Shown piece by piece: positions 1 through 64,000 of a DNA stretch of 64,000 nucleotides (position 1 is its first letter; every line of letters begins with the position of its first letter). The notes below the pieces were generated by a model that was given only the letters and a program-made list of their open reading frames with translations, did no database searches and was not told the origin of the DNA. Location of the stretch: contig JBBHKE010001215.1 in assembly GCA_037447655.1 (NCBI GenBank), forward strand, positions 33,821 through 97,820. Reading direction: 5' to 3'. Made by a program: the position numbers and the translations under genes. This DNA comes from Zygnema cylindricum. Taxonomy: Eukaryota > Streptophyta > Zygnematophyceae > Zygnematales > Zygnemataceae.

Positions 1-205
<205 letters not shown>

Positions 206-713
206 GAGAATTGTGACGACAAATAAAAACTGTATTCTCACCGATAAAAGTTTAAGTAAAGGACACAAAAAACTTAAAAAGCTTGTAGATGATGTGCCTG
301 GAGTGCTATTTTCCTTTGCAGAAACATCTTCCTCTTCAATCTTTCTACCAACCACCATAAATGGCGACAGTTTTCTGGATAATCTGGTAAAATTAGGGTA
401 CAAATTATTCTGAAAGTTATCTCTCTTAACCACTCTCTCCTCTCTCCCTCTCCTTCTAGTCCCTCCCCATGTTTTATTGCCTTGGAATTTTGGAAGAGTG
501 AGGGAAGACCCACATTTCGTAAACATTGAATAGCCATGGCTAGGAGAAAGTGCGACAGGAGACGGTGAAAGGGAGTGGAATGCCATAGCTTAAAGAGGTG
601 AATCAAAAAGTGCGATTCGTTTCGTGCGCAAAATATTGAATGTTTGAAAATGACGTACGGTGATTCGCACTTGACTCACACGATTTTTGCCGATTTCAAA
701 AATGATGTTGGTA
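206..713. other. Unclassified AT-rich sequence, no gene seen
   Basis: Only short open frames without recognisable domains or codon structure occur here. A CT-rich patch lies at about 420-470. I see no repeat or transposon end until the hAT target site at 714. Confidence 0.5.
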
Positions 714-721
714 TGGTATAC

Positions 722-1410
722 CAGAGGTCGCAAATGGTCAACCGAAACCGTGACCGACCGTTATCCGACCGCCCGCGCCGGATCCGGAACGGAGTCGGTT
801 GCCAAATTTTGAGGGCCGGGCGGTTGCGGTCGGTTGATTCACCAGAAAAAAAATAACGGTCGGTTACGGTCGGTCAACCAAAAAACCAAAAAAATGAAAA
901 TTTTGTACTGTCCATACTATCCAACATTATTGTACTTTGTACTCTTTGGTATCGTGGAAATACGTGACATCACGATTAGCGCCGCAAACCTGACACGGTA
1001 GTACACTATTCATTTCGCAAATCTTAGGGAACGCGACAAAGCGTCGCAAATCTGACACGGTAGTACACTATTCATTTCGCAAATCATAGGGAACGCGACA
1101 TAGCGTCGCAAATCTGACACGTTAGTAAACACTATTCATTTCACAAATCTAATGGAATGCGAAAAATCGTAATTATTGGCTTATTCATACGTCGTACATT
1201 AGTTAATTTTGTACCTTTTCGGTTACGGGCGGGCACGGTTACTCGCGAGAAATCGAGTTTCGGTTATCTTTTATTTTCGTAAACGCTGGTCAGTTAACGC
1301 TTAACAATTTTGGAGCGTGACATAACCTCGTCGGGCGTCAGTTACTCAGATTTTGAAAAAAAAAAACCGTCGGTTTCGGTTATGTAAAATTTTGACTTTT
1401 ACGACCTCTG
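722..1410. mobile_element. Non-autonomous hAT-type element (MITE-like)
   Basis: The 689-bp element starts CAGAGGTCG and ends with its reverse complement CGACCTCTG. The inverted ends continue imperfectly inward through an ACCGAAACC-type segment. It is flanked by identical 8-bp direct repeats TGGTATAC at 714-721 and 1411-1418, the target-duplication length of hAT transposases. No transposase reading frame is present, so it would depend on an enzyme supplied elsewhere. The inside is rich in CGGTCGGTT-type motifs near both ends (about 740-880 and 1205-1380). The perfect target duplication suggests it is not ancient. Assignment to hAT is from end sequence and duplication length only. Confidence 0.88.
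983..1165. repeat. Three tandem copies of a ~61-63 bp unit inside the hAT element
   Basis: Units begin at 983, 1044 and 1107 with CGCAAAYCTGACACG and contain a TTCATTTCRCAAATC segment. The third copy has diverged slightly. Tandem subterminal units are common in hAT elements, where they can act as transposase-binding regions. That role is inferred here. Confidence 0.85.
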
Positions 1411-1418
1411 TGGTATAC

Positions 1419-1931
1419 GACATCTTCCCACGCTAAGTGGTCGCCTCACGATATCTTGCACTTTGTTTTAAGCGGTTGTTCAAATCGTATTTTTCCTTTT
1501 CCGATTGCTGTGATACTCAGTGGCCTGGATGAAAAATACCGTCATAGTTTGCATAGATTGTCTCGGCCAGTTTACTCGGAGATGTAAATCATGTTTTTGT
1601 GATTTTTCAAAGTCCGAGAATACCTAGAACTGGAAAATGAAAAAAGAGCGATTTGAATTAACAGGGTTATGAAGCATAGATGTTCAAGCCGTTAAGTATT
1701 AACGATTCAATCGCGACAAATTTTACGTAAGTAACGCATTGAACGATTTGAAAAAATTATTAAAATCGTTAGTGATTTTGTATCCATATTATTCTGTAGA
1801 TGTAAAAAATAATTCCGTACAATCATACAGAATTCAACTTACCGCGCGCAAATGGCGCAATACTTGAACGTCTCTTTTGGTAAAAGTCCGTACATTTTCG
1901 GTAAAATTCCGTACATTTTCCGTAAAATTTA
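1419..1931. other. Unclassified sequence between hAT element and C1
   Basis: No coding region or transposon end was recognised. A short repeated phrase around GGTAAAA(G/T)TCCGTACATTTTC occurs twice near 1879-1921. The start of the C1 LTR is uncertain, so some of this stretch could belong to it. Confidence 0.4.
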
Positions 1932-2494
1932 TGTTAAGTGAACCGAACAAAAAGTGTTAAGATTTCAATGTTTAAATGTAGTCCAGTTTTGTGTTCAGTT
2001 TGTTTATGTTAAATTAATGTTTAGTTGACGTCGACACTTATGTTTTTTCCAGGTACGTCCTGTTTAGTCTGAGTGTCGGTAAAGGTTCGTGACGTGGTAC
2101 TGTACAGTTGGTGAATTATTTAGTGCGTAGAACAGTGGTACGGTCTTAAGTCCAGCTCACGTTCAGTTTTGGCGCACTAATGTTTTATTAGGCGTTTCAG
2201 CGCCTAAGTGTCAAAAATCGTGAAAGTGGAGTCTGAGTGGAATTAGTGACAAAAGTAGTATGTAGTTTTGTCTTCTGGTGGTGTTGGGGAGAGAGTATTT
2301 TAGGAGTGAAGTATAGTTTTATATATAAGAAAAGAAGTGAAAACAAGAAAAAAAATGTAAAAAGTTCGATTAAATATACTTTCTATTTGGTCGATTTTTC
2401 TTCTATTTATGATTCTGAAATTATTCTGATGTCTGCCAATTTTTGTGAATGCTTCCGCTAAAGATGTATGCATAAAATGATCTTGATTTCAACA
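1932..2494 (+). mobile_element. Putative 5' LTR of copia element C1
   Basis: The right edge is set by the primer-binding site that follows at 2497. A TATA-like tatatataag lies at about 2319-2328, as expected for an LTR promoter. The left edge at TGTTAAG (1932) is a guess, because no 3' LTR copy exists in the window for comparison. It shares no obvious sequence with the other LTRs here. Confidence 0.45.
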
Positions 2495-2496
2495 AG

Positions 2497-2511
2497 TGGT
2501 ATCAGAGCTGG
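2497..2511 (+). promoter_or_regulatory. Primer-binding site of C1, initiator tRNA-Met 3' end
   Basis: TGGTATCAGAGCTGG matches the classical plant copia primer site, complementary to the 3' end of initiator tRNA-Met. It is the only site of this kind in the window. All the other elements use the anticodon arm of the same tRNA. Confidence 0.9.
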
Positions 2512-2589
2512 TAAAAGCTCCCAGCAGTAGAAAAGCTCCCAGTTGTGGAAACCACTGTTTTCATTATCAGTGTGGCAAGTGTTGCTGCA

Positions 2590-3922
2590 ATGGGAGGAAA
2601 TAAGATGAAAGCTGCAGCTCCGCAGCCCACACCTCTGATACTCCAGAGCCAAGTCACAAGGGCTTCAGTGCCGCCCAGTTTGAAGAAGAAAAAGACACGT
2701 TTCCAAGAGATGATTATGAACGAAAGAGCAGGGTGTTTCTAATAGAGAAGAGAATTTGCTAACTGGAGTTCTTCAGAGTATGCTAGCAGCTGCCCCTCAG
2801 GGGGCAGGCTGCAAATTGGCAACAATGATGGTTATTATGAAATTGAAGAAGAGAGGAGAGAGAATTCGAAAGGGGAAATTCGCAGCAGAAGATGAGTTTT
2901 ATTTGGAGGAGGACAGTGATAAGGAAGAATTGATTCAGATGCCCGGCAAAGTCGTTCTCTTCAATGGAACGAATTCCTATATTTGGAAGCGATATATTAA
3001 AGGACAGCTAGAACTTCGGCATCTTTGGAAAATTGTTACTGGAGAGGAGACCATACCAATTTCTGATCGAAAGGCTAGAAATAGATGGAAACGAAAGAAT
3101 GTCGCGGCCTATACTGGCCTTATGCAAACTTGTACGCCCGTTGTTCATGATTATTTTCTGACGCATGATTCTGTTAATAAATGTTGGTGGGCTATCGAGA
3201 ATGAATTTGAAAAAGGAAATCAAAATCGCGGCCAACATGCATATACCGAATTTCTTAATTTTGAGATGAATCTGAATGAATGGATAGGAGATGCTTCAAA
3301 ACGTTTCAATATTATTGTGGAAAGACTTGCGGCTACAAGTCGGTTTGTCATTGAGGCGGATAAAGTTACTGGCTTTCTAAATGCTTTGCCGGATAGGCTT
3401 GTCCATCTCAAATAAATTTTGAGTGTGAAAAAGAGGTTAACTTACGAGTTTGTATTATCCTATTTAAAAGATAACGAAGATAATCGAGTGAGTTCTTCTC
3501 GGAGAACTCCTTCTTCCGGTACTCTAAACGCCACCGTTCCAAATTCAGGCGATCTATTTTCTTTGCGTGGTGGCGGAAGAGGAGGAGGAAGGGGTGGAGG
3601 CCCACGAGGTAGAGGAAAGGGACAAGCAAAAGGAGAAAATCAAAAACCATTTTCTGCCGCTCCCGGTCTGAACTCTGTTGCATGCTTTCAATGCAACAAG
3701 CTCGGACATATGGCGGCATCATGTCTGGATAAGGAGCGACAATGTTATTATTGCGGCAAATGGGGGCATGTGAGTCCTCAATGTTACGCAAAATCGGAGT
3801 CCGAAAGAGGAGGTGGTAGAGGAGGAGCTAATGTTGGCCGAGGCGGTTCTAATAGTGGCCGTCGTGGTGGCCGATTCGGCGGCCGAGGTGGAGGACGTCT
3901 TGGTGGTCGTGGAGGTGGTTGA
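2590..3922 (+). pseudogene. C1 gag (capsid and nucleocapsid), broken
   Basis: Retrotransposon Gag would form the cytoplasmic particle. The best frame starts near 2756 and runs through a capsid-type region. A single TAA stop at 3413-3415 interrupts it before the same frame continues to 3922. The second half carries two CCHC zinc knuckles, at 3683-3724 (CFQCNKLGHMAASC) and 3743-3784 (CYYCGKWGHVSPQC). These sit among GGRGG-rich segments typical of RNA-binding tails. The N-terminus is split over two frames between about 2590 and 2760. A TGA at 3920 replaces Trp in the glycine-rich tail, after which the frame continues toward the protease. Two knuckles plus RGG boxes differ from the single-knuckle Gag of the other elements here. 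Confidence 0.82.
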
Positions 3923-5712
3923 AATGGTGGCCGATTTGGAGGCCATGGAAATTATATGGGAAATTGAAATGACGATTATGAAGAAGAAGAGGAATCGGGT
4001 GCTCAGATTTTCTCATGTCTAAATTTATCTATAAATTCACTCAATGAAAAGTCAAAATCGGAAAAAGAGTGGGTGATTGATTCCGGAGCGTTGCATCACG
4101 TTTGTACCGATGTAACGCTATTTAATGAATTGCAACAATTGACGGTTCCAAAATTAATTACAGGTGGCAAGTAGGCAAGTCATTACGGTCGGAAAAGTAG
4201 GCACGGTCCGGATTGACCTACCTACTTATCGTTTTGATGGCACGGAACGCTTGATTGGAGCTCGTCTAGTGAATGTTTTATGTATTCCGGACGGATCTGT
4301 AAATATTCTAAGTGTACCTTAAATTCAGCGCGCGGGTGGAAGTGTACTCGCACTTGGTGATTCTTCAATTCAAATTAAAAATTCAAAAGGAGTTATCATT
4401 GGTGAACGAGAGAATTCGAAAGGAGTTATCATTGGTGAAGGAGAGGTGACAAAAAATCTGCAAAGTCGGCTAATATGGCGCCGACCAAAATCAGAAATTC
4501 AACCGGATGGCTTGATTGCTCAGATTTCAAAGCTTAAAGGTGATTTAACTCTTGGGCACCATCGGATGTGCCACACCTCCGAGGGTAGTTTGAGGCAGAT
4601 GATTAAAGTGGGATGTGCGAGAGGTTTGGATTCGACATCGGGAGAAAAAGTAATTGGATGTAAAGGGTGTAGCCGAGGGAGGAAAATTCGGAAGCCTCAC
4701 CCGGCTAAGAATACAAAATTCATATCCGAAAAACCCCTCGATTTGGTCCATGTCGATTTATATGGACACATTAAACCGGAGAGTATTGGGGGAAATAGAT
4801 ATTTAATGGTGATTGTAGATGATTACTCACAATTTTCTTGGGTAATCCTCTTGAGTTCAAAATCTGAAGCTCTTGAGAGATTTAAGGAGTGGCATGTCAT
4901 GGCGGAGAGACAACGCAAAAGAAAATTAAAATCAATTCGAACCGACAATGGTGGTGAATTCCGCGCATTTGATGGATATTGTCGAGAATGGGGAATCAAT
5001 CATCAATTGACGACTTCTTACTCCCCGGAATCCAATGGAGTTGCTGAACGGAAATATCAAACATTACAAAAAATTGTCCGCTCCATCGTGCACGCATCCA
5101 GCCTCTTAATGTTGTTTTGGAGAGATGCAATTTTCACCCCCAATTACATTTGTAATCGGCGGCTTACTTCAATTTCAGGTGATATGACTCCTCACGAGTT
5201 ATGGTACGGTACAAAACCGACTCCTCACCATCTTCGGATTTGGGGATGCCTAACAACCCTCTATGTGGAATCGCAAAAGATAATTTGCGGCAACGAGTTG
5301 GACCGGAATTTTCGTCGGCTATAGTTCGAAAGGAAATCTATACCGAATCTATGATCCGGTTAATCATACAATTATTGAATCGCGGAATGTAGATTTCCCT
5401 GAAGACTTAAAATCGGCAATGGAAAAATCGGCAAAATCTCACAAAAATCTCGATTTTCTTGAAGAAGACGAAATTGCTTGATTTCTAAACATTGAAGGAT
5501 CCGATTCAGAAAATGAACTTGACTCTGAGTCAAATGTTAAAAGGAAGAAAGGAAAATTAGACATTAAGGATGACATTGGGGACATTGACATTGAATCTCA
5601 AAGCTTGAATTCTTGAATGTCCTCGGAATCTCGAAATTATCAAAATTCTAAATCTAGTTTGCCCTGTGTAACTGAAATGGAACCGAATATTGAAAAAGTT
5701 GTTCAATTAAAG
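3923..5712 (+). pseudogene. C1 protease-integrase segment, 3'-truncated
   Basis: The frame of gag continues through the aspartic protease motif DSGA (Asp codon 4079-4081), then is broken by stops and shifts between about 4170 and 4440. The open part 4446-5324 holds the GAG-pre-integrase HHCC zinc region and the integrase core. Catalytic Asp codons lie at 4755 (HVDLYG) and 4944 (RTDNGGEF), and Glu at 5046 (NGVAERK). A frameshift near 5270 moves the C-terminal integrase and the acidic linker into other frames up to about 5712. There the element stops abruptly against C2 in opposite orientation. Reverse transcriptase, RNase H and the 3' LTR are missing. Confidence 0.85.
4381..4446 (+). repeat. 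33-bp in-frame tandem duplication in C1 pol
   Basis: Two adjacent 33-bp copies (4381-4413 and 4414-4446) share GGAGTTATCATTGGTGAA and differ at two bases. It would add 11 residues between protease and integrase. It is probably a replication-slippage event after insertion. Confidence 0.9.
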
Positions 5713-5713
5713 A

Positions 5714-6400
5714 GTCTCTCAACGATATTATCTGGGTTCAGTTTTAGTTTAAACACCCATTTACAGCCAATCGGTTTTCTCGCCGAAGGACAATCCGCTA
5801 GTTCTTAAGTATTTCCTTCCATGATAGAGGCCATCTCATCATTTATGGCTCTAATCCATCTGTCTTTCTCCAGACTTTCACTGCCTCCGAGTATGACTGA
5901 GGCTCATCTGGGTGAGATAGCTTAGTTATTTTATGAGCGGCCTGTTTTTCCTGAATCCGTTTGTTGCTCCTTCTCCCCCCTCCAAACTCCGAAGCTGGGA
6001 TGGTGGGAAGTCTTGGATTTCTTTTACTGCCTCATCGGCTCCCCTAACCATGGAAGTTGGTTTGGTTCCTCCTCTTCTATCTCTTCGAAGTCCATAAGAA
6101 TGTGTGAGGTTTCCAATAGATCTCATGTGTCTTAGATCTCCCCTAAATTTGCAATTCTTGTTTCACTTACGTCTCTTTCGGGAAGGACGGAGTCTTCCTC
6201 CCTTCAAACTCAAATCTGATTCTTATCTTCTTGGTATATTTAATGGGGTCAAATGACTTCCATTCATCCATGAGAACTAGGTGTTTGACAAGAATGATAT
6301 CTCTCTCTGGTAAGTCATAGACTCTTTATCCCTTAACATCCTCATCATATCCTACAAAGTATCCAGGTTTTCCCTTAGCATCTAGTTTCTAATTTTTCCT
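5714..6400 (-). pseudogene. C2 integrase-RT linker and start of reverse transcriptase, 3'-truncated
   Basis: Read on the minus strand, this holds the C-terminal integrase region, an acidic linker with RRNPRLP- and LSHPDEPQSY-like phrases, and the start of RT. The RT part includes the conserved IGCKWVFKLKLNPDN segment. Several stops and frameshifts break it. It ends at about 5713 within RT, so the catalytic YVDD, RNase H, polypurine tract and 3' LTR are absent. The junction with C1 shows no target duplication. Confidence 0.82.
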
Positions 6401-7653
6401 ATCCGTGTCAAGACTGTAAACTTGGCTAGCGAATACTTTAGGGTGAGAGATATCTGGTTTCCTTCCCACCCATCTCTCATAAGGTGTCATTACCTTTACA
6501 GCCGAGGAAATATCTCTATTCTTAATGGAGTTGGCAGAGTTCATGGCCTCTGCCCAAAATCTCTTTCCTATTTTCTTGTCACCGAACATACTGCATACAC
6601 TATCTCCTAGTGTAAGGTTCAACCTCTCAGCTACCCAATTTTGTTTCGAGTTATATGGTACAGTTTTCTGGTGTGGAACTCCCTCATCTCTCAAGCATTC
6701 CTCAAACTAGTTAGAGGTATATTCCCCCCCATTATAACTCCTTATTCTCTTAATGGGGGTTCCATGCAACTTCTTACTCCAGGATTTATATTCTTTGATA
6801 TAGTTGATGTTTTAGACTTTGTTTTTAGGAAGTAGACTCTAAAGTATCTAGACCAATCATTGGTAATTGTCAACATAAACCTCTTTCCTCCAACCGAAGG
6901 TTTTTGCAGGTCCCACATAACTGTGTGGACCAGATCTACTACTTTTTCACCTCTATATGTGGCGGCTTTGGGAAAGTGAAGTTTGTGAGCCTTACCTTGA
7001 GCACAGCCACTACAATCATCCATCATTTCATTATCCTCAAACTTAATGCCTTTTACTACCCCAAGCTTTTTCATTTCCCTTAACCTATCAAAATGCACAT
7101 GCCCCAACCCCTTATGCCAAATCATCAACTTAGGAACACCAACATAGTAAGCATTCTTCTTTTCATTACTCAAGTTAAGCTTAAACATTCCTTGAATTCC
7201 CTTATCTGCCGTGAAGTAAACTTCATCCCTATACTTAGTTGTAAAGACTCCCTTTCGAGTGAAGGTATCAAACTCTTTGTCATCTAACACAGACGTAGAG
7301 AAAAGATTTTTACTTAGCTGAGGAAAATAGAGTACATATGGGAATGTGAGTATATAAGTCTTCCCCTCCACTAAGACTTTCACATCTATTGACCCCACTA
7401 GATCTGTAGTAACCACTCTCCCATCCCCATACTCTATCTCTACTGTAGGGATCTTCTTTATCTTTGTGAAGAGTTGTTTATCACGACATATATGCATGGA
7501 TGCACGTGAGTCGATGATCCATCCTTCTTGTGGAGCTTCCCGAATTGCTCCAAAGGCACACTTTTGTCTCCGAGGGATCTCCTTCTCCTCCAGACTCTTG
7601 TCAAGAAGAAGCTCCCCATCGTCCTCGGTTTCTCTTGTCACCTTTGTGACCAC
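6389..7653 (-). pseudogene. C2 protease and integrase
   Basis: The minus strand has a long open frame 7653-6742, continued in another frame at 6694-6389. The protease motif reads DSRAS instead of DSGAS, losing the invariant Gly. The GAG-pre-integrase zinc region (WHKGLGHVHFDRL, then CSGCAQGK) is intact. The first integrase Asp region reads LVHTVMWD where related copies read LVHTDIWG, so that catalytic Asp is lost. The Glu region NWVAERL keeps its Glu. In this copy the gag end and protease share one frame, which suggests the ancestor had a single Gag-Pol frame. Confidence 0.87.
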
Positions 7654-8494
7654 AAGTGCCTTTTTCTTCCCTTTGGAACGACCGCGTCCACGGGTCTTTG
7701 GAGCCTCAGCTCAGACAACATGACACAATCGGCGATAAAGTGTCGTGGATTTTTGCAAAAATGTTAAAGGCCCTTTGTGTGCCTTGGTCCTCCAGAGTGA
7801 TCTCTTCCCATTTGTACGGTTTCTTGGGATCCTTCCCCCTTCGGTCCCCTCCTACAGCTAGAGCTTGAATGTTCTTTCCTCCTCTCATAATCTCCATGGT
7901 GTTTTCCTACACAAGTATCATGCGCACCACTGTATTCCACTCCATTGAACTATTAGTCATTTCCTGTACTTGATATTGTATGTTCTCGTATTCGTCTGGT
8001 AACATCATGATGAGAGTGTTAACTTTCATCTTCATTGTACTTGTCCACTCGACACATTCCATCTCCATATACAAAAAGAAAAAACCATTACAATAAATAA
8101 CATCTTTCCTCCTTTGTAAGTGTAACTCACTAGCTTTTGCTCAGCCAACTAGAGCTCCTGAATAGTACCAGCTCTATAGATCTCCACCAAACTCACCGAC
8201 AACTCCTCGGCCTTGTAAGTGTGAAGGAAAGGGGTGGCCAAAGTTTGAGTGAGGTGCCTTAGAATGAAGTGCTTGGTAGCCATGTGTACGTCTTCCCACA
8301 TTTGAGTATCGTTCTCCACGGTCTTTACGGCCGTCGATCCCAGTGCCGTAGCTATAGGATTGACGGGTGTCTCTTTCCCTTTCCCCTTTTCGGACACACT
8401 GCTGTCCCCATCATCTACCCCCTCCGCTGAAAGAGTTGCAGCTGCAGGAAACCCAACTCCTCCAAACCCTGGTGGAGTTCTTGAAGGTGGACGT
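7654..8494 (-). pseudogene. C2 gag, central and C-terminal part
   Basis: The minus strand encodes a Gag piece with TPPGFGG, SEKGKGKETP and the conserved capsid phrase FILRHLTQ, then AEELSVSLVEIYRAGTIQEL. Downstream the frame is scrambled by indels through the capsid and zinc-knuckle region (about 8130-7700). Solo LTR S1 interrupts gag at 8495, and its N-terminus resumes at 9594. The copy in C6 serves as template for recognition. Confidence 0.85.
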
Positions 8495-9593
8495 TGTTGT
8501 CCATAGCCTATTTCAGCCATGGATTACTCACGGAAATACCCACAGACAACTTCAAAAACAGCTGTGTTACAGACAGCACAGATTACTCCACAATTTACAG
8601 AATCACCTCAAAATGCACCAACGTGCAGTATAGCATATACACTGTAAACTCTAAGAGTTACAGCCAAATCCACATAGGCATCTAGAAGATATAAGATCCA
8701 GAGTTTCACAAAAACAGCTGACAGCTTCACAAACTAACCGCTTAGACTGCTCACAGAATCTTACAGAGATACTGGAATACAATGAAACTTCACACACAAA
8801 GAGATTTAATATCATAGAATATTTCCACAAAGTTTCACATGAAAGAACCAAAGAGAGTGATCGCACCAACAGGTCAAAGATGCAGAAAACAGTCTGCTAT
8901 TGCTTTGATAAACTTGACTGCGATACTCAAAATATTCGAAGTCCTACAAGTTATGCTCAAAGAGTTCACTACTGTATGTACGGAGGCATACCAGCCGTAC
9001 GGTATCTACCATCTACTTAAACTATTGTAAGTATACCCGAATAGTTCGAGCTATGTCAAACCGAACAAATCTACACTAATAATTAATTAGCAAAAAGACA
9101 AACCTATGTTGTACATAATATTTACACCGACATCTCCACAATCTTCGTACGTCAAAAACCAAGCTACCACTAAGTAAATATAATTACTCACAATCTATAC
9201 TAGTCACATTATTGGCAGCTGCGTCAACTGCTTTATCCGTGCGGATCGTATCAGGGTAACCGCAGCTACGTTGACTTGTCTACGTCGCAGCTGCTCCGTA
9301 CCGGCGGCGCATATTCATCCAAAATAACCACAATTGCGTTGTCCTGTTTGCGTCGCAATTGCGCTGTACCGGCGGTGCCTGTTTCAACATTTCGTTTATT
9401 CCACATCGGATCGCTTCGCGATCCGCTGTCTTTTTATCAATGCTTCTACCCGCCACTCAGTGAGTCTTTTACATCACTTAAATTATATTCGTTCGTTCGC
9501 TCCCCCACTCCATGAATCCATTCGAATATCCACATTAAATTCCATAGCGCACGAACTGTCGCATACGCACGAAACAAACTTTTCAAAACAACA
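8495..9593 (-). mobile_element. Solo LTR S1 of the TGTTGTTTTGAAAAG family
   Basis: The 1,099-bp repeat has TGTTG and CAACA ends and is flanked by identical 5-bp duplications GACGT (8490-8494 and 9594-9598). It sits inside C2 gag. On the minus strand it ends with a gag-start segment (ATG GCT GAA ATA GGC TAT...) that is cut off at the LTR boundary, showing that this family also starts Gag in the LTR. It contains a GGATCGCTTCGCGATCC hairpin near 9409 and several CGCAGCTGCG- and CGCAATTGCG-type palindromes (9255-9365). It lacks the tRNA-like module. Confidence 0.94.
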
Positions 9594-9706
9594 GACGTTT
9601 CACTTGTCCACTTACGATACCCCAATATCGTTTTTTGAACATAACCCCCATCATCATGGCTTCCTAATGGATGAACCCAAATCCAGTAAAGGTGGGCACA
9701 TTAGAG
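9594..9706 (-). pseudogene. C2 gag N-terminus
   Basis: This is the part of C2 gag displaced by S1. It follows the primer site and corresponds to the VPTFNG to GIVSGQVKRP region of the C6 Gag. It carries frame damage. Confidence 0.75.
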
Positions 9707-9721
9707 GGTGTGCCCATAACT
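9707..9721 (-). promoter_or_regulatory. Half-tRNA primer-binding site of C2
   Basis: On the minus strand this reads AGTTATGGGCACACC, 13 of 15 matches to the anticodon-arm complement of initiator tRNA-Met. It lies directly after the LTR end TGCA. Confidence 0.8.
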
Positions 9722-10733
9722 TGCAATCCCGTGTCCTCCATTGGACTACAGAATTTAAGAAGCCTCTAGATAGTTTTTAACTAACCCACTTTAAGCCACA
9801 ACCATTGCTACCCAAGAAGGCAAACCAATAGTCTGACTGCACCCTTGTGCAGCTTGAACTCCCTTGAGTCCACAGCAAAAAGATTGTTTTTCAATGAAAA
9901 CGGCCAACCAGCCGATAACTTATGAGCCGGCAAAATTGCCAATTTTATATTAAGCTCTCTAAGAGAGAGGTGTCTATCTACCAATTTTCCTAAGTCCTAA
10001 ACCCCTTTCACAACCCCTATCTACTGAAGTACGAACCAGTTATACAACTGTAAAGTACAGAAAGGTACTACGGCTGATGTACTTTCTATACGGCCTATGT
10101 ACGACAAGGTCACTAAGTGGACGTGTGTCACTATTCCACTCGTTAGTATGCTCCCTGAAACTCCTACAACCCAATGTTATCCCTCCAGGTGGCCCCAGGT
10201 CATGCCCCGTCCATAATCGCCAAAGTGAACCATTCCGCGATCTCGGCAGTGATGGACGCCGTCAGATTAAATCCGACATTAAATGTTGACCGTTTAAAAC
10301 AAATGTCGGATTCATTTGTTTCGTGCGAAATGAGGTCCACATTGAAACTTTGACTAATTCCATGTTCCTTTGTTCATATTTCAGTCAATCAGTTTCAGGA
10401 TCATGTACATGTTTAAATATATATCACACCCCATGTAATTTAATGAACTTCTGCGACAGACTAGATAGAGCTAACGGCTACGCCGTACGCTACCGGTCAG
10501 AGATTCGAGTCCTACAAGACTTAATCTTTTGTTGAGAGTGACATAAGTCACTTTTTAGTTTTGCCTGCTGAACTAAGGTAGCCTTGGCTCAACCACCGTC
10601 TCTATCCTTTGGTGACTATAACAAGTATGGTGGCTAGAGAGAGGAGGTGGAGGCAAGCTGTCTGCATTTTTTTTTATATTTTACTGATCTATTTAGACCT
10701 AGAAAATACCCTATAAATCTAGTAATTTCAACA
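9722..10733 (-). mobile_element. 5' LTR of C2
   Basis: The 1,012-bp LTR starts TGTTGAAATTACTAG on the minus strand at 10733 and ends ATTGCA at 9722. It matches the LTR start of C13. The plus strand shows the tRNA-like module at about 10445-10520 (A-box-like GACTAGATAGAGC, B-box-like GATTCGAGTCC). On the minus strand there are stem-loops GGACTCAAGGGAGTTC and CTGCACAAGGGTGCAG (plus positions about 9838-9875). The gag ATG lies about 20 nt before the LTR end. Confidence 0.88.
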
Positions 10734-11534
10734 ACTGCTAGAACGGAATCTTCATGCATTGAACCCACTGTTCTTTATATAACGTACGAAATGAATGATA
10801 TGAACCTTTATTTCGATGGTCTGTATCAAAGTCGATCTAATCGGACGGCTGTGATAATCCCTAGCATCGTAGAAAGCACATTTTGGTGGTTTTAGGATGT
10901 TGCCACTTCGGATGACACGTGGCATCATTGTACGGGTTTGCGGAATCTCCTGAGCCCAAGAGAACAAGTTCGAATGTGACAAATGTCACCGGTATCAACA
11001 TGCCTACAAATGCTGTACACAAAGTACTCCAGCACGTGTACTTTCATGTATGGTACAGTCCTTTGATTGGCTCCGTACTTCATTAATAGGGGTTTTAGAG
11101 AGGGAATAAGACTTAGCATTTTTTGGTAGGTAGCCGCTTCTCTTTGAGAGCACCCTTATATAAAAAAGCTAGCTTTGAGCAACCATAACTAATGATTTAA
11201 TTAACTACTTTCAGTGATTTTTTTGGCTGCGAACTGAGGGGAGTCTACACTACACAGCGTTGTAGTCGGTTAGAGTCTATGTCTGCGAGGGTGGTGGTAT
11301 TTCTAAGGGAAATTCAAAGTGGGAAATGTTATCAAAAACTCATATTCTAACTTTGCATTCTGATGTGGAACTTAGCACACATAATGTTTTATTTCACAAG
11401 GGTGAAGCTCTTTTGCGATTCTGCCTGTCAAGGTGTCAGTCATTTGGGTTTGTATCAACTTAAAGTCGGCACCATCTAGTTAAGCTTCTTTGGATCTGCG
11501 AATTCTGTGGGGGAATGGACCCCCTAAAGGTTCA
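10734..11534 (+). mobile_element. LTR fragment of C3, left part missing
   Basis: This matches the right two thirds of the C9 LTR at 28913-30111. It starts abruptly after the C2 LTR at a CTGCTAGAAC segment. A TATA-like tatataaaaaa lies at 11157, and stem-loops follow at 11231-11245 and 11250-11265 (CTACACAGCGTTGTAG). It ends TTCA before a degenerate primer site. C2 therefore probably inserted into this LTR. Confidence 0.82.
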
Positions 11535-11549
11535 CCTTATGGGCCTACC
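11535..11549 (+). promoter_or_regulatory. Degenerate half-tRNA primer site of C3
   Basis: CCTTATGGGCCTACC, 12 of 15 matches to the clade consensus GGTTATGGGCCCACC, directly after the LTR end TTCA. Confidence 0.7.
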
Positions 11550-11954
11550 ATCTAGGGTGCCTATGTTTGATGGAACATACTTCACATTCTAAGAATTTAC
11601 GATGGAGGGATTTCTTATTCGAAAAGCACTTATGGGGAACTGTTTTCAGGACAAATGAGGTGTACGCCACCTGGTTTTGGTGGAACTCACTATGGAGAAT
11701 CACATGGGGCCTCCTAAAAAACCAACCAAAATTTAGATTTAACGGAAGGTGAAGGTAAAACCATTGCCATGGAATAGGGAAAAAGGGAGAAGAGAAAAAG
11801 AACACCTATGGTGAGGGGAGCTTGGCTCTCGACTACGGTTCCACTTGTAGGGGTTATAGGTAAAACACAAACTGAAGAAAATAACAGTAAAATTTGAGAG
11901 TATAAAAACACTATAGCAAAACATCTCATACTTAGAAACGTGTCTAAGTCCAGG
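11550..11954 (+). pseudogene. C3 gag fragment
   Basis: Translations show LPSRVPMFDGTYF, then EFTMEG, interrupted by stops and shifts. The sequence aligns over its whole length to the C9 gag start at 30127-30396 plus 36876-37010. It stops at about 11954, where another LTR begins. Confidence 0.75.
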
Positions 11955-12776
11955 TTGAAAAGAAGTAATTAATATTCACTTTTTCATTTAGAATCTAGAG
12001 TGAAGAGAGAGAGAGTCACCATGGCTGCAACCATAGTCAAAATAAAATAGGCAGACATGCACATAGATTGATAGATTATCAAAATGTTGGCCGTATCAGA
12101 TTTTAACCTAGGTTTGGAAAGTTATATGTAGACATAAGCCTTATCCAATATGGCATTGACGAAACGATACTGATATATTGTTCGGTATTTAATTAAAGTG
12201 GTACGCAAACGTCGCTTTCACTGAAATAGACCAAAATTGACAAAACAACATATATATCAAACGGCGCTCGCGGACGCGAATATAACTGTGTAAAATACAT
12301 GATCGGACGGACGTCGTCGCCCTTGCCAAACCCGAATGAATTTTTGGCGTCTTTCGAACATAGCAGCGCGCTGTGCCATGTGGCGCCACAACAATGGACG
12401 CCAAAAAGGATGGGAGGAGGAACGATGGCTCCCATCTTGACAAATGTCAACCAGAAGAACATGTTGTACTATGGCCGTACAAGAAGTACAATCAGCCACT
12501 GTAATTTCTTGTACTATACTCCCTTTTCTCCAAGTGACAGTTTATATTTGTAGACCATCTTTGGCCAACCATAACTTACTACTCAGGGGAAAAAATTTAG
12601 TGATTCTTTTTGCGTTTCAATTAAAGAAGTCTTCTCCTCATACAGGTGAAGGTGGTTATTTTTTTTTTGTGATTGGGCAGCAGTTATTTAGTGGGAAAGT
12701 GAAAGGGGCAAATATTATCGTAGAGGCTTTACATAGGCCGCTCATTTTGTGGGTTAATGAAGACCACATAATTTGA
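11955..12776 (+). mobile_element. 5' LTR of C4
   Basis: The LTR starts near a TTGAAAAGAAGTAATTAA segment that resembles the LTR start at 28913, and ends TTGA at 12776. It contains a tctcaccatgg-type early region, a G-box-like gccatgtggcgcc near 12376, a GTAC-containing palindrome near 12475-12515, and the conserved TGATTCTTTTTGCG tract near 12600. It is shorter (about 820 bp) than its relatives. The left boundary is approximate. Confidence 0.72.
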
Positions 12777-12791
12777 GGTTATGGGCCCACC
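12777..12791 (+). promoter_or_regulatory. Half-tRNA primer-binding site of C4
   Basis: GGTTATGGGCCCACC, a perfect 15-nt complement to the anticodon arm of plant initiator tRNA-Met. Confidence 0.88.
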
Positions 12792-12961
12792 CTCAAGGGT
12801 GCCCATATTTAATGGATTAGACTTTCTTTATTGGGAAATGATGATGGAGGGAGAACTTTTTGTAAAGCACCTATGGGCATAGTGTCTCGAGAAATTCGAT
12901 ATCCACCTCCACCTGGGTTTGGAGGAACACGTTTTTCTGCTACCTCCACCACCACAGCAAT
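12792..12961 (+). pseudogene. C4 gag N-terminal fragment
   Basis: Reads as PSRVPIFNGLDFLYWEMMMEG, then a proline-rich stretch equivalent to the TPPGFGG region. It ends at about 12961 against minus-strand C5. No later gag or pol is present. Confidence 0.75.
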
Positions 12962-13144
12962 GTACGTGTCCACTAGACACTTTCCATCTCCATATACAAA
13001 CAGGAAAGACCATTACAATAAATAACATCTTTCCTCCTTTGTAAGTGTAACTCACTAGCTTTTGCTCAGCTTACTAGAGCTTCTGAATAGTACCAGCTTT
13101 ATAGATCTCCACCAATCTCACCCACAACTCCTCGGCCTTGTAAG
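12962..13144 (-). pseudogene. C5 gag fragment, left of C6
   Basis: The minus strand encodes the capsid region around TYKGGKMLFIV and AEELW...VEIYKAGTIQ, matching C6 gag 14560-14745. The right edge at 13144 is the C6 insertion site. The fragment continues at 19565. The left edge is a truncation against C4. Confidence 0.85.
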
Positions 13145-13344
13145 TGTTGAAATTCATAGATTTCAATAGTATTTTCTGAGTTTAATATGTTAGGAAAAGA
13201 AAAGGACAGACAACCTGCCTCCACCTCCTCTCTCTAGTTCCCATACTTGTTGTCGTCACTTAAGGATAGAGAGGGTGGTTGATCCATGGCTGCCTTAGTT
13301 CAATAGGCAGTTATTTTTAGTAGGTTACTAAAAATAGTACTTAC

Positions 13345-13425
13345 GGACCTGGGATTTGAACCCGGTACCTTTAGTTCGTCAAGTTGGCCGATAGCGGTCA
13401 ACTTTATCCTACTAGACTACGACCA
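13345..13425 (-). other. Antisense tRNA-like module in C6 5' LTR
   Basis: On the minus strand an A-box-like TAGTCTAGTAGGAT (plus 13406-13419) is followed about 50 nt later by a B-box-like GGTTCAAATCC. The latter sits in a T-arm-shaped stem-loop with a 7-nt TTCAAAT loop. The acceptor stem does not pair, so it is not a working tRNA gene. Equivalent modules occur in the other non-satellite LTRs in the window. Confidence 0.75.
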
Positions 13426-13796
13426 ATGCTAAATGCTATAGAGTGTGATAGATATATATATATATTTAGAGTGTAAGAAATCCATTTAACTAAAACTAGA
13501 TACGGCGTGCATAGATACAATTTTAGTACGACATCATTTCAGAATGAATACCTCGCATTTGTTCGGCAGCGAAACAAATATCTCGCAAATAATTATAACG
13601 GCTACGATTACGTCTCATTACGAACCCGGCGGCGCACGTCATCGCCGAAATCCCGGAGTGGTCACCTTGGCGTTTTGTGACGTGGCATGACCTGGAGCCA
13701 CGTGGAGAGATGACATTCCGTCATAGGAATTCCGAGGAATGTACGGACAAGTAAAAAGCAGACACGCGTCCACTTAATAGCCTTGTCCTACATAAG

Positions 13797-13837
13797 CCGT
13801 ACAAAAGGTACACCGGCAGTAGTACCTTTTGGTACGG
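13797..13837. promoter_or_regulatory. U3 GTAC palindrome of C6 5' LTR
   Basis: CCGTACAAAAGGTAC, a 10-nt spacer, then its near-perfect complement GTACCTTTTGGTACGG. Each arm holds two GTAC cores. CGTACAA is the known core of plant SBP/SPL-factor sites. Regulation by such factors is inference. Confidence 0.7.
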
Positions 13838-14011
13838 TACAGTAATTTGATTGGTCCGTACTTCAGTAGATAGAAGTTATTAGAAGGAATCAGGACTTAT
13901 AAAATTTTGGTAGGTAGTCACCTCTCCCTTTGAGAGTTTGTACAAATTGGCATTTTCAGTGCCTCATAACTTATCGGCTAGTTGGCCGTTTTCAGTGATT
14001 CTTTTTGCTAC

Positions 14012-14046
14012 GGACTCAGGGGAGTCCACGCTGCACAGGGGTGCAG
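14012..14046 (+). promoter_or_regulatory. Tandem RNA stem-loops in C6 5' LTR
   Basis: GGACTCAGGGGAGTCC (14012-14027) and CTGCACAGGGGTGCAG (14031-14046) each form a 6-bp stem with a purine-rich loop. They would lie in the transcript leader just upstream of the gag ATG. Their stems change in a compensated way in the other LTRs. Confidence 0.8.
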
Positions 14047-14141
14047 TCAAATTGTTAGTTTGCATTCTGTGGCAGAAGTGGTCGTGGCTTAAAGTGGGTT
14101 AGTTAAATACTATCTAGAGGCTTCCTGTATTCTATAGTCCA

Positions 14142-15202
14142 ATGGAGTACACAAAATTGCAGGTTATGGGCCCACCCTCTAGGGTGCCCACCTTCAATGG
14201 ATCTGTGTTCATCTTTTGGGAAGCCATGATGATGGGAACTTTGTGTGAAAAACGATACTGGGGTATCGTCAGTGGACAAGTGAAACGTCCACCTTCGGGA
14301 ACTCCACCAGGATTTGGGGGAGTAAGGTTTTCTGCAACAACGGCTGCCTCAGCGGAGGAGGCAGATGATAAGGACAGTAGTGTGTCCGAAAACGAGAAAG
14401 GGAAGGAGACACCCCTCACTCCTATTGCCACTATATCGGGAGCGGCGACCATGAAGACCGTGGAGAACAATACTCAAATGTCGGAGGATGTAAATATGGC
14501 TGCCAAGAACTTCATTCTGAGGCACCTCACTCAAGGTTTGGCCACTCCTCATCTTCACATTTACAAGGCCGAGGAGTTGTGGGAGAGTTTGGTGGAGATT
14601 TATAGAGCTGGAACTATTCAGGAGCTCCAGTTGGCTGAGCAAACTCTATTGAGTTACACTTACAAAGGAGGAAAGATGTTAGATTATTGTAATGATCTTT
14701 CTTGTTTGTATATGGAAATGGAAAGTGCCGGGTGGACAGGTACAATGAAAATGAAAGTTAACACCCTTATCATGAAATTACCACATGAGTTCAAAAACAT
14801 TGTGTACCGAGTACAGGGAATGCTTGATAGTTCATGGAAATGGAACACAATAGTCAGGATGATACTTGTGCAGGAAAACACAATGGAGATTAGGAGAGGA
14901 GGAAAGAGCATTCAAGCTCTAGCAGCAGGAGGGGACCAATGGGGGAAGGACCCGAAGAAACCTTATAGAGGGGAAAAAGATCATTCTGGGGGACAGAGGC
15001 CCCCAAAGGGTCTTTGTCATTATTGCAAAAAACTGGGACATTTTATTGCAGATTGTGTCAAGCTATCAGAGCTGAGGCTCCAAGAGAACCGTGGAGGTGG
15101 TTCTTCCGGAGGGAAGAAAAAGGCACTTGTGGTTACAAAAGTGTCAGGAGAAACCGAGGATGAGTCCTCTGAGGAGGATGGGGAGCTTTTTCTTGACGAG
15201 AG
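14142..15202 (+). pseudogene. C6 gag (capsid and nucleocapsid)
   Basis: The start ATG at 14142 lies in the LTR. The first residues MEYTKL are LTR-encoded and QVMGPPS is encoded by the primer site. There follow VPTFNG, a GTPPGFGG linker, a capsid region with FILRHLTQGLATPHLHIYKAEELW and YTYKGGKMLDYCNDL, and one CCHC knuckle (CHYCKKLGHFIADC, about 15018-15059). An acidic tail follows. The gag frame stays open to 15338. However, relative to C2 a single base is missing near 15204, so the true continuation into protease is in another frame. No conserved slippery site is seen there, which suggests a mutation rather than programmed shifting. Confidence 0.92.
14162..14176 (+). promoter_or_regulatory. 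Half-tRNA primer-binding site of C6
   Basis: GGTTATGGGCCCACC directly abuts the LTR end. It is complementary to the anticodon arm (ending in the anticodon loop) of plant initiator tRNA-Met, and not to the tRNA 3' end. Drosophila copia has a closely similar GGTTATGGGCCCA site and uses a half-tRNA primer. The same 15 nt are translated within gag. Confidence 0.92.
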
Positions 15203-16417
15203 ATGGAGGAGAAAGAGATCCCTCGGAGGCAGAAGTGTGCCCTTGGAGCAAGTCGGGAAGCTCCACAGGAAGGATGGATCATCGACTCAGGTGCATCCAT
15301 GCATATGTGTCGTGATAAAAAACTCTTCACTAAGCTAAGAAAAATTCCTACTGTAGAGATAGAGTATTGGGATGGGAGAGTGGTTACTACAGATCTAGTG
15401 GGATCAGTAGATCTGAAAGTCTTAGTGGAGGGTAAGACTTCTATACTTACATTCTCAGATGAACTTTACATTCCTAAGCTGAGTAAAAATCTTGTCTCTA
15501 CGTCTGTGTTAGATGACAAAGTGTTTGATACCTTCACCAGAAAGGGAGTCTTTACAGCTAAGTATGGGAATGAAGTTTACTTCACAGCAGATAAGGGTAG
15601 CCAAGGAATGTTTAGGCTTAACCTGAGTAATGAAAAGAAGAATGCTTACTATGTTGGTGTTCCTAAGGTGATGATTTGGCATAAGCGGTTGGGGCATGTG
15701 CATTTTGATAGGTTGAGGGAAATGAAAAAGCTTGGGGTAGTAGATGGCATTCAGTTTGAGGATAATGAAATGATGGATGATATTAGTGGTTGTGCTCAAG
15801 GTAAGGCTCACAGACTTCCCTTTCCCAAAGCCGCCACATATAGAGGTGAGAAAGTGTTAGATTTGGTCCACACAGATATTTGGGGACCCGCAAAATTACC
15901 TTCGGTTGGAGGAAAGTGGTTTATGATGACAATAAATGATGACTGGTCTAGATACTCTAGAGTCTATTTTATGAAAACAAAGTCTGAAGCATCAACTTAC
16001 TTCAAAGAATATAAAGCTTGGAGTGAGAAGTTGCATGAAACCCCCATTAAGAGGATAAGGAGTGATAATGGGGGGGAATATACCTCTAACGAGTTTGAGG
16101 AATATCTGAGAGATGAGGGAGTGCAGCACCAGAAAACTTTACCATATAACCCGGAACAAAATGGGGTAGCTGAGAGGTTGAATCGAACACTAAGAGATAG
16201 TGTACGCAGTATGTTGGCAGACAAGAAAATAGGAAAAAGATTTTGGGCAGAAGCAATGAACTGTGCCAACTACATTAAGAATAGAGTCCTTACCTCAGCT
16301 GTAAAGGGAGTGACACCTTATGAGAGATTGGTTGGAAGGAAACCAGATATCTCACACCTTAAAGTATTTGGTAGCCAAGTTTATAGTCTTGACACAGATG
16401 GGAAAACTGGAAACTAG
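15203..16417 (+). pseudogene. C6 protease and integrase
   Basis: The open frame covers the aspartic protease (GWIIDSGAS, Asp codon 15284), which cuts Gag-Pol, and the integrase, which joins cDNA to host DNA. The pre-integrase zinc region has WHKRLGH but ISGC instead of CSGC, losing one Cys. The integrase triad is present: Asp at 15875 (HTDIWG), Asp at 16064 (RSDNGGEY) and Glu at 16172 (NGVAERL), a D-35-E spacing. A one-base deletion near 16400 shifts the frame and ends the protein early at TGN, where relatives continue NWKLDAKG. Confidence 0.93.
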
Positions 16418-16923
16418 ATGCTAAGGGAAATCTTGGATACTTTGTGGGATATGATGAGGATGTTAAGGGATAAAGAGTCTATGACTTACCAAAGAAAGAT
16501 ATCATTCTGGTCAAACACTTAGTTGTCATGGATGAACGGAAGTCATTTGACCCCTTCAAATATACAAAGAAGATAAGGATCAGATTTGAGTCCGAAAGTG
16601 ATGAGAATTCGCTCATTCCCGAAAAGGACATGAGTGAAATTGTGAGTACAGATTTAGGGGAGATCGAAGATACAGGAGAATCACCTGAAACCTCACATAC
16701 TCCTATGGACTTCGAGGAGATAGAAGAAGCGGGACAAGAACCGTTTTCCATGGACAGGGGAGCCGATGAGACAGTGAGAAGAAATCCAAGACTTCCATCC
16801 ATTCCAGCTTCAGAGTTTGAGGGAGGAAGGAGGAGCAGCAAAAAGATACAGGAAAAACAAGCTGCCCATAAGGTAACTAAGCTATCTCACCCAGATGAGC
16901 CTCAGTCTTACTTAGAGGCATGA
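16418..16923 (+). pseudogene. C6 integrase C-terminus and linker
   Basis: After the frameshift the protein continues in another frame: DIILVKHLVVMDE, FDPFKYTKKIRIRFES, an acidic stretch, then RRNPRLPSIPASEFEGG and KLSHPDEPQSY. A TAA near 16471 and a TGA at 16921 interrupt it. The segment links integrase to RT and is rich in Glu and Ser. Confidence 0.85.
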
Positions 16924-18487
16924 ATAGTCCAGAGAAAGAAAGATGTATTAGAGCCATAAATGATGAGATGGCTTCTATCATGGAAGCAAATACTTGGGAA
17001 CTAGCGGATTGCCCTCCAGACAGAAAAACCTGTTGGATGTAAATGGGTATTTAAACTAAAACTGAACCCAGATAATACAATTGAGAGGTATAAGGCTCGA
17101 TTGGTAGCGAAGGGGTTCACCCAAAAAGAGGGGATTGACTATGAGGAGACCTTTGCTCTAGTTGTTCGGTTCCCATTGGTAAGGATTCTCCTCAATCTGG
17201 CCGCAGCGGAAGACATGGAAATACACCAGATGGACATTAAGACTGCTTTCTTAATGGTGAGTTAGAGGAATTAATTTTTATGAGGCAACCCGAGGGGTTT
17301 GTGGAAAAAGGAGAAGAGAGCAAAGTCTTCAGGGTCATAAAGTCCTTATTTGGACATAAACAGGCTCTCGACAGTTGAATAAGAAACTAGATGAGTTTCT
17401 CACCGATCTGGGAAACATCCGGATTAGCTCTGACCATTCTATCTATATGTTTAAAGATGAGAATGGTGTCATTTTTATTGCAATTTATGTGGATGATCTG
17501 CTTGTGTTAAGTAAGTCTTTGGAGAATATCAATAGGCTAAAGAAAGATCTTAGGGGCAGATTTGATATGAAGGATTTAGTAGAGGCAAAATATATTTTGG
17601 GGATCCAAATGGAGAGAGATAGGGGGAAGAAGATTATCACACTTACTCAGAAAGAAACAATAGGTAATATGCTTGAGAAATTCCAGATGGAAAATGATAA
17701 CCGTTGTACCACTCCCATGGACTTGAAAAAAATAAGTGATGGGAGTGTAGAAGGAGGAGTGATGATCTTAGATGATCAGATGAGTCTAGAGGAGAGAGAG
17801 TTTATGAAGTCTATCCCTTATAGACAGGTCGTACGAAGTTTAATTTATTTTATGAACTGTACCAGGCCGGACATATCGGCAGCAGTTGGAGTACTCAGTC
17901 GGAGTCTTAATGATCCTAGGAAAAGAGACTGGGAGGCAGCCAAGAGAGTCATGAGATATCTGGTTGGAACCAGAGAATTATGGTTGCATTTGGGAGGGGA
18001 GCACACTGATATCACCACTTGGAGTGATGCCAGTTATGGGGATGCACCTATGAGTAGATGCACTTCTGGATATGTTTTGTATGTGGGGGAAGGAGCTTGT
18101 TGTTGGAGCAGTAAGCAACAAAAGGTGGTTGCTCAGTCTACTGTGGAGGCTGAGTATATGGCGTCTTGTTCTGCTGTAAAAGAACCAATGTGGGTGAAGT
18201 CATTGTTGCAAGAACTGGGATATATCAAGGAAGGTGTGCATGAAATCTTTTGCGATAATCAAGCTGCAATCGCAATCGCAGCCAATCCAATACACCGTTT
18301 CAAATCAAAACATATGGACATAAGATTAAGCTTCGTAAGAGAAAAAGTTGAAAATAAAATTTTAAATCTTGTGTATAGACCTGATGAAGAAATGGTGGCA
18401 GACATGATGACCAAACCTATGCCCTCTCCTAAATTAAAATATTGTCGTGAGAAATGCGGATTGAAAGAAAAATTAAAATTAGACTAG
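16924..18487 (+). pseudogene. C6 reverse transcriptase and RNase H
   Basis: The N-terminal RT part (to 17374) has frameshifts near 17030, 17250 and 17365 but shows the WVFKLKLNPDNTIERYKARLVAKGF region. From 17375 a 370-codon open frame holds the catalytic YVDD (17486-17497), the LGIQMERDRG motif, and RNase H with WSDASYGD (Asp codon 18026), VEAEYMA and CDNQAAIAIA. This frame ends normally just before the polypurine tract. RT copies element RNA into cDNA and RNase H removes the RNA strand. The intact C-terminal half contrasts with the broken N-terminal half. Confidence 0.93.
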
Positions 18488-18500
18488 AAAATAAGGGGAG
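18487..18500 (+). promoter_or_regulatory. Polypurine tract of C6
   Basis: GAAAATAAGGGGAG directly precedes the TG of the 3' LTR. It is the plus-strand primer for reverse transcription. The same AAGGGGAG-type tract precedes the 3' LTRs of C7 and C13. Confidence 0.9.
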
Positions 18501-19564
18501 TGTTGAAATTCATAGATTTCTATAGTATTTTCTAGGTTTAATATGTTAGGAAAAGAAAAGGATAGACAGCCTGCCTCCACCTCCTCTCTCTAGCCCCCAT
18601 ACTTGTTGTAGTCACTGAAGAATAGAGAGGGTGGTTGATCCATGGCTGCCTTAGTTCAACAGGCAGTTATTTTTAGTAGGTTACTAAAAATAGTACTGAC
18701 GGACCCGGGATTTGAACCCGGTACCTTCAGTTCGTCAAGTTGGCCGATAGCGGTCAACTTTATCCTACTAGACTACGACCAAAGCTAAATGCTATAGAGT
18801 GTGAAAGATATATATATATTTAGAGTGTAAGAAATCCATTTAACTAAAACTAGATACGGCGTGCATAGATACAGTTTTAGTACGACATCATTTCAGAATG
18901 AATACCTCGCATTTGTTCGACAGCGAAACAAATATCTCGCAAGTAATTATAACGGCTACGATTATGTCTCATTACGAATTCGACGGCGCACGTCATCGCT
19001 GAAATCCCGGAGTGGTCACCTCGGCGTTTTGTGACGTGGCATGACCTGGAGCCACGTGGAGAGATGACATTCGGTCATAGGAATTCCGAGGAATATACGG
19101 ACAAGTAAAAAGCAGACACGCGTCCACTTAATAGCCTTGTCGTACATAGGCCGTACAAAAGGTAGACACGCGTCCACTTAATAGCTTTGTCGTACATAGG
19201 CCGTACAAAAGGTAAACCGGCAGTAGTACCTTTTGGTACGGTACAGTAATTTGATTGGTCCGTACTTCAGTAGATAGAAGTTATTAGAAGGAATCAGGAC
19301 TTATAAAATTTTGGTAGGTAGTCACCTCTCCCTTTGAGAGTTTGTACAAATTGGCATTTTCAGTGCCTCATAACTTATCGGCTGGTTGGCCGTTTTCAGT
19401 GATTCTTTTTGCTACGGACTCAGGGGAGTCCACGCTGCACAGGGTGCAGTCAAATTGTCAGTTTGCATTCTGAGGCAGAAGTGGTCGTGGCTTAAAGTGG
19501 GTTAGTTAAATACTATCTAGAGGCTTCTTGTATTTTGTAGTCCAATGGAGGACATATAATTGTA
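18501..19564 (+). mobile_element. 3' LTR of C6
   Basis: The 1,064-bp copy of the 13145-14161 LTR ends TTGTA instead of TTGCA. It has the early stem (18577-18592 with 18623-18634), the antisense tRNA-like module (18700-18781, with a perfect CCGGG/CCCGG T-stem) and stem-loops at 19416-19431 and 19435-19449. It is longer than the 5' LTR mainly because of a 50-bp duplication. Its LTR-encoded gag start reads ATG GAG GAC ATA TAA, a stop at codon 5 that the 5' LTR lacks. Confidence 0.94.
19114..19213 (+). repeat. 50-bp tandem duplication in C6 3' LTR
   Basis: Units 19114-19163 and 19164-19213 begin AGACACGCGTCCACTTAATA and differ by one C/T. The 5' LTR has one copy. The duplication adds an extra CCGTACAAAAGG arm, so this LTR has three GTAC-palindrome arms. 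Confidence 0.92.
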
Positions 19565-19951
19565 GTAAGTGTGAAGGTAAGGGGTGGCCAAAGCTTGAGT
19601 GAGGTGCCTTTGAATGAAGTGCTTGGTAGCCATGTGTACGTCTTCCCATATTTGAGTATCGTTCTCCACGGTCTTTACGGCCGTCGATCCCGGTGCAGTA
19701 ACTATAGGATTGAGGGGTGTCTCCTTCCCTTTCCCCTTTTCGGACACACTGCTGTCCCCATCATGACCTCCTCCGTTGAAGCAGTGTCTGCTGCAGGAAA
19801 AACAACTCCTCCAAATCAAGGTGGAGTTTGGGAAGGTGGACGTTTCACTTGTTCACTTACGATACCCTAGTATCGTTTTTTGATCAAAGCCCCCATCATC
19901 ATGGCTTCCTAATAGATGAACCCAGATCCATTGAAGGTGGGCACCCTGGAG
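19565..19951 (-). pseudogene. C5 gag fragment, right of C6
   Basis: The minus strand continues C5 gag upstream of the C6 insertion: FIQRHLTQALATPYLHTY, MWEDVHMATKH-like, SEKGKGKETP and the PPNFGG-like linker, back to the primer site. The N-terminal region is frame-damaged. It is very similar to C2 gag. Confidence 0.86.
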
Positions 19952-19966
19952 GGTGTGCCCATAACC
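19952..19966 (-). promoter_or_regulatory. Half-tRNA primer-binding site of C5
   Basis: The minus strand reads GGTTATGGGCACACC, 14 of 15 matches, directly after the LTR end TGCA. Confidence 0.85.
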
Positions 19967-20068
19967 TGCAATCCTGTGTCCTCCATTGGACTACAGAATT
20001 CAGGAAGCCTCTAGATAGTTTTTAACTAACCCACTTTAAGCCACAACCATTGCTACCCAAGAAGGCAA
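19967..20068 (-). mobile_element. Truncated 5' LTR end of C5
   Basis: Only the last 102 bp of the LTR remain, matching C2 9722-9822, including the LTR-internal ATG GAG GAC. It ends at 20068, where plus-strand C7 begins without a recognisable target duplication. Confidence 0.82.
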
Positions 20069-20980
20069 ACTAGCATCAGCACCACTAGCAATGGTTATAG
20101 GGAGTCAGACCGAACGGTTGGATTATGAAAATTGGAACTACAAGGACAAGGTGGCTAAGCTCTTAATTATCAAAATTGTAGTGAATGGCATTGCCATTCC
20201 CCTTATGCATGTTAGATCTTCCTCTTAGATTTGGGTATCCCTTGTTAACAAATATAAGAGTGGGTCATTGCTGCAGCAACAACTTGCAAAAAATAAGATT
20301 TCAGCTTATACTTACAAAGGAGGAAGTATGAGTGATTATTGCAATGACTTAGAAGCATTATTTGGAGAACTAAAGAGCGCAGGTAACTCATGGTTTGAGA
20401 GACAAAGAGGAAATACACTGATAATGAAACTACCTGAAAAATATGATAATATAATTAATCGGTTGCAGGATCTAGGTGATTGCAATTGGAATTGTGATGA
20501 TGCAGTGGGGATGATTTTATTGAAAGAGAGTACCATAAAACTTAGGAGAGGAAGTCCGAGTGTTTAAGCATTGGCTTCAGGATCTGATTGGCGAAAGCGT
20601 GATGAGGAAAAAGGAAAGGATCCTTATCGAAACTTTGGAGGAAAAAGACAAGGAGGTGGCAGATTTGATCGACAAGGGAGAGGAGCTCCTCGAGGTGGAC
20701 TATCTCACCTCTACAAGAAACCAAGACATCATACGGCAAATTGTGTCAAGTTTCCAAATCTCTGATTGAAAGATGGACAAGGTTCCTCAAGCGATGGAGG
20801 AAAGAAAAAGACTTTTCTGACTCAAGTTTATGACGAGGAAGAAGATGAAGTAACTGAACCGGAAGAGGAGCTTGAGGAGCTTCTATTTAAACTAGAAACC
20901 ATTGAGAAGCATGCAAACATTCTACGGAGACAATAGTGTGCCTTTGGAGGTAAGAGGGATCCACCTTAGGATGAGTGGAT
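20069..20980 (+). pseudogene. C7 gag, 5'-truncated
   Basis: The frame opens near 20085 with VIGSQTERLDYENWNYKDKV and hits a stop near 20226. From 20268 a capsid segment (AYTYKGGSMSDYCNDLEALFGEL, then NTLIMKLPEKYDNIINRLQD) runs to 20567. The zinc-knuckle region at about 20700-20745 reads LSHLYKKPRHHTANC, having lost two of the coordinating residues relative to CHYCKKLGHFIADC. LTR, primer site and N-terminus are missing on the left. This Gag differs from C6 in its N-terminal part, so C7 is a distinct subfamily. Confidence 0.8.
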
Positions 20981-22422
20981 CATAGACTGAAGGGCCTCAA
21001 TGCATATGATCAAGAATAAGAGGTGGTTTACTAAATTAAGAAAAATTCCAACAGTTGAGATAGAGTATGGAGATGGTAGAGTAGAAACCACAAGTCTTGT
21101 TAGATCGATTGATTTAAAATTTCTATTTGATGGAAAGGCTTCAACAGTAACACTCTCAGATGTTCTTTACATTCCACAACTTAGCAAGAATCTAGTCTCT
21201 ACAGCTGTTCAAGATGAAAAAGAGCTTGAAACAAGAACTAAAAAAGTAATCCTCATAACAAGCTTTGATAATGAGGTTTATTCCATAGCTGAAAAGGGTA
21301 GTCAAGGAATGTTCAGAATTGTACTTTCCAATAAAAGGGTGTTCTCTACTCGTGTAGAAGTGATATGATACTTTGGCAGAAGAGGTTGGGGCATGTGAAT
21401 CTAGAAAGATTAAAGAAAATGAAGAAAAATGGAATAGTGGATGGAATTGAGTTTGGAGATGATGAGGCCTTTGATGATTGTAGTGGATGTGCCCAAGGGA
21501 AGATTCATAGACTCCCGTTTCCAAAGGCATCCACATTTAGAAAAGAGAAAGTATTAGATCTAGTTAACAATGATGTTTGGGGACCAGCTAGGTATGGTTC
21601 ACATGGGGGGAAAAGATAGATGCGAACCATTACAGATGATTGGTCTAGATACACTAAGGTATATTTTCTTAGACATAAGTCAGAGGTACTAAGATGTTTC
21701 AAAGAATACTAAGTATGGAGTGAAAAATTACATGAAACCTTAATAAAAGAGTTAAGAAGTGATAATGGGAAAGAATACACCTTAAAGGAATTTGAAGAAT
21801 TTCTTAAAGAAAAAAGAATCCACCATGAGAAAACTGTTCCTTATAATCCGAAACAAAATAGAGTAGCAAAAAACAGTGAATAGAACTTTAGGAGATATGT
21901 CAAAAGTATGCCAACTGATAAAAGAATGGGATTGCAGTTTTGGGCTGAGTCTATGAACTATGCAAACTTCATCAAAAATAGAGTGCTATCTTCGGCAAAT
22001 AAGGAGGAAACTCCATATGAAAGGTGGACGGGAAGAAAACTAGATTTGTCTAGTTTGAGAGTGTTCGGAAGTTAGGTCTACTGTTTGGATTGCGATAAGA
22101 CTAAATAAAAGTTGGAGGGAAGAGGGAAAACAGGATATCTTGTAGGATATGATGAGAGCACAAGAGGATATCAATTGTATGAATTGAAAAAGAGAGATAT
22201 CATTTTGGTAAAACACATACTGGTGATGAATGAATTAAAGTCTATTGATCTGTTTAAATATAACAAAGAAGTCAAAATCAGATTTGAATCGGGTCAGTTT
22301 TCTGACTTTGACTTTGGAAATGAAGAGAATGAAGACAGGGAGAAGGAAAAATTTGGAGATATACGAAATAAGAAGGACGAAAAGACAACATCCGAAGAAA
22401 CGCCACAATACGAATTAGAAAC
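20981..22422 (+). pseudogene. C7 protease-integrase, interrupted by C8
   Basis: The protease site reads D-stop-RAS at about 20985-20999. After it, VEIYGDGRVE and LSKNLVSTAV lead to the zinc region WQKRLGHVNLERL...CSGCAQGK (21365-21619). The integrase core follows with LVNNDVWG, RSDNGKEY-like and NRVAK-like positions, all carrying substitutions, stops or shifts. The C-terminal linker (FKYNKEVKIRFES) is open until C8 interrupts it at 22422. The linker resumes at 27130 in register with the relatives. Confidence 0.88.
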
Positions 22423-23503
22423 TGTTGTTTTGAAAAGTTTGTTTTAGTGCGTACGCGATATTTATAACGCGACAAATCGTGCGTAATGGAATTTAATGTG
22501 GAGATTTGAATGGATTCACGGATTGGGGGAGCAAACGTACGGATAAAACTAAAGTGATGTAAGGGACTCGGTGAGTGGCGTGAATAAGCATTCAGAAATG
22601 GACAGGGAATCGCAAAGCGATCCGTTGTTAAATGAACGAATTGTTCAAATATACGCCACCGGTACTTCGTGATCTGATGTGAAATGAATGAAATGATGAA
22701 ATATACGCCGCCGGTACGGCGCAGGTGCGGTTATTTTGGATACAATCCGTACGGACAATGTAGTTCACGCAGTTGCGGATAATATGAATATGATCTGGAA
22801 CGGGACAACGCAATTGCAATTGGTATGAATGAAGTTGGCGGAGAAAAATTAATAACAAGATCTAAAGTAACTAATCAAGTTGAAGCCTAGTATGCGGATT
22901 TTGCGGAGGCGTCGGTGTAAATATTCTGTACAACAGAGGTTTGTATTTTTGCTTATAGTTTATTAGTGTAAATATTTTCATTTTGACATACCTCGAATTA
23001 TTCAGGTATACTCACATTAGTTTAGGTAGATGGTAGATACCGTACGGCTGCTATGCCTCCGTACATTCAGTAGTGAACTCTTTGAGTATAACTTGTAGGA
23101 CTTAGATTATTTTGAGTATCATAGTTAAGTTAATCAAAGATATGGCAAACTGTTTTTTTGCAACTTTGACCTGTTAGTGTGATCACTTTGGTTGTTATTT
23201 TGATGTGAAACGTTGTGGATATATTCTATGGTCTAGAAATTGTATGCGTTTGTAGTATCAGTCTTATCTTTTTTTTCTGTAGAATTCTATGAGGAGTCTA
23301 CCTCGTTAGTTTGGTAAGCTGTTATATGATTTTGGGAAACTGCAGGTCATATCTTTTGGATGTTTTTGTGGATTTGGCTATAACTTTGAGAAGTTACTCA
23401 GTTTAGGATATTTTGAAAACTGGTGCAGTTTGAGCTGTTTCTATTTAATGTGGAGTAATCTCTGTTGTCTGAAATAAAGCAGTTTAGGAGGTAGTCTGTG
23501 GTG
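22423..23503 (+). mobile_element. 5' LTR of C8, first part
   Basis: Begins TGTTGTTTTGAAAAG and aligns with the 3' LTR at 26038. S2 interrupts it at 23504, and its last 42 bp lie at 24686-24727. A hairpin-like CAAAGATATGGCAAACTG...CAACTTTG occurs near 23137-23170. It has no tRNA-like module and none of the tandem stem-loops of the other LTR type. Confidence 0.9.
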
Positions 23504-24680
23504 TGTTGAAAATTAAGTATTTTATAGGTCTAGAGATTGTAAAATAAAAGCCAAAACAATGACAGCTCGACTCTAACTCTTCACTCAATTCCCCACACTT
23601 GTCGTAATCACTAAAGACTTGAAGAGGAGTTAGATCCATGGCTGCGTAGGCTGTCAAAAGAGGACAGGAAGGAAAATCTCGATAGAGTTACCTAAAATAT
23701 ATGACGACCCGGAATTTGATCCGGGTACCAGCCGTCCGTCAAATTAGCCGGTAGCCTTAACCTGTAATTGTGGGACTAGTATTACGATATATAAGGTTTG
23801 ATAAATACATAAATTGTTACACGTAGATTAATTCGTTTAACGGAGAATAGATACTTAGTGTATAGATACAATTTTATGTAGTACGGAGTACGGTATGGGG
23901 ACGGAACGGATACCGCGCATTTGTTTCGATAGCGAAACAAATACCGCCTGTCAAATTTCAGCGGCTATGATTATAGCCGGTTTTGATCGGACGGCCGCGA
24001 TAGGCGCCGCGATCACGGAAGAGGTACTTTTGGCGTTTTACATCTTTCCCACGTCAGATGACACGTGGCGTGATAACATTGGATTACGGGAACTCTGGAG
24101 ATTACAGGAACAAATCCTTATTTAACACGTGTCAACATTCTGGCCATGTTGTACAATGGCCGTACATAAAGTACATCGGCACCTGTACTTTTCTGTATGA
24201 CACAGTAATTTGATTGGTGCCGTACTTCGGTAGATAGAGTTTTAGAGTGGGAATATGACTTAGAAAATTTTGGGTAGGTAGCTGCCTCTCCCAGAGAGCA
24301 CCTTGTATAAAGGGCAAACTTTGGCGAGCCATAACAATCATTTTACTTGACCATTTTCAATGATTCTTTTTGCTGCGGACTCAAGGGAGTCCAAGCTACA
24401 CAGAAATGTAGTCGGTTAGAGTTTTTTCCTACCAAGGTGGCTGCATTTCTAAAGGAAATTCAAAGTGTGTGATTGTGTCCAAAACTCATATTCTAACTCT
24501 GCATTCTGTGGTGGAACTGAACACACAGAAAGTCTTATTTAACATGGGTGAAGCTATAATGGGTTTGTGATTGTCAAGGGGTCAGTCATTTGGTTTTATA
24601 TCAACTTGGAGTCAACACTATCTAGGTAAGCTTCTTTTGGATCTGCGATTTCTGTGGGCAATAGAGCACAATGAGTTTCA
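23504..24680 (+). mobile_element. Solo LTR S2 inside C8 5' LTR
   Basis: The 1,177-bp LTR runs from TGTTGAAAATTAAG to GAGTTTCA. Flanks are TGGTG (23499-23503) and TGTTG (24681-24685), one mismatch from a 5-bp duplication; the intact C8 3' LTR shows a single GTGGTG at this place. It carries the antisense tRNA-like module (about 23705-23790), an ACACGTGGC G-box near 24061, a GTAC palindrome near 24150-24200, a TATA-like gtataa near 24305, and stem-loops at 24377-24392 and 24396-24411 (CTACACAGAAATGTAG). Confidence 0.93.
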
Positions 24681-24685
24681 TGTTG

Positions 24686-24727
24686 CTTCCGAGAGTAATC
24701 CATGGCTAAAATAGGCTATGGACAACA
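24686..24727 (+). mobile_element. 5' LTR of C8, last 42 bp with gag start
   Basis: CTTCCGAGAGTAATCC is followed by ATG at 24702 and the sequence for MAKIGYGQQ up to the LTR end GACAACA. The gag start codon thus lies inside the LTR, as in the other members of the clade. Confidence 0.88.
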
Positions 24728-24742
24728 GGTTATGGGCCCACA
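24728..24742 (+). promoter_or_regulatory. Half-tRNA primer-binding site of C8
   Basis: GGTTATGGGCCCACA, 14 of 15 matches to the clade consensus, directly after the LTR. Confidence 0.9.
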
Positions 24743-26025
24743 CTCATGATTAGATTTATAATTGACTGAAGTATATTCTTTAGATATAGAGAACACTGAA
24801 TTGAAAATAAAACTTAGAAAAAGGATAAGAGAAGATGATGAGATAGAAAATAGTGAGTTCACATAAAATGGGAATAAACATCAGAAGTGGAAAATACTGT
24901 TGATTTAAAATTTATTGAACTCAACGTAAAAAACGGTAAAAATTGTTAAGAAAATAAGGCTAAGGAAAGAGGTTTATGAGAGCAAGAAAGGTCATAAATT
25001 TGGAGGAATATGGAGAATAACAAAGAATACTAGGAAGAGGAAAGAGTAGCTAAATGAAAAGGGATAAGAATGAATAGATTGAGAATACAAACATTTAAAG
25101 GAAGTGGCAGATTTATGGAAAAATACCAAAAATTAGTTTGAAAAACCACACTTTATAAAGGTAATGGGAAGGCAAACCATGGAAAAACTACAAAGTCTAT
25201 GAACAGATCAGGTAGTCACAAGAAAACAAGAAAAAAGATATAGATTGCGGAAAAACAACTGGAGATAAAACATGTTACAATTTAGATTACACCGAAGAAC
25301 GCAACCACCAACGTTGAGAGGATGTGTGACGGGAAAATGGAGGGACGTGAGCCACTTTTCAGGAACCTTTGGGAGAATTTGGTGAGTAACTTAAGTAACA
25401 TATATCCAAGGAAGCGGAAGGCGTTGAAATATTTAATATGGGAGAAGGTGCAGCGATTGCTTAATGAAAGTGTGTAAGAGATATCTTTTCGACAAATTTG
25501 ACAACATGGCTAAGTGACGAATACGGGAGGAAATTCAAAGTTACTGGATGGGTGTTATAACATTAGTGAAAAGACAGTTTGGCATTTATGGCATAGGGGG
25601 AGCTGTTACAAGACGAATTTTGCAAGGGGGGAGTTTTCAACAAGGTGAAGGTTAGAAAATGGTAGGAGGCAGCAGGAGAAGTTGAGACGTCAGCAGATGC
25701 AATGGTGATGTGTTGTTTTTCTAAGTTTTTAAATGTTGAGTAGTGGAGGTTGTGAAAGAAAATCTTCGATCTCTAAATATTTTTTAAGTCCTTGCGTTTG
25801 TATGTACCTCCATTGGAGTAAAAAGATCTGCAGACAAGGTGGAGTACTAAGTCTAAAGCTTTAGGGGAGTGTTGAATTTGAAAGCTTTAGTTCTTAGTAG
25901 ATAAGGCTGTGAGGGGAAGTTGAGGGTAGAATAGAGCAGCTGCTAAGGCTGCGTTGTCAAACTAGCGCAGCATAACAACATATTAGTACACGTTGCAATT
26001 TGCATTCTGAGTGCACGAAACTAAA
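24743..26025 (+). other. C8 interior, no intact gene
   Basis: Gag opens with MAKIGYGQQVMGPHS and meets a stop at once, near 24750. The remaining A-rich, purine-rich sequence has only short frames in all phases. By position and composition it may be a decayed gag plus non-coding spacer like that of C17, but I could not align it with confidence. Confidence 0.55.
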
Positions 26026-26037
26026 TTTTCGGGGGAG
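26026..26037 (+). promoter_or_regulatory. Polypurine tract of C8
   Basis: TTTTCGGGGGAG directly precedes the 3' LTR. The same tract (CACGAAACTAAATTTTCGGG context) precedes the C17 3' LTR, tying the two elements to one family. Confidence 0.88.
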
Positions 26038-27129
26038 TGTTGTTTTGAAAAGTTTGTTTCGTGCGTACGCGACATTTCGTGCACTTGCGACAGTTCGTGC
26101 GTAATGGAATTTAATGTGGAGGTTTGAATGGAATCACGGATAACGGGAGTAAACATACGGATAAAACTAAATTGATGTAAGGGACTCGGTGAGTGGCGTA
26201 ACTACGCATTGAGAAATGGTCAGCAAATCGCGAAGCGATCCGATGTGAAATGAACAAATTGTTGAAATATAAGCCGCCGGTACAGCGTAGCTGCGATGCA
26301 AAAAAGACAACGTAGCTGCGGTTGTTTTGGATATGATCCGAACGGACAACGCTGTTAACGCAGCTGCGGATAATATGAATATGATCTGGTACGAGACAAC
26401 GCAATTGCGATTGGTATGAATGAAGTCGGCGGACAAAGATTAATAAGAAGATCTAAAGTAACTAACCAAGTTGACGCTTAGTATGCCGATTTTGCGGAGG
26501 CGTCGATGTAAATATTCCGTATAACAAAGGTTTGTCTTTTTGCTAATTAGTTTATTAATGTAGATTTGTTCATTTTGACATACCTCAAATTATTCGCGTA
26601 TACTCACAATAGTTTAGGCAGATGGTAGATACCGTACTGCTGGTATACCTCCCTACATTTAGTAGTGAACTCTCTGAGTATAACTTGTAGGACTTAGATT
26701 ATTATTAGTATCATAGTCAAGTTAATCAAAGACATGGCAACTTGTTTTTCTGCAACTTTGACCTATTAGTGTGATCACTCTAGTTGTTATTTTGATGTGA
26801 AACTTTGTGGATATATTCTATGGTTTAGAAATTGTATGCGTTTGTAGTTTCATTCTTTCTGTAGAAATCTATGAGGAGTCTACCTGGTTAGTTTGGGAAG
26901 CACTTATATGATATTGGGAAACTCTGCAGCTCATATCTTTTGGATGCCTTTGTGGATTTGGCTATAACTTTATGAAGTTACTCTGTTTGGGATATGTTGA
27001 ATACAGGTGCATTTTGAGCTGATTTTGTTTATTGTGGAGTAATCTGTGTTGTCTGAAACAAAGTTGTTTAGGAGGTAGTATGTGGTGCTTCCGAGAGTAA
27101 TCCATGGCTGAAATAGGCTATGGACAACA
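26038..27129 (+). mobile_element. 3' LTR of C8
   Basis: The 1,092-bp LTR runs from TGTTGTTTTG to GACAACA and keeps the LTR-internal ATG GCT GAA ATA GGC near its end. It contains GCAGCTGCG and GCAATTGCG palindromes (about 26283-26415) and an AATCGCGAAGCGATCC stem near 26225. Confidence 0.92.
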
Positions 27130-28900
27130 CAAACCGACGAGGAGCTTGATCAAACACTGGAATTGGAAGATGGGGGAGTTGAAAATCTTCTTAAACGAAA
27201 CCCAGGATGCCTTCTATACCAACGTAAAATTTTGAAGGAGGAAAAAGAAGTTGTAAACGACTTCAAGAAAGACAAGTAAATCACCAACTCCACAAAGATG
27301 TCTCACCCTGATAAACCTTAGACATACTTAGAGGCCATAAATACCCTTTAAAGCAGTCGGTGGATCACTGCCATCAATGAAGAAATGGCTTCAATCATGG
27401 AAGCCAATACATGGGAGTTGGTTGATTGTCCACTGAACCTAAAACCAATTAGATGTTAGTGGGTTTTTAAGCTTAAACTAAACCTTGATAATACCATTAA
27501 AAGATATTAAGCTAGGTTGGTTGATAAAGGTTATACTGAGAGAGAAAGAATAGACTATGAAAAAACCTTGGCACCGATAGTCAGATTTTCCTCTGTCAGA
27601 ATCCTCTTAAGTTTAGCCGCAGCTGAAGATATGGAAATACACCAAATGGATTTTAAAACCGCCTTCTAACACGGAGAGTTGGATGAAGAAATCTATGTGC
27701 GGCAACCAGAAGGATTCGTGGAAAGTGGAGAAGAAAGCAAGGTGTGCAAACAGATAAAATCACTTTATGGCCTTAAGCAAGCCCCGCGGCAATGGAACAT
27801 AAAATTGGAAGAATTTATGACAAGTTTGGGATACACTAGAATAAGTTCAGATTACTCCATAAATATATTCTAGGATGAAAATGGAGTGATATTTATTGCC
27901 ATTTATGTTGATGATTTGTTAGTCTTGAGCAAATCCTTAAATAAAATTAACAATCTGAAACAGGATTTGAAAAGTCGGTTTGACATGAAAGATCTCGGAG
28001 AAGCCAAATACATTTTAGGGATTCAAATGGAGAGGGATAGAGAGAATATAATTATAAGACTCACTCAGAAATAAGTTATTTGTAATATGCTAGAAAAGTT
28101 GCAGATGGAGAAAGCAAATGGGTGTACCACCCCCATGGATCTAAAGAAAGTATCGGAGGGGTGTGAAGAGGGAGGGATATTGATTTTGAATGATGAGATG
28201 GATGAGGAAGAAAAGAGGTTTATGGAAGGAAATCCTTATCGGCAAATTGTAGATAGTTTAATTTACTTTATGAATTGTACACGTTCGGACATAGCTTCGG
28301 CTATATGTGTTTTCAGTAGAAGTCTAAATGAACCTAAGAAAAGAGACTAGGAAGCAGCCAAAAGAGTGATAAGATATTTGGTGGGAACAAGGGAATTATG
28401 GTTGTATATAGGAAGGGAGCACACTGACATCACCACTTACAGTGATGCCGGTTATAGGGATATGCCTTTGAGAGGATGTTCAACTGGATATGTGTTGCAA
28501 ATTGGATTTGGTGCATGCTGTTGGGGTAGCAAACAACAGAAAGTAGTTGCTCAATCCACTATGGAGGTTGAATATATGGCTTAATGTGTTGCCACTAAAG
28601 AATTAATGTGGGTAAAATCTCTACTCGAAGAACATGGGTTCATGAAATCTGGAACTTAGAATGTCATTTGTGATAATCAAGTCGTTATCTCTATCGCAAC
28701 TAATCCAAAACATCATTTCAAAGCTAAACATATGGATATAAGACTAAGCTTTGTCAAAGAGAAGGTTGAGCATAAAATAATTAAACTGGTTCATAAAAGT
28801 GATAAAGAGATGATTGCAGACAGGATGACAAAACCAGTACCTTCTACTAAGTTAAAATTCTGCAATGAAAATTATGTAATTAAATTAAAAGTTCACCAAG
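27130..28900 (+). pseudogene. C7 linker, reverse transcriptase and RNase H
   Basis: Resumes the C7 linker, then RT: ITAINEEMASIMEANTWEL and, from 27679, the RT palm with IYVDDLLVLSK (27902-27934) and LGIQMERDRE. RNase H follows with ITTYSDAGYRD, MEVEYMA and CDNQ. In-frame stops occur near 27668, 27871, 28072, 28349 and 28582, most at Trp or Tyr codons of relatives, a pattern of point-mutation decay. The frame is otherwise well kept. Confidence 0.92.
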
Positions 28901-28912
28901 AATTAAGGGGAG
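28901..28912 (+). promoter_or_regulatory. Polypurine tract of C7
   Basis: AATTAAGGGGAG directly precedes the LTR start at 28913. Confidence 0.85.
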
Positions 28913-30111
28913 TGTTAAAAATAAGTAATTAATACTCACTTCTTAATTTAGACTCTAAGGTGAAGAGAGAAAGAGAGTCACCATGGATGCCGCCATAGTC
29001 AGAAAGAAAGAGGCAGACAGGCAGATAGATTGATAAATTACCAAAATGTTGCCCTTAACCAAATTTGAACCTGGGAGCAAAGTACTATGCAGAAAACGCC
29101 TTAACCATTATGGGGTTAACGAAACCAAAGAGACAGCAAAGATGCAAATACTAGTCTCTCTCAAAAAGATGGTTGTACGAACCAGGAATTGAACTTGGTA
29201 CCTACCGTCCGTCAAAGAGGCCAGTAGGCGTTAGCTTTATCCTATAGTCTAGAACTAATGCTGAACTATATAAGGTATGATAGATATTTAAATGCATACA
29301 CGCCAAAGATTCCATTTACATGCTAGAACAGAATCTTCATGTATAGAACCCATTGTACTTTATATATCGTTCGAAATGAATGATATAGATATTTATTTCA
29401 ACGGTCCGTATCAAAGTCGATCTAATCGGACGGCCGTGATAATCCTCGGTATCACGAAAACGACATTTGGCGGTTTTAAGACGCGGGCACTTCGGATGAC
29501 AAGTGGCAACATTGTAGGGGTTTGCGGAATCTTCAGAGCGCAAGAGAACAAGTTCAAATGTGACAGATGTCACCGATATAGACATGCCGTGCAAATGTTG
29601 TACAGAAAGTACTCAGGCACCTGTATTTTCATGTACGGTACAGTCGTATGATTGGCTCCGTACTTCAGTAGAAGGGGTTTTAGAGAGGGAATATGACTTA
29701 GCATTTTTTGGTAGGTAGCTGCCTCTCTCTTAGAGCACCCTTATATAAAAAGGCTAACTTTAAGGAGCCATAAGTAATGATTTAATTGACTATTTTCAGT
29801 GATTCTTTTTGTTGCGGACTTAGGGAAGTCTACGCTGCGTAAGGGTGTAGTAGATCAGAGTTTATATCTACGGGGGTGGTGGCATTTCAAATGGAAAATC
29901 AAAGTGGGAAATGTTATCCAAAACTTATATTCTAACTTTGCATTCCTAGGTGGAATTCAGAAAGTCTTATTTCACAAGGGTGAAGCTCTACTGGGATTTT
30001 GCCTGTCAGGGTGTTAGTCATTTGGGTTTTTATCAACTTGAAGTCGGCAATATCAACATAATCTTCTTTGGATTTACGAATTCTGTGGAAGAATGACCAC
30101 ATAGAGTTTTA
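28913..30111 (+). mobile_element. LTR shared by C7 (3' end) and C9 (5' end)
   Basis: The 1,199-bp LTR runs from TGTTAAAAATAAG to AGTTTTA. A polypurine tract precedes it, as for a 3' LTR, and a primer site plus gag follow, as for a 5' LTR. It therefore joins two elements head to tail. It has the antisense tRNA-like module (29180-29265), a GTAC palindrome near 29600-29645, TATA-like tatataaaa (29742-29750) and stem-loops at 29816-29830 and 29835-29850. Confidence 0.88.
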
Positions 30112-30126
30112 GGTCATAGGCCCACC
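30112..30126 (+). promoter_or_regulatory. Half-tRNA primer-binding site of C9
   Basis: GGTCATAGGCCCACC, 13 of 15 matches to the clade consensus, directly after the LTR. Confidence 0.82.
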
Positions 30127-30396
30127 ATCTAGGGTGCCTATGTTTGATGGAACCGACTTCACATACTAAGAATATATCATAGAGGGATTGCTTTTCGAAA
30201 AGCACTTATATTGAATTGTTTTGAAGACAAATGAGGTGTACGACACCGGGTTTTGGTGGAACTCATTATATATAATCACCAGGGGCTTCCCAGAAAACCA
30301 ACCAAAGTTTACATACAACGGATGGTGAAAAGAAAATCACTACCATAAAAGAGGGAAAATGGGAGAAGGGAAAAGGAACACCTATGGTTAGGGGAG
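30127..30396 (+). pseudogene. C9 gag N-terminus
   Basis: Translates as PPSRVPMFDGTDFTY, then stops and shifts. The DNA aligns with C3 at 11550-11830. It ends at target duplication GGGAG (30392-30396), where C10 inserted, and continues at 36876. Confidence 0.8.
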
Positions 30397-31451
30397 TGAA
30401 ATCTTGAGACCTTCATAAGTCCTCAGAGTGGACAGCTTCCAAGAAGCCTCTAAGATAACTTTGACCCCTTTGTGTTTCAGCAAAAACAAATGCCACCCTA
30501 GCAGACAATAACTCTCACAACCTTCACCTCTATGAAAGCAAGACTCCCCTGAGTCGATAGCAAAAAGAATCTCTGAATTTGCTCCCCTGAGCAGTAAGTT
30601 ATGGAGGGTCAAAGTCGACCTTTTGTACAGAAGCTCTCTGGGAGAGAGGGTCCTATCTCCTAATTTTTCTAAGTCCTATCTCTCTCACAGACTCTATCTA
30701 TTGATGTACGGAGCCAATCAAATTACAGTTCCGTACACAAAAGTACAGCTGCTGGTGTACTTTCTGTACAGACACAATACGACATGGCCTAAATGTCGAC
30801 ACGTGGTATATCTGGATTCGCTCCCTTAATCCTCGGAGATGCCGCGATCCAATGTCATTCCGCCACGTGTCATCCGATGTGGTGATGACCACAAACCGCC
30901 GAAATCCTCTTCCGCCATCTCGTTCTGAATTCCGGCCGTCCGATTAAATTCACATTTAATCCTAGCCGTTATAAATACATGCGCGGTATTCGTTTCATTA
31001 AAGAAATAAATGCGCGGTATTGGTTTCTTATCCGTACCGTAATCCGTTTTTTTACATTACTCAATTTATGTATCCTGTAAACAGTTACAGTTAAATGAAT
31101 TATCTTACCTGATAATGTTTAATAAAATATTAAACCGTATAGTACGTAACACTAGTTCTAGATTTAATGGTTAAAGCTACCGGCTACCGGCTGCCTGCCG
31201 TCTGGTAGGTACCAGGATCAAATCCTGTGGCCGACACTTATCTTTTAGTAAATAAACCCCTAACTAATATATATTTCTCGTAAACCTCTGGATATCCTAG
31301 GTAGCCATGGCTCTAGCTCCCTCTCCAATTTCTAAGTGACTACGACAAGTTTGAGAGTTGGAGAGAGAAGTTGGAGGTAGACTGCCTCGCCTTCTTTCTA
31401 TATTTCTATTTAGACCTAGAAAATACTTTAAATGGACCATTAATTTCTACA
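30397..31451 (-). mobile_element. 3' LTR of C10
   Basis: The 1,055-bp LTR runs from TGTAGAAATTAATGG to GATTTCA on the minus strand. Plus-strand positions: stem-loops at 30521-30538, 30542-30555 (GACTCCCCTGAGTC) and 30580-30593 (TGCTCCCCTGAGCA), a GTAC palindrome near 30733-30775, G-box gccacgtgtcatc near 30862, and the tRNA-like module at about 31155-31235. The element carries three tandem stem-loops rather than two. Confidence 0.93.
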
Positions 31452-31464
31452 CTCCCTTTATTTT
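31452..31464 (-). promoter_or_regulatory. Polypurine tract of C10
   Basis: The minus strand reads AAAATAAAGGGAG, abutting the 3' LTR start. Confidence 0.88.
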
Positions 31465-33167
31465 CTAATCAATCTTTAATTTCAGACCACACTTCTCCCT
31501 GCAAAAAATTAGCTTAGGGGAAAGCACAGATTTGGTCATCATATCTGCTACCATCTCACTATCTTGTCGGTACTCTAAACTGATTTTTTTTTTCTTCTTT
31601 CTCTCTAACAAAGCTGAGTCTGATGTCCATGTGTTTGGCTTTAAAATGATGTTAAGGATTTGCAGAGATAGCGATTGCTGCCTGATTATCACAAAAAAAA
31701 ATTTGCACACCACTCTTAAGGTGACCAAGCTCACCAAGCAAAGACTTGACCCACATAAATTCTTTTATAGCAGAGCAAGAGGCCATATACTTAGCCTCCA
31801 TGGTGGACTGAGCAATAACTTTTTGCTGTTTGCTACTCCAACAGCAAGCCCCATCACCCACATATAATACATACCTAGAAGTGCATCTCCTCATCGGAGC
31901 ATCACCATAACTGGCATCACTCTAAGTAGTCATGTCAGTATTCTCCCAACCCAAATGCAACCATAGATCCCTAGTTCTTATCAAATATCTAAGGACTCTT
32001 TTAGCTGCCTCCCAATCCCTCTTAGTGGGAGCATTTAGACTTCTACTCAGCACTCCTACAGTTGCAGCTAAATCCGGCCGGGTATAATTCATAAAATAGA
32101 TTAGACTTCCCACTACTTGCGTGTAAGGAATAGTATGCATGAACTTCTGTTCTTCAAGAGATAATTCCTCGTTTAAGACTATGTCTCCTTCTTCCTCACT
32201 CCCCTCACTTCCCTTCTTCAACTCCATTGGAGTTGTACAACTTTTAGCTTTATCCATTTGAAATTTTTCAAGCATGTTCCTTATTGCTTCTTTTTGAGTC
32301 AATCTTATAATTTTTCATTTTCGGTCTCTCTCGACATGAATTCCCAAAATATATTTTGCTTTCCCCATATCCTTCATTTCAAATCTCCCATTAAGATCGG
32401 TTTTTTGTTTATTAATTTTTTCCATTGATTTACTTAGAACAAGCAAATCATCAACATAAATTGCAATAAATATAAAACCTTCATTAATCTTCGAAAACAT
32501 AGATTGAGTGATCTGAGCTGATCCGGATATATCCCACACCGGTAAGAAACTCATCAAGCTTCTTATTCCACTGTCGAGGCGCCTGTTTCAAACCATAAAG
32601 AGATTTAATCAGCCGGCATACCTTACTCTCCTCTCCTTCCTCCACAAACCCTTCGGGTTGTCGCATGAAGATCTCCTCTTCCAATTCTCCATACAAAAAG
32701 GCTGTCTTGATGTCCATCTGGTGCACTTCCATGTTTTTCGCTGCTGGCAGGCTGAGAAGTATACGGACGGAGGGAAATCTGACCATCGGGGCAAAGGTTT
32801 CCTGGTAGTCAATTCCCTCCTTTTGTGTAAATCCCTTTGCGACTAATCGGGCCTTGTAGCGCTCGATTGTGTTATCTGGGTTCAGTTTTAATTTGAAAAC
32901 CCGCTTACAACCGATTGCTTTTCGGTTAGGTGGACAATCTTGCAGCTCCCAAGTATTGGCTGCCATAATTGAGGCCATCTCCTCATTGATGGCTGTCTTC
33001 CACCGATTTCTTTCTGGACAAGTCATCACCTCTCCATAATATTGAGGTTCATCATGATGAGATAGTTTAGTTACCTTGTTATTAACATGTTTTTCTTGCA
33101 GTCTTTTGCTAGTTCTCCTTCCCCCCTCAAAATCTGAGGCCGAAATAGATGGTTCTCGTGGATTCTT
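31465..33167 (-). pseudogene. C10 reverse transcriptase and RNase H
   Basis: Minus-strand frames run 33029-32484 (RT with GCKRVFKLKLNPDN, MDIKTAFLYGELEEEIFMRQPEGF and LYGLKQAPRQWNKKLDEFL), 32557-32315 (IFIAIYVDDLLVLSK), 32302-31922 and 31894-31652 (RNase H with LYVGDGACCWSSKQQKV, MEAKYMASCSA and CDNQAAIAISANP). The last frame ends just before the polypurine tract. The catalytic YVDD is intact. Frameshifts near 32500 and 31900 and a stop near 32310 separate otherwise well-preserved domains. Confidence 0.94.
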
Positions 33168-34793
33168 TCAAACAAACTTGGCTTCTCCCCTATCCGTTGA
33201 TTCTGAATCAATTTCCACCACGTCTTCCGCTTCGGGTAGAGTTGTCACTGGAGTTTCCACAACCGAGTCCTTTTCGATCTGATTTGTAACTGCAAGAATG
33301 TCATCGTCTCTAAAACCTGGATAGTTAGGAAGCTCAAAGTCATCAGAATTTTCTGACTCAAATCTGATTTTTACTGACTTCGTATATTTGAAGGGATCCA
33401 CAGACTTTCCTTCATCCATAACTACTAGATGCTTTACAAAGATTATATCTTCCCTTTTTAGATCATAAACTCTATATCGTTTAACATCCTGATCATATCT
33501 TAATATGTATCCCGGTTTTCCTTTAGGATCTTGCTTCCAATCAGACTGATCTGTATCTAGACTGAATACTTGACTGCCAAAAACCTTTAAGTGAGATATG
33601 TCTGGTTTCCCGCCTGTCCATCTCTCATAAGGTGTTTGATCTTTTATAGCTAAAGTAAGAACTCTATTTTTGAGGTGATTATCACAGTTCATTGTTTCTA
33701 CCCAAAACCTTTTTCCTATTTTCTTATCTGATAACATACTTCTAGCACTATCACTTAGTGTTCTATTTAACCTTTCAGCTACCCCATTCTGTTCCGGATT
33801 TTCTGGAACAGTCTTTTGGTGTTGAACCCCATCTTCCCTCAGAAAATCCTCAAACTGGTTAGAAGTATACTCTCAACCATTGTCACTCCTTACTCTCTTG
33901 ATTGGAGTTTCATGGAGTTTTTCACTCCATGCTTTATATTGTCTAAACCAATTCTGAGCCTCTGACTTGTTTTTCAAAAAATACACCCGGGAATGCCGAG
34001 ACAAATCATCAGTGATAGTCATCATGAATCTCTTCCCCCCCGGTGAGGGCACTTTAGCCGGTCCCCAAATATCTGTGTGTACTAGATCTAGAATTTTTTC
34101 TCCCTTATAGGTGGCTGTTTTAGGAAAGGGTAATCTGTGTATTTTACCTTGAGCACATCCACTACAATCACTTATATTATTACTCTCACTGAACTTAATC
34201 CCTTCCACCACTCCCATCTTTTTCATCAATCTTAACTTGTCTAGATTCACATGCCTAAGCATCTTATGCCACATCATAATATCATGAACACTAACATAAT
34301 AAAGTTTCTTCGTTTTATTACTTAAGATCAGCATAAACATCCCATGGCTACCTTTCTCAGCAATGAAATAGACATCCTCCTCAAAACTAGCAGTAAAGAC
34401 TCCTTCTGTAGTGCAAATAAAAAAACCCTTATCATCTAATACAGATGTAGAGATGAGGTTTTTGTTCAGCTCCGGAATAAACAATACATGGTAGAATGTT
34501 ACTATGGATATCTTTCCTTCTACTAACACTTCAAATCTACCGATCCTAAAAAAGTAGTGGTGACTATCCTCCCATCCCCGTACTCTATCTCTACGGTGGG
34601 AATATTTCTTATCTTAGTGAACGGGTGCCTATCCTTACACATGTGCATCGAGGCACCTGAATCTACAATCTAACCTGCTTCACCTTTCAATCCACCGTAA
34701 GCACATTTCTGCCTTCGTGGAATTTCGACCTCGTTTTTCGCCTCCAACTCCTCATCTAAAAAGAGCTCATCGTCCTCGTCCTCGGATTCCGCA
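33168..34793 (-). pseudogene. C10 protease, integrase and linker
   Basis: On the minus strand the protease motif DSGASMHMC lies near 34670-34640, but a stop replaces Trp just before it. The frame 34529-33873 holds LSKN-like ELNKNLISTSVLDDKG, the zinc region WHKMLRHVNLDKL...CSGCAQGK (second His motif changed from LGH to LRH) and the first integrase Asp in LVHTDIWG, up to RVRSDNG. A stop follows at NG. The frame 33737-33168 gives the C-terminal integrase (MLSDKKIGKRFW) and an acidic linker. Confidence 0.92.
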
Positions 34794-35822
34794 TTATGTA
34801 CCTGTGTCAAAAGGGCTTTTTTCTTCCTTCTCGGGGTACCACCGGTCTGCCCCTCCTTTAACCCAAAGCTCGGCTAGCTTAGTGTACTCTGCCATATAGT
34901 GCCCAGGTTTCTTACAAAAATGACATAAACCTTTGGGAGCCCTTGGTCCGAACTCGTCGCACTGATTTTTCAGCTCCCTCCCCCCATAGTTTCCGACCGG
35001 TTTCCGGGAATCCTTGTTCCTCCAATTGGTCGCAGTTGCCAAGGCTTGGCCACTCTTTCCTCCGCTTCGGATCTCAATCGTATTCTCCCGAACGAGAATC
35101 ATCCCTACCACTGAGTTCCATATTCACCTTGATTCCGCCAAGTCTTGCACACGGTTGACTATGTTCTCGAACTCATCGAGTAATTTCATCAGTAAACAGT
35201 TAACCTTTTCTTTTTCACTAAAATCTTTTCCCGCACTCTTTAGCTCCATGAAGAGGCTAGCAAGCTCATTGCAAAAATCCAACATCTTCCCCCCTTTGTA
35301 TACATACTCCTTAACTTTCAGATCAACCAACTGTTGTTGCTGAATCGTACCACTTCGCTACATCTCTATGAGAGCCATCCAAAGATCGGATGCCCTTTCT
35401 ACCTGCAAATGAGGACATGCAAGTCCTTGAGTGAGATGGCGTAGGATGAAGTGCTTTGCCGCCATATTGTTGAAGTCCCAGGTTTCAGTATCATTCTCCT
35501 CGTTCCTCGGAATAGGTGACATGAATGCCGAACCAGTTGCTATTGGTGTGGTCGCCTCCTTCTCTTTTCCTTTGTCCACCACCTCTCTTTCCTTTGTTTC
35601 CTCCATTGAAGGTGGATCCTCTTTCCTGGTGAATCTGTTTCCTCCAAACCCTGGAGGAATTCCAAGACTTGATAGACGCCCCAACCGTCCACTCACTATC
35701 CCCCAAAACCCTTTTTCGCATAGAGCTCCTATCATCATACTTTCCCGGTATAAAAAGCCAGTTCCATTAAAGATTGGTACCCTAGAGGGTGGGCCTCTAA
35801 CTTGAAACTGTGAGACCTCCAT
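34794..35822 (-). pseudogene. C10 gag
   Basis: The minus-strand ATG at 35822 is inside the LTR (MEVSQF), and the primer site encodes QVRGPPSRVP. The frame continues through FNGTGFLYRESMMIGALCEK and FILRHLTQGLACPHLQ, then a stop near 35357. Frames 35330-35124 (YVYKGGKMLDFCNELASLF) and 35111-34794 complete the capsid and zinc knuckle. The knuckle reads CHFCKKPGHYMAEY, its last Cys changed to Tyr. Confidence 0.91.
35788..35802 (-). promoter_or_regulatory. Half-tRNA primer-binding site of C10
   Basis: The minus strand reads AGTTAGAGGCCCACC, 12 of 15 matches to the clade consensus, directly after the LTR end TTTCA. Confidence 0.8.
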
Positions 35823-36870
35823 AAGTCCTCAGAGTGGACACCTTCCAAGAAGCCTCTAGGATAACCCTGACCCCTTTGTGTTTCAGCAAAAACAATTGCC
35901 AACTTGGAAGACAATAACTCTGACCAACTTCACCCGTGTGAAGGCAAGACTCCCCTGAGTAGATAGCAAAAAGAATCTGTGAATTTGCTCCCCTGAGCAG
36001 TAAGTTATGGAGGGTCAAAGTTGACCTTTTGTACCGAAGCTCTCTAGGAGAGAGGGTCCTATCTAATTTTCTAATCTCCTAATTTTTCTAAGTCTTATCT
36101 CTCTCACAGACTCTATCTACTGATGTACGGAGCCAATCAGATTACAGTTCCGTACACAAAAGCACAGCTGCCATTGTACTTTATGTACGTACAATGTACG
36201 ACATGGCCTAAATGTCGACACATGGTATGTCCGAATTCGCTCCCTTAATCCTCGGAGATGCCGCGATCTAATGTCATTCTGCCACGTGTCATCCGATGTG
36301 GCGATGACCATAAGCCGCCGAAATCCTCTTCCGCGATCTCGGTCTTAATTCCGGCCGTCCGATTAAATTTACATTTAATCGTAGCCATTATAAATACATG
36401 CGCGTTATTTGTTTCATTAAAGAAATAAATGCGCGGTATTGGTTTGATATCTGTACCGTAATCCGTACTTTTACATTACTAGATCTATGTATCGCGTAAA
36501 CTGTTACAGTTAAATGAATTATCCTACTTGATAATGTTTAATTAAATATCAAACCATATAGTACGTAACACTAGTTTTAGACTTAATGGCTAAGGCTACC
36601 GGCTACCGGCTGTCTGCCGTCCGGTAGGTACCAAGATCAAATCCTGTGGCTAGCACTTACCTTTTAGTAAATAAACCCCTAACTAATATATATTTCTATT
36701 AAACCTCTGGATAGCCTAGGTAGCCATGGCTCTAGCTCCCTCTCCAATTTCTCAGTGATTGCGACAAGTTTGAGAGTTGGAGAGAGAAGTTAGAGGTAGA
36801 CTGCCTCGGCTTCTTTCTATATTTCTATTTAGACCTAGAAAATACTTTAAATGGACCATTTATTTCTACA
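35803..36870 (-). mobile_element. 5' LTR of C10
   Basis: 1,068 bp, TGTAGAAATAAATGG to GTTTCA on the minus strand. Stem-loops at plus 35928-35943 (CTTCACCCGTGTGAAG), 35948-35960 and 35986-35999. The first differs from the 3' LTR copy on both sides of the stem yet still pairs. The tRNA-like module lies at 36572-36653 and the early hairpin at about 36729-36790. Confidence 0.94.
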
Positions 36871-36875
36871 GGGAG

Positions 36876-37645
36876 CTAGGCTCTCGACTACAGTTTCACT
36901 TGTGGGGGTTATAGGTAAAACAAAAACTGAAGAAAATGACAGTAAAATTTGGGAGTATAAAAACACTTTACCAAAACATCTCATATTTAGAAACGTGTCA
37001 AAGTCTATAGCTATCACTCTTATAAACCTAACAAAGTCTTCACAAATCTGGGAAACACTGATTCAGATTTATAAGACTGAGACTATGTAGAGTTAGTACT
37101 TAGTAAAAGAGTAAATAGAGGCCTATGTTTATAAAGGCGGTAGCATGAAAGAGTTTTGCAATGATATTGTTGCATTATACGTTGAGCTTGCTAGTGTACG
37201 ATATGTAGAATCTGAGGAGATAAAGATTAACAGAATAATTTTGAAACTCCCTGATGAGTACGAAAATATCATTAACCGTATGCAGGAAAAGGATGGCTCA
37301 TCATGGACTTGGAGCATTACCATGGGGATGATTCTTGTGAGGGAAAGCACTTTAGAGCTTTGGAGGGGAAGTGACAAGGTGAATGCACTAACATCTGGTG
37401 GTGAATGGCAAAAGCATGATGAGAGAAATGGTGGTGACGGGCGAAAGCGTGAAGAGAGGAATGATGGTGACTCACGGAAATGTGATGAGAGGAAGAAAGA
37501 CAAAGATAAACCTTATCGAAAATTCAGTGGAAAGAGAGAGAGAGGAAAAGAGAGGGGAGATTTGAAAGATGGGGTTTGCTTTTTTTGTAAGGAACCAGGT
37601 CACTATATGGAGGAATGTCTTTGTTTGGAAGAAATTAGAAGTTGA
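36876..37645 (+). pseudogene. C9 gag, main part
   Basis: Continues C9 gag after C10. The first frame (to 37090) contains TEENDSKIWEYKNTLPKHLIF and TLIQIYKTETM. The frame 37145-37645 has MKEFCNDIVALYVELASV, KLPDEYENIINRMQ, a repetitive basic-acidic stretch with DERNGGDGRKREERN, and an intact CCHC knuckle CFFCKEPGHYMEEC near 37580-37620. A stop separates the two frames. The knuckle would bind element RNA. Confidence 0.85.
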
Positions 37646-38472
37646 AATGTGGATGAGGAAGAAGTGGGAGGAGAAACAGGATGAAGATATTTCGGAGCTT
37701 CTTCGCATCAGTAGTATGGGGAAGAGAGAAAAGCACACAGAAATTCCCTGAAAGCAACAGTGTGCTTTTTGAGGTATAAGGGATTAAAGAGAAAAGAGGT
37801 ACTTGAGGAAGTTAAGCATGATGAGGAGGTTAAGGAGTGTAGGGTTAATGACTTAGAAATGAGAAAGTCAGATCTAGAATTAAAATTGGAAAAAGGGAAA
37901 AATCAGAATATTAAGGACATTTTCAAAGGTATTTTGGAGATAGAAAACTGGTCGAAAGAGGAGACTTCAACGAATTCCGAGGAAAAGGGGATAATGATCC
38001 TAGATGGGGCTTTAAAGGATAGGGGAGAAAAATAAAGATTAATCAAAGGTTTAGGGGAAGAAAAATATTCCTTGAGAAACAAAATAAAAAGTGATGGTGA
38101 AAAAACTTATATGGATTTGAAAGGGGGAATTGGGAAAAATCAAAAACTGAGGTAATTATCACAGATAATCATATAAGTGGGGTAGATGTAGAACTTATGA
38201 GAACTTTAGTGGGGACTAGTGGTTTTTGGATAAAATTGGGGGAGGGTGGATTTGACATCAGTACTTAGTGTGATGTCACTTATGTGGATGTGTTTGTAAC
38301 AGGGTCAGTATTTGGGTATGCGTTGCAGGTTCGAGATAGGGCAGGCTGTTCGCACTACAAGGGGGAAATTGGTTCTTGCTTGGATGAAAAAGGGATGAGG
38401 TGGATAAAATCTTTGCTCATATTTATGAAAAGTGGCATGTAAAATAAAATGTGTGATCAACAAGATGCATTG
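37646..38472 (+). pseudogene. C9 post-gag region with RNase H-like remnant, part 1
   Basis: No protease, integrase or RT core is found after gag. Instead comes a Lys/Glu-rich frame (37760-38035: EVKHDEEVKE, EMRKSDLELKLEKGK). It is followed by decayed matches to the end of pol: LVGTSGFWIKLGEGGFD, SVFGYALQVRDRAGC, DEKGMRWIKSLL and CDQQDAL, equivalent to RNase H phrases LVGTRELWLHLGGEH, SGYVLYVGEGACC, MWVKSLL and CDNQAA. The same arrangement recurs in C16, which suggests an internally deleted, non-autonomous subfamily. Confidence 0.7.
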
Positions 38473-39682
38473 TGAAACTCTGAGACCTCCATTGGCCCTC
38501 AGAGTATGCAGATCCAAAAGAAGCTAATCTAGATAGTGCCGACTCCAAGTTAATATAAACCCAAATGACTGACCCCTTGACAGTCACAATCCCAATATAG
38601 ATTCACCCCTGTGAAATAACACTTTCTGTGTGGTCAGTTCCACCACAGAATGCAAAGTTAGAATATGAGATTTGGACACATTCACCCACTTTGACTTTCC
38701 CTTATAAATGCAGCCACCCTGGCAGACAAAAACTCTGACCGACTACACCCCTGTGTAGCCTGGACTCCCCTGAGTCCGCAGCAAAAAGAATCACTGAAAA
38801 TGGTCAAGTAAATTGATAGTTATGGCTGGCCAAAGTTTGCCATTTATACAGGGTGCTCTCTGGGAGAGGCAGCTGCCTACCCAAAATTTTCTAAGTCCTA
38901 TTCCCTCTCTAAAACTCTATCTACTGAAGTACGGCACCAATCAAATTACTGTGTCGTACAGAAAAGTACAGGTGCCGGTGTACTTTCTGTACGGCCATTG
39001 TACGACATGGCCAAAATGTCGACACGTGTCAAATCAGGATTAGTTCCTGTAATCTCCGGAATTCCCGTAATCCAATGTTATTACGCCACGTGTTATCTGA
39101 CGTGGCAAAGACCGTAAAACGCCAAAAGTACATTTCCGTGATCGCGGCGCCTATCGCGGCCGTCCGATCAAAACCGGCTATAATCCTAGCCGCTGAAATT
39201 CGTCGCGCGGTATTCGTTTCGCTATCGAAACAAATGCGCGGTATTTGTTTCGCTATCGAAACAAATGCGCGGTATCCGTTCTGTCCACATACCGTACTTC
39301 GTACTAAATCAAACTGTATCTATGTACAAAGTATCTATAAGTCGTTAAACGGATTTATCTACATATAAAGATTTATATATTTATCAAACCCTATATATCG
39401 TAATATCATTCCTAGACTTAACGGCTAGAGCTAACGGCTAATGCTGATTGACGGACGGCAGGTACCACGATCAATTCCTGCGTCCGGCAACTAACTTTTG
39501 GTAAGTCTACCTAATTCACCCCCTGTCTTCTGTAGAGAGCCTCGGCAGCCATGGCTCTAGCTCCCTATCCAGCCTTCAGTGACTACAACAAGTGTGGGGG
39601 CTTGGATAGGGGAGTTAGAGGCAGACCGCCTCAGCTCTTTTTCTATCCTAATATAGACCTAGAAAATACTCAAATATTAACA
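38473..39682 (-). mobile_element. Solo LTR S3 in C9
   Basis: The 1,210-bp minus-strand LTR (TGTTAATATTTGAG to GAGTTTCA) is flanked by identical CATTG duplications (38468-38472 and 39683-39687). It contains stem-loops at 38743-38758 (CTACACCCCTGTGTAG) and 38762-38777 (GGACTCCCCTGAGTCC), a GTAC palindrome (38955-38993), the tRNA-like module (39413-39490) and the early hairpin (39555-39571 pairing with 39603-39620). Confidence 0.95.
39555..39620 (-). promoter_or_regulatory. Long U3 hairpin with conserved loop (best copy, S3)
   Basis: CTCTAGCTCCCTATCCA pairs with TGGATAGGGGAGTTAGAG with one bulge and one G-U pair. The roughly 30-nt loop contains AGTGACTACAACAAGTGTG. Other LTRs keep this loop core while the stem bases differ in compensated fashion. 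Confidence 0.78.
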
Positions 39683-39687
39683 CATTG

Positions 39688-39832
39688 TTTATTTTTACTT
39701 ATCTAATACACCTCTTTAAATACGAGGGTAAACACTTAAACTTTTACTAGGAGAAAAGAAAGAAGAAAAAGAAAACAAGAAAAATGTTTTTGGTAGGAGT
39801 TGAAAGAAAATGAGACTTGAAAATAACGGAAG
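39688..39832 (+). pseudogene. C9 RNase H-like remnant part 2 and polypurine tract
   Basis: The frame resumes after S3 with FIFTYLIHLFKYEGKHLNFY and a Lys-rich tail, matching C16 (LVHLMHCCKYESIFLNF). A purine-rich end (GAAAATAACGGAAG, 39819-39832) serves as polypurine tract before the 3' LTR. Confidence 0.7.
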
Positions 39833-41005
39833 TGTTAAAGTTTATGTATTTTGTAGGTCTGTAATAGAAAAATAAAAGAATGTGTCTACAAATGCAGCCT
39901 ACTTCTCGCTCCACTCTCCAGTCCCCATACTTATTGCTCCACTCTCCAGTCCCCATACTTGTTGCACACACTGAAGAACGGAAAGAGAGCTAGAGCCATG
40001 GCTGCTTATGCTGTCCAAGGAGAAAAAGAATAGGCAAATACTAGTCTCTCTCAAAAAGTTAGCTGCCAGAACCAGGAATTGATCGTGGTACCTACTCTCC
40101 ATCACAAAGGTCGATATCAGTTAGCTTTATTCTATAGTCTACGACCAATGCTGAACTATATAAGGTACGATAGATAATTAAATGCGTAAATGCCAAAGAT
40201 TCCATTTAACTGCTAGAATAGAATCTTCATGCATAGAACCCACTTTACTTTATATTCTTACGAAATGAATGATACGGACATTTATTTCGACGGTCCGTAT
40301 TAAAGTCGATCTAATTAGACAGAGTGTTAATCCGCGACATTGCGGAAAGGACATTTTGGCGGTTTTAGGACGCCGCCACTCTAGATGACACGTGGCAACA
40401 TCGTACGGGTTTGCGGAATCTCCCGAGCGCAAGAGAACAAGTTTGGATGTGAGAAATGTCAACGCTATGGATATGCCGTGCAAATGCCGTAGAGAAAGTA
40501 CTCCAGCACGAGTACTTTCATGTTCGGTACAATCCTATGATTGGCTTCGTACTTCAGTAGAAAGGGTTTTAGAAGGGGGAATATGACTTAGCATTTTTTG
40601 GTAGTTGCCTCTCTTTGAGGGCACCCTTATATAAAAAGGCTAACTTTGAGCACCCATAACTAATGATTTAGTTGACTATTTTCACTGATTCTTTTTGTTG
40701 CCGACTCAAGGGAGTTTAGGCTACATAGGGGTGTAGTTGGTCAAAGTATATGTTTGCTATGATGGTTGTATTTCTAAGGGAAAGTCAAAGTGGGAAATGT
40801 TATCAAAAACTCATATTCCAACTTTGCATTCTGAGATGGAACTGAGCACACAGAAAATCTTATTTCATATGTGTGAAGCTGTATTTGGATTATGATTGTC
40901 ACGGTGATAGTCATTTGGGTTTGTATCAACTTGAAGTCGACAGTATCTAGATAAGCTTCTTTGGATTTTCAAATTTTGAGGGGGAATGGACCCCATAAAG
41001 TTTCA
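39833..41005 (+). mobile_element. 3' LTR of C9
   Basis: 1,173 bp, TGTTAAAGTTTATG to AAGTTTCA. It contains the antisense tRNA-like module (40065-40150), GTAC palindrome remnants near 40490-40530, TATA-like tatataaaa near 40630, and stem-loops at 40703-40716 and 40721-40736 (CTACATAGGGGTGTAG). No clear 5-bp match to the left flank of C9, in keeping with its 5' LTR being shared with C7. Confidence 0.88.
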
Positions 41006-41621
41006 CAGGCTGGTTGGTTGAATTTTTTTTGGACTTTTAGCATTATCGGTGGCTGAGGGCGGGACAAGGATTTTGTGGGAAAGGAGGTGAGTGTAAAAAG
41101 ATACCTTCACTAGGACAGTATCTAGCCGGCTCGGAAAAGACAAATTCTGTATGGCCGCGGATCCTTCTGAATATCATTGTGATCTCTCCAAGCTAAAGAA
41201 GTGACATGAACAACTTGAAGGCGACATTATCTAAGAGTTTATTTAGGCGCCCAAAGTTCTTTTATTATGGTTGTTGCGATGATTAAAGTTAAGCATCCCT
41301 TTGTGTTTGTATGGTTCGTGTCGAATTCCTCAGTTCTTGTGTGTTCCGCTATTGTACTTTTGCTTTTGTACATTTGTGACACGTGGAAGCCTTTAAACAT
41401 CAAACGGGGAGTATCCTTATATGACTTTTTGGCGCATGGGGATGATTTTATTAAAATATGCTCTTTAATTTGTTCACAAGGAAAACTCTATTTTGTTTTA
41501 TTTAGGGTACATCCCCATGTTTTTTAAGTATCTACTTTTCTCTATCTTTTTGCCCTAAAATTCGGGAGTTTTGACAAAAACTTCAACTGTACGAGAAAAT
41601 TATTTTTACCAAAGTAGAGTG
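41006..41621 (+). other. No gene recognised between C9 and the next LTR-like block
   Basis: An open frame 41267-41527 has no recognisable domain. A phrase near 41210-41245 (AACTTGAAGGCGACATTATCTA) resembles the last part of the C9-type LTR, so a worn LTR end may lie here. Confidence 0.4.
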
Positions 41622-42425
41622 TGTTGATTTTGGAAAGCTTTAAGTCTTAGTAAATTAGTGTGACGGCAGGAAGGTAGTAATTTGTAGCGTAAGTTTCACA
41701 GGGACATGCGTTATCATTTGAGTATAGTACAGGACAACGCAACTGCGATGCAGACGGAATAGCGCAGCTGCTATGCAGACACAATAGCGCAGCTGCGACG
41801 CAGACGGAACAGCGCAGCTGCGTTTATTTTGGATATTATCCGTAAAGACAACGAAGCTGCGGTTATCTTTGATATGATTCGTTACGCGACAACACAGCCG
41901 CGGGTGATATTAATGTGATTCGGTACAAAACAACGCAACTTGGATTGATATGAGTCTAGTTAACGGACGAGATTCATAAGAGTATCACAAGTGACTTAGC
42001 CGACAAGTATTTGTACAATCACTTAGTATAGATTTTGACTAATATTGGCTGTACAATGGCAGATTGGGTTGGCAGGATTAAGAACACGTAGATCTCTATA
42101 GGTGGGTTGTTTTTGGACATACCTCTCAGGTACAATTGTATCGGCGGTACAACACCGAGAGTGTAAGACTTACGACTTAGAGCATTTTATGTATCTAGAC
42201 TTCCAAGGAGTAAAACTCTAAACAATTTTTGGGAAAATTTTGAGTATTATATCTTGAGCATTGTTGCGTCAATTCTATTGAAACTTTGGGAGTTGTCAGT
42301 GTTTATGTTTCTCTATAATGTGATAGAGTTTTGTGAAGTTTTGATGCTTGTATAAGATTTGGTGAGCACTTGAAAACATCTATTTGGTAGGATTCTTGAT
42401 AGCTTTCTGAGAGTGTATCATATCA
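41622..42425 (+). mobile_element. LTR-like block C11, related to the C8 LTR
   Basis: Begins TGTTGATTTTGGAAAGC, resembling the C8/C17 LTR start. It contains the family-typical GATAATATGAAT-like and ACAACGCAACTTGGATTG phrases. No primer site follows, and the right end (about 42425) is uncertain. It is either a worn solo LTR or a distant family member. Confidence 0.6.
41735..41830. repeat. Tandem CGCAGCTGCG-containing units
   Basis: Three to four imperfect units of about 27-30 bp contain AGCGCAGCTGC and GCAGACGGAA. The palindrome GCAGCTGC is also repeated in the C8-family LTRs. Confidence 0.8.
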
Positions 42426-44458
42426 ACTTTTACTGCTACTGCTGCTCCTCCACCTGCACCGGTTCTTTAAGAACAACAGAGTGAACATCAATTCAGATTT
42501 TTGGATGTACGGCGTGTTTGTCGTCATGTGAATGTATTTTGGCGTTTTTCCCTTTTCGACCCCCCGGCAAGAGAATCCAGCCCAAAGAAAAACTTCATTT
42601 AAAATCACCTCGAGGGGGTGATTTACGTTCAAGTACCACCCAAACTGCGAATGAAAAGCGACCCCCGCATGCGCCACAAGAGTGGGGAAAATTTAGGACG
42701 AGGGAGAGTCCTTGCTATTTTTCTCCGTAACCGTCATACGCATGTACGGAAAAAATTTTGCTCGGGACTCGGACCTCCACTCTCATTCATCAAGTCCTTT
42801 GCAAAATTTTGCGGCGCCTCTCCTTTCTCCCTGTCACACCTTCACTTTTATCTCACACTTTTTAGAATAAGGAACAACAATATTGGTATAAAATGACAAA
42901 ATTTTAAAAAATATTATTTTTGACAATTTGTAGGTTTTTTTTTTTATGGCAAGTCGAGTGAGAAAAAGTAGAAAAAACGAATTGAGGAAACCATGGTGGA
43001 AATTTGTTGAATCCGTGACGTCGACGTTGTCACAAGTGAGCGTGACGTCACAATGTCACCAAACCCTAAACATCTATAATTTCACAAAAATCTAGACGTC
43101 TACCGCTATCACTGTTTTTGTTGGCGTCACCAATCATCGGAAGTTTCGTAGTCGGCTTCAATCGTCACAAGTTGTACCTACGTCTGAAACCGACACATTT
43201 CAAAGTTTCAATTTCATTTTCACACATAGGGACGCTTTTTAAAGTAGTACGGAGAATCTTTAGAATAGTCCAAAATACTTTATGAAATATTGATTACATG
43301 GGGACGTACCCTTAGTCATTTACCAAATAGGATAAAAAAACGAAAAGTTTTCTGTCGTCATGGCAATCCGCCCTAACTACTACCGCTAGTTGTGATGTAC
43401 TTGCATCTAGTCGGCCAAAAGCGACAACAGAATCTTCTAAAATCCGAGGCTGTCCGTATGCTTTTGTCCAAAAGATGTTATGTTTGTTGGGAAACCCAAC
43501 AAGGCTACGTGGATGAATAGCTTGAACTAAATCCTCTAGTTGTACCTTTCAATTTTATGTTGGTGATAACGGTGTCACTTTTGAAGTAAATCTTTTACTC
43601 TAATTTGTTTTTTAAAGGGTTTTTATTTATTCTATTTGATAATTTGGGTAGAATACGGGGTACCGCAAATAAAGTCATTAACGCTAATAGCGATTCACGG
43701 TGTAGCATTTTCACCAAGAGCTATGGACAGCGTAAAACATTGGAAATGTCATCTGACGGAAATTTCCTTTTCATACTACAATGCTGGTTATTGTTGATTC
43801 GTTTTACAACTTTGATTCGTATCATGTTTGCCGTACTTACGGCGGTTTTGCGTGCTGACAACTGACAACTCATTAGTTCTCACGTGTTCTAAATCGTAAC
43901 ACGTGTGACATAAGCGCTTATGTTCAAGGTGCCGCTGAAAGCTTTCATTACTCGTGTTACACAACGACCCATGATGCTGAGAGGTGACGCATGGCGACAA
44001 ATACAACACCTGCTAACGTGTGTGTGTTTGCGAGAGGAGCAATTTGTCGTACCTTGATCGCAAAACAAAGATCTCAACGCGACAACGACGCCGGCGCGTA
44101 GACAGCAATGTTAGAATCTTTCGGCATTGTCAGCGATCTCTGTGGGCTGAACGTTTGACGTTTGGGTGGTGCACCAAACCTGGAAGAATATTTCATTGGT
44201 TCGAAAAGATACCTCATATAGCTGAGAAGAGACAGGCACAGCCAAAGAATCTTGCTTCATGAAATCCTTGTCATACACAACTACACCGCGAATCGTAATT
44301 AGAGTGGAGAAATAATAGGAGTAAAAAAATGAAAAAAAATAGAGTTGTTTACTTTGGGTAATCAACCTTTTTCAAAAAAAAAAAAAATTCCTCTAATTTA
44401 TTAATAACTCTAATTTGGGTTTCTTTTCGCAATAATTATCCAGGCTAAATATCTTTAT
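42426..44458. other. Unclassified island, no gene or element end recognised
   Basis: About 2 kb without similarity to the LTRs or to copia proteins by eye. Open frames are short. Features seen are a CTGCTGCTCCTCC patch (42433-42455), AACGTCGACG- and GACGTCAC-type motifs (43010-43060), T-rich runs near 42937, and A-rich runs near 44325-44390. It may be pre-insertion genomic sequence or an unrelated old element. Confidence 0.45.
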
Positions 44459-45420
44459 TGTTGAAAAATGTATTTGTATGTCTATCTTTTGTTACTCGAT
44501 GATGTTAGTGAGCCATCATATTTGTCGTGGGGTCACACCCATGGCTACCCTAGGTAGACAGAGAGACGAAGAGAGATGTCTGCCTTAGGCATATACCGAG
44601 ACAGGTTTGCCTCAGGCATATACAAAGACAGATCAAGGGAACAGAAGGATCAGTCCCCTGCAAGAGTTATGCAGTAAGTCCAGGATTTGATCTTACGTCT
44701 ACAGATGACCGTACTAGACGTTGTTTTTAGCCAATTGAGGTAAAAGTGTCGATACACATATAGGGCGCGATAGGTATTGAGCACAATTTTACGATGGCTA
44801 ATTCGTTTAACAGAATGAAAGGACGAGGATGTACATATAAATGTATGAAATCAACCGACGTGAATCACACCCACTAATTAGCGCAATCAAACTGTCGATA
44901 GTCAAGCCACCAAACCGGAATGATTTTTTCGTGACTATCGGGGACAATATCATCAAATGCCACGTGGTGACATATCATTGGCTATCGAAAATACGGGAGG
45001 AGGAACCATGGCTCCCAAACGTGAACCAGAAGGCGATGTTGTACAATGGTCGTACAAGAAGTACATCGACTAATGTACTTTCTTGTGTTGTAGAGTCCTC
45101 CTATAGGTCCAGGGTAAAGTAGTAGGTAGCTGTGAGTAGTGGTTTAGGGACCTTACGTTTTTCGAGGCGCCTCTCTCAAATGACCTTTTGCATTTATAGG
45201 CCATTTTTAGCCAGCCATAACTTACTGCTCAAGGGAGCAAATCAAGTGATTCTTTTTGCGTTCGACTCAAAGGATCAAGACTTCAAGAGGTGAAGATGGT
45301 CAAAATTATTTTGCGCCTCGGCGATATTTATTTAGTGGAAAAGTCAAAAGGGCAAATATTATCCTAAATGCTTCATATAAGCTAGATACTTTGCGAGCCA
45401 AAAAAAGTCACAAAGTTACA
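44459..45420 (+). mobile_element. 5' LTR of C12
   Basis: 962 bp, TGTTGAAAAATG to AAGTTACA, directly followed by a primer site. It contains a tRNA-like remnant (about 44668-44740), G-box gccacgtgg near 44960, GTAC palindrome near 45040-45085, and stem-loops TGCTCAAGGGAGCA (45226-45239) and CTTCAAGAGGTGAAG (45281-45295). The middle stem-loop is decayed (CGACTCAAAGGATC). Confidence 0.88.
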
Positions 45421-45435
45421 GGTTATGAGCCCACC
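45421..45435 (+). promoter_or_regulatory. Half-tRNA primer-binding site of C12
   Basis: GGTTATGAGCCCACC, 14 of 15 matches to the clade consensus. Confidence 0.88.
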
Positions 45436-46400
45436 TTCTAGGGTGAATATTTTAAATGGAACGGGGTTTATATACTTGTAAACTATGATGAGGGGTGAAC
45501 TTTTTAAAACAACTTTGGGGCGTTTTGAATGGTCGTGTGTGGCGGTGTGCTACAAATTTGGAAGTCCCACCTGGGTTTGGAGGTGCTCGATTTTCAGGAG
45601 GATCTACGGAGGTAGAAGAGGTAGATGATGATGGACAAAAAAGAAGGAGAAGGGGAAGGAGAAACTTACACTGATAGCTACTAGATCTGTACCGATATTG
45701 GCTGTTAAGAAAACAGAGGCAAATGATACTGAAATCTTGGACTTCAACAACACAGTGGCAACTCATTTTATTCTCAAGCGTCTCACTCAACTATTTGCTA
45801 CACCATACCTAAATTTGGACAAGGCGGCCGAGCTATGGGAGGTTTATATAAATATTTACAAGAGTGGTACGATTCAGCAATTGAAACTGTTAGATGAGAA
45901 GGTGCAAGCATACGTTTACAAAGGAGGAAAGATGTTTGACTTTTGTGATGACTTGTCCGAATTGTTTATGGAGTTGAAGAGTGTTGGAAAACGGGGGACC
46001 AAGAAAGAAAAGGTGAATACTTTGCTAATAAAAGTGCCGGATGAGTATGAGAACATTGTTAACACGGTTCAAGATTTACCAGATCATCGATGGATTTGGA
46101 CATACGTTGTTGGAATGATTTTGTTGCGGGAAAATACCATTCAGGTTCTGAGAGGAGGATTGAGTGTTGAAGGCTTGGCTGTTCGAACTAACAAGAGGAA
46201 TGAGGATTCTAAGAAACCTTATGGAAAATTTAGAGGAGAAGAGAGAGGAAATCAATCGGATGAATCTGGATGTAGGCCCCCCAAAGGGGCTTTGTCAATT
46301 TTATAAGAAGCCGGGGCATTACATGGCGGAGTGTACTAAATTGGCGGAGTTGAGGCTTTAAGAGGGGAAGATCGGTGAATCACCCAGAATAAAGAAAAAA
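45436..46400 (+). pseudogene. C12 gag
   Basis: The N-terminal part is frame-damaged. The frame 45698-46306 holds ILDFNNTVATHFILKRLTQ, AELWEVYINIYKSGTIQQL, YVYKGGKMFDFCDDL and KVPDEYENIVNTVQDL. A shift near 46280 moves the knuckle to another frame, where it reads CQFYKKPGHYMAEC (second Cys changed to Tyr). It is closest in phrase content to C10. Confidence 0.88.
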
Positions 46401-47084
46401 GATCTTGTGGAAACACAAGTAACATGAGAGGATTGCGATAACGATGATGGCAAAATTTTCCTCAATAAGGAGTTGGAGGTGAAAACAGAGAAAGAGATTC
46501 TAAATACCAAAAGTGTGCATTCAACGCTGTGAAAAAAAAACCCAAAGAAGGTTGGATTATAAATTCTGGTGCCTTTATGTATTTGTGTAGAGAGAAGCAT
46601 AAGTTTACCAAAATGAGAAAGATCCCTACGGTAGAGATAGAGTATGGGGATTGGAGAATAGTGACCACTAGTTTAGGGGGATCTGTGGATCTAAAAATCT
46701 TTGTTAAAGGTAAGACATCCATAGTCACTTTCTCCGATGTCCTTTTTATTCCTGAGTTGAACAAAAATCTTATTTCTACATCAATCTTAGATGATAAGGA
46801 TTTTGAGAATAGTACTAAGAAAAAAGTCTTTGTTGCTAGCTATGAGGATAAAGTATATTTCATAGCTGAAAAGGGTAGCCCAGGAATGATTAGGCTGAAT
46901 TTGAGTAATAGATAGACGAGGGTTTTCTATACCGTAGTACGTGACTTGATGATTTGGCATAAAAGATTGGGGCATGTGCATTTAGATAGATTGAAAGAAA
47001 TGAACTAAATGGGAGTAGTTGAGGTAATTCATTTTAGAGATAGTGAGACCTAGGATGACTGAAGTGCATGTGCTCAAGGTAAGG
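46401..47084 (+). pseudogene. C12 protease and start of integrase
   Basis: The frame 46529-46915 has the protease motif INSGAF in place of IDSGAS, losing the catalytic Asp. It continues VEIEYGDWRIVTTS, ELNKNLISTSILDD and FIAEKGSPGM. A stop at 46913 precedes the zinc region WHKRLGHVHLDRL, which carries more stops, to CAQGK at 47084. C13 inserts here with TAAGG duplications. Confidence 0.9.
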
Positions 47085-48079
47085 TGTTGAAATTACTAGA
47101 TTTATAGGGTATTTTCTAGGTCTAAATAGATCAGTAAAATAGGAAAAAAAAAAGGGCAAACAGCCAACCTCCACCTCCTCTCTCTAGCCACCATACTTGT
47201 TGTAGTCACTGAATGATAGAGAGGGTGGTTGAGCCATGGCTGTCTTAAGTTCAACAGGCAAGACTAAGGAGTGACTTATGTCACTCTCAACAAAAGGTTG
47301 AGTCAGGCAAGACTCGATCATCCGACCGGCACAACGAGGCGTAGCCGTAAACTCTAACCGGTCTGTCGTAGAAGTCTTTTACAAAACATAAGGAGTGATA
47401 TTTATTTAAATGTTGTTTCAAAGATCTAATCAGATTAACTTAATTACGGATAGAGTACATAGAGATTCCCAAAAATACGGTACGACACGTCATACACGAA
47501 ACAAATGAACCGGACATTTGCTTCAATGACTAATATTGAAAGTCAGTTTAGATCCGATGGGGCATATTATCACCGAGATCTTGGAATGGCCGCTTTGGTG
47601 GTTTTTGGACGTGACATAACTTAGCGCCACGTGGTGAGAAAACATTGAAGAGCAGGAATCCCGAAGAGCATAAGGACAAGTGAGACAAAGACACGCGTCT
47701 ATCCAATGGCCTTGCCGTACACAAGGAGTAAAGAAAAAACATTAGCCGTAGTACCTTTCTGCACTCTACAATCATGTAATTTGTTCCTACGTCAGTAAAG
47801 GGGTTTAGGACTTAGGGATTTTTGTAGGTAAAGACCTCTCTCCCTCAAAGAGTTTTGTATAAACTTGGCATCTTTGCCACTTTATAAGTAATCGGCTGGT
47901 AGGCCGTTTTTAGTGATTCTTTTTTCTACAGAATCAATGGAGTCTAGACTGCACAAGGGTGCAGTCAGACTATCAATTTTTATGCTAGGACAACCGTGGT
48001 TATGGCTGAAAGTGGGTTAGTTAAAAACTATCTAGAGGCTTCTTGAATTCTGTAGTCCTATGGAGGACGTATAATTGCA
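47085..48079 (+). mobile_element. 5' LTR of C13
   Basis: 995 bp, TGTTGAAATTACTAG to AATTGCA. Early stem CCACC...GGTGG near 47170-47232, tRNA-like module about 47290-47372, TATA-like gtataaa near 47858, and stem-loop CTGCACAAGGGTGCAG (47949-47964). The LTR-encoded gag start at 48060 reads ATG GAG GAC GTA TAA, a premature stop. Confidence 0.93.
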
Positions 48080-48094
48080 GGTTATGGGCCCACC
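48080..48094 (+). promoter_or_regulatory. Half-tRNA primer-binding site of C13
   Basis: GGTTATGGGCCCACC, a perfect 15-nt match, directly after the LTR. Confidence 0.92.
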
Positions 48095-48933
48095 CTCTAG
48101 GTTGCCCACATTCAATGATCTGGATTCATCTATTGGGAAGCCATGATGATGGGGGCTTTGTGTGAAAAATGATAATGAGGTATTGTCAGTGGACAAGTGA
48201 AACGTCCACCTCAACGAACTCCACCAAGGTTTGGTGGAATAAGGTTTTTTGCAATAGCACCTACTGCGAGAGAAGAGACAGATGACGAGGACAGTAGTGT
48301 GTTCGAAAAAGGGGAAAGAGAAGGAGACACCTCTTGCTCCTATTACCATGACACTCGGAGCGGCGACCATAAAGACCGCAGAGAATGATACCCAAACATG
48401 GGAAGACATCAACATGGCTGCCATAAACTTCATTCTAAGACACCCACTCAAGCCTTGGCAACCCCCGATCTTCACATATAGAAGGCCGAAGAGTTGTAGG
48501 TGAGTTTGGTGGAAATCTACAAATCTGGTACTATTCGAAGCACCAGCTGGCCGAACCAAAGTTAGAGAATTATACGTACAAAGGGGGAAAGATGTTAGAC
48601 TATTGTAATGATCTCTCTTGTTTGTATATGGAGATGGAGAGTGCCGAGTGGACAGGTACAATGAAGATGAAAGTTAACACTCTCATCAGGAAGCTACGCG
48701 ACCAGTATGAAAACATAGTGTACCGAGTACAAGAAATGAGTGATAGTTCATGGAAGCGGAACACAGTAGTCTGAATGATACTTGTGCAAGAGAACACAAT
48801 TGAGATTAGGAGAGGGAGAAAGAGCATTTAAGCTCTAGCTGCAGCAGCATAACGATAGGGGAATGATCCGAAGAAACCATTCGAAGGAGAAAGAGATCAG
48901 TCTTGAGGACCGAGGCCCCCAAAGGGTTTTTTT
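48095..48933 (+). pseudogene. C13 gag, left of S4
   Basis: Fragments in several frames: WEAMMMGALCEK-like, then 48282-48503 (ITMTLGAATIKTAENDTQTWEDINMAA) and 48592-48774 (MLDYCNDLSCLYMEMESAEWTG). They align with C6 gag throughout. The sequence stops at the knuckle (RPPKGFF) where S4 is inserted. Confidence 0.88.
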
Positions 48934-49940
48934 TGTTGTCCATAGCCTATTTTAGCCATGGATCAGTCATGTAAACACCCACAAACTACCTTAAAAATAG
49001 TTGTGTTTCAGACAGCACAGATTACTCCACAATAAATAAAATCACCTCAAACTACACCAATGTGCAGTATACTATAGATTGTGTAAACTCTTAAAGTTAC
49101 AGCTAGATACACCGAGGAATCTAGAACATATATGCTCCAAAGTTTCCAAAAAACAGATGTTAGCTTCTCAAACTAACCAGGTAGACTTCTCACACAATTA
49201 CACAAAAACAGCAGATCAGACTAAAACTTCACACACATATGGTTTCTAGATCAATGAATACATCCACAAAGTTTCACATCAAAACATTAATCAGAGTGAT
49301 CACACTAACAGGTCAAAGTTGTAGAAAAACATCCTGCCATGTCTTTGATTAACTTAGCTGTGATATCACAATAATCTAAGTCCTACAAGTTATACTCAGA
49401 GAGTTCACTACTGTATGTACGGAGGCATACCAGCCGTACATTATCTACCACCGTCCTTAATTACTACGAGTATACCCGAATAATTCGATGTATGTCAGAA
49501 TGAATTAATTTATACTAATAAACTGATTAACAAAAGGACAAACCACTGTTCAACCAAATATTTACACCGACATCTCCAAAATGTCAACTTGTTCAGTCAC
49601 TTGTGATCTTCGTATGAATGTCGTCCACCGAATTGATTCATATCAATAGCAGCTGCGTTCTCAGCTTCGTTGCAGCTACTTTGTCAGATCCTTGGACATA
49701 TCCAAAAATAACCGCAACTTCGTGCAGCTGTGTTGTCTTATTTAAAGTACACTTGTATCAAATAGATGCGCTGTACGAACGGCGCATATTTCAATGTTTC
49801 ATACATTTCAAATCGGATCGCTTCGCGATTAGCCATCCATTTCTTACTGCGTAGTCACACCACTCAATAACTCCTTTACCTCACTTTAGTTTTATCCGTA
49901 CGTTCGCTCCCCCAATGCGTGAATCCATTCAAAAACAACA
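48934..49940 (-). mobile_element. Solo LTR S4 of the TGTTGTTTTGAAAAG family
   Basis: The 1,007-bp LTR has TGTTG/CAACA ends on the plus strand. Flanks are TTTTT (48929-48933) and TTTGT (49941-49945), one mismatch. C13 gag continues on the right at the zinc knuckle. The minus strand carries the LTR-internal start ATG GCT AAA ATA GGC TAT. It is related to S1 and C8. Confidence 0.9.
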
Positions 49941-51600
49941 TTTGTCACTTTTGCAAAAAGGCGTGACACTTCATAGCGGATAATGTCAAGCTGTCCAAGG
50001 TGAGGATCCAAAAGAACCATGGAGGGGGTTCTTTTGGAGGGAAGAACAAGGCACTTGTGGTCACAAAAGTGAGAGGAGAGTCCGAGGAGGAGTCCTTTGA
50101 GGAGGAGGATGAAAAGCTTTTTCTTGATGAGAGTCTGAAGAGAAGGAGACCCATCAAAATCAGAAGTGTGCTCTCGGAGCAATTCAGGAAGCTCCACAGA
50201 ATTGATGGATCAACGACTCAAGTGCATCCATGCATATGTGTTGTAATAATCACCTCTTTACTAGATGAAGAAAAATCCACACTGTATAAATAGAGTATGG
50301 GGATGGGAGAGTGGTTACAAAAGATCTGGTGGGATCGGTAGATCTGAAATTCTTAGTTGAGGGAAAGACTTCTATACTCACCTTCTTAGATGTACTCTAC
50401 ATTCCTCAGCTAAGTAAAAATCGTGTCTCTACATGTGTGTTAGATGACAAAGAGTTTGATACCTTCACTAGAAAGGGAGTCTTTACACCTATCTATGGGG
50501 ATGAAGTCTACTTCATGGAAGATACAGGTAGCTAAGGAATGTTGAGGCTTAACCTGAGTAATGAAAAGAATAATGCTTACTATGTTGGTGTTCAAAAGTT
50601 GATGATTTGGCATAAATGATTGGGGTATGTGCATTTTGATAAATATAGGAAATGAAAAAGCTTGGTGTAGCAAAAGGCATTCAGTTTGGGGATAATTAAA
50701 TGATGGATGATTGTAGTGGTTGTGCTCAAGGTAAGGCTCACAGACTTCCCTTTCCCAGAGCCGCCACATATACAGGTAAGAAAGTGCTAAACTTGTCCAC
50801 CATCATATCCGGAGACCTGTAAAAGTACCTTCAGTTAGAGGAAAGAGGTTTATGTTGACAATAACCGATGATATGGTCTAGATACTCTAATGTCTACTTC
50901 CTAAAAACAAAGTCTAAAACATCAACTTACTTTAAAGAATATAAAGTATGAAGTGAGAAGTTGCATGGAACCCCCATTAAGAGAATAAAGAGTGATAATG
51001 GAGGGGAATATACATCTAACAAGTTTGAGAATTACTTGAGAGATAAGGGAGTTCAACACCAGAAAACCGTACCATATAACCCCGAACAAAATTGGGTAGC
51101 TGAGAGGTTGATCCGATCACTAGGAGATTGTGCATGCAGTATGTTGGCCGACAATAAAATAGGAAAGAGATTTTGGGCAGAAGCCATGAACTGTGCCAAC
51201 TACATTAAAAATAGAGTCCTTACCTCAGCTATAAATGGAATGACACCTGAAGAGAAATAGGTTGGAAGTAAACCAAATATCACTTACCTTGAAGTATTCG
51301 GTAGCTAAGTTTACAGTCTTAACACGGATTAGAAAAACTGGAAACTAGATGCTAAGGGAAAACTTGGATACTTTGTAGGATATGATGAGGATATCAAGGG
51401 ATATAAAGTCTATGACTTAGCAAAGAGAGATATCATTTTGGTCAAGCACCTAGTTGACATGGATGAAGGGAAGTCATTTGACCCTTTTAAATATACTTAG
51501 AAGATAAGAATCAGATTTGAGTCCAAAGGTGAGAAGGACTCCATCTTTCCCGAAAGAGACATGAGTGAAACAAGGATTGTAGAATTAGGGGAGATCTAAG
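49941..51600 (+). pseudogene. C13 gag end, protease and integrase
   Basis: Starts with the knuckle remnant CHFCKKA, then an acidic tail (EESFEEEDEKLFLDESLKRRRP). The protease region is in a shifted frame near 50205. The frame 50311-50535 has DLVGSVDLKFLVEGKTS and LSKNRVSTCVLDD. The frame 50961-51260 has RIKSDNGGEY and NWVAERLIRSL, giving the second Asp and the Glu of integrase. Stops and shifts are frequent. Confidence 0.9.
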
Positions 51601-53414
51601 ATACAAGAGATCCACCAAAAACCTCACATATTTCTATGGACTTCGAGGACACAGAAGAGGAGGAACCATAACCGCCTTCCATAGATAGGGGAGTGGATGA
51701 GAGAGTAAGGAGAAATCCAAGACTTCCCTCTATCTTAGCTTCAGAGTTTGAAAGAGGGAGAAAGAGCAGCAAAATGACACAAGAAAAACAGGCCGCTCAC
51801 AAGGTAACTAAGCTATCTCACCCAGATGAGCCTCAATCATACTCGGAGATAGTGAACAGTCCGGAGAAAGAGAGATGGATTAGAGCCATAAATGATGAGA
51901 TGGCCTCCATCATGGAAGAAAATACTTGGGAACTAGCGGATTGTCCTCCACACATTAAACCGATTGGGTGTAAATGGGTGTTTAAACTAAAACTGAACCC
52001 AGATAATACCATTGAGAGATACAAGGCTCGAATGGTAGCAAACAAGTTCACCAAAAATGAGGGGATTGACCATGAGGAGACTTTTGCTCTAGGTGTTCGG
52101 TTCCCATCTATAAGGATTCTCCTTAGTCTAGCAGCTGAGACATGGAAATATTGCAGATGGATATTAAGATTTCCTTTCTCAATGGTGAGTTAGAGGAAGA
52201 AATTTTTATGCGGCAACTAAATGGGTTTGTGGAGATAGGAGAAGAGAGCAAAGTTTGCAGACTCATAAAGTCTTTATATAGAATGAAGCAAGCTCCCTAA
52301 TAGTGGAATAAGACACTAGATGAGTTTCTCACTGGTCTTCGATATATTAAGATCAGCTCTTACCATTCTCTCTATATGTTTGAAGATGAGAATGGTGTCA
52401 TTTTTATTGCAATTTATGTGGATGATCTTCTTGTGTTAAGTAAGTGTTTGGAAAAGATGAATAAGTTAAAGAAAGATCTTACAAGCAGATTTGACATGAA
52501 TGAATTAGGGGAGGCAAGACATATTTTGGGAATCCAAATAGAGAGAGATAGGGGGAAAAGCATTATCAGACTTACCCAGAAAGAAGAAACAGGTAATATA
52601 CTTGAGAAATTCCAGATGGAAAAGGCAAATAGTTGTACCACTCCCATGGACTTGAAAAAAGTCAGTGATGGGAAATAGAAGGAGGAGTGATAATCTTAGA
52701 TGATCAGATGAGTTCCAACGAGAGAGAGTTTATAAAGTCTATTCCTTATAAACACGTTGTAGGAAGTTTGATCTACCTTATGAACTGTACAATGCCGAAC
52801 ATAGCGGAAGTAGTAGCAGTCCTCATTAGGAGTCTTAATGATCCTAGGAAGAGAGATTGGGAGGGAGCCAATAGAGTCATGAGATATGTGGTAGGAACCA
52901 AAGAGTTATGGTTGCATTTGGGAGGGGAGCACACTGATATCACCACTTAAAGTGATGCCATTTTTGGGGATGCACATATGAGAAGATGCACTTCTTGGTA
53001 TGTGTTGTATGTGGGGGAAGGTGCTTGTTGTTAGAGAAGCAAACAACAAAAGGTGGTTGCTCAGTCTACTATCGAGGCTGAGTATATGGCCTTTTATTCT
53101 GCTTAAAAGAGTTAATGTGGGTCAAGTACTTGTTGCAAGAACTAGGGTATATCAAGGAGGGAGTGCATGAAGTGTTTTGTGATAATCAAGCAGCCATTAC
53201 AATTGCAGCTAATCCAAAACATCATTTCAACGCTAAGCATATGGACATAAGATTAAGTTTTGTTAGAGAAAAAGTTGAGAATAAGATTGTGAATCTTGTA
53301 TATAGATCGGATGAGGAAATGGTGGCTGATATGATGACAAAACTAGTGCCTTCTCTCAAGTTAAATTATTGCAGATAAATGTGAGGACTAAAACTGAAGT
53401 TAAATTTAGACTAG
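51601..53414 (+). pseudogene. C13 linker, reverse transcriptase and RNase H
   Basis: The frame 51693-52193 covers linker RRNPRLPSI and RT to RFPSIRILLSL. The frame 52376-52678 has IYVDDLLVLSK and LGIQIERDRG. The frames 52687-52950 and 53115-53378 carry RNase H (LWLHLGGEHTDITT, then CDNQAAITIAANP). A stop replaces Trp at ITTWSD, and shifts separate the parts. Confidence 0.92.
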
Positions 53415-53428
53415 GAAAATAAGGGGAG
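53415..53428 (+). promoter_or_regulatory. Polypurine tract of C13
   Basis: GAAAATAAGGGGAG abuts the 3' LTR start, identical to the C6 tract. Confidence 0.9.
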
Positions 53429-54429
53429 TGTTGAAATTACTAGTTTTAAAAGGTATTTTCTAGGTCTAAATAGATGAGTAAAATAGGAAAAGGAAAAGGG
53501 CGAACAACCTGCCTCCACCTCCTCTCTCTAGCCACCATACTTGTTGTAATCACTAAAGGATAGAGAGGGTGGTTGAGCCATGGCTGTCTTAAGTTCAATA
53601 GGCAGGACTAAGAAGTGGCTTATGTCAATCTCAACAAAAGGTTGAGTCCGGTAGGACTCGAATCTACGACTAGTAGAGCGAGGCGTTGCTGTCATCTCTA
53701 ACTGGTCTGTCGTAGAAGTATGTTACAAAGCATGAGGTGTGATATTTATTTAAATGTTTTTTGAGGATCTAATCTGATTAACTAAATCACGGATAGAGAA
53801 CATAGAGATTTCTAAATATACGGTACGCCACGTCATACACGAAACAAATGAACCGGACATTTGTTTCAACGGCTACTACTGAAAGCCGGTTTGGATCCGA
53901 TGGCGCGTATCATCGCCGAGATCCCAGAATGACCGTTTTGGCAGTTTTTGGGTGTGACGTGACCTAGCGCCACGTGGTGAGATAACATTGAAGAGCAAAA
54001 ATCCTGGGGAGCATAAGGACAAGTGAGACAAAGACACGGGAACATCCAATGGCCTTATCGTAAAAAGGTGGTACAAAAAGTACATCGGCCGTAATACCTT
54101 TCTGTACTCTACAGTCGTGTGATTTGTTCGTACATCAGTAGATAATTATTGTTAGAGGGGTTTATGACTTAGAGAAGTTGTTAGGTATGGACCTCTCTCC
54201 CTTAGAGAGTTTTGTATAAACTTGGCATCTTTGCCACTTTATAAGCAATTGGCTGGTTGGCCGTTTTTAGTGATTCTTTTTGCTATAAACTAAAAAGAGT
54301 CTAGACTACACACGGGTATAGTAAAACTTTCAATTTGTCTGCTTGGGCAACACTGGTTGTGGTTGAAAGTGGGTTAGTTAAAAACTATCTAGTGGAATTC
54401 TCTAGCCGAATGGAGGACACGAAATTGCA
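53429..54429 (+). mobile_element. 3' LTR of C13
   Basis: 1,001 bp, TGTTGAAATTACTAG to AAATTGCA. tRNA-like module about 53640-53720, third stem-loop CTACACACGGGTATAG (54306-54321), and a decayed middle stem-loop. The gag start segment ATG GAG GAC ACG AAA TTG CA is open here, unlike in the 5' LTR. Confidence 0.93.
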
Positions 54430-54506
54430 TAAGGCACACATTTTATCTTTCCCAAAAACCACAACCTATAAAGGTGAAAATGTCATAGATCTAGTTCATA
54501 CTTCCA
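54430..54506 (+). pseudogene. C12 integrase continuation
   Basis: 77 bp encoding AHILSFPKTTTYKGENVIDLVHT, the part of integrase next to the first catalytic Asp. Truncated by the minus-strand C14 LTR. Confidence 0.88.
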
Positions 54507-55501
54507 GCTCGGAGACCTCCATTGGTCGACAGAGTAGGAAGCTCACACAAAGCCTCTACGATAACCATGACCCCTTTGTGTTTCATCAAAAATAATTGCC
54601 ACCTTGGCAGACAAAAACACTACCCACCTTCACTCGTGTGAAGAGACAACTTTCTTGAGTCGATAGCAAAAATAATATCTGATTTTTCTCCCCTTAGTAG
54701 TAAGTTATGAATGGTTAAAAATGTCCTTTTGTACAGGTGCTCTTTGAGAGAGAGGTGTCTATCTTAGATTTGCCTAAGTCTTAAACCCCTTTGTAATCCT
54801 TCTACTATAGAAGTACGACACCAATGAAATCAATGTGACTTACATAAAAATACAGGTGTTGATGTACTTTTTGTACGGCCATCGTACGGCATAGCTAAAC
54901 GTGGACGTCTTTCATATTCCGACTCGCTTTCATATTTCCTGAAATTTCGTCAACCCAATGTGATACCGCTACGTGTCATTTGGTGTGTCAACAACTATAA
55001 ACCGCCAAAGAGTTCATTTCGCGATCTTGGCGTTCACCATGGCCGTCTGATTTAGATCGGCTTGTAATACACGTCGTCGAAATAAATATTCACAATATTT
55101 GTTTCGTACGCTACTTCAAATACAACTCTCTCTATGTATCTCAGTTTGTTCTATCCGTTAAATGAAACATCCTACGTGTATTTGTTAAAATAGTTATCAA
55201 ACCTAATGTATCTCAGAACTGGTGTTAGACTATCAGACAAAGCTATCGGCTACTGGCAACTCTGACGGATAGCAGGTACCAGGATTAAATCCTGGTTCTG
55301 ACAGCTTTTTTGGTAAGTGTACCAAAACTCCTTCTTGTTTCCTTTAGATAACATAGGCATCCTTGGTTCTAACTCTCTCTCCAATCTTTGGTGACAGCGA
55401 CAAGTAGGGGAACTTGAGAGTAGAGTGACAAACAGGCTGCCTTTACTTCTTTCCTATTTTATTTTACAATTAGAAAACCTAGAAAATACCATATTTCTAC
55501 A
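54507..55501 (-). mobile_element. 3' LTR of C14
   Basis: About 995 bp, starting TGTAGAAATATGG at 55501 and ending near GAGCTGGA at 54507 (this boundary is approximate, as the usual TTTCA is missing). It is C10-like. Stem-loop CTTCACTCGTGTGAAG at 54628-54643, tRNA-like module about 55225-55300. Confidence 0.85.
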
Positions 55502-55574
55502 CTCCTCTTATTTTCTAGTCTCATTTTAGTTTGAGGCCAAATTTTTTTCGGCAAAAAAATAATGTAGGAGATGG
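55502..55574 (-). pseudogene. C14 polypurine tract and RNase H end
   Basis: The minus strand reads AAAATAAGAGGAG next to the LTR. Before it come the last RNase H codons, around FFCRKKFGLKLK. C15 interrupts it at 55575, and the rest is not in the window. Confidence 0.75.
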
Positions 55575-56578
55575 TGTAATTTTGTGACCTCCATTGGCCA
55601 CAAAATTTCCAGCCTATATGAAGCCTCTATGATAATATTTGCACCGATGAATTTAACACATAATATCAAGCACACGGTCAAGCAAGAGTTCAGACCAGCT
55701 TCACCCCTGTAAAGGCCCGACTCCCCTGAGTTAGAGGCAAAAAGAGTTTATTCATTTGCTCCCTTGAGCAGTGAGTTATGGCTGGCCAAAGATGGCCTAT
55801 ACATACAAAAGCCCTCACAACGAGAGGCGCCTACCTCTAAAATTCCTAAGTCTTATACCCCTCTCTAAACCAGCTTCTACTGATGTACGACACCAATCAC
55901 AGAACTATGTATTATAGAAAAATACAAGTGGCGGAGTACTTTCTGTATGGCCATTCTACGACATGACCAAAAAGGTGACGCCTGTCACATCCAGACTCAT
56001 TGAGATGTGTCCCGAAGATTTCGAAAGTCAATGAGATGTTGCCACGTGTCATCTTCTGTGAGAGTGACCACAAACCGCTAAAGCCACCATTCCGCGATAT
56101 TAGCTTGCTCTATGGACGTCTGATCACACATCGGCTTTTGATACAAGTCGTTGAAACAAATGTCAGTATCATTTGTTTCGTCTGGTACATTCCGCACAAT
56201 TGAATCTATGTTCCTATGTTCGTTCACCTAGTTAAATGAAATATCCCACATGTACATGTTTAAATACATATCACACCCAATATATCCCTACACTGATCCT
56301 AGACTATAGGACAAAGCTATCGGCTACCGACTACTTTAACAGACGGTAGGTACCAAGATCAAATCTTGGTTCCTGCAGCCACTTTTTGGTAAGGGAAACT
56401 GTTTTTGCTGTCTATTTCCTGGACAACACAAGCAACAATGGCTCTGGCTCATTTCTCCAGTTTTCAGTGACTGCGACAAGTTTGGGGACTTCGAGAGTGG
56501 GGCAAGAGACAAACTGCCCTAGCTGTGTTCCTTTTATTTTTATGTAAGATAGACCTTTTAAAGTACATTATTTCAACA
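55575..56578 (-). mobile_element. 3' LTR of C15
   Basis: 1,004 bp, TGTTGAAATAATG to AAAATTACA on the minus strand. Three stem-loops at plus 55700-55715, 55720-55733 and 55757-55770 (TGCTCCCTTGAGCA). tRNA-like module at 56305-56380. A GATGG flank precedes it at 55570-55574, but the other end of C15 is outside the window. Confidence 0.9.
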
Positions 56579-57753
56579 CTCCTCTTAGTTTCTAATCTAT
56601 CTTCTGTTTTAATCCACACTTATCTGTGCAAAATACTAACTTAGGGGAAGGCACTAGTTTTGTCATCATGTTTGCTACCATCTCCCCGTCTGGTTTAAAT
56701 TCCAAACTTATGATTTTGTTTTCAACCTTTTTCCGTAACAAAGTTTTGTTTGATATCCATGGGCTTTACTTTAAAGTGATGTTTTGGATTTGCTGCAGTT
56801 GCAATTGCAGCTTGATTATCACAAAAAATCATTTGCACTCTATCTTTCATATAGCCAAGTTCTTGAAGCAAAGATTTTACCCACATCAATTCTTTCACAG
56901 TTGAACAAGAGGCCATATACTTAGCCTCCGTGGTGGACTGAGCAATAACCTTTAGTTGCTTGCTGCTCGAACAACAAGCCCTATTTCCAACTTACAACAC
57001 ATACCCAAAAGTACATCTCTTCATCGGAGCATCCCTATAATAGGCATCACTCCAAGTGGTGATGTCAGTATTATCCCCTCCCAGATGCAACCATAGATCT
57101 CTTGTTCCTACCAAGTACCGCATTACCCTCTTGGCTGTTTCCCAGTTTTTCTTTTTAGGATCATTCAAGCTTCTACTTAAGACTCCTACAACAACTGCTA
57201 TGTCAAAACGGGTACAGTTAATAAAGTATATCAAACCGCCGACAACCTGTCTGTACGAAATAGTTTTTATAAACTTTATTTCCTCCGGTCCTTACTCCTC
57301 AACCAAAACCACAACTTCCCATTCTATACTCCCTTCGTTTCCCTTTTTTAAATCCATTGGAATAGTACAACTATTTTCTTTATCCATTTTAAATTTTTCG
57401 AGCATGTTTTTGATTGCTTCTCTTAGAGTTAAGCTAATGATTTTTTTTCTCTTTTTCTCTCCATCTAGATTCCGAGAATATATTTTGCATCCCCCAATCC
57501 TTCATTTGAACTCTACTCTTTAGATCATTTTTCAACCTATTGATTTTCTCTATTGATTTACTCAAGACAAGCAAATCATCAATTTAGATAGCAATGAAAA
57601 TTATACCTTCCTCATCCTCAAATAGATTAATAGAATAATCTAAAAAATTTCGGATGTATCCTAAACTTGTCAAAAACTCGTCCAGTTTTTTGTCTATTAG
57701 CGCGATGCGTGTTTAAGTCCATAAAGGGACTTTATCAACCTACACACCTTGCT
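56579..57753 (-). pseudogene. C15 polypurine tract, RNase H and part of RT
   Basis: The minus strand: AAACTAAGAGGAG tract (56579-56591), RNase H frames 56916-56722 (MWVKSLLQELGY, CDNQAAIATAANP) and 57234-56992 (RYLVGTRDLWLHLGGDNTD, TTWSDAYYRDAPM), then RT. The catalytic motif reads stop-IDDLLVLSK in place of YVDDLLVLSK near 57590-57560. It ends at SKVCRLIKS (57753), where C16 begins. Confidence 0.9.
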
Positions 57754-58209
57754 TGAAATTCTATAAGTTCCATTTCCCCACAAAATTTGCCGATCCAAAG
57801 AAGCTTATCTAGATAGTGCTGACTCGAAGTTGATATTAACCCAAATGAGTGACACCTTGACAGTCAAAACTTCAATACAGTTTCACCCCCCGTGAAAGAA
57901 GACTTTCTGTGTGCTCGGTTCCCCCATAGAATGTAAAGTTATAATATGAGTATTTGGACACATTCCCCCACTTTGAATTTCCCTTAAAAATGCAGCCAAC
58001 CTGGCATGCCAAAACTTTGTCGACTACGCCTTTGTGTAGCGTGGACTCCCCTAAGTTCGCAGCAAAAAGAATCTCTGAATTTTCTCCCCTGAGCATTAAG
58101 TTATGGCTATTCAAAGACATCAAATTTATACAGAATGCCTTCGGGAGAGAGGGCTTCCAAAAATGTCTAAGTACTATGAGCCTACTCAAATTATCATACA
58201 CTATATAAT
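57754..58209 (-). mobile_element. C16 3' LTR remnant, left half deleted
   Basis: The minus strand keeps only the end of an S3-type LTR (stem-loop region to TAGAATTTCA at 57754). It lacks the LTR start, tRNA-like module and GTAC palindrome. A reading frame of the interior runs through it without a polypurine tract in between, so a deletion removed that segment. The inner boundary is approximate. Confidence 0.72.
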
Positions 58210-58931
58210 GTACATTATATATTTTTTTTCTTTTCCCTTTTCCTTTCATAAAATTAAGAAAAATACTCTCATATTTACAACAGTGCATTAGATGAACCAA
58301 ATTAATAATTGTTTCACACATTTTATTTAGCATCTTACTTTTCATAAATTCGAGCCGAAATTTAATCCACATCTCTTTTCCATCCACACTAAATCCAATT
58401 TCCCTCTTGCAATTCAAACAGCTTGCCCCATCTCCAATCTGCAACACACATCTAGATGCTAACCCTTTTACATGCACACCTTCATAAATGGCATCACTCC
58501 CTTTAGTGAGGTCAAACCCATTACCCCCAAAAATTGAACTATCCTCACTCTCTCCCATCGATTTCTTTCCACTATCACTTTCTATTTTTTTTCCGAAATA
58601 GTATTTCTCCTCCCCTAAATCTTTCATTAAATAATCCTCTTCTCCACTATCCTTTAAAACCCCTTCTAGTTTTACTTCCCCCCTTTCCTCGGAATCCATT
58701 GAAGTTGTTCTATCCGACTAGTTTTTCTGTTTCCTACATATCTATAAAATTATCCTCATTATTTCTAACTCCCTCAAGTATCTCCCTTCCCTTTACTTCC
58801 CTTAGTATTCCAAAAGTACTAATACAATTATTAGTGAAACACTTCCCCACAAGTGCTTTTCGAAAAGCAATCCCGCCATCGTAAACTCCTAATAAGTGAA
58901 GTATGTTCCATCAAACATAGGCACCCTAGAT
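58210..58931 (-). pseudogene. C16 interior: gag start fused to RNase H-like remnant
   Basis: On the minus strand a short gag start (PSRVPMFDGTYF, then AGLLFEKHLW) is followed within about 150 bp by an open frame from 58699. That frame contains MDSEERGEVKLEGVLKD, DLGEEKYYFGKKIESDSGKK, LTKGSDAIYEG, RCVLQIGDGASCLNCK and LNKMCETIINLVHLMH. These phrases echo the end of copia pol (DLGEAKYILGIQMERDRGKK, SDAGYRD, GYVLQIGFGACCWGSK). No protease, integrase or RT core remains. The layout matches the tail of C9. Confidence 0.7.
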
Positions 58932-58946
58932 GGTAGGCCCATAACT
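58932..58946 (-). promoter_or_regulatory. Half-tRNA primer-binding site of C16
   Basis: The minus strand reads AGTTATGGGCCTACC, 13 of 15 matches to the clade consensus. Confidence 0.83.
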
Positions 58947-60086
58947 TGAAATTCTATGGGCTCTATTACCACACAGAATTCGCAGGTCCAAATAAGCTAA
59001 TCTAGATAGTGTCAACTCCAAGTATATATAAACCCAAATTATTGACCTTTTGACAATCAGAAACCCCATTATAGCTTCACCCTTGTGAAATAAGACCTTC
59101 TGTGTGCTCAGTTCCACCACATAATGTAAAGTTAGAATATGAGTTTTGGATAACATTCCTCTCTTTGACTTTCGCTTAGAAATGCAACCACCTTGGCAAG
59201 CAAACACTTTGACTCACTACACCCCTATATAGCATAGACTCCTTTGAGTCGGCAGCAAAAAGAATCACTGAATTTGGTTAACTGAATTGATAGTTATGGC
59301 TGGCCAAAGTTTGCCTTTTATACAAGATGCTCTCTAGTAGCGGCGGCTACCTACCCAAATTATTCTAAGTACTAAACCCCTCTCTAAACCCCCTAATACT
59401 AAGGTACTGACCAATCACAAGACTGTATTCTACAATAAAGTATAGATGCCAAGGTACTTTCTTTACGAACAGTGTACGATGTTGCCATAATGCGACATTT
59501 GTCACATCCAAATTTGTTGCATTTCGTTCCGGAGATTTCGTAAACCCGTATCATGTTGCCACGTGTCATCCAGAGTGGCGGAGTTCGCAAACCGCCAAAT
59601 TGTCCTTAGCGCGAAGTCGGCGCTAACCACGACTGTCTGATTTATATCGGTATTTAATACATATCGTTAAAACAAATGTCTATATTTTTTGTATCGTCCG
59701 GTACTAACAGTACATCTGTTTCTATGCCCTATAAACGGTAATCTAGTTAAATGGAAAAATCTACGTGTACATGTTTATATAGATATCAAACCCATTAAAT
59801 CTTAGCACCAGTCCCAGACTAAATGGATAAAGCTACCGGCTATTGGTGATTAGACGAACGGCAAGTACCAGGATCAATTCTTGGGTCCGTCAAGTACCTT
59901 TTAGTAAATCTACCTAATTCACCCCCTATCTTCTCTAGTAAGCTTAGGCAGCCATGGCTCTAGCTCCTCTTATCCAGCCTTTAGTGACTACGACAAGTGT
60001 GGGGGCTTGGAGAGGAGAGTTAGAGGCAGACTGCCTTTGCTCTTTTCTAATCTGATACAGACCTAGAAAATACTCAAATATCAACA
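58947..60086 (-). mobile_element. 5' LTR of C16
   Basis: 1,140 bp, TGTTGATATTTGAG to AATTTCA on the minus strand, the same family as S3. tRNA-like module at plus 59812-59890, early hairpin about 59956-60025, G-box gccacgtgtcatcc near 59560. Flanks TTGCT (57749-57753) and CCCCT (60087-60091) do not match, so the insertion history is unclear. Confidence 0.88.
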
Positions 60087-60146
60087 CCCCTCATCATGGT
60101 TTCCCAGTATATAAACCCTTTCCTATTGAAAATGGGCACTCTGGAG
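60087..60146 (-). pseudogene. C15 gag N-terminal fragment
   Basis: The minus strand encodes SRVPIFNRKGFIYWETMMRG, the start of C15 Gag. Between this and the RT fragment at 57753 everything is missing apart from C16, so C15 lost most of its interior before or during C16 acquisition. Confidence 0.8.
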
Positions 60147-60161
60147 GGTGGGCCCATAACT
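60147..60161 (-). promoter_or_regulatory. Half-tRNA primer-binding site of C15
   Basis: The minus strand reads AGTTATGGGCCCACC, 14 of 15 matches to the clade consensus. Confidence 0.86.
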
Positions 60162-61026
60162 TTTAATTCTGTGGCCTCCATTGGCCCACGGAATTTCCAG
60201 CCTATATGAAGCCTCTAGGATAATATTTGACTTTAACACCAAATATTAAGCACAGGCTCAAGCAAGAGTTGTGACTAGCTTCGCCCCTCGTCAAGGCCCA
60301 ACTTTTTTGAGTTAGACGCAAAAAGAATTTTTGCATTTGCTCCCTTGAACAGTTAGTTATGCTTGGCCAAAGATGGTCTATAAATACAGAAGCCCTCACA
60401 GAGAGAGGCGGCTACCTCTAAAATTCCTTAGTCCTATACCCCTCTTTAAACCCCCTTCTACTGACCTACAGCACCAATCACAAGATTGCATAGTATAGAA
60501 AAATAGAAGTGCCGGAGTACTTTGTGTACGGCCATTCTATGACATGACCAAAAAGGTGACGCTTGTAACTTCCACACTCGTTGAGATGCGTCTTCGAGAT
60601 TTCGGAAGTCAATGAGATGCTGCCATGTGTCATGTAGTGTGATGGTGACCACAAACCGCCAAAATGACCATTCGAAGATGTCCTCTTGCTCCATGGACAT
60701 ATGATTGGACATCGACTTTTGATACAAGCCGTTGAAACAAATGTCAGTATAATTTGTTTCGTTGGGTACATTCCATTGAACTAAATCTATTTTCCTATGT
60801 TTGTTCCCCTAGTTAGATAAAATCACCTACATGTACATGTTTAAATACATATCACACCCAATATATCTTGGTCTTAGCCTATATGACAAAGCTATCGGCT
60901 ACTGGCAACTTTGACGAACGGTAGGTACTAGGATCAAATCGTGGTTACGGCAGCCACCTTTTGGTAAGGGGGGTTGTTTTTGGTGTTTGTCTCCTATACA
61001 CCACTGGCAGCCATGGGTGTGGCTCA
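60162..61026 (-). mobile_element. 5' LTR of C15, interrupted by C17
   Basis: Aligns with the C15 3' LTR from its end up to about 56400 in that copy, then is cut by C17 at 61027. tRNA-like module at about 60877-60950. The missing LTR start should lie beyond C17, outside the window. GCTCA at 61022-61026 is the expected left half of the C17 target duplication. Confidence 0.88.
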
Positions 61027-61604
61027 TGTTGGTTTTTGAAAAGTTGGTTTCGTGCACACACGACGTTTCGTGAGTGCGCGTGTTCGCGTGCGTATTTAAT
61101 TAACGAAATTAATGTGGTGGTTCGAATGGTTTGTGGATTGGGGGAGTAGATGTACGAGGAAAATTAAAAGGAACTTTTTGGACCAAAAACTGTTTATGGG
61201 GATTTTTGGTAATTTTATCTGAGGATTTCTCTCAGATCTGTTGGCAGAATTGTCTGAAATTCTGCATGTGTGTTCCTATTTGTATTGTTAATATTTTCAC
61301 AGATTTGCAGGTCTATTGTGTGTCTGGTCTGTGTTTTACTTCATTGTGAAGTTAGTCTGTTTAATCAAAGTTCTGGCAGACTGTTTTTCTGCAACTTTGA
61401 CTAGATGATGTGATCACTCTGTTTATTATTTTTATCTCAAACTTTGTGATGTTATTTTATAGCCTATATAATATCTGTTAATTTAGTTTCAGCTTGTTTT
61501 GTTAATTCTGTTGAATTCTGTGTCTATCCAAAGTACGCTGTTTTTAGGGTAGTCTGTGGTACTTCCGAGGGTGAATCCATGGCTAGAAATGGCTATGGAC
61601 AACA
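61027..61604 (+). mobile_element. 5' LTR of C17
   Basis: TGTTGGTTTTTGAAAAG to GACAACA, 578 bp, about half the length of the C8 LTR to which it is related. It has a strong hairpin CAAAGTT...AACTTTG with inner GCAGA/TCTGC pairing (61366-61399) and a GTGATCAC palindrome just after. The gag ATG lies at 61579, 26 nt before the LTR end. Confidence 0.94.
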
Positions 61605-62868
61605 GGTTATGGGCCCACGCCCGTGGCTACCCATATTGGATGAATCTTACTTACCCATATTTGATGGAACTGAATATTATTGTTGGAGGAGTATTATGGA
61701 GAGCTACTTCAAGTTGAGGGAGCTTATGGATGTGGTGGATGGGACATGTGTCGAAACATCAGCTGAATGGGAGGAGAAAAACCTGGAGAGCTTGAGGATT
61801 ATCAAGCTATCTATGACTAAGGAATTTGTAATGATGTACCTTGATGTGAAGAGTGCAGCTGAATTATGGAAGTTTTTAGAATGCACTTATCAAAAGACTT
61901 CTGTGTATCACTGGATGATTAGTGCTACAAAAATATTTGAATATAAATATGATGGTGGTAGCATGTTGAAATATTGCCTTAGTTTGCAAAGATTGTTTGC
62001 AGAAAATGATATTGCGGGAGGAAACTTTACAAATGTTCAAAAGGCTCTCTTGTTAATGAAAGGATTACCTAAGGAATATAGGTGTGCTTTTGATAGATTA
62101 AACCAAGTTGATAAAAAGGATTGGAATTTATCTTTAGCAATCAGATTTGTTTTAGATGAAGAGGATGATAAGGAGGCTCTAAAGAATAGGGGGAATTTTC
62201 AAGATGTTAAACCACAATTCCAGAAAAATAGAAAAAGTTGTAAATCAGAAAATTGTTTTTATTGTAATGTTTTAGGGCATACCTTCAGGGTATGTCCGGT
62301 ATATAAAAGTGCATGTGTCACAAGAAATTTCAGAAAAGGATGGGATGACAATCGAGTTCGACCCCCTAAACGAGGGGTTACCCTTCCCGTTGACGAATTT
62401 GTATATTTGCCGATTGTTGCTCCTCTAGATATGGAACATGAGGAAGGAAAAGAAATATTTTTTGACACCGAAAATGGAGTGGAGAAAGAGGTGACTGAAA
62501 ATGGGTCAGATTTTATCACATCTTCCAACGACAGATTGGTGAGTGATAAAGATTCGCAAGTGGAAGAATTTATTGAAGTAAGAATAGTAGGAGGAAGTGA
62601 AGGTGACTTGGAAGTGGAAACGGGAAAAACTGAAAATAATTTGCATGAACATTGTGATTCATTTAGAGAAGGAGAGAAGAAAAAAGTTCAGAAAATTGGT
62701 GTAAGTAAAGAGCCCTATAATATGAGAAAAAAAAAAAAAAAAAATGCAAAAATTGAGAAAATACCAAAATTCATTAAGAAAATGAAGAAAAGAAGAAAAA
62801 TTGAGAGGACCACCCGTAGAAGAAAACATGTGCCAAAAGTGGTAAAAAGAAAACGGCGTGAAAAATAA
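61579..62868 (+). CDS. C17 Gag protein, intact
   Basis: The 429-residue copia-type Gag would form the particle that packages element RNA. MARNGYGQQ is encoded by the LTR and VMGP by the primer site. A capsid-type region follows (FDGTEYYCWRSIMESYF, AAELWKFLECTYQ, YKYDGGSMLKYCLSLQRLF, LLLMKGLPKEYRCAFDRL; residues about 28-200). One CCHC zinc knuckle CFYCNVLGHTFRVC sits at residues 226-239. The C-terminal 170 residues are first acidic, then strongly Lys/Arg-rich (about 370-429), which may help RNA binding or nuclear entry. A run of 18 A at 62727-62744 lies in frame. The ATG at 61579 is chosen because equivalent LTR-internal starts recur in C6, C8 and C10. The stop precedes any protease motif. 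Confidence 0.9.
   Translation: MARNGYGQQVMGPRPWLPILDESYLPIFDGTEYYCWRSIMESYFKLRELMDVVDGTCVETSAEWEEKNLESLRIIKLSMTKEFVMMYLDVKSAAELWKFLECTYQKTSVYHWMISATKIFEYKYDGGSMLKYCLSLQRLFAENDIAGGNFTNVQKALLLMKGLPKEYRCAFDRLNQVDKKDWNLSLAIRFVLDEEDDKEALKNRGNFQDVKPQFQKNRKSCKSENCFYCNVLGHTFRVCPVYKSACVTRNFRKGWDDNRVRPPKRGVTLPVDEFVYLPIVAPLDMEHEEGKEIFFDTENGVEKEVTENGSDFITSSNDRLVSDKDSQVEEFIEVRIVGGSEGDLEVETGKTENNLHEHCDSFREGEKKKVQKIGVSKEPYNMRKKKKKNAKIEKIPKFIKKMKKRRKIERTTRRRKHVPKVVKRKRREK
61605..61619 (+). promoter_or_regulatory. Half-tRNA primer-binding site of C17
   Basis: GGTTATGGGCCCACG, 14 of 15 matches, directly after the LTR and translated within gag. Confidence 0.92.
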
Positions 62869-63522
62869 TTTTATTGAGGAAACTACCTTTAACATTCGGT
62901 TATATTTGTGGAATCTCGAATTTAGCATTTTTGTTTTGAAATTGGTTGAAAAGAGAGTTTTTAAAGGATTCAGTAAGGGGTTTGAGAAATTTAGAAAAAT
63001 TGAAAAGTTTTTCATTTTTGGAAATTGTTGTGGTAGTTAGAGGAATATGTGGGATTTTTTTTGTTGGAATTTGGTCTATTTCGGTATTTTGTTTTGAGGA
63101 AATAGATTTTGATTTATTTATTTTTAATGGGAAATTTTGGGATCCGATTATTAAATGGAAAAAGAAAAATTTTGAAATTTGATTTGTTTTGTTAAGGTAG
63201 AAGTTATTTGAGTGGGATATATTCGTGTGATACTTTGGTAGAAATTTGACTTGTGACAGAATTTTGGAAAGTAAAATTGAGGTGTAGATTATGGTAGAAA
63301 TGATTTTTTTTTTGTTGTAATCGAGAAAAAAAAAAAAAAAAAACTGTTATAAAATGTGGAAAGATTTATGGAGGTAGCGGAAGCAGTGGTGGAACAAGAA
63401 AAAAAAAAATTAGTCGGAGGCATTTGGCGGATTTTAATGGAGGAGGCAGCTGAAGGCAAGAGTGACAGTTGGTAACATTGGTGACAGCTAATGACCTGGC
63501 GCCATGGACGCACGAAACTAAA
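62869..63522 (+). other. C17 spacer between gag and 3' LTR, no pol
   Basis: About 650 bp, T-rich then A-rich, with only short frames lacking copia motifs. An A run lies at 63326-63343. The stretch near 63420-63500 is purine-rich. It resembles non-coding filler of non-autonomous retroelements. Confidence 0.8.
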
Positions 63523-63534
63523 TTTTCGGGGGAG
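63523..63534 (+). promoter_or_regulatory. Polypurine tract of C17
   Basis: TTTTCGGGGGAG abuts the 3' LTR, identical to the C8 tract. Confidence 0.92.
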
Positions 63535-64000
63535 TGTTGGTTTTTGAAAAGTTGGTTTCGTGCACACACGACGTTTCGTGAGTGCGCGTGTTCGCGTGCG
63601 TATTTAATTAACGAAATTAATGTGGTGGTTCGAATGGTTTGCGGATTGGGGGAGTAGATGTACGAGGAAAATTAAAAGGAACTTTTTGGACCAAAAACTG
63701 TTTATGGGGATTTTTGGTAATTTTATCTGAGGATTTCTCTCAGATCTGTTGGCAGAATTGTCTGAAATTCTGCATGTGTGTTCCTATTTGTATTGTTAAT
63801 ATTTTCACAGATTTGCAGGTCTATTGTGTGTCTGGTCTGTGTTTTACTTCATTGTGAAGTTAGTCTGTTTAATCAAAGTTCTGGCAGACTGTTTTTCTGC
63901 AACTTTGACTAGATGATGTGATCACTCTGTTTATTATTTTTATCTGAAACTTTGTGATGTTATTTTATAGCCTATATAATATCTGTTAATTTAGTTTCAG
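63535..64000 (+). mobile_element. 3' LTR of C17, cut by window end
   Basis: The first 466 bp of the LTR are present. Differences from the 5' LTR are one T/C near 63642 and one C/G near 63940. The hairpin is at 63874-63907. The remaining 112 bp and the right target duplication (expected GCTCA) lie outside. Confidence 0.95.

Follow-up and report, generated by a model that had tools for sequence, protein, structure and literature searches.

What is the short tRNA-like sequence that lies, on the strand opposite to that of the element, in the long terminal repeats (LTRs) of Copia retrotransposons in the genome of Zygnema cylindricum (352.8 Mb in 2689 contigs)? Is it a small transcription unit of its own, a relic of a tRNA gene, or a part of the LTR whose likeness to a tRNA gene is incidental? 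The window analyzed here, which is the whole stretch of 64,000 nt (C912:33821-97820, where C912 is the contig), contains nested Copia elements. One of them carries the module named in the first-pass annotation of this DNA (18700-18781). The features of this element and of its module are as follows.

13145-19564, + strand: Copia element of ~6.4 kb with two LTRs and a target site duplication (TSD)
13145-14161, + strand: 5' LTR of this element
14162-14176, + strand: primer binding site (PBS) of the half-tRNA type, matching the anticodon arm of initiator tRNA-Met
18501-19564, + strand: 3' LTR of this element
18686-18791, - strand: tRNA-like module, 106 nt, in U3 of the 3' LTR
18807-18822, - strand: AT-rich block upstream of the antisense unit; variable within family 1
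18764-18775, - strand: box A-like sequence, TAGTCTAGTAGG, matching 8 of 8 informative positions of TRGYNNARNNGG
18708-18718, - strand: box B, GGTTCAAATCC, matching 10 of 10 positions of GGTTCRANTCC
18705-18721, - strand: T-arm-like hairpin with a perfect 5-bp stem and a 7-nt loop, at positions 47-63 of the Rfam tRNA model
18686-18690, - strand: T5 run, putative Pol III terminator, 17 nt past box B; invariant in 31 elements of family 1

The TSD of the element 13145-19564 is 5 bp long (GTAAG, at 13140-13144 and 19565-19569), and the two LTRs, ~1 kb in length, are ~91% identical. The element encodes gag, integrase, and reverse transcriptase (RT) domains. Since these domains are spread over separate ORFs, this copy may not be intact. 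In database protein searches, the best match of RT/RNase H was 38% identical and that of integrase 65% identical over 61% of the query. No viral contig matched the window. The PBS is complementary to half of the initiator tRNA-Met, as in the half-tRNA-Met group of Copia elements. An 11-nt form of the PBS motif, TTATGGGCCCA, is found at six exact sites in the window and at five more with one mismatch, most of them beside LTR ends. With up to two mismatches it is found 16 times in the window against 14 expected, which is the chance level. A Pol II TATA-like box exists near 19302 in the 3' LTR. The module, ~510 nt upstream of this box, is therefore in U3.

The two internal motifs of a tRNA-type promoter have the consensus TRGYNNARNNGG (box A) and GGTTCRANTCC (box B), and the module at 18686-18791 agrees with both. 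The Rfam tRNA model (RF00005) recognizes no more than the T-arm of this module, with 12.2 bits (the gathering score is 29). This T-arm presumably resembles that of initiator tRNA-Met. It had been described as a general property of the modules, with a 5-bp stem and a 7-nt loop. The arm is perfect at 18700-18781, but the stem is complete in only 4 of the 14 copies listed at that time.

All 14 of those places do have a box A/box B module opposite to the element strand. A covariance model built from these copies recovers 14 of 14, as it must by construction, and in addition a strong new copy at 47290-47385. Among the weak matches of the model (E 0.19-1.7), those at 12079, 44663, and 29041 were accepted after inspection, and the one at 55268-55337 on the - strand (E 1.7) was dropped, as it overlaps a known module on the other strand. 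The window thus has 18 modules (14 listed earlier, one strong and new, and three weak). Besides the module at 18686-18791, they are:

10437-10532, + strand: module in the LTR of a - strand element
12079-12173, - strand: weak module (E 0.19) in a divergent LTR with a PBS at 12779; box B GGTTAAAATCT, T4 13 nt past box B
13332-13435, - strand: module in the 5' LTR of the element 13145-19564
23692-23788, - strand: module
29041-29132, - strand: second, tandem module (E 0.95) in a chimeric LTR that starts at 28913; box B GGTTCAAATTT, T4 14 nt past box B
29165-29267, - strand: module
31143-31245, + strand: module of a - strand element
36562-36664, + strand: module in the other LTR of the element that carries the 31143 module
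39397-39498, + strand: module; - strand element by LTR alignment
40055-40157, - strand: module; + strand element by LTR alignment
44663-44758, - strand: weak, decayed module without T4 (E 0.22), with a PBS at 45423
47290-47385, - strand: module absent from the first-pass annotation (E 1.6e-11), outside the training set of the model
53634-53729, - strand: module of the family 3 type; the commonest genomic box B of the family is GGTTCGAGTCC, and the window copy is degenerate
55210-55312, + strand: module; - strand element by LTR alignment
56284-56386, + strand: module of a - strand element
59799-59901, + strand: module of the family 2 type, used for the genome-wide test
60860-60961, + strand: module of a - strand element

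Every one of the 18 is antisense to its element. In 15 of them the direction of the element is given by pol genes or the PBS, and in the other three (39397, 40055, and 55210) by the direction of the LTR alignment. A search of 60 kb from six other contigs with the model found two further modules, L097 and L102, neither of them in the training set. Both exist in LTRs related to the window elements and are antisense by the direction of those matches; T4 follows box B after 15 nt in L097 and after 14 nt in L102, and box B of L102 is GGTTCGAGTCC. In 27 loci around host tRNA genes, the same search gave a single weak match (L009, E 0.96).

It had also been claimed that the module is present in every LTR other than those of satellite elements. 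This holds for all 14 listed LTRs but not for LTRs that have lost U3. For example, a - strand element is inserted at 10733/10734 in U3 of a + strand LTR, close to the expected start of the module, and the remnant 10734-11536 (in the region 10733-11536) lacks U3 and the module with it. The satellite element itself (61027-64000) is a Copia-type element that is gag-only: it has one ORF at 61579-62868 with a Retrotran_gag_2 domain and a half-tRNA-Met PBS motif at 61607. Its LTR sequence is 99.6% identical over the 466 bp that lie inside the window. The covariance model has no match in the LTR of this element, and its protein has no relative in the protein database at E 0.001.

How far do these modules stand out from the LTRs around them? 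An outside scoring rule (textbook box A, box B, and T4) was applied to LTR pieces of ~900 nt. In 16 of 17 LTRs the best antisense site coincides with the module. The antisense strand also has the higher optimum of the two strands in 16 of the 17, with one tie; these LTR counts are not independent because of shared descent. Taken singly, only 6 of 17 copies score above shuffles at p <0.05, with p values from <0.01 (13332 and 18688) to 0.70 (47290). By the points of this rule the module-free satellite LTR reaches 14-15 and the modules reach 15-20, so that the weaker modules score like the satellite. The scoring box A lies 7-17 nt off the aligned box A in 6 of 16 modules, and box A is degenerate in many of them. 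Allowing up to two mismatches, box B is about as frequent in the window as expected (25 found vs 23 expected).

What the modules have in common is an arrangement of parts. Box A and box B are found at the spacing of a tRNA gene and are followed by a run of at least four T, which is the layout of a type 2 Pol III unit, and an AT-rich block exists near -30. The T run and the AT-rich block are absent from the first-pass annotation, as is the tandem module at 29041. The first-pass suggestion of an antisense promoter of the tRNA type agrees with this layout. The parts, their order, spacing, and strand are the same in several divergent Copia families primed by half tRNA-Met, and the T run is nearly invariant. 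With somewhat better than even confidence, we read the module as a type 2 Pol III unit in antisense direction that ancestral LTRs captured on one or a few occasions and that has been kept since.

A tRNA ends 11 nt past box B. In 17 of the 18 window modules a T4+ run starts 13-17 nt past box B (the exception is the decayed module at 44663), that is, 2-6 nt beyond the expected tRNA end. The run is therefore where a Pol III terminator belongs. T4+ is found at 10% of the other LTR positions. The distance from box B to the run varies among families, but the run itself is kept, and families 1, 2, and 3 each have T4 in 39 of 40 genomic copies. Runs of T4 inside the module occur in 4 of 20 modules vs 28% of control stretches; the idea that the modules are free of internal T4 runs was rejected, as the former is little below the latter. 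Upstream of the putative start, AT content (15 modules) is 0.89-0.93 at -35 to -26, compared with 0.52 at -45 to -41 and 0.55 at -20 to -16. It is also high at -60 to -56 (0.85) and at -15 to -11 (0.79).

The host's own tRNA genes (n = 48, L009-L058) have a strongly AT-rich zone between about -44 and -20. A T4 follows the gene within 25 nt in 22 of 48 cases vs 22% by chance. A near T4 may not be the rule for stopping Pol III in this host; since it is used by host tRNA genes but not universally, the terminator reading of the T run is tempered. Identical tRNA-Lys genes are found on several contigs. The host tRNA-Lys and tRNA-Trp genes are plant-like in appearance.

The strongest rival is that the module is a neutral relic. 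In this view, a tRNA gene or tRNA-derived SINE was incorporated into an ancestral LTR, and the likeness persists by LTR descent alone. We consider this unlikely, at somewhat above one chance in four. Conservation of the LTR as a whole is consistent with it, as the LTRs align along their full length. Across 15 LTRs, the identity of the module is 0.58-0.60, near the LTR mean, and parts of R/U5 reach 0.7. Two LTR mates are kept in this 15-row profile and were removed before the cross-family counts (13 of 15 rows kept); the mean identity of the 13-row alignment is 0.55. Among LTR windows of the 13 rows, the AT-rich block is at the 94th percentile, box B at the 84th, and box A at the 43rd. In the LTR alignment, the 11-column block with the highest conservation surrounds a TTTTT in R/U5 at 19400-19412, outside the module.

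Within families, the evidence on conservation is divided. Three module queries each gave at least 40 scored copies among 643-3421 first-look candidates, and 40 copies per family, window copies included, were used in the tests. Note that the genomic copies were picked by their similarity to the module, which biases the sample toward the module over its flanks. In family 1 (the 18688 type), nine likely LTR mates were dropped for the variant test only, leaving 31 of 40; no likely mates were dropped in family 2 (the 59799 type) or family 3 (the 53634 type). The first-pass annotation had proposed to measure the boxes against neutral decay, and in family 1 they are indeed depleted of variants: in 31 elements, boxes A and B have 5 variant types in 23 columns vs 57 in the 85 other columns of the module, and the remaining U3 has 616 in 712 columns. 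The difference between the boxes and the rest of the module gives p 0.0009 for variant types and 0.002 for divergence (MWU), and a window permutation gives 0.005-0.013 within the module and 0.016-0.029 within U3. The T5 columns have no variants at all in the 31 elements. The AT-rich block, on the other hand, is among the most variable stretches of this family (96th percentile of divergence).

Families 2 and 3 do not repeat this result. In family 2 the boxes do not differ significantly from the rest of the module (MWU p 0.23, permutation 0.57), and the divergence of box B (0.091) is higher than that of the rest (0.058). Its commonest box B sequences, GGATCAATTCT and GGATCAATTCC (11 of 40 copies each), are GGATC forms, and GGTTC is in none of the listed forms of this family. 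In family 3 the difference is again not significant (MWU p 0.15, permutation 0.16). The T4 columns are 0.6% divergent in each of these two families. The neutral relic is a real rival because the box tests of two of the three families are not significant, and 11 of 17 single copies with p >0.05 against shuffles point the same way. It fits less well with the depletion of variants in family 1 and with the textbook box B in 31 of 40 copies of family 1 (GGTTCAAATCC, its commonest form) and 22 of 40 copies of family 3 (GGTTCGAGTCC). It also has to account for a T run that is kept in 117 of 120 genomic copies despite its shifting distance from box B.

Another possibility is that the block serves Pol II regulation, as enhancer sites, or the sense RNA, as structure at the 3' end of the genomic RNA, and that its present use has nothing to do with its likeness to a tRNA gene. 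The location of the module, upstream of the Pol II TATA-like box by ~510 nt, is consistent with this rival. Signs of RNA structure were sought as well, since the first-pass annotation had put forward a structure in the 3' end of the genomic RNA as its second option. RNAalifold finds three pairs only on the modules (-0.36 kcal/mol), without any resemblance to a cloverleaf. In the T-stem, 81.8% of cells are paired, and this is matched by 45 of 500 shuffles, with a shuffled mean of 78.5%. A neighboring helix, an extension of 7 bp adjoining the T-arm, is paired in 60% of cells. Covariation of the T-arm together with this helix exceeds all 500 shuffles, but kinship among the sequences can be enough to pass this control even where no structure exists. 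Folding z of -2 or lower is reached by 6 of 15 copies in the antisense and 4 of 15 in the sense direction. RNAalifold, the counts on the T-stem and extended helix, and the folding of single copies are together insufficient for a conserved RNA structure, and the proposed role at the 3' end of the genomic RNA finds no support in the three pairs. Moreover, signals of the Pol III type exist on one strand, in the order and spacing of a tRNA gene. We regard a Pol II or sense RNA function of the block as improbable, about half as probable as a neutral relic.

Is the module a tRNA? The standard run of ARAGORN calls no tRNA genes in the window, and neither does Rfam at its cut-off. Permissive runs include 10 of 17 modules among 161 window matches and 13 of 17 among 257. 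No module has a recognized cloverleaf, as a functional tRNA gene would. A mascRNA-like fold gives a single Rfam match, at the module 18686-18791 (E 0.055). Compared with 11 host tRNA types, the modules reach z of up to 5.9 in the antisense comparison, and the sense strand reaches up to 3.5. Similarity to host tRNAs is higher on the antisense strand in 11 of 18 modules and lower in five, with two ties. A single donor tRNA was rejected, as no isotype wins among the 11 types and the sense strand itself reaches z 3.5. It is unlikely that the module is a functional tRNA or a conserved RNA element.

The weakest explanation, that the module is a landing pad that recruits TFIIIB and TFIIIC so that the Copia integrase steers new copies beside it, is highly improbable and was set aside for too few cases: Ty elements are known to target Pol III genes (in the available part of PMC5911963) and the nested insertion at 10733/10734 lies upstream of the expected module start in its host LTR, but only two placeable nested insertions are in module-bearing LTRs, one of them past the T run (61027), the other placeable ones are in internal regions or in the satellite LTR, and of 30 host tRNA loci (~3 kb each) 12 match parts of the window, an uncontrolled count in which L009, L014, and L033 clearly match Copia elements.

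How would an antisense Pol III unit work, if this reading is right? The U3 unit would descend from a tRNA gene or from the tRNA-derived head of a SINE, inserted antisense, and would consist, in this order, of the AT-rich block near -30, box A, box B, and the T4+ terminator. Box B would be bound by TFIIIC, and TFIIIB and Pol III would be recruited. The predicted product is an RNA of ~75-95 nt, antisense to U3, that ends at the T run. Such an RNA would stop short of the edge of the LTR, which, in the 3' LTR, is the end of the element's own pol gene. There are two options for what was kept. One is the act of Pol III transcription, or the factors it brings, which might hold chromatin open and, on the upstream side of the Pol II promoter, act as a boundary to silencing or read-through. 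The other is a plain antisense RNA, complementary to the U3 portion of the element mRNA. Because the fold of the RNA is not conserved, either of these is most likely what has been kept, rather than a tRNA-like RNA. Any benefit that the unit may bring to the element is inferred, as is its transcription.

Two observations weaken the antisense Pol III reading: in family 2, box B varies more than its surroundings, and the box A picked by the scoring rule often differs from the aligned one. It also counts against this reading that the best-matched LTR pair (99.6%), that of the gag-only element, is without a module. A broader proposal can be made, more tentatively and at a little less than even confidence: a large group of gag/pol-bearing Copia elements may have LTRs for two polymerases, with Pol II in the sense direction and a captured tRNA-type Pol III gene with its own terminator in the antisense direction. 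The latter would have been selected for transcription or the recruitment of factors and not for an RNA fold, and would be an inbuilt means of chromatin or antisense control for the element.

Pol III promoters in LTRs are not new in themselves. The first-pass annotation had named Cassandra as the closest parallel, which is a fair comparison, but Helenus (TRIMp3), with its tRNA-like LTRs, is closer, as far as the available part of PMC10886601 goes. According to this part of the paper (Kojima 2024, PMC10886601), Helenus has a tRNA-like sequence with boxes A and B in both LTRs; it is non-autonomous, 311-1263 bp in length, and its Pol III promoter is presumed to drive transcription of the element RNA. 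Fungal Helenus is associated with Copia and has a PBS for the anticodon loop, and most of these elements encode no functional tRNA (PMC10886601, same part). The modules of Zygnema share with Helenus the tRNA-like boxes A and B in the LTR, with box A often degenerate. They differ in that the element described here is not short and protein-less: it is ~6.4 kb long, has gag, integrase, and RT domains, and its LTR is ~1 kb. They also differ in direction. In the TRIMp3 model, by implication, the promoter makes the element RNA, whereas all 18 window modules, as well as L097 and L102, are antisense.

Cassandra, as described in the same part of PMC10886601, is a non-autonomous TRIM in which a 5S rRNA promoter in the LTR makes the element RNA. 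What the two cases would have in common is an LTR with a Pol III promoter taken from the gene of a small RNA; here it is instead tRNA-like, antisense, and in elements that bear gag and pol. Rfam 5S rRNA has no match in the window, either at the gathering threshold or up to E 10. Another comparison is with tRNA-derived SINEs (SINE2), which likewise have boxes A and B with a degenerate tRNA structure, but the module here travels inside an LTR. As for the host elements, the Osser, Bryco, and (in part) Gymco-II lineages of Copia are reported to be primed by half tRNA-Met (in the available part of PMC6317226). The element 13145-19564 resembles these lineages in its PBS, which matches the anticodon arm of tRNA-Met.

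It is argued in the available part of PMC10886601 that autonomous elements are unlikely to share the long LTR stretch of Pol III elements. The same part notes that "not a few" of the LTRs in Repbase are similar to a portion of a tRNA (PMC10886601), and given this remark, single tRNA-like cases in longer elements may already be known. An antisense tRNA-like unit in gag/pol-bearing LTR elements was not among the matches listed from the open-access literature. Pol III promoters have been described in short, non-autonomous LTR elements; the antisense placement in gag/pol-bearing elements would be the new feature here. If the antisense Pol III reading is true, regulation of a Pol II retrotransposon can include the recruitment of Pol III, through an antisense unit common to divergent Copia families that carry gag and pol genes. 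The modules also call for caution in tRNA annotation and small-RNA mapping, as a large source of tRNA-like loci.

One LTR of the window, at 28913-30113, carries two modules in tandem. Its first 212 bp (28914-29125) are 80% identical to 11954-12165, and the module at 29041-29132 is related to that at 12079-12173. This chimeric LTR suggests template switching between families.
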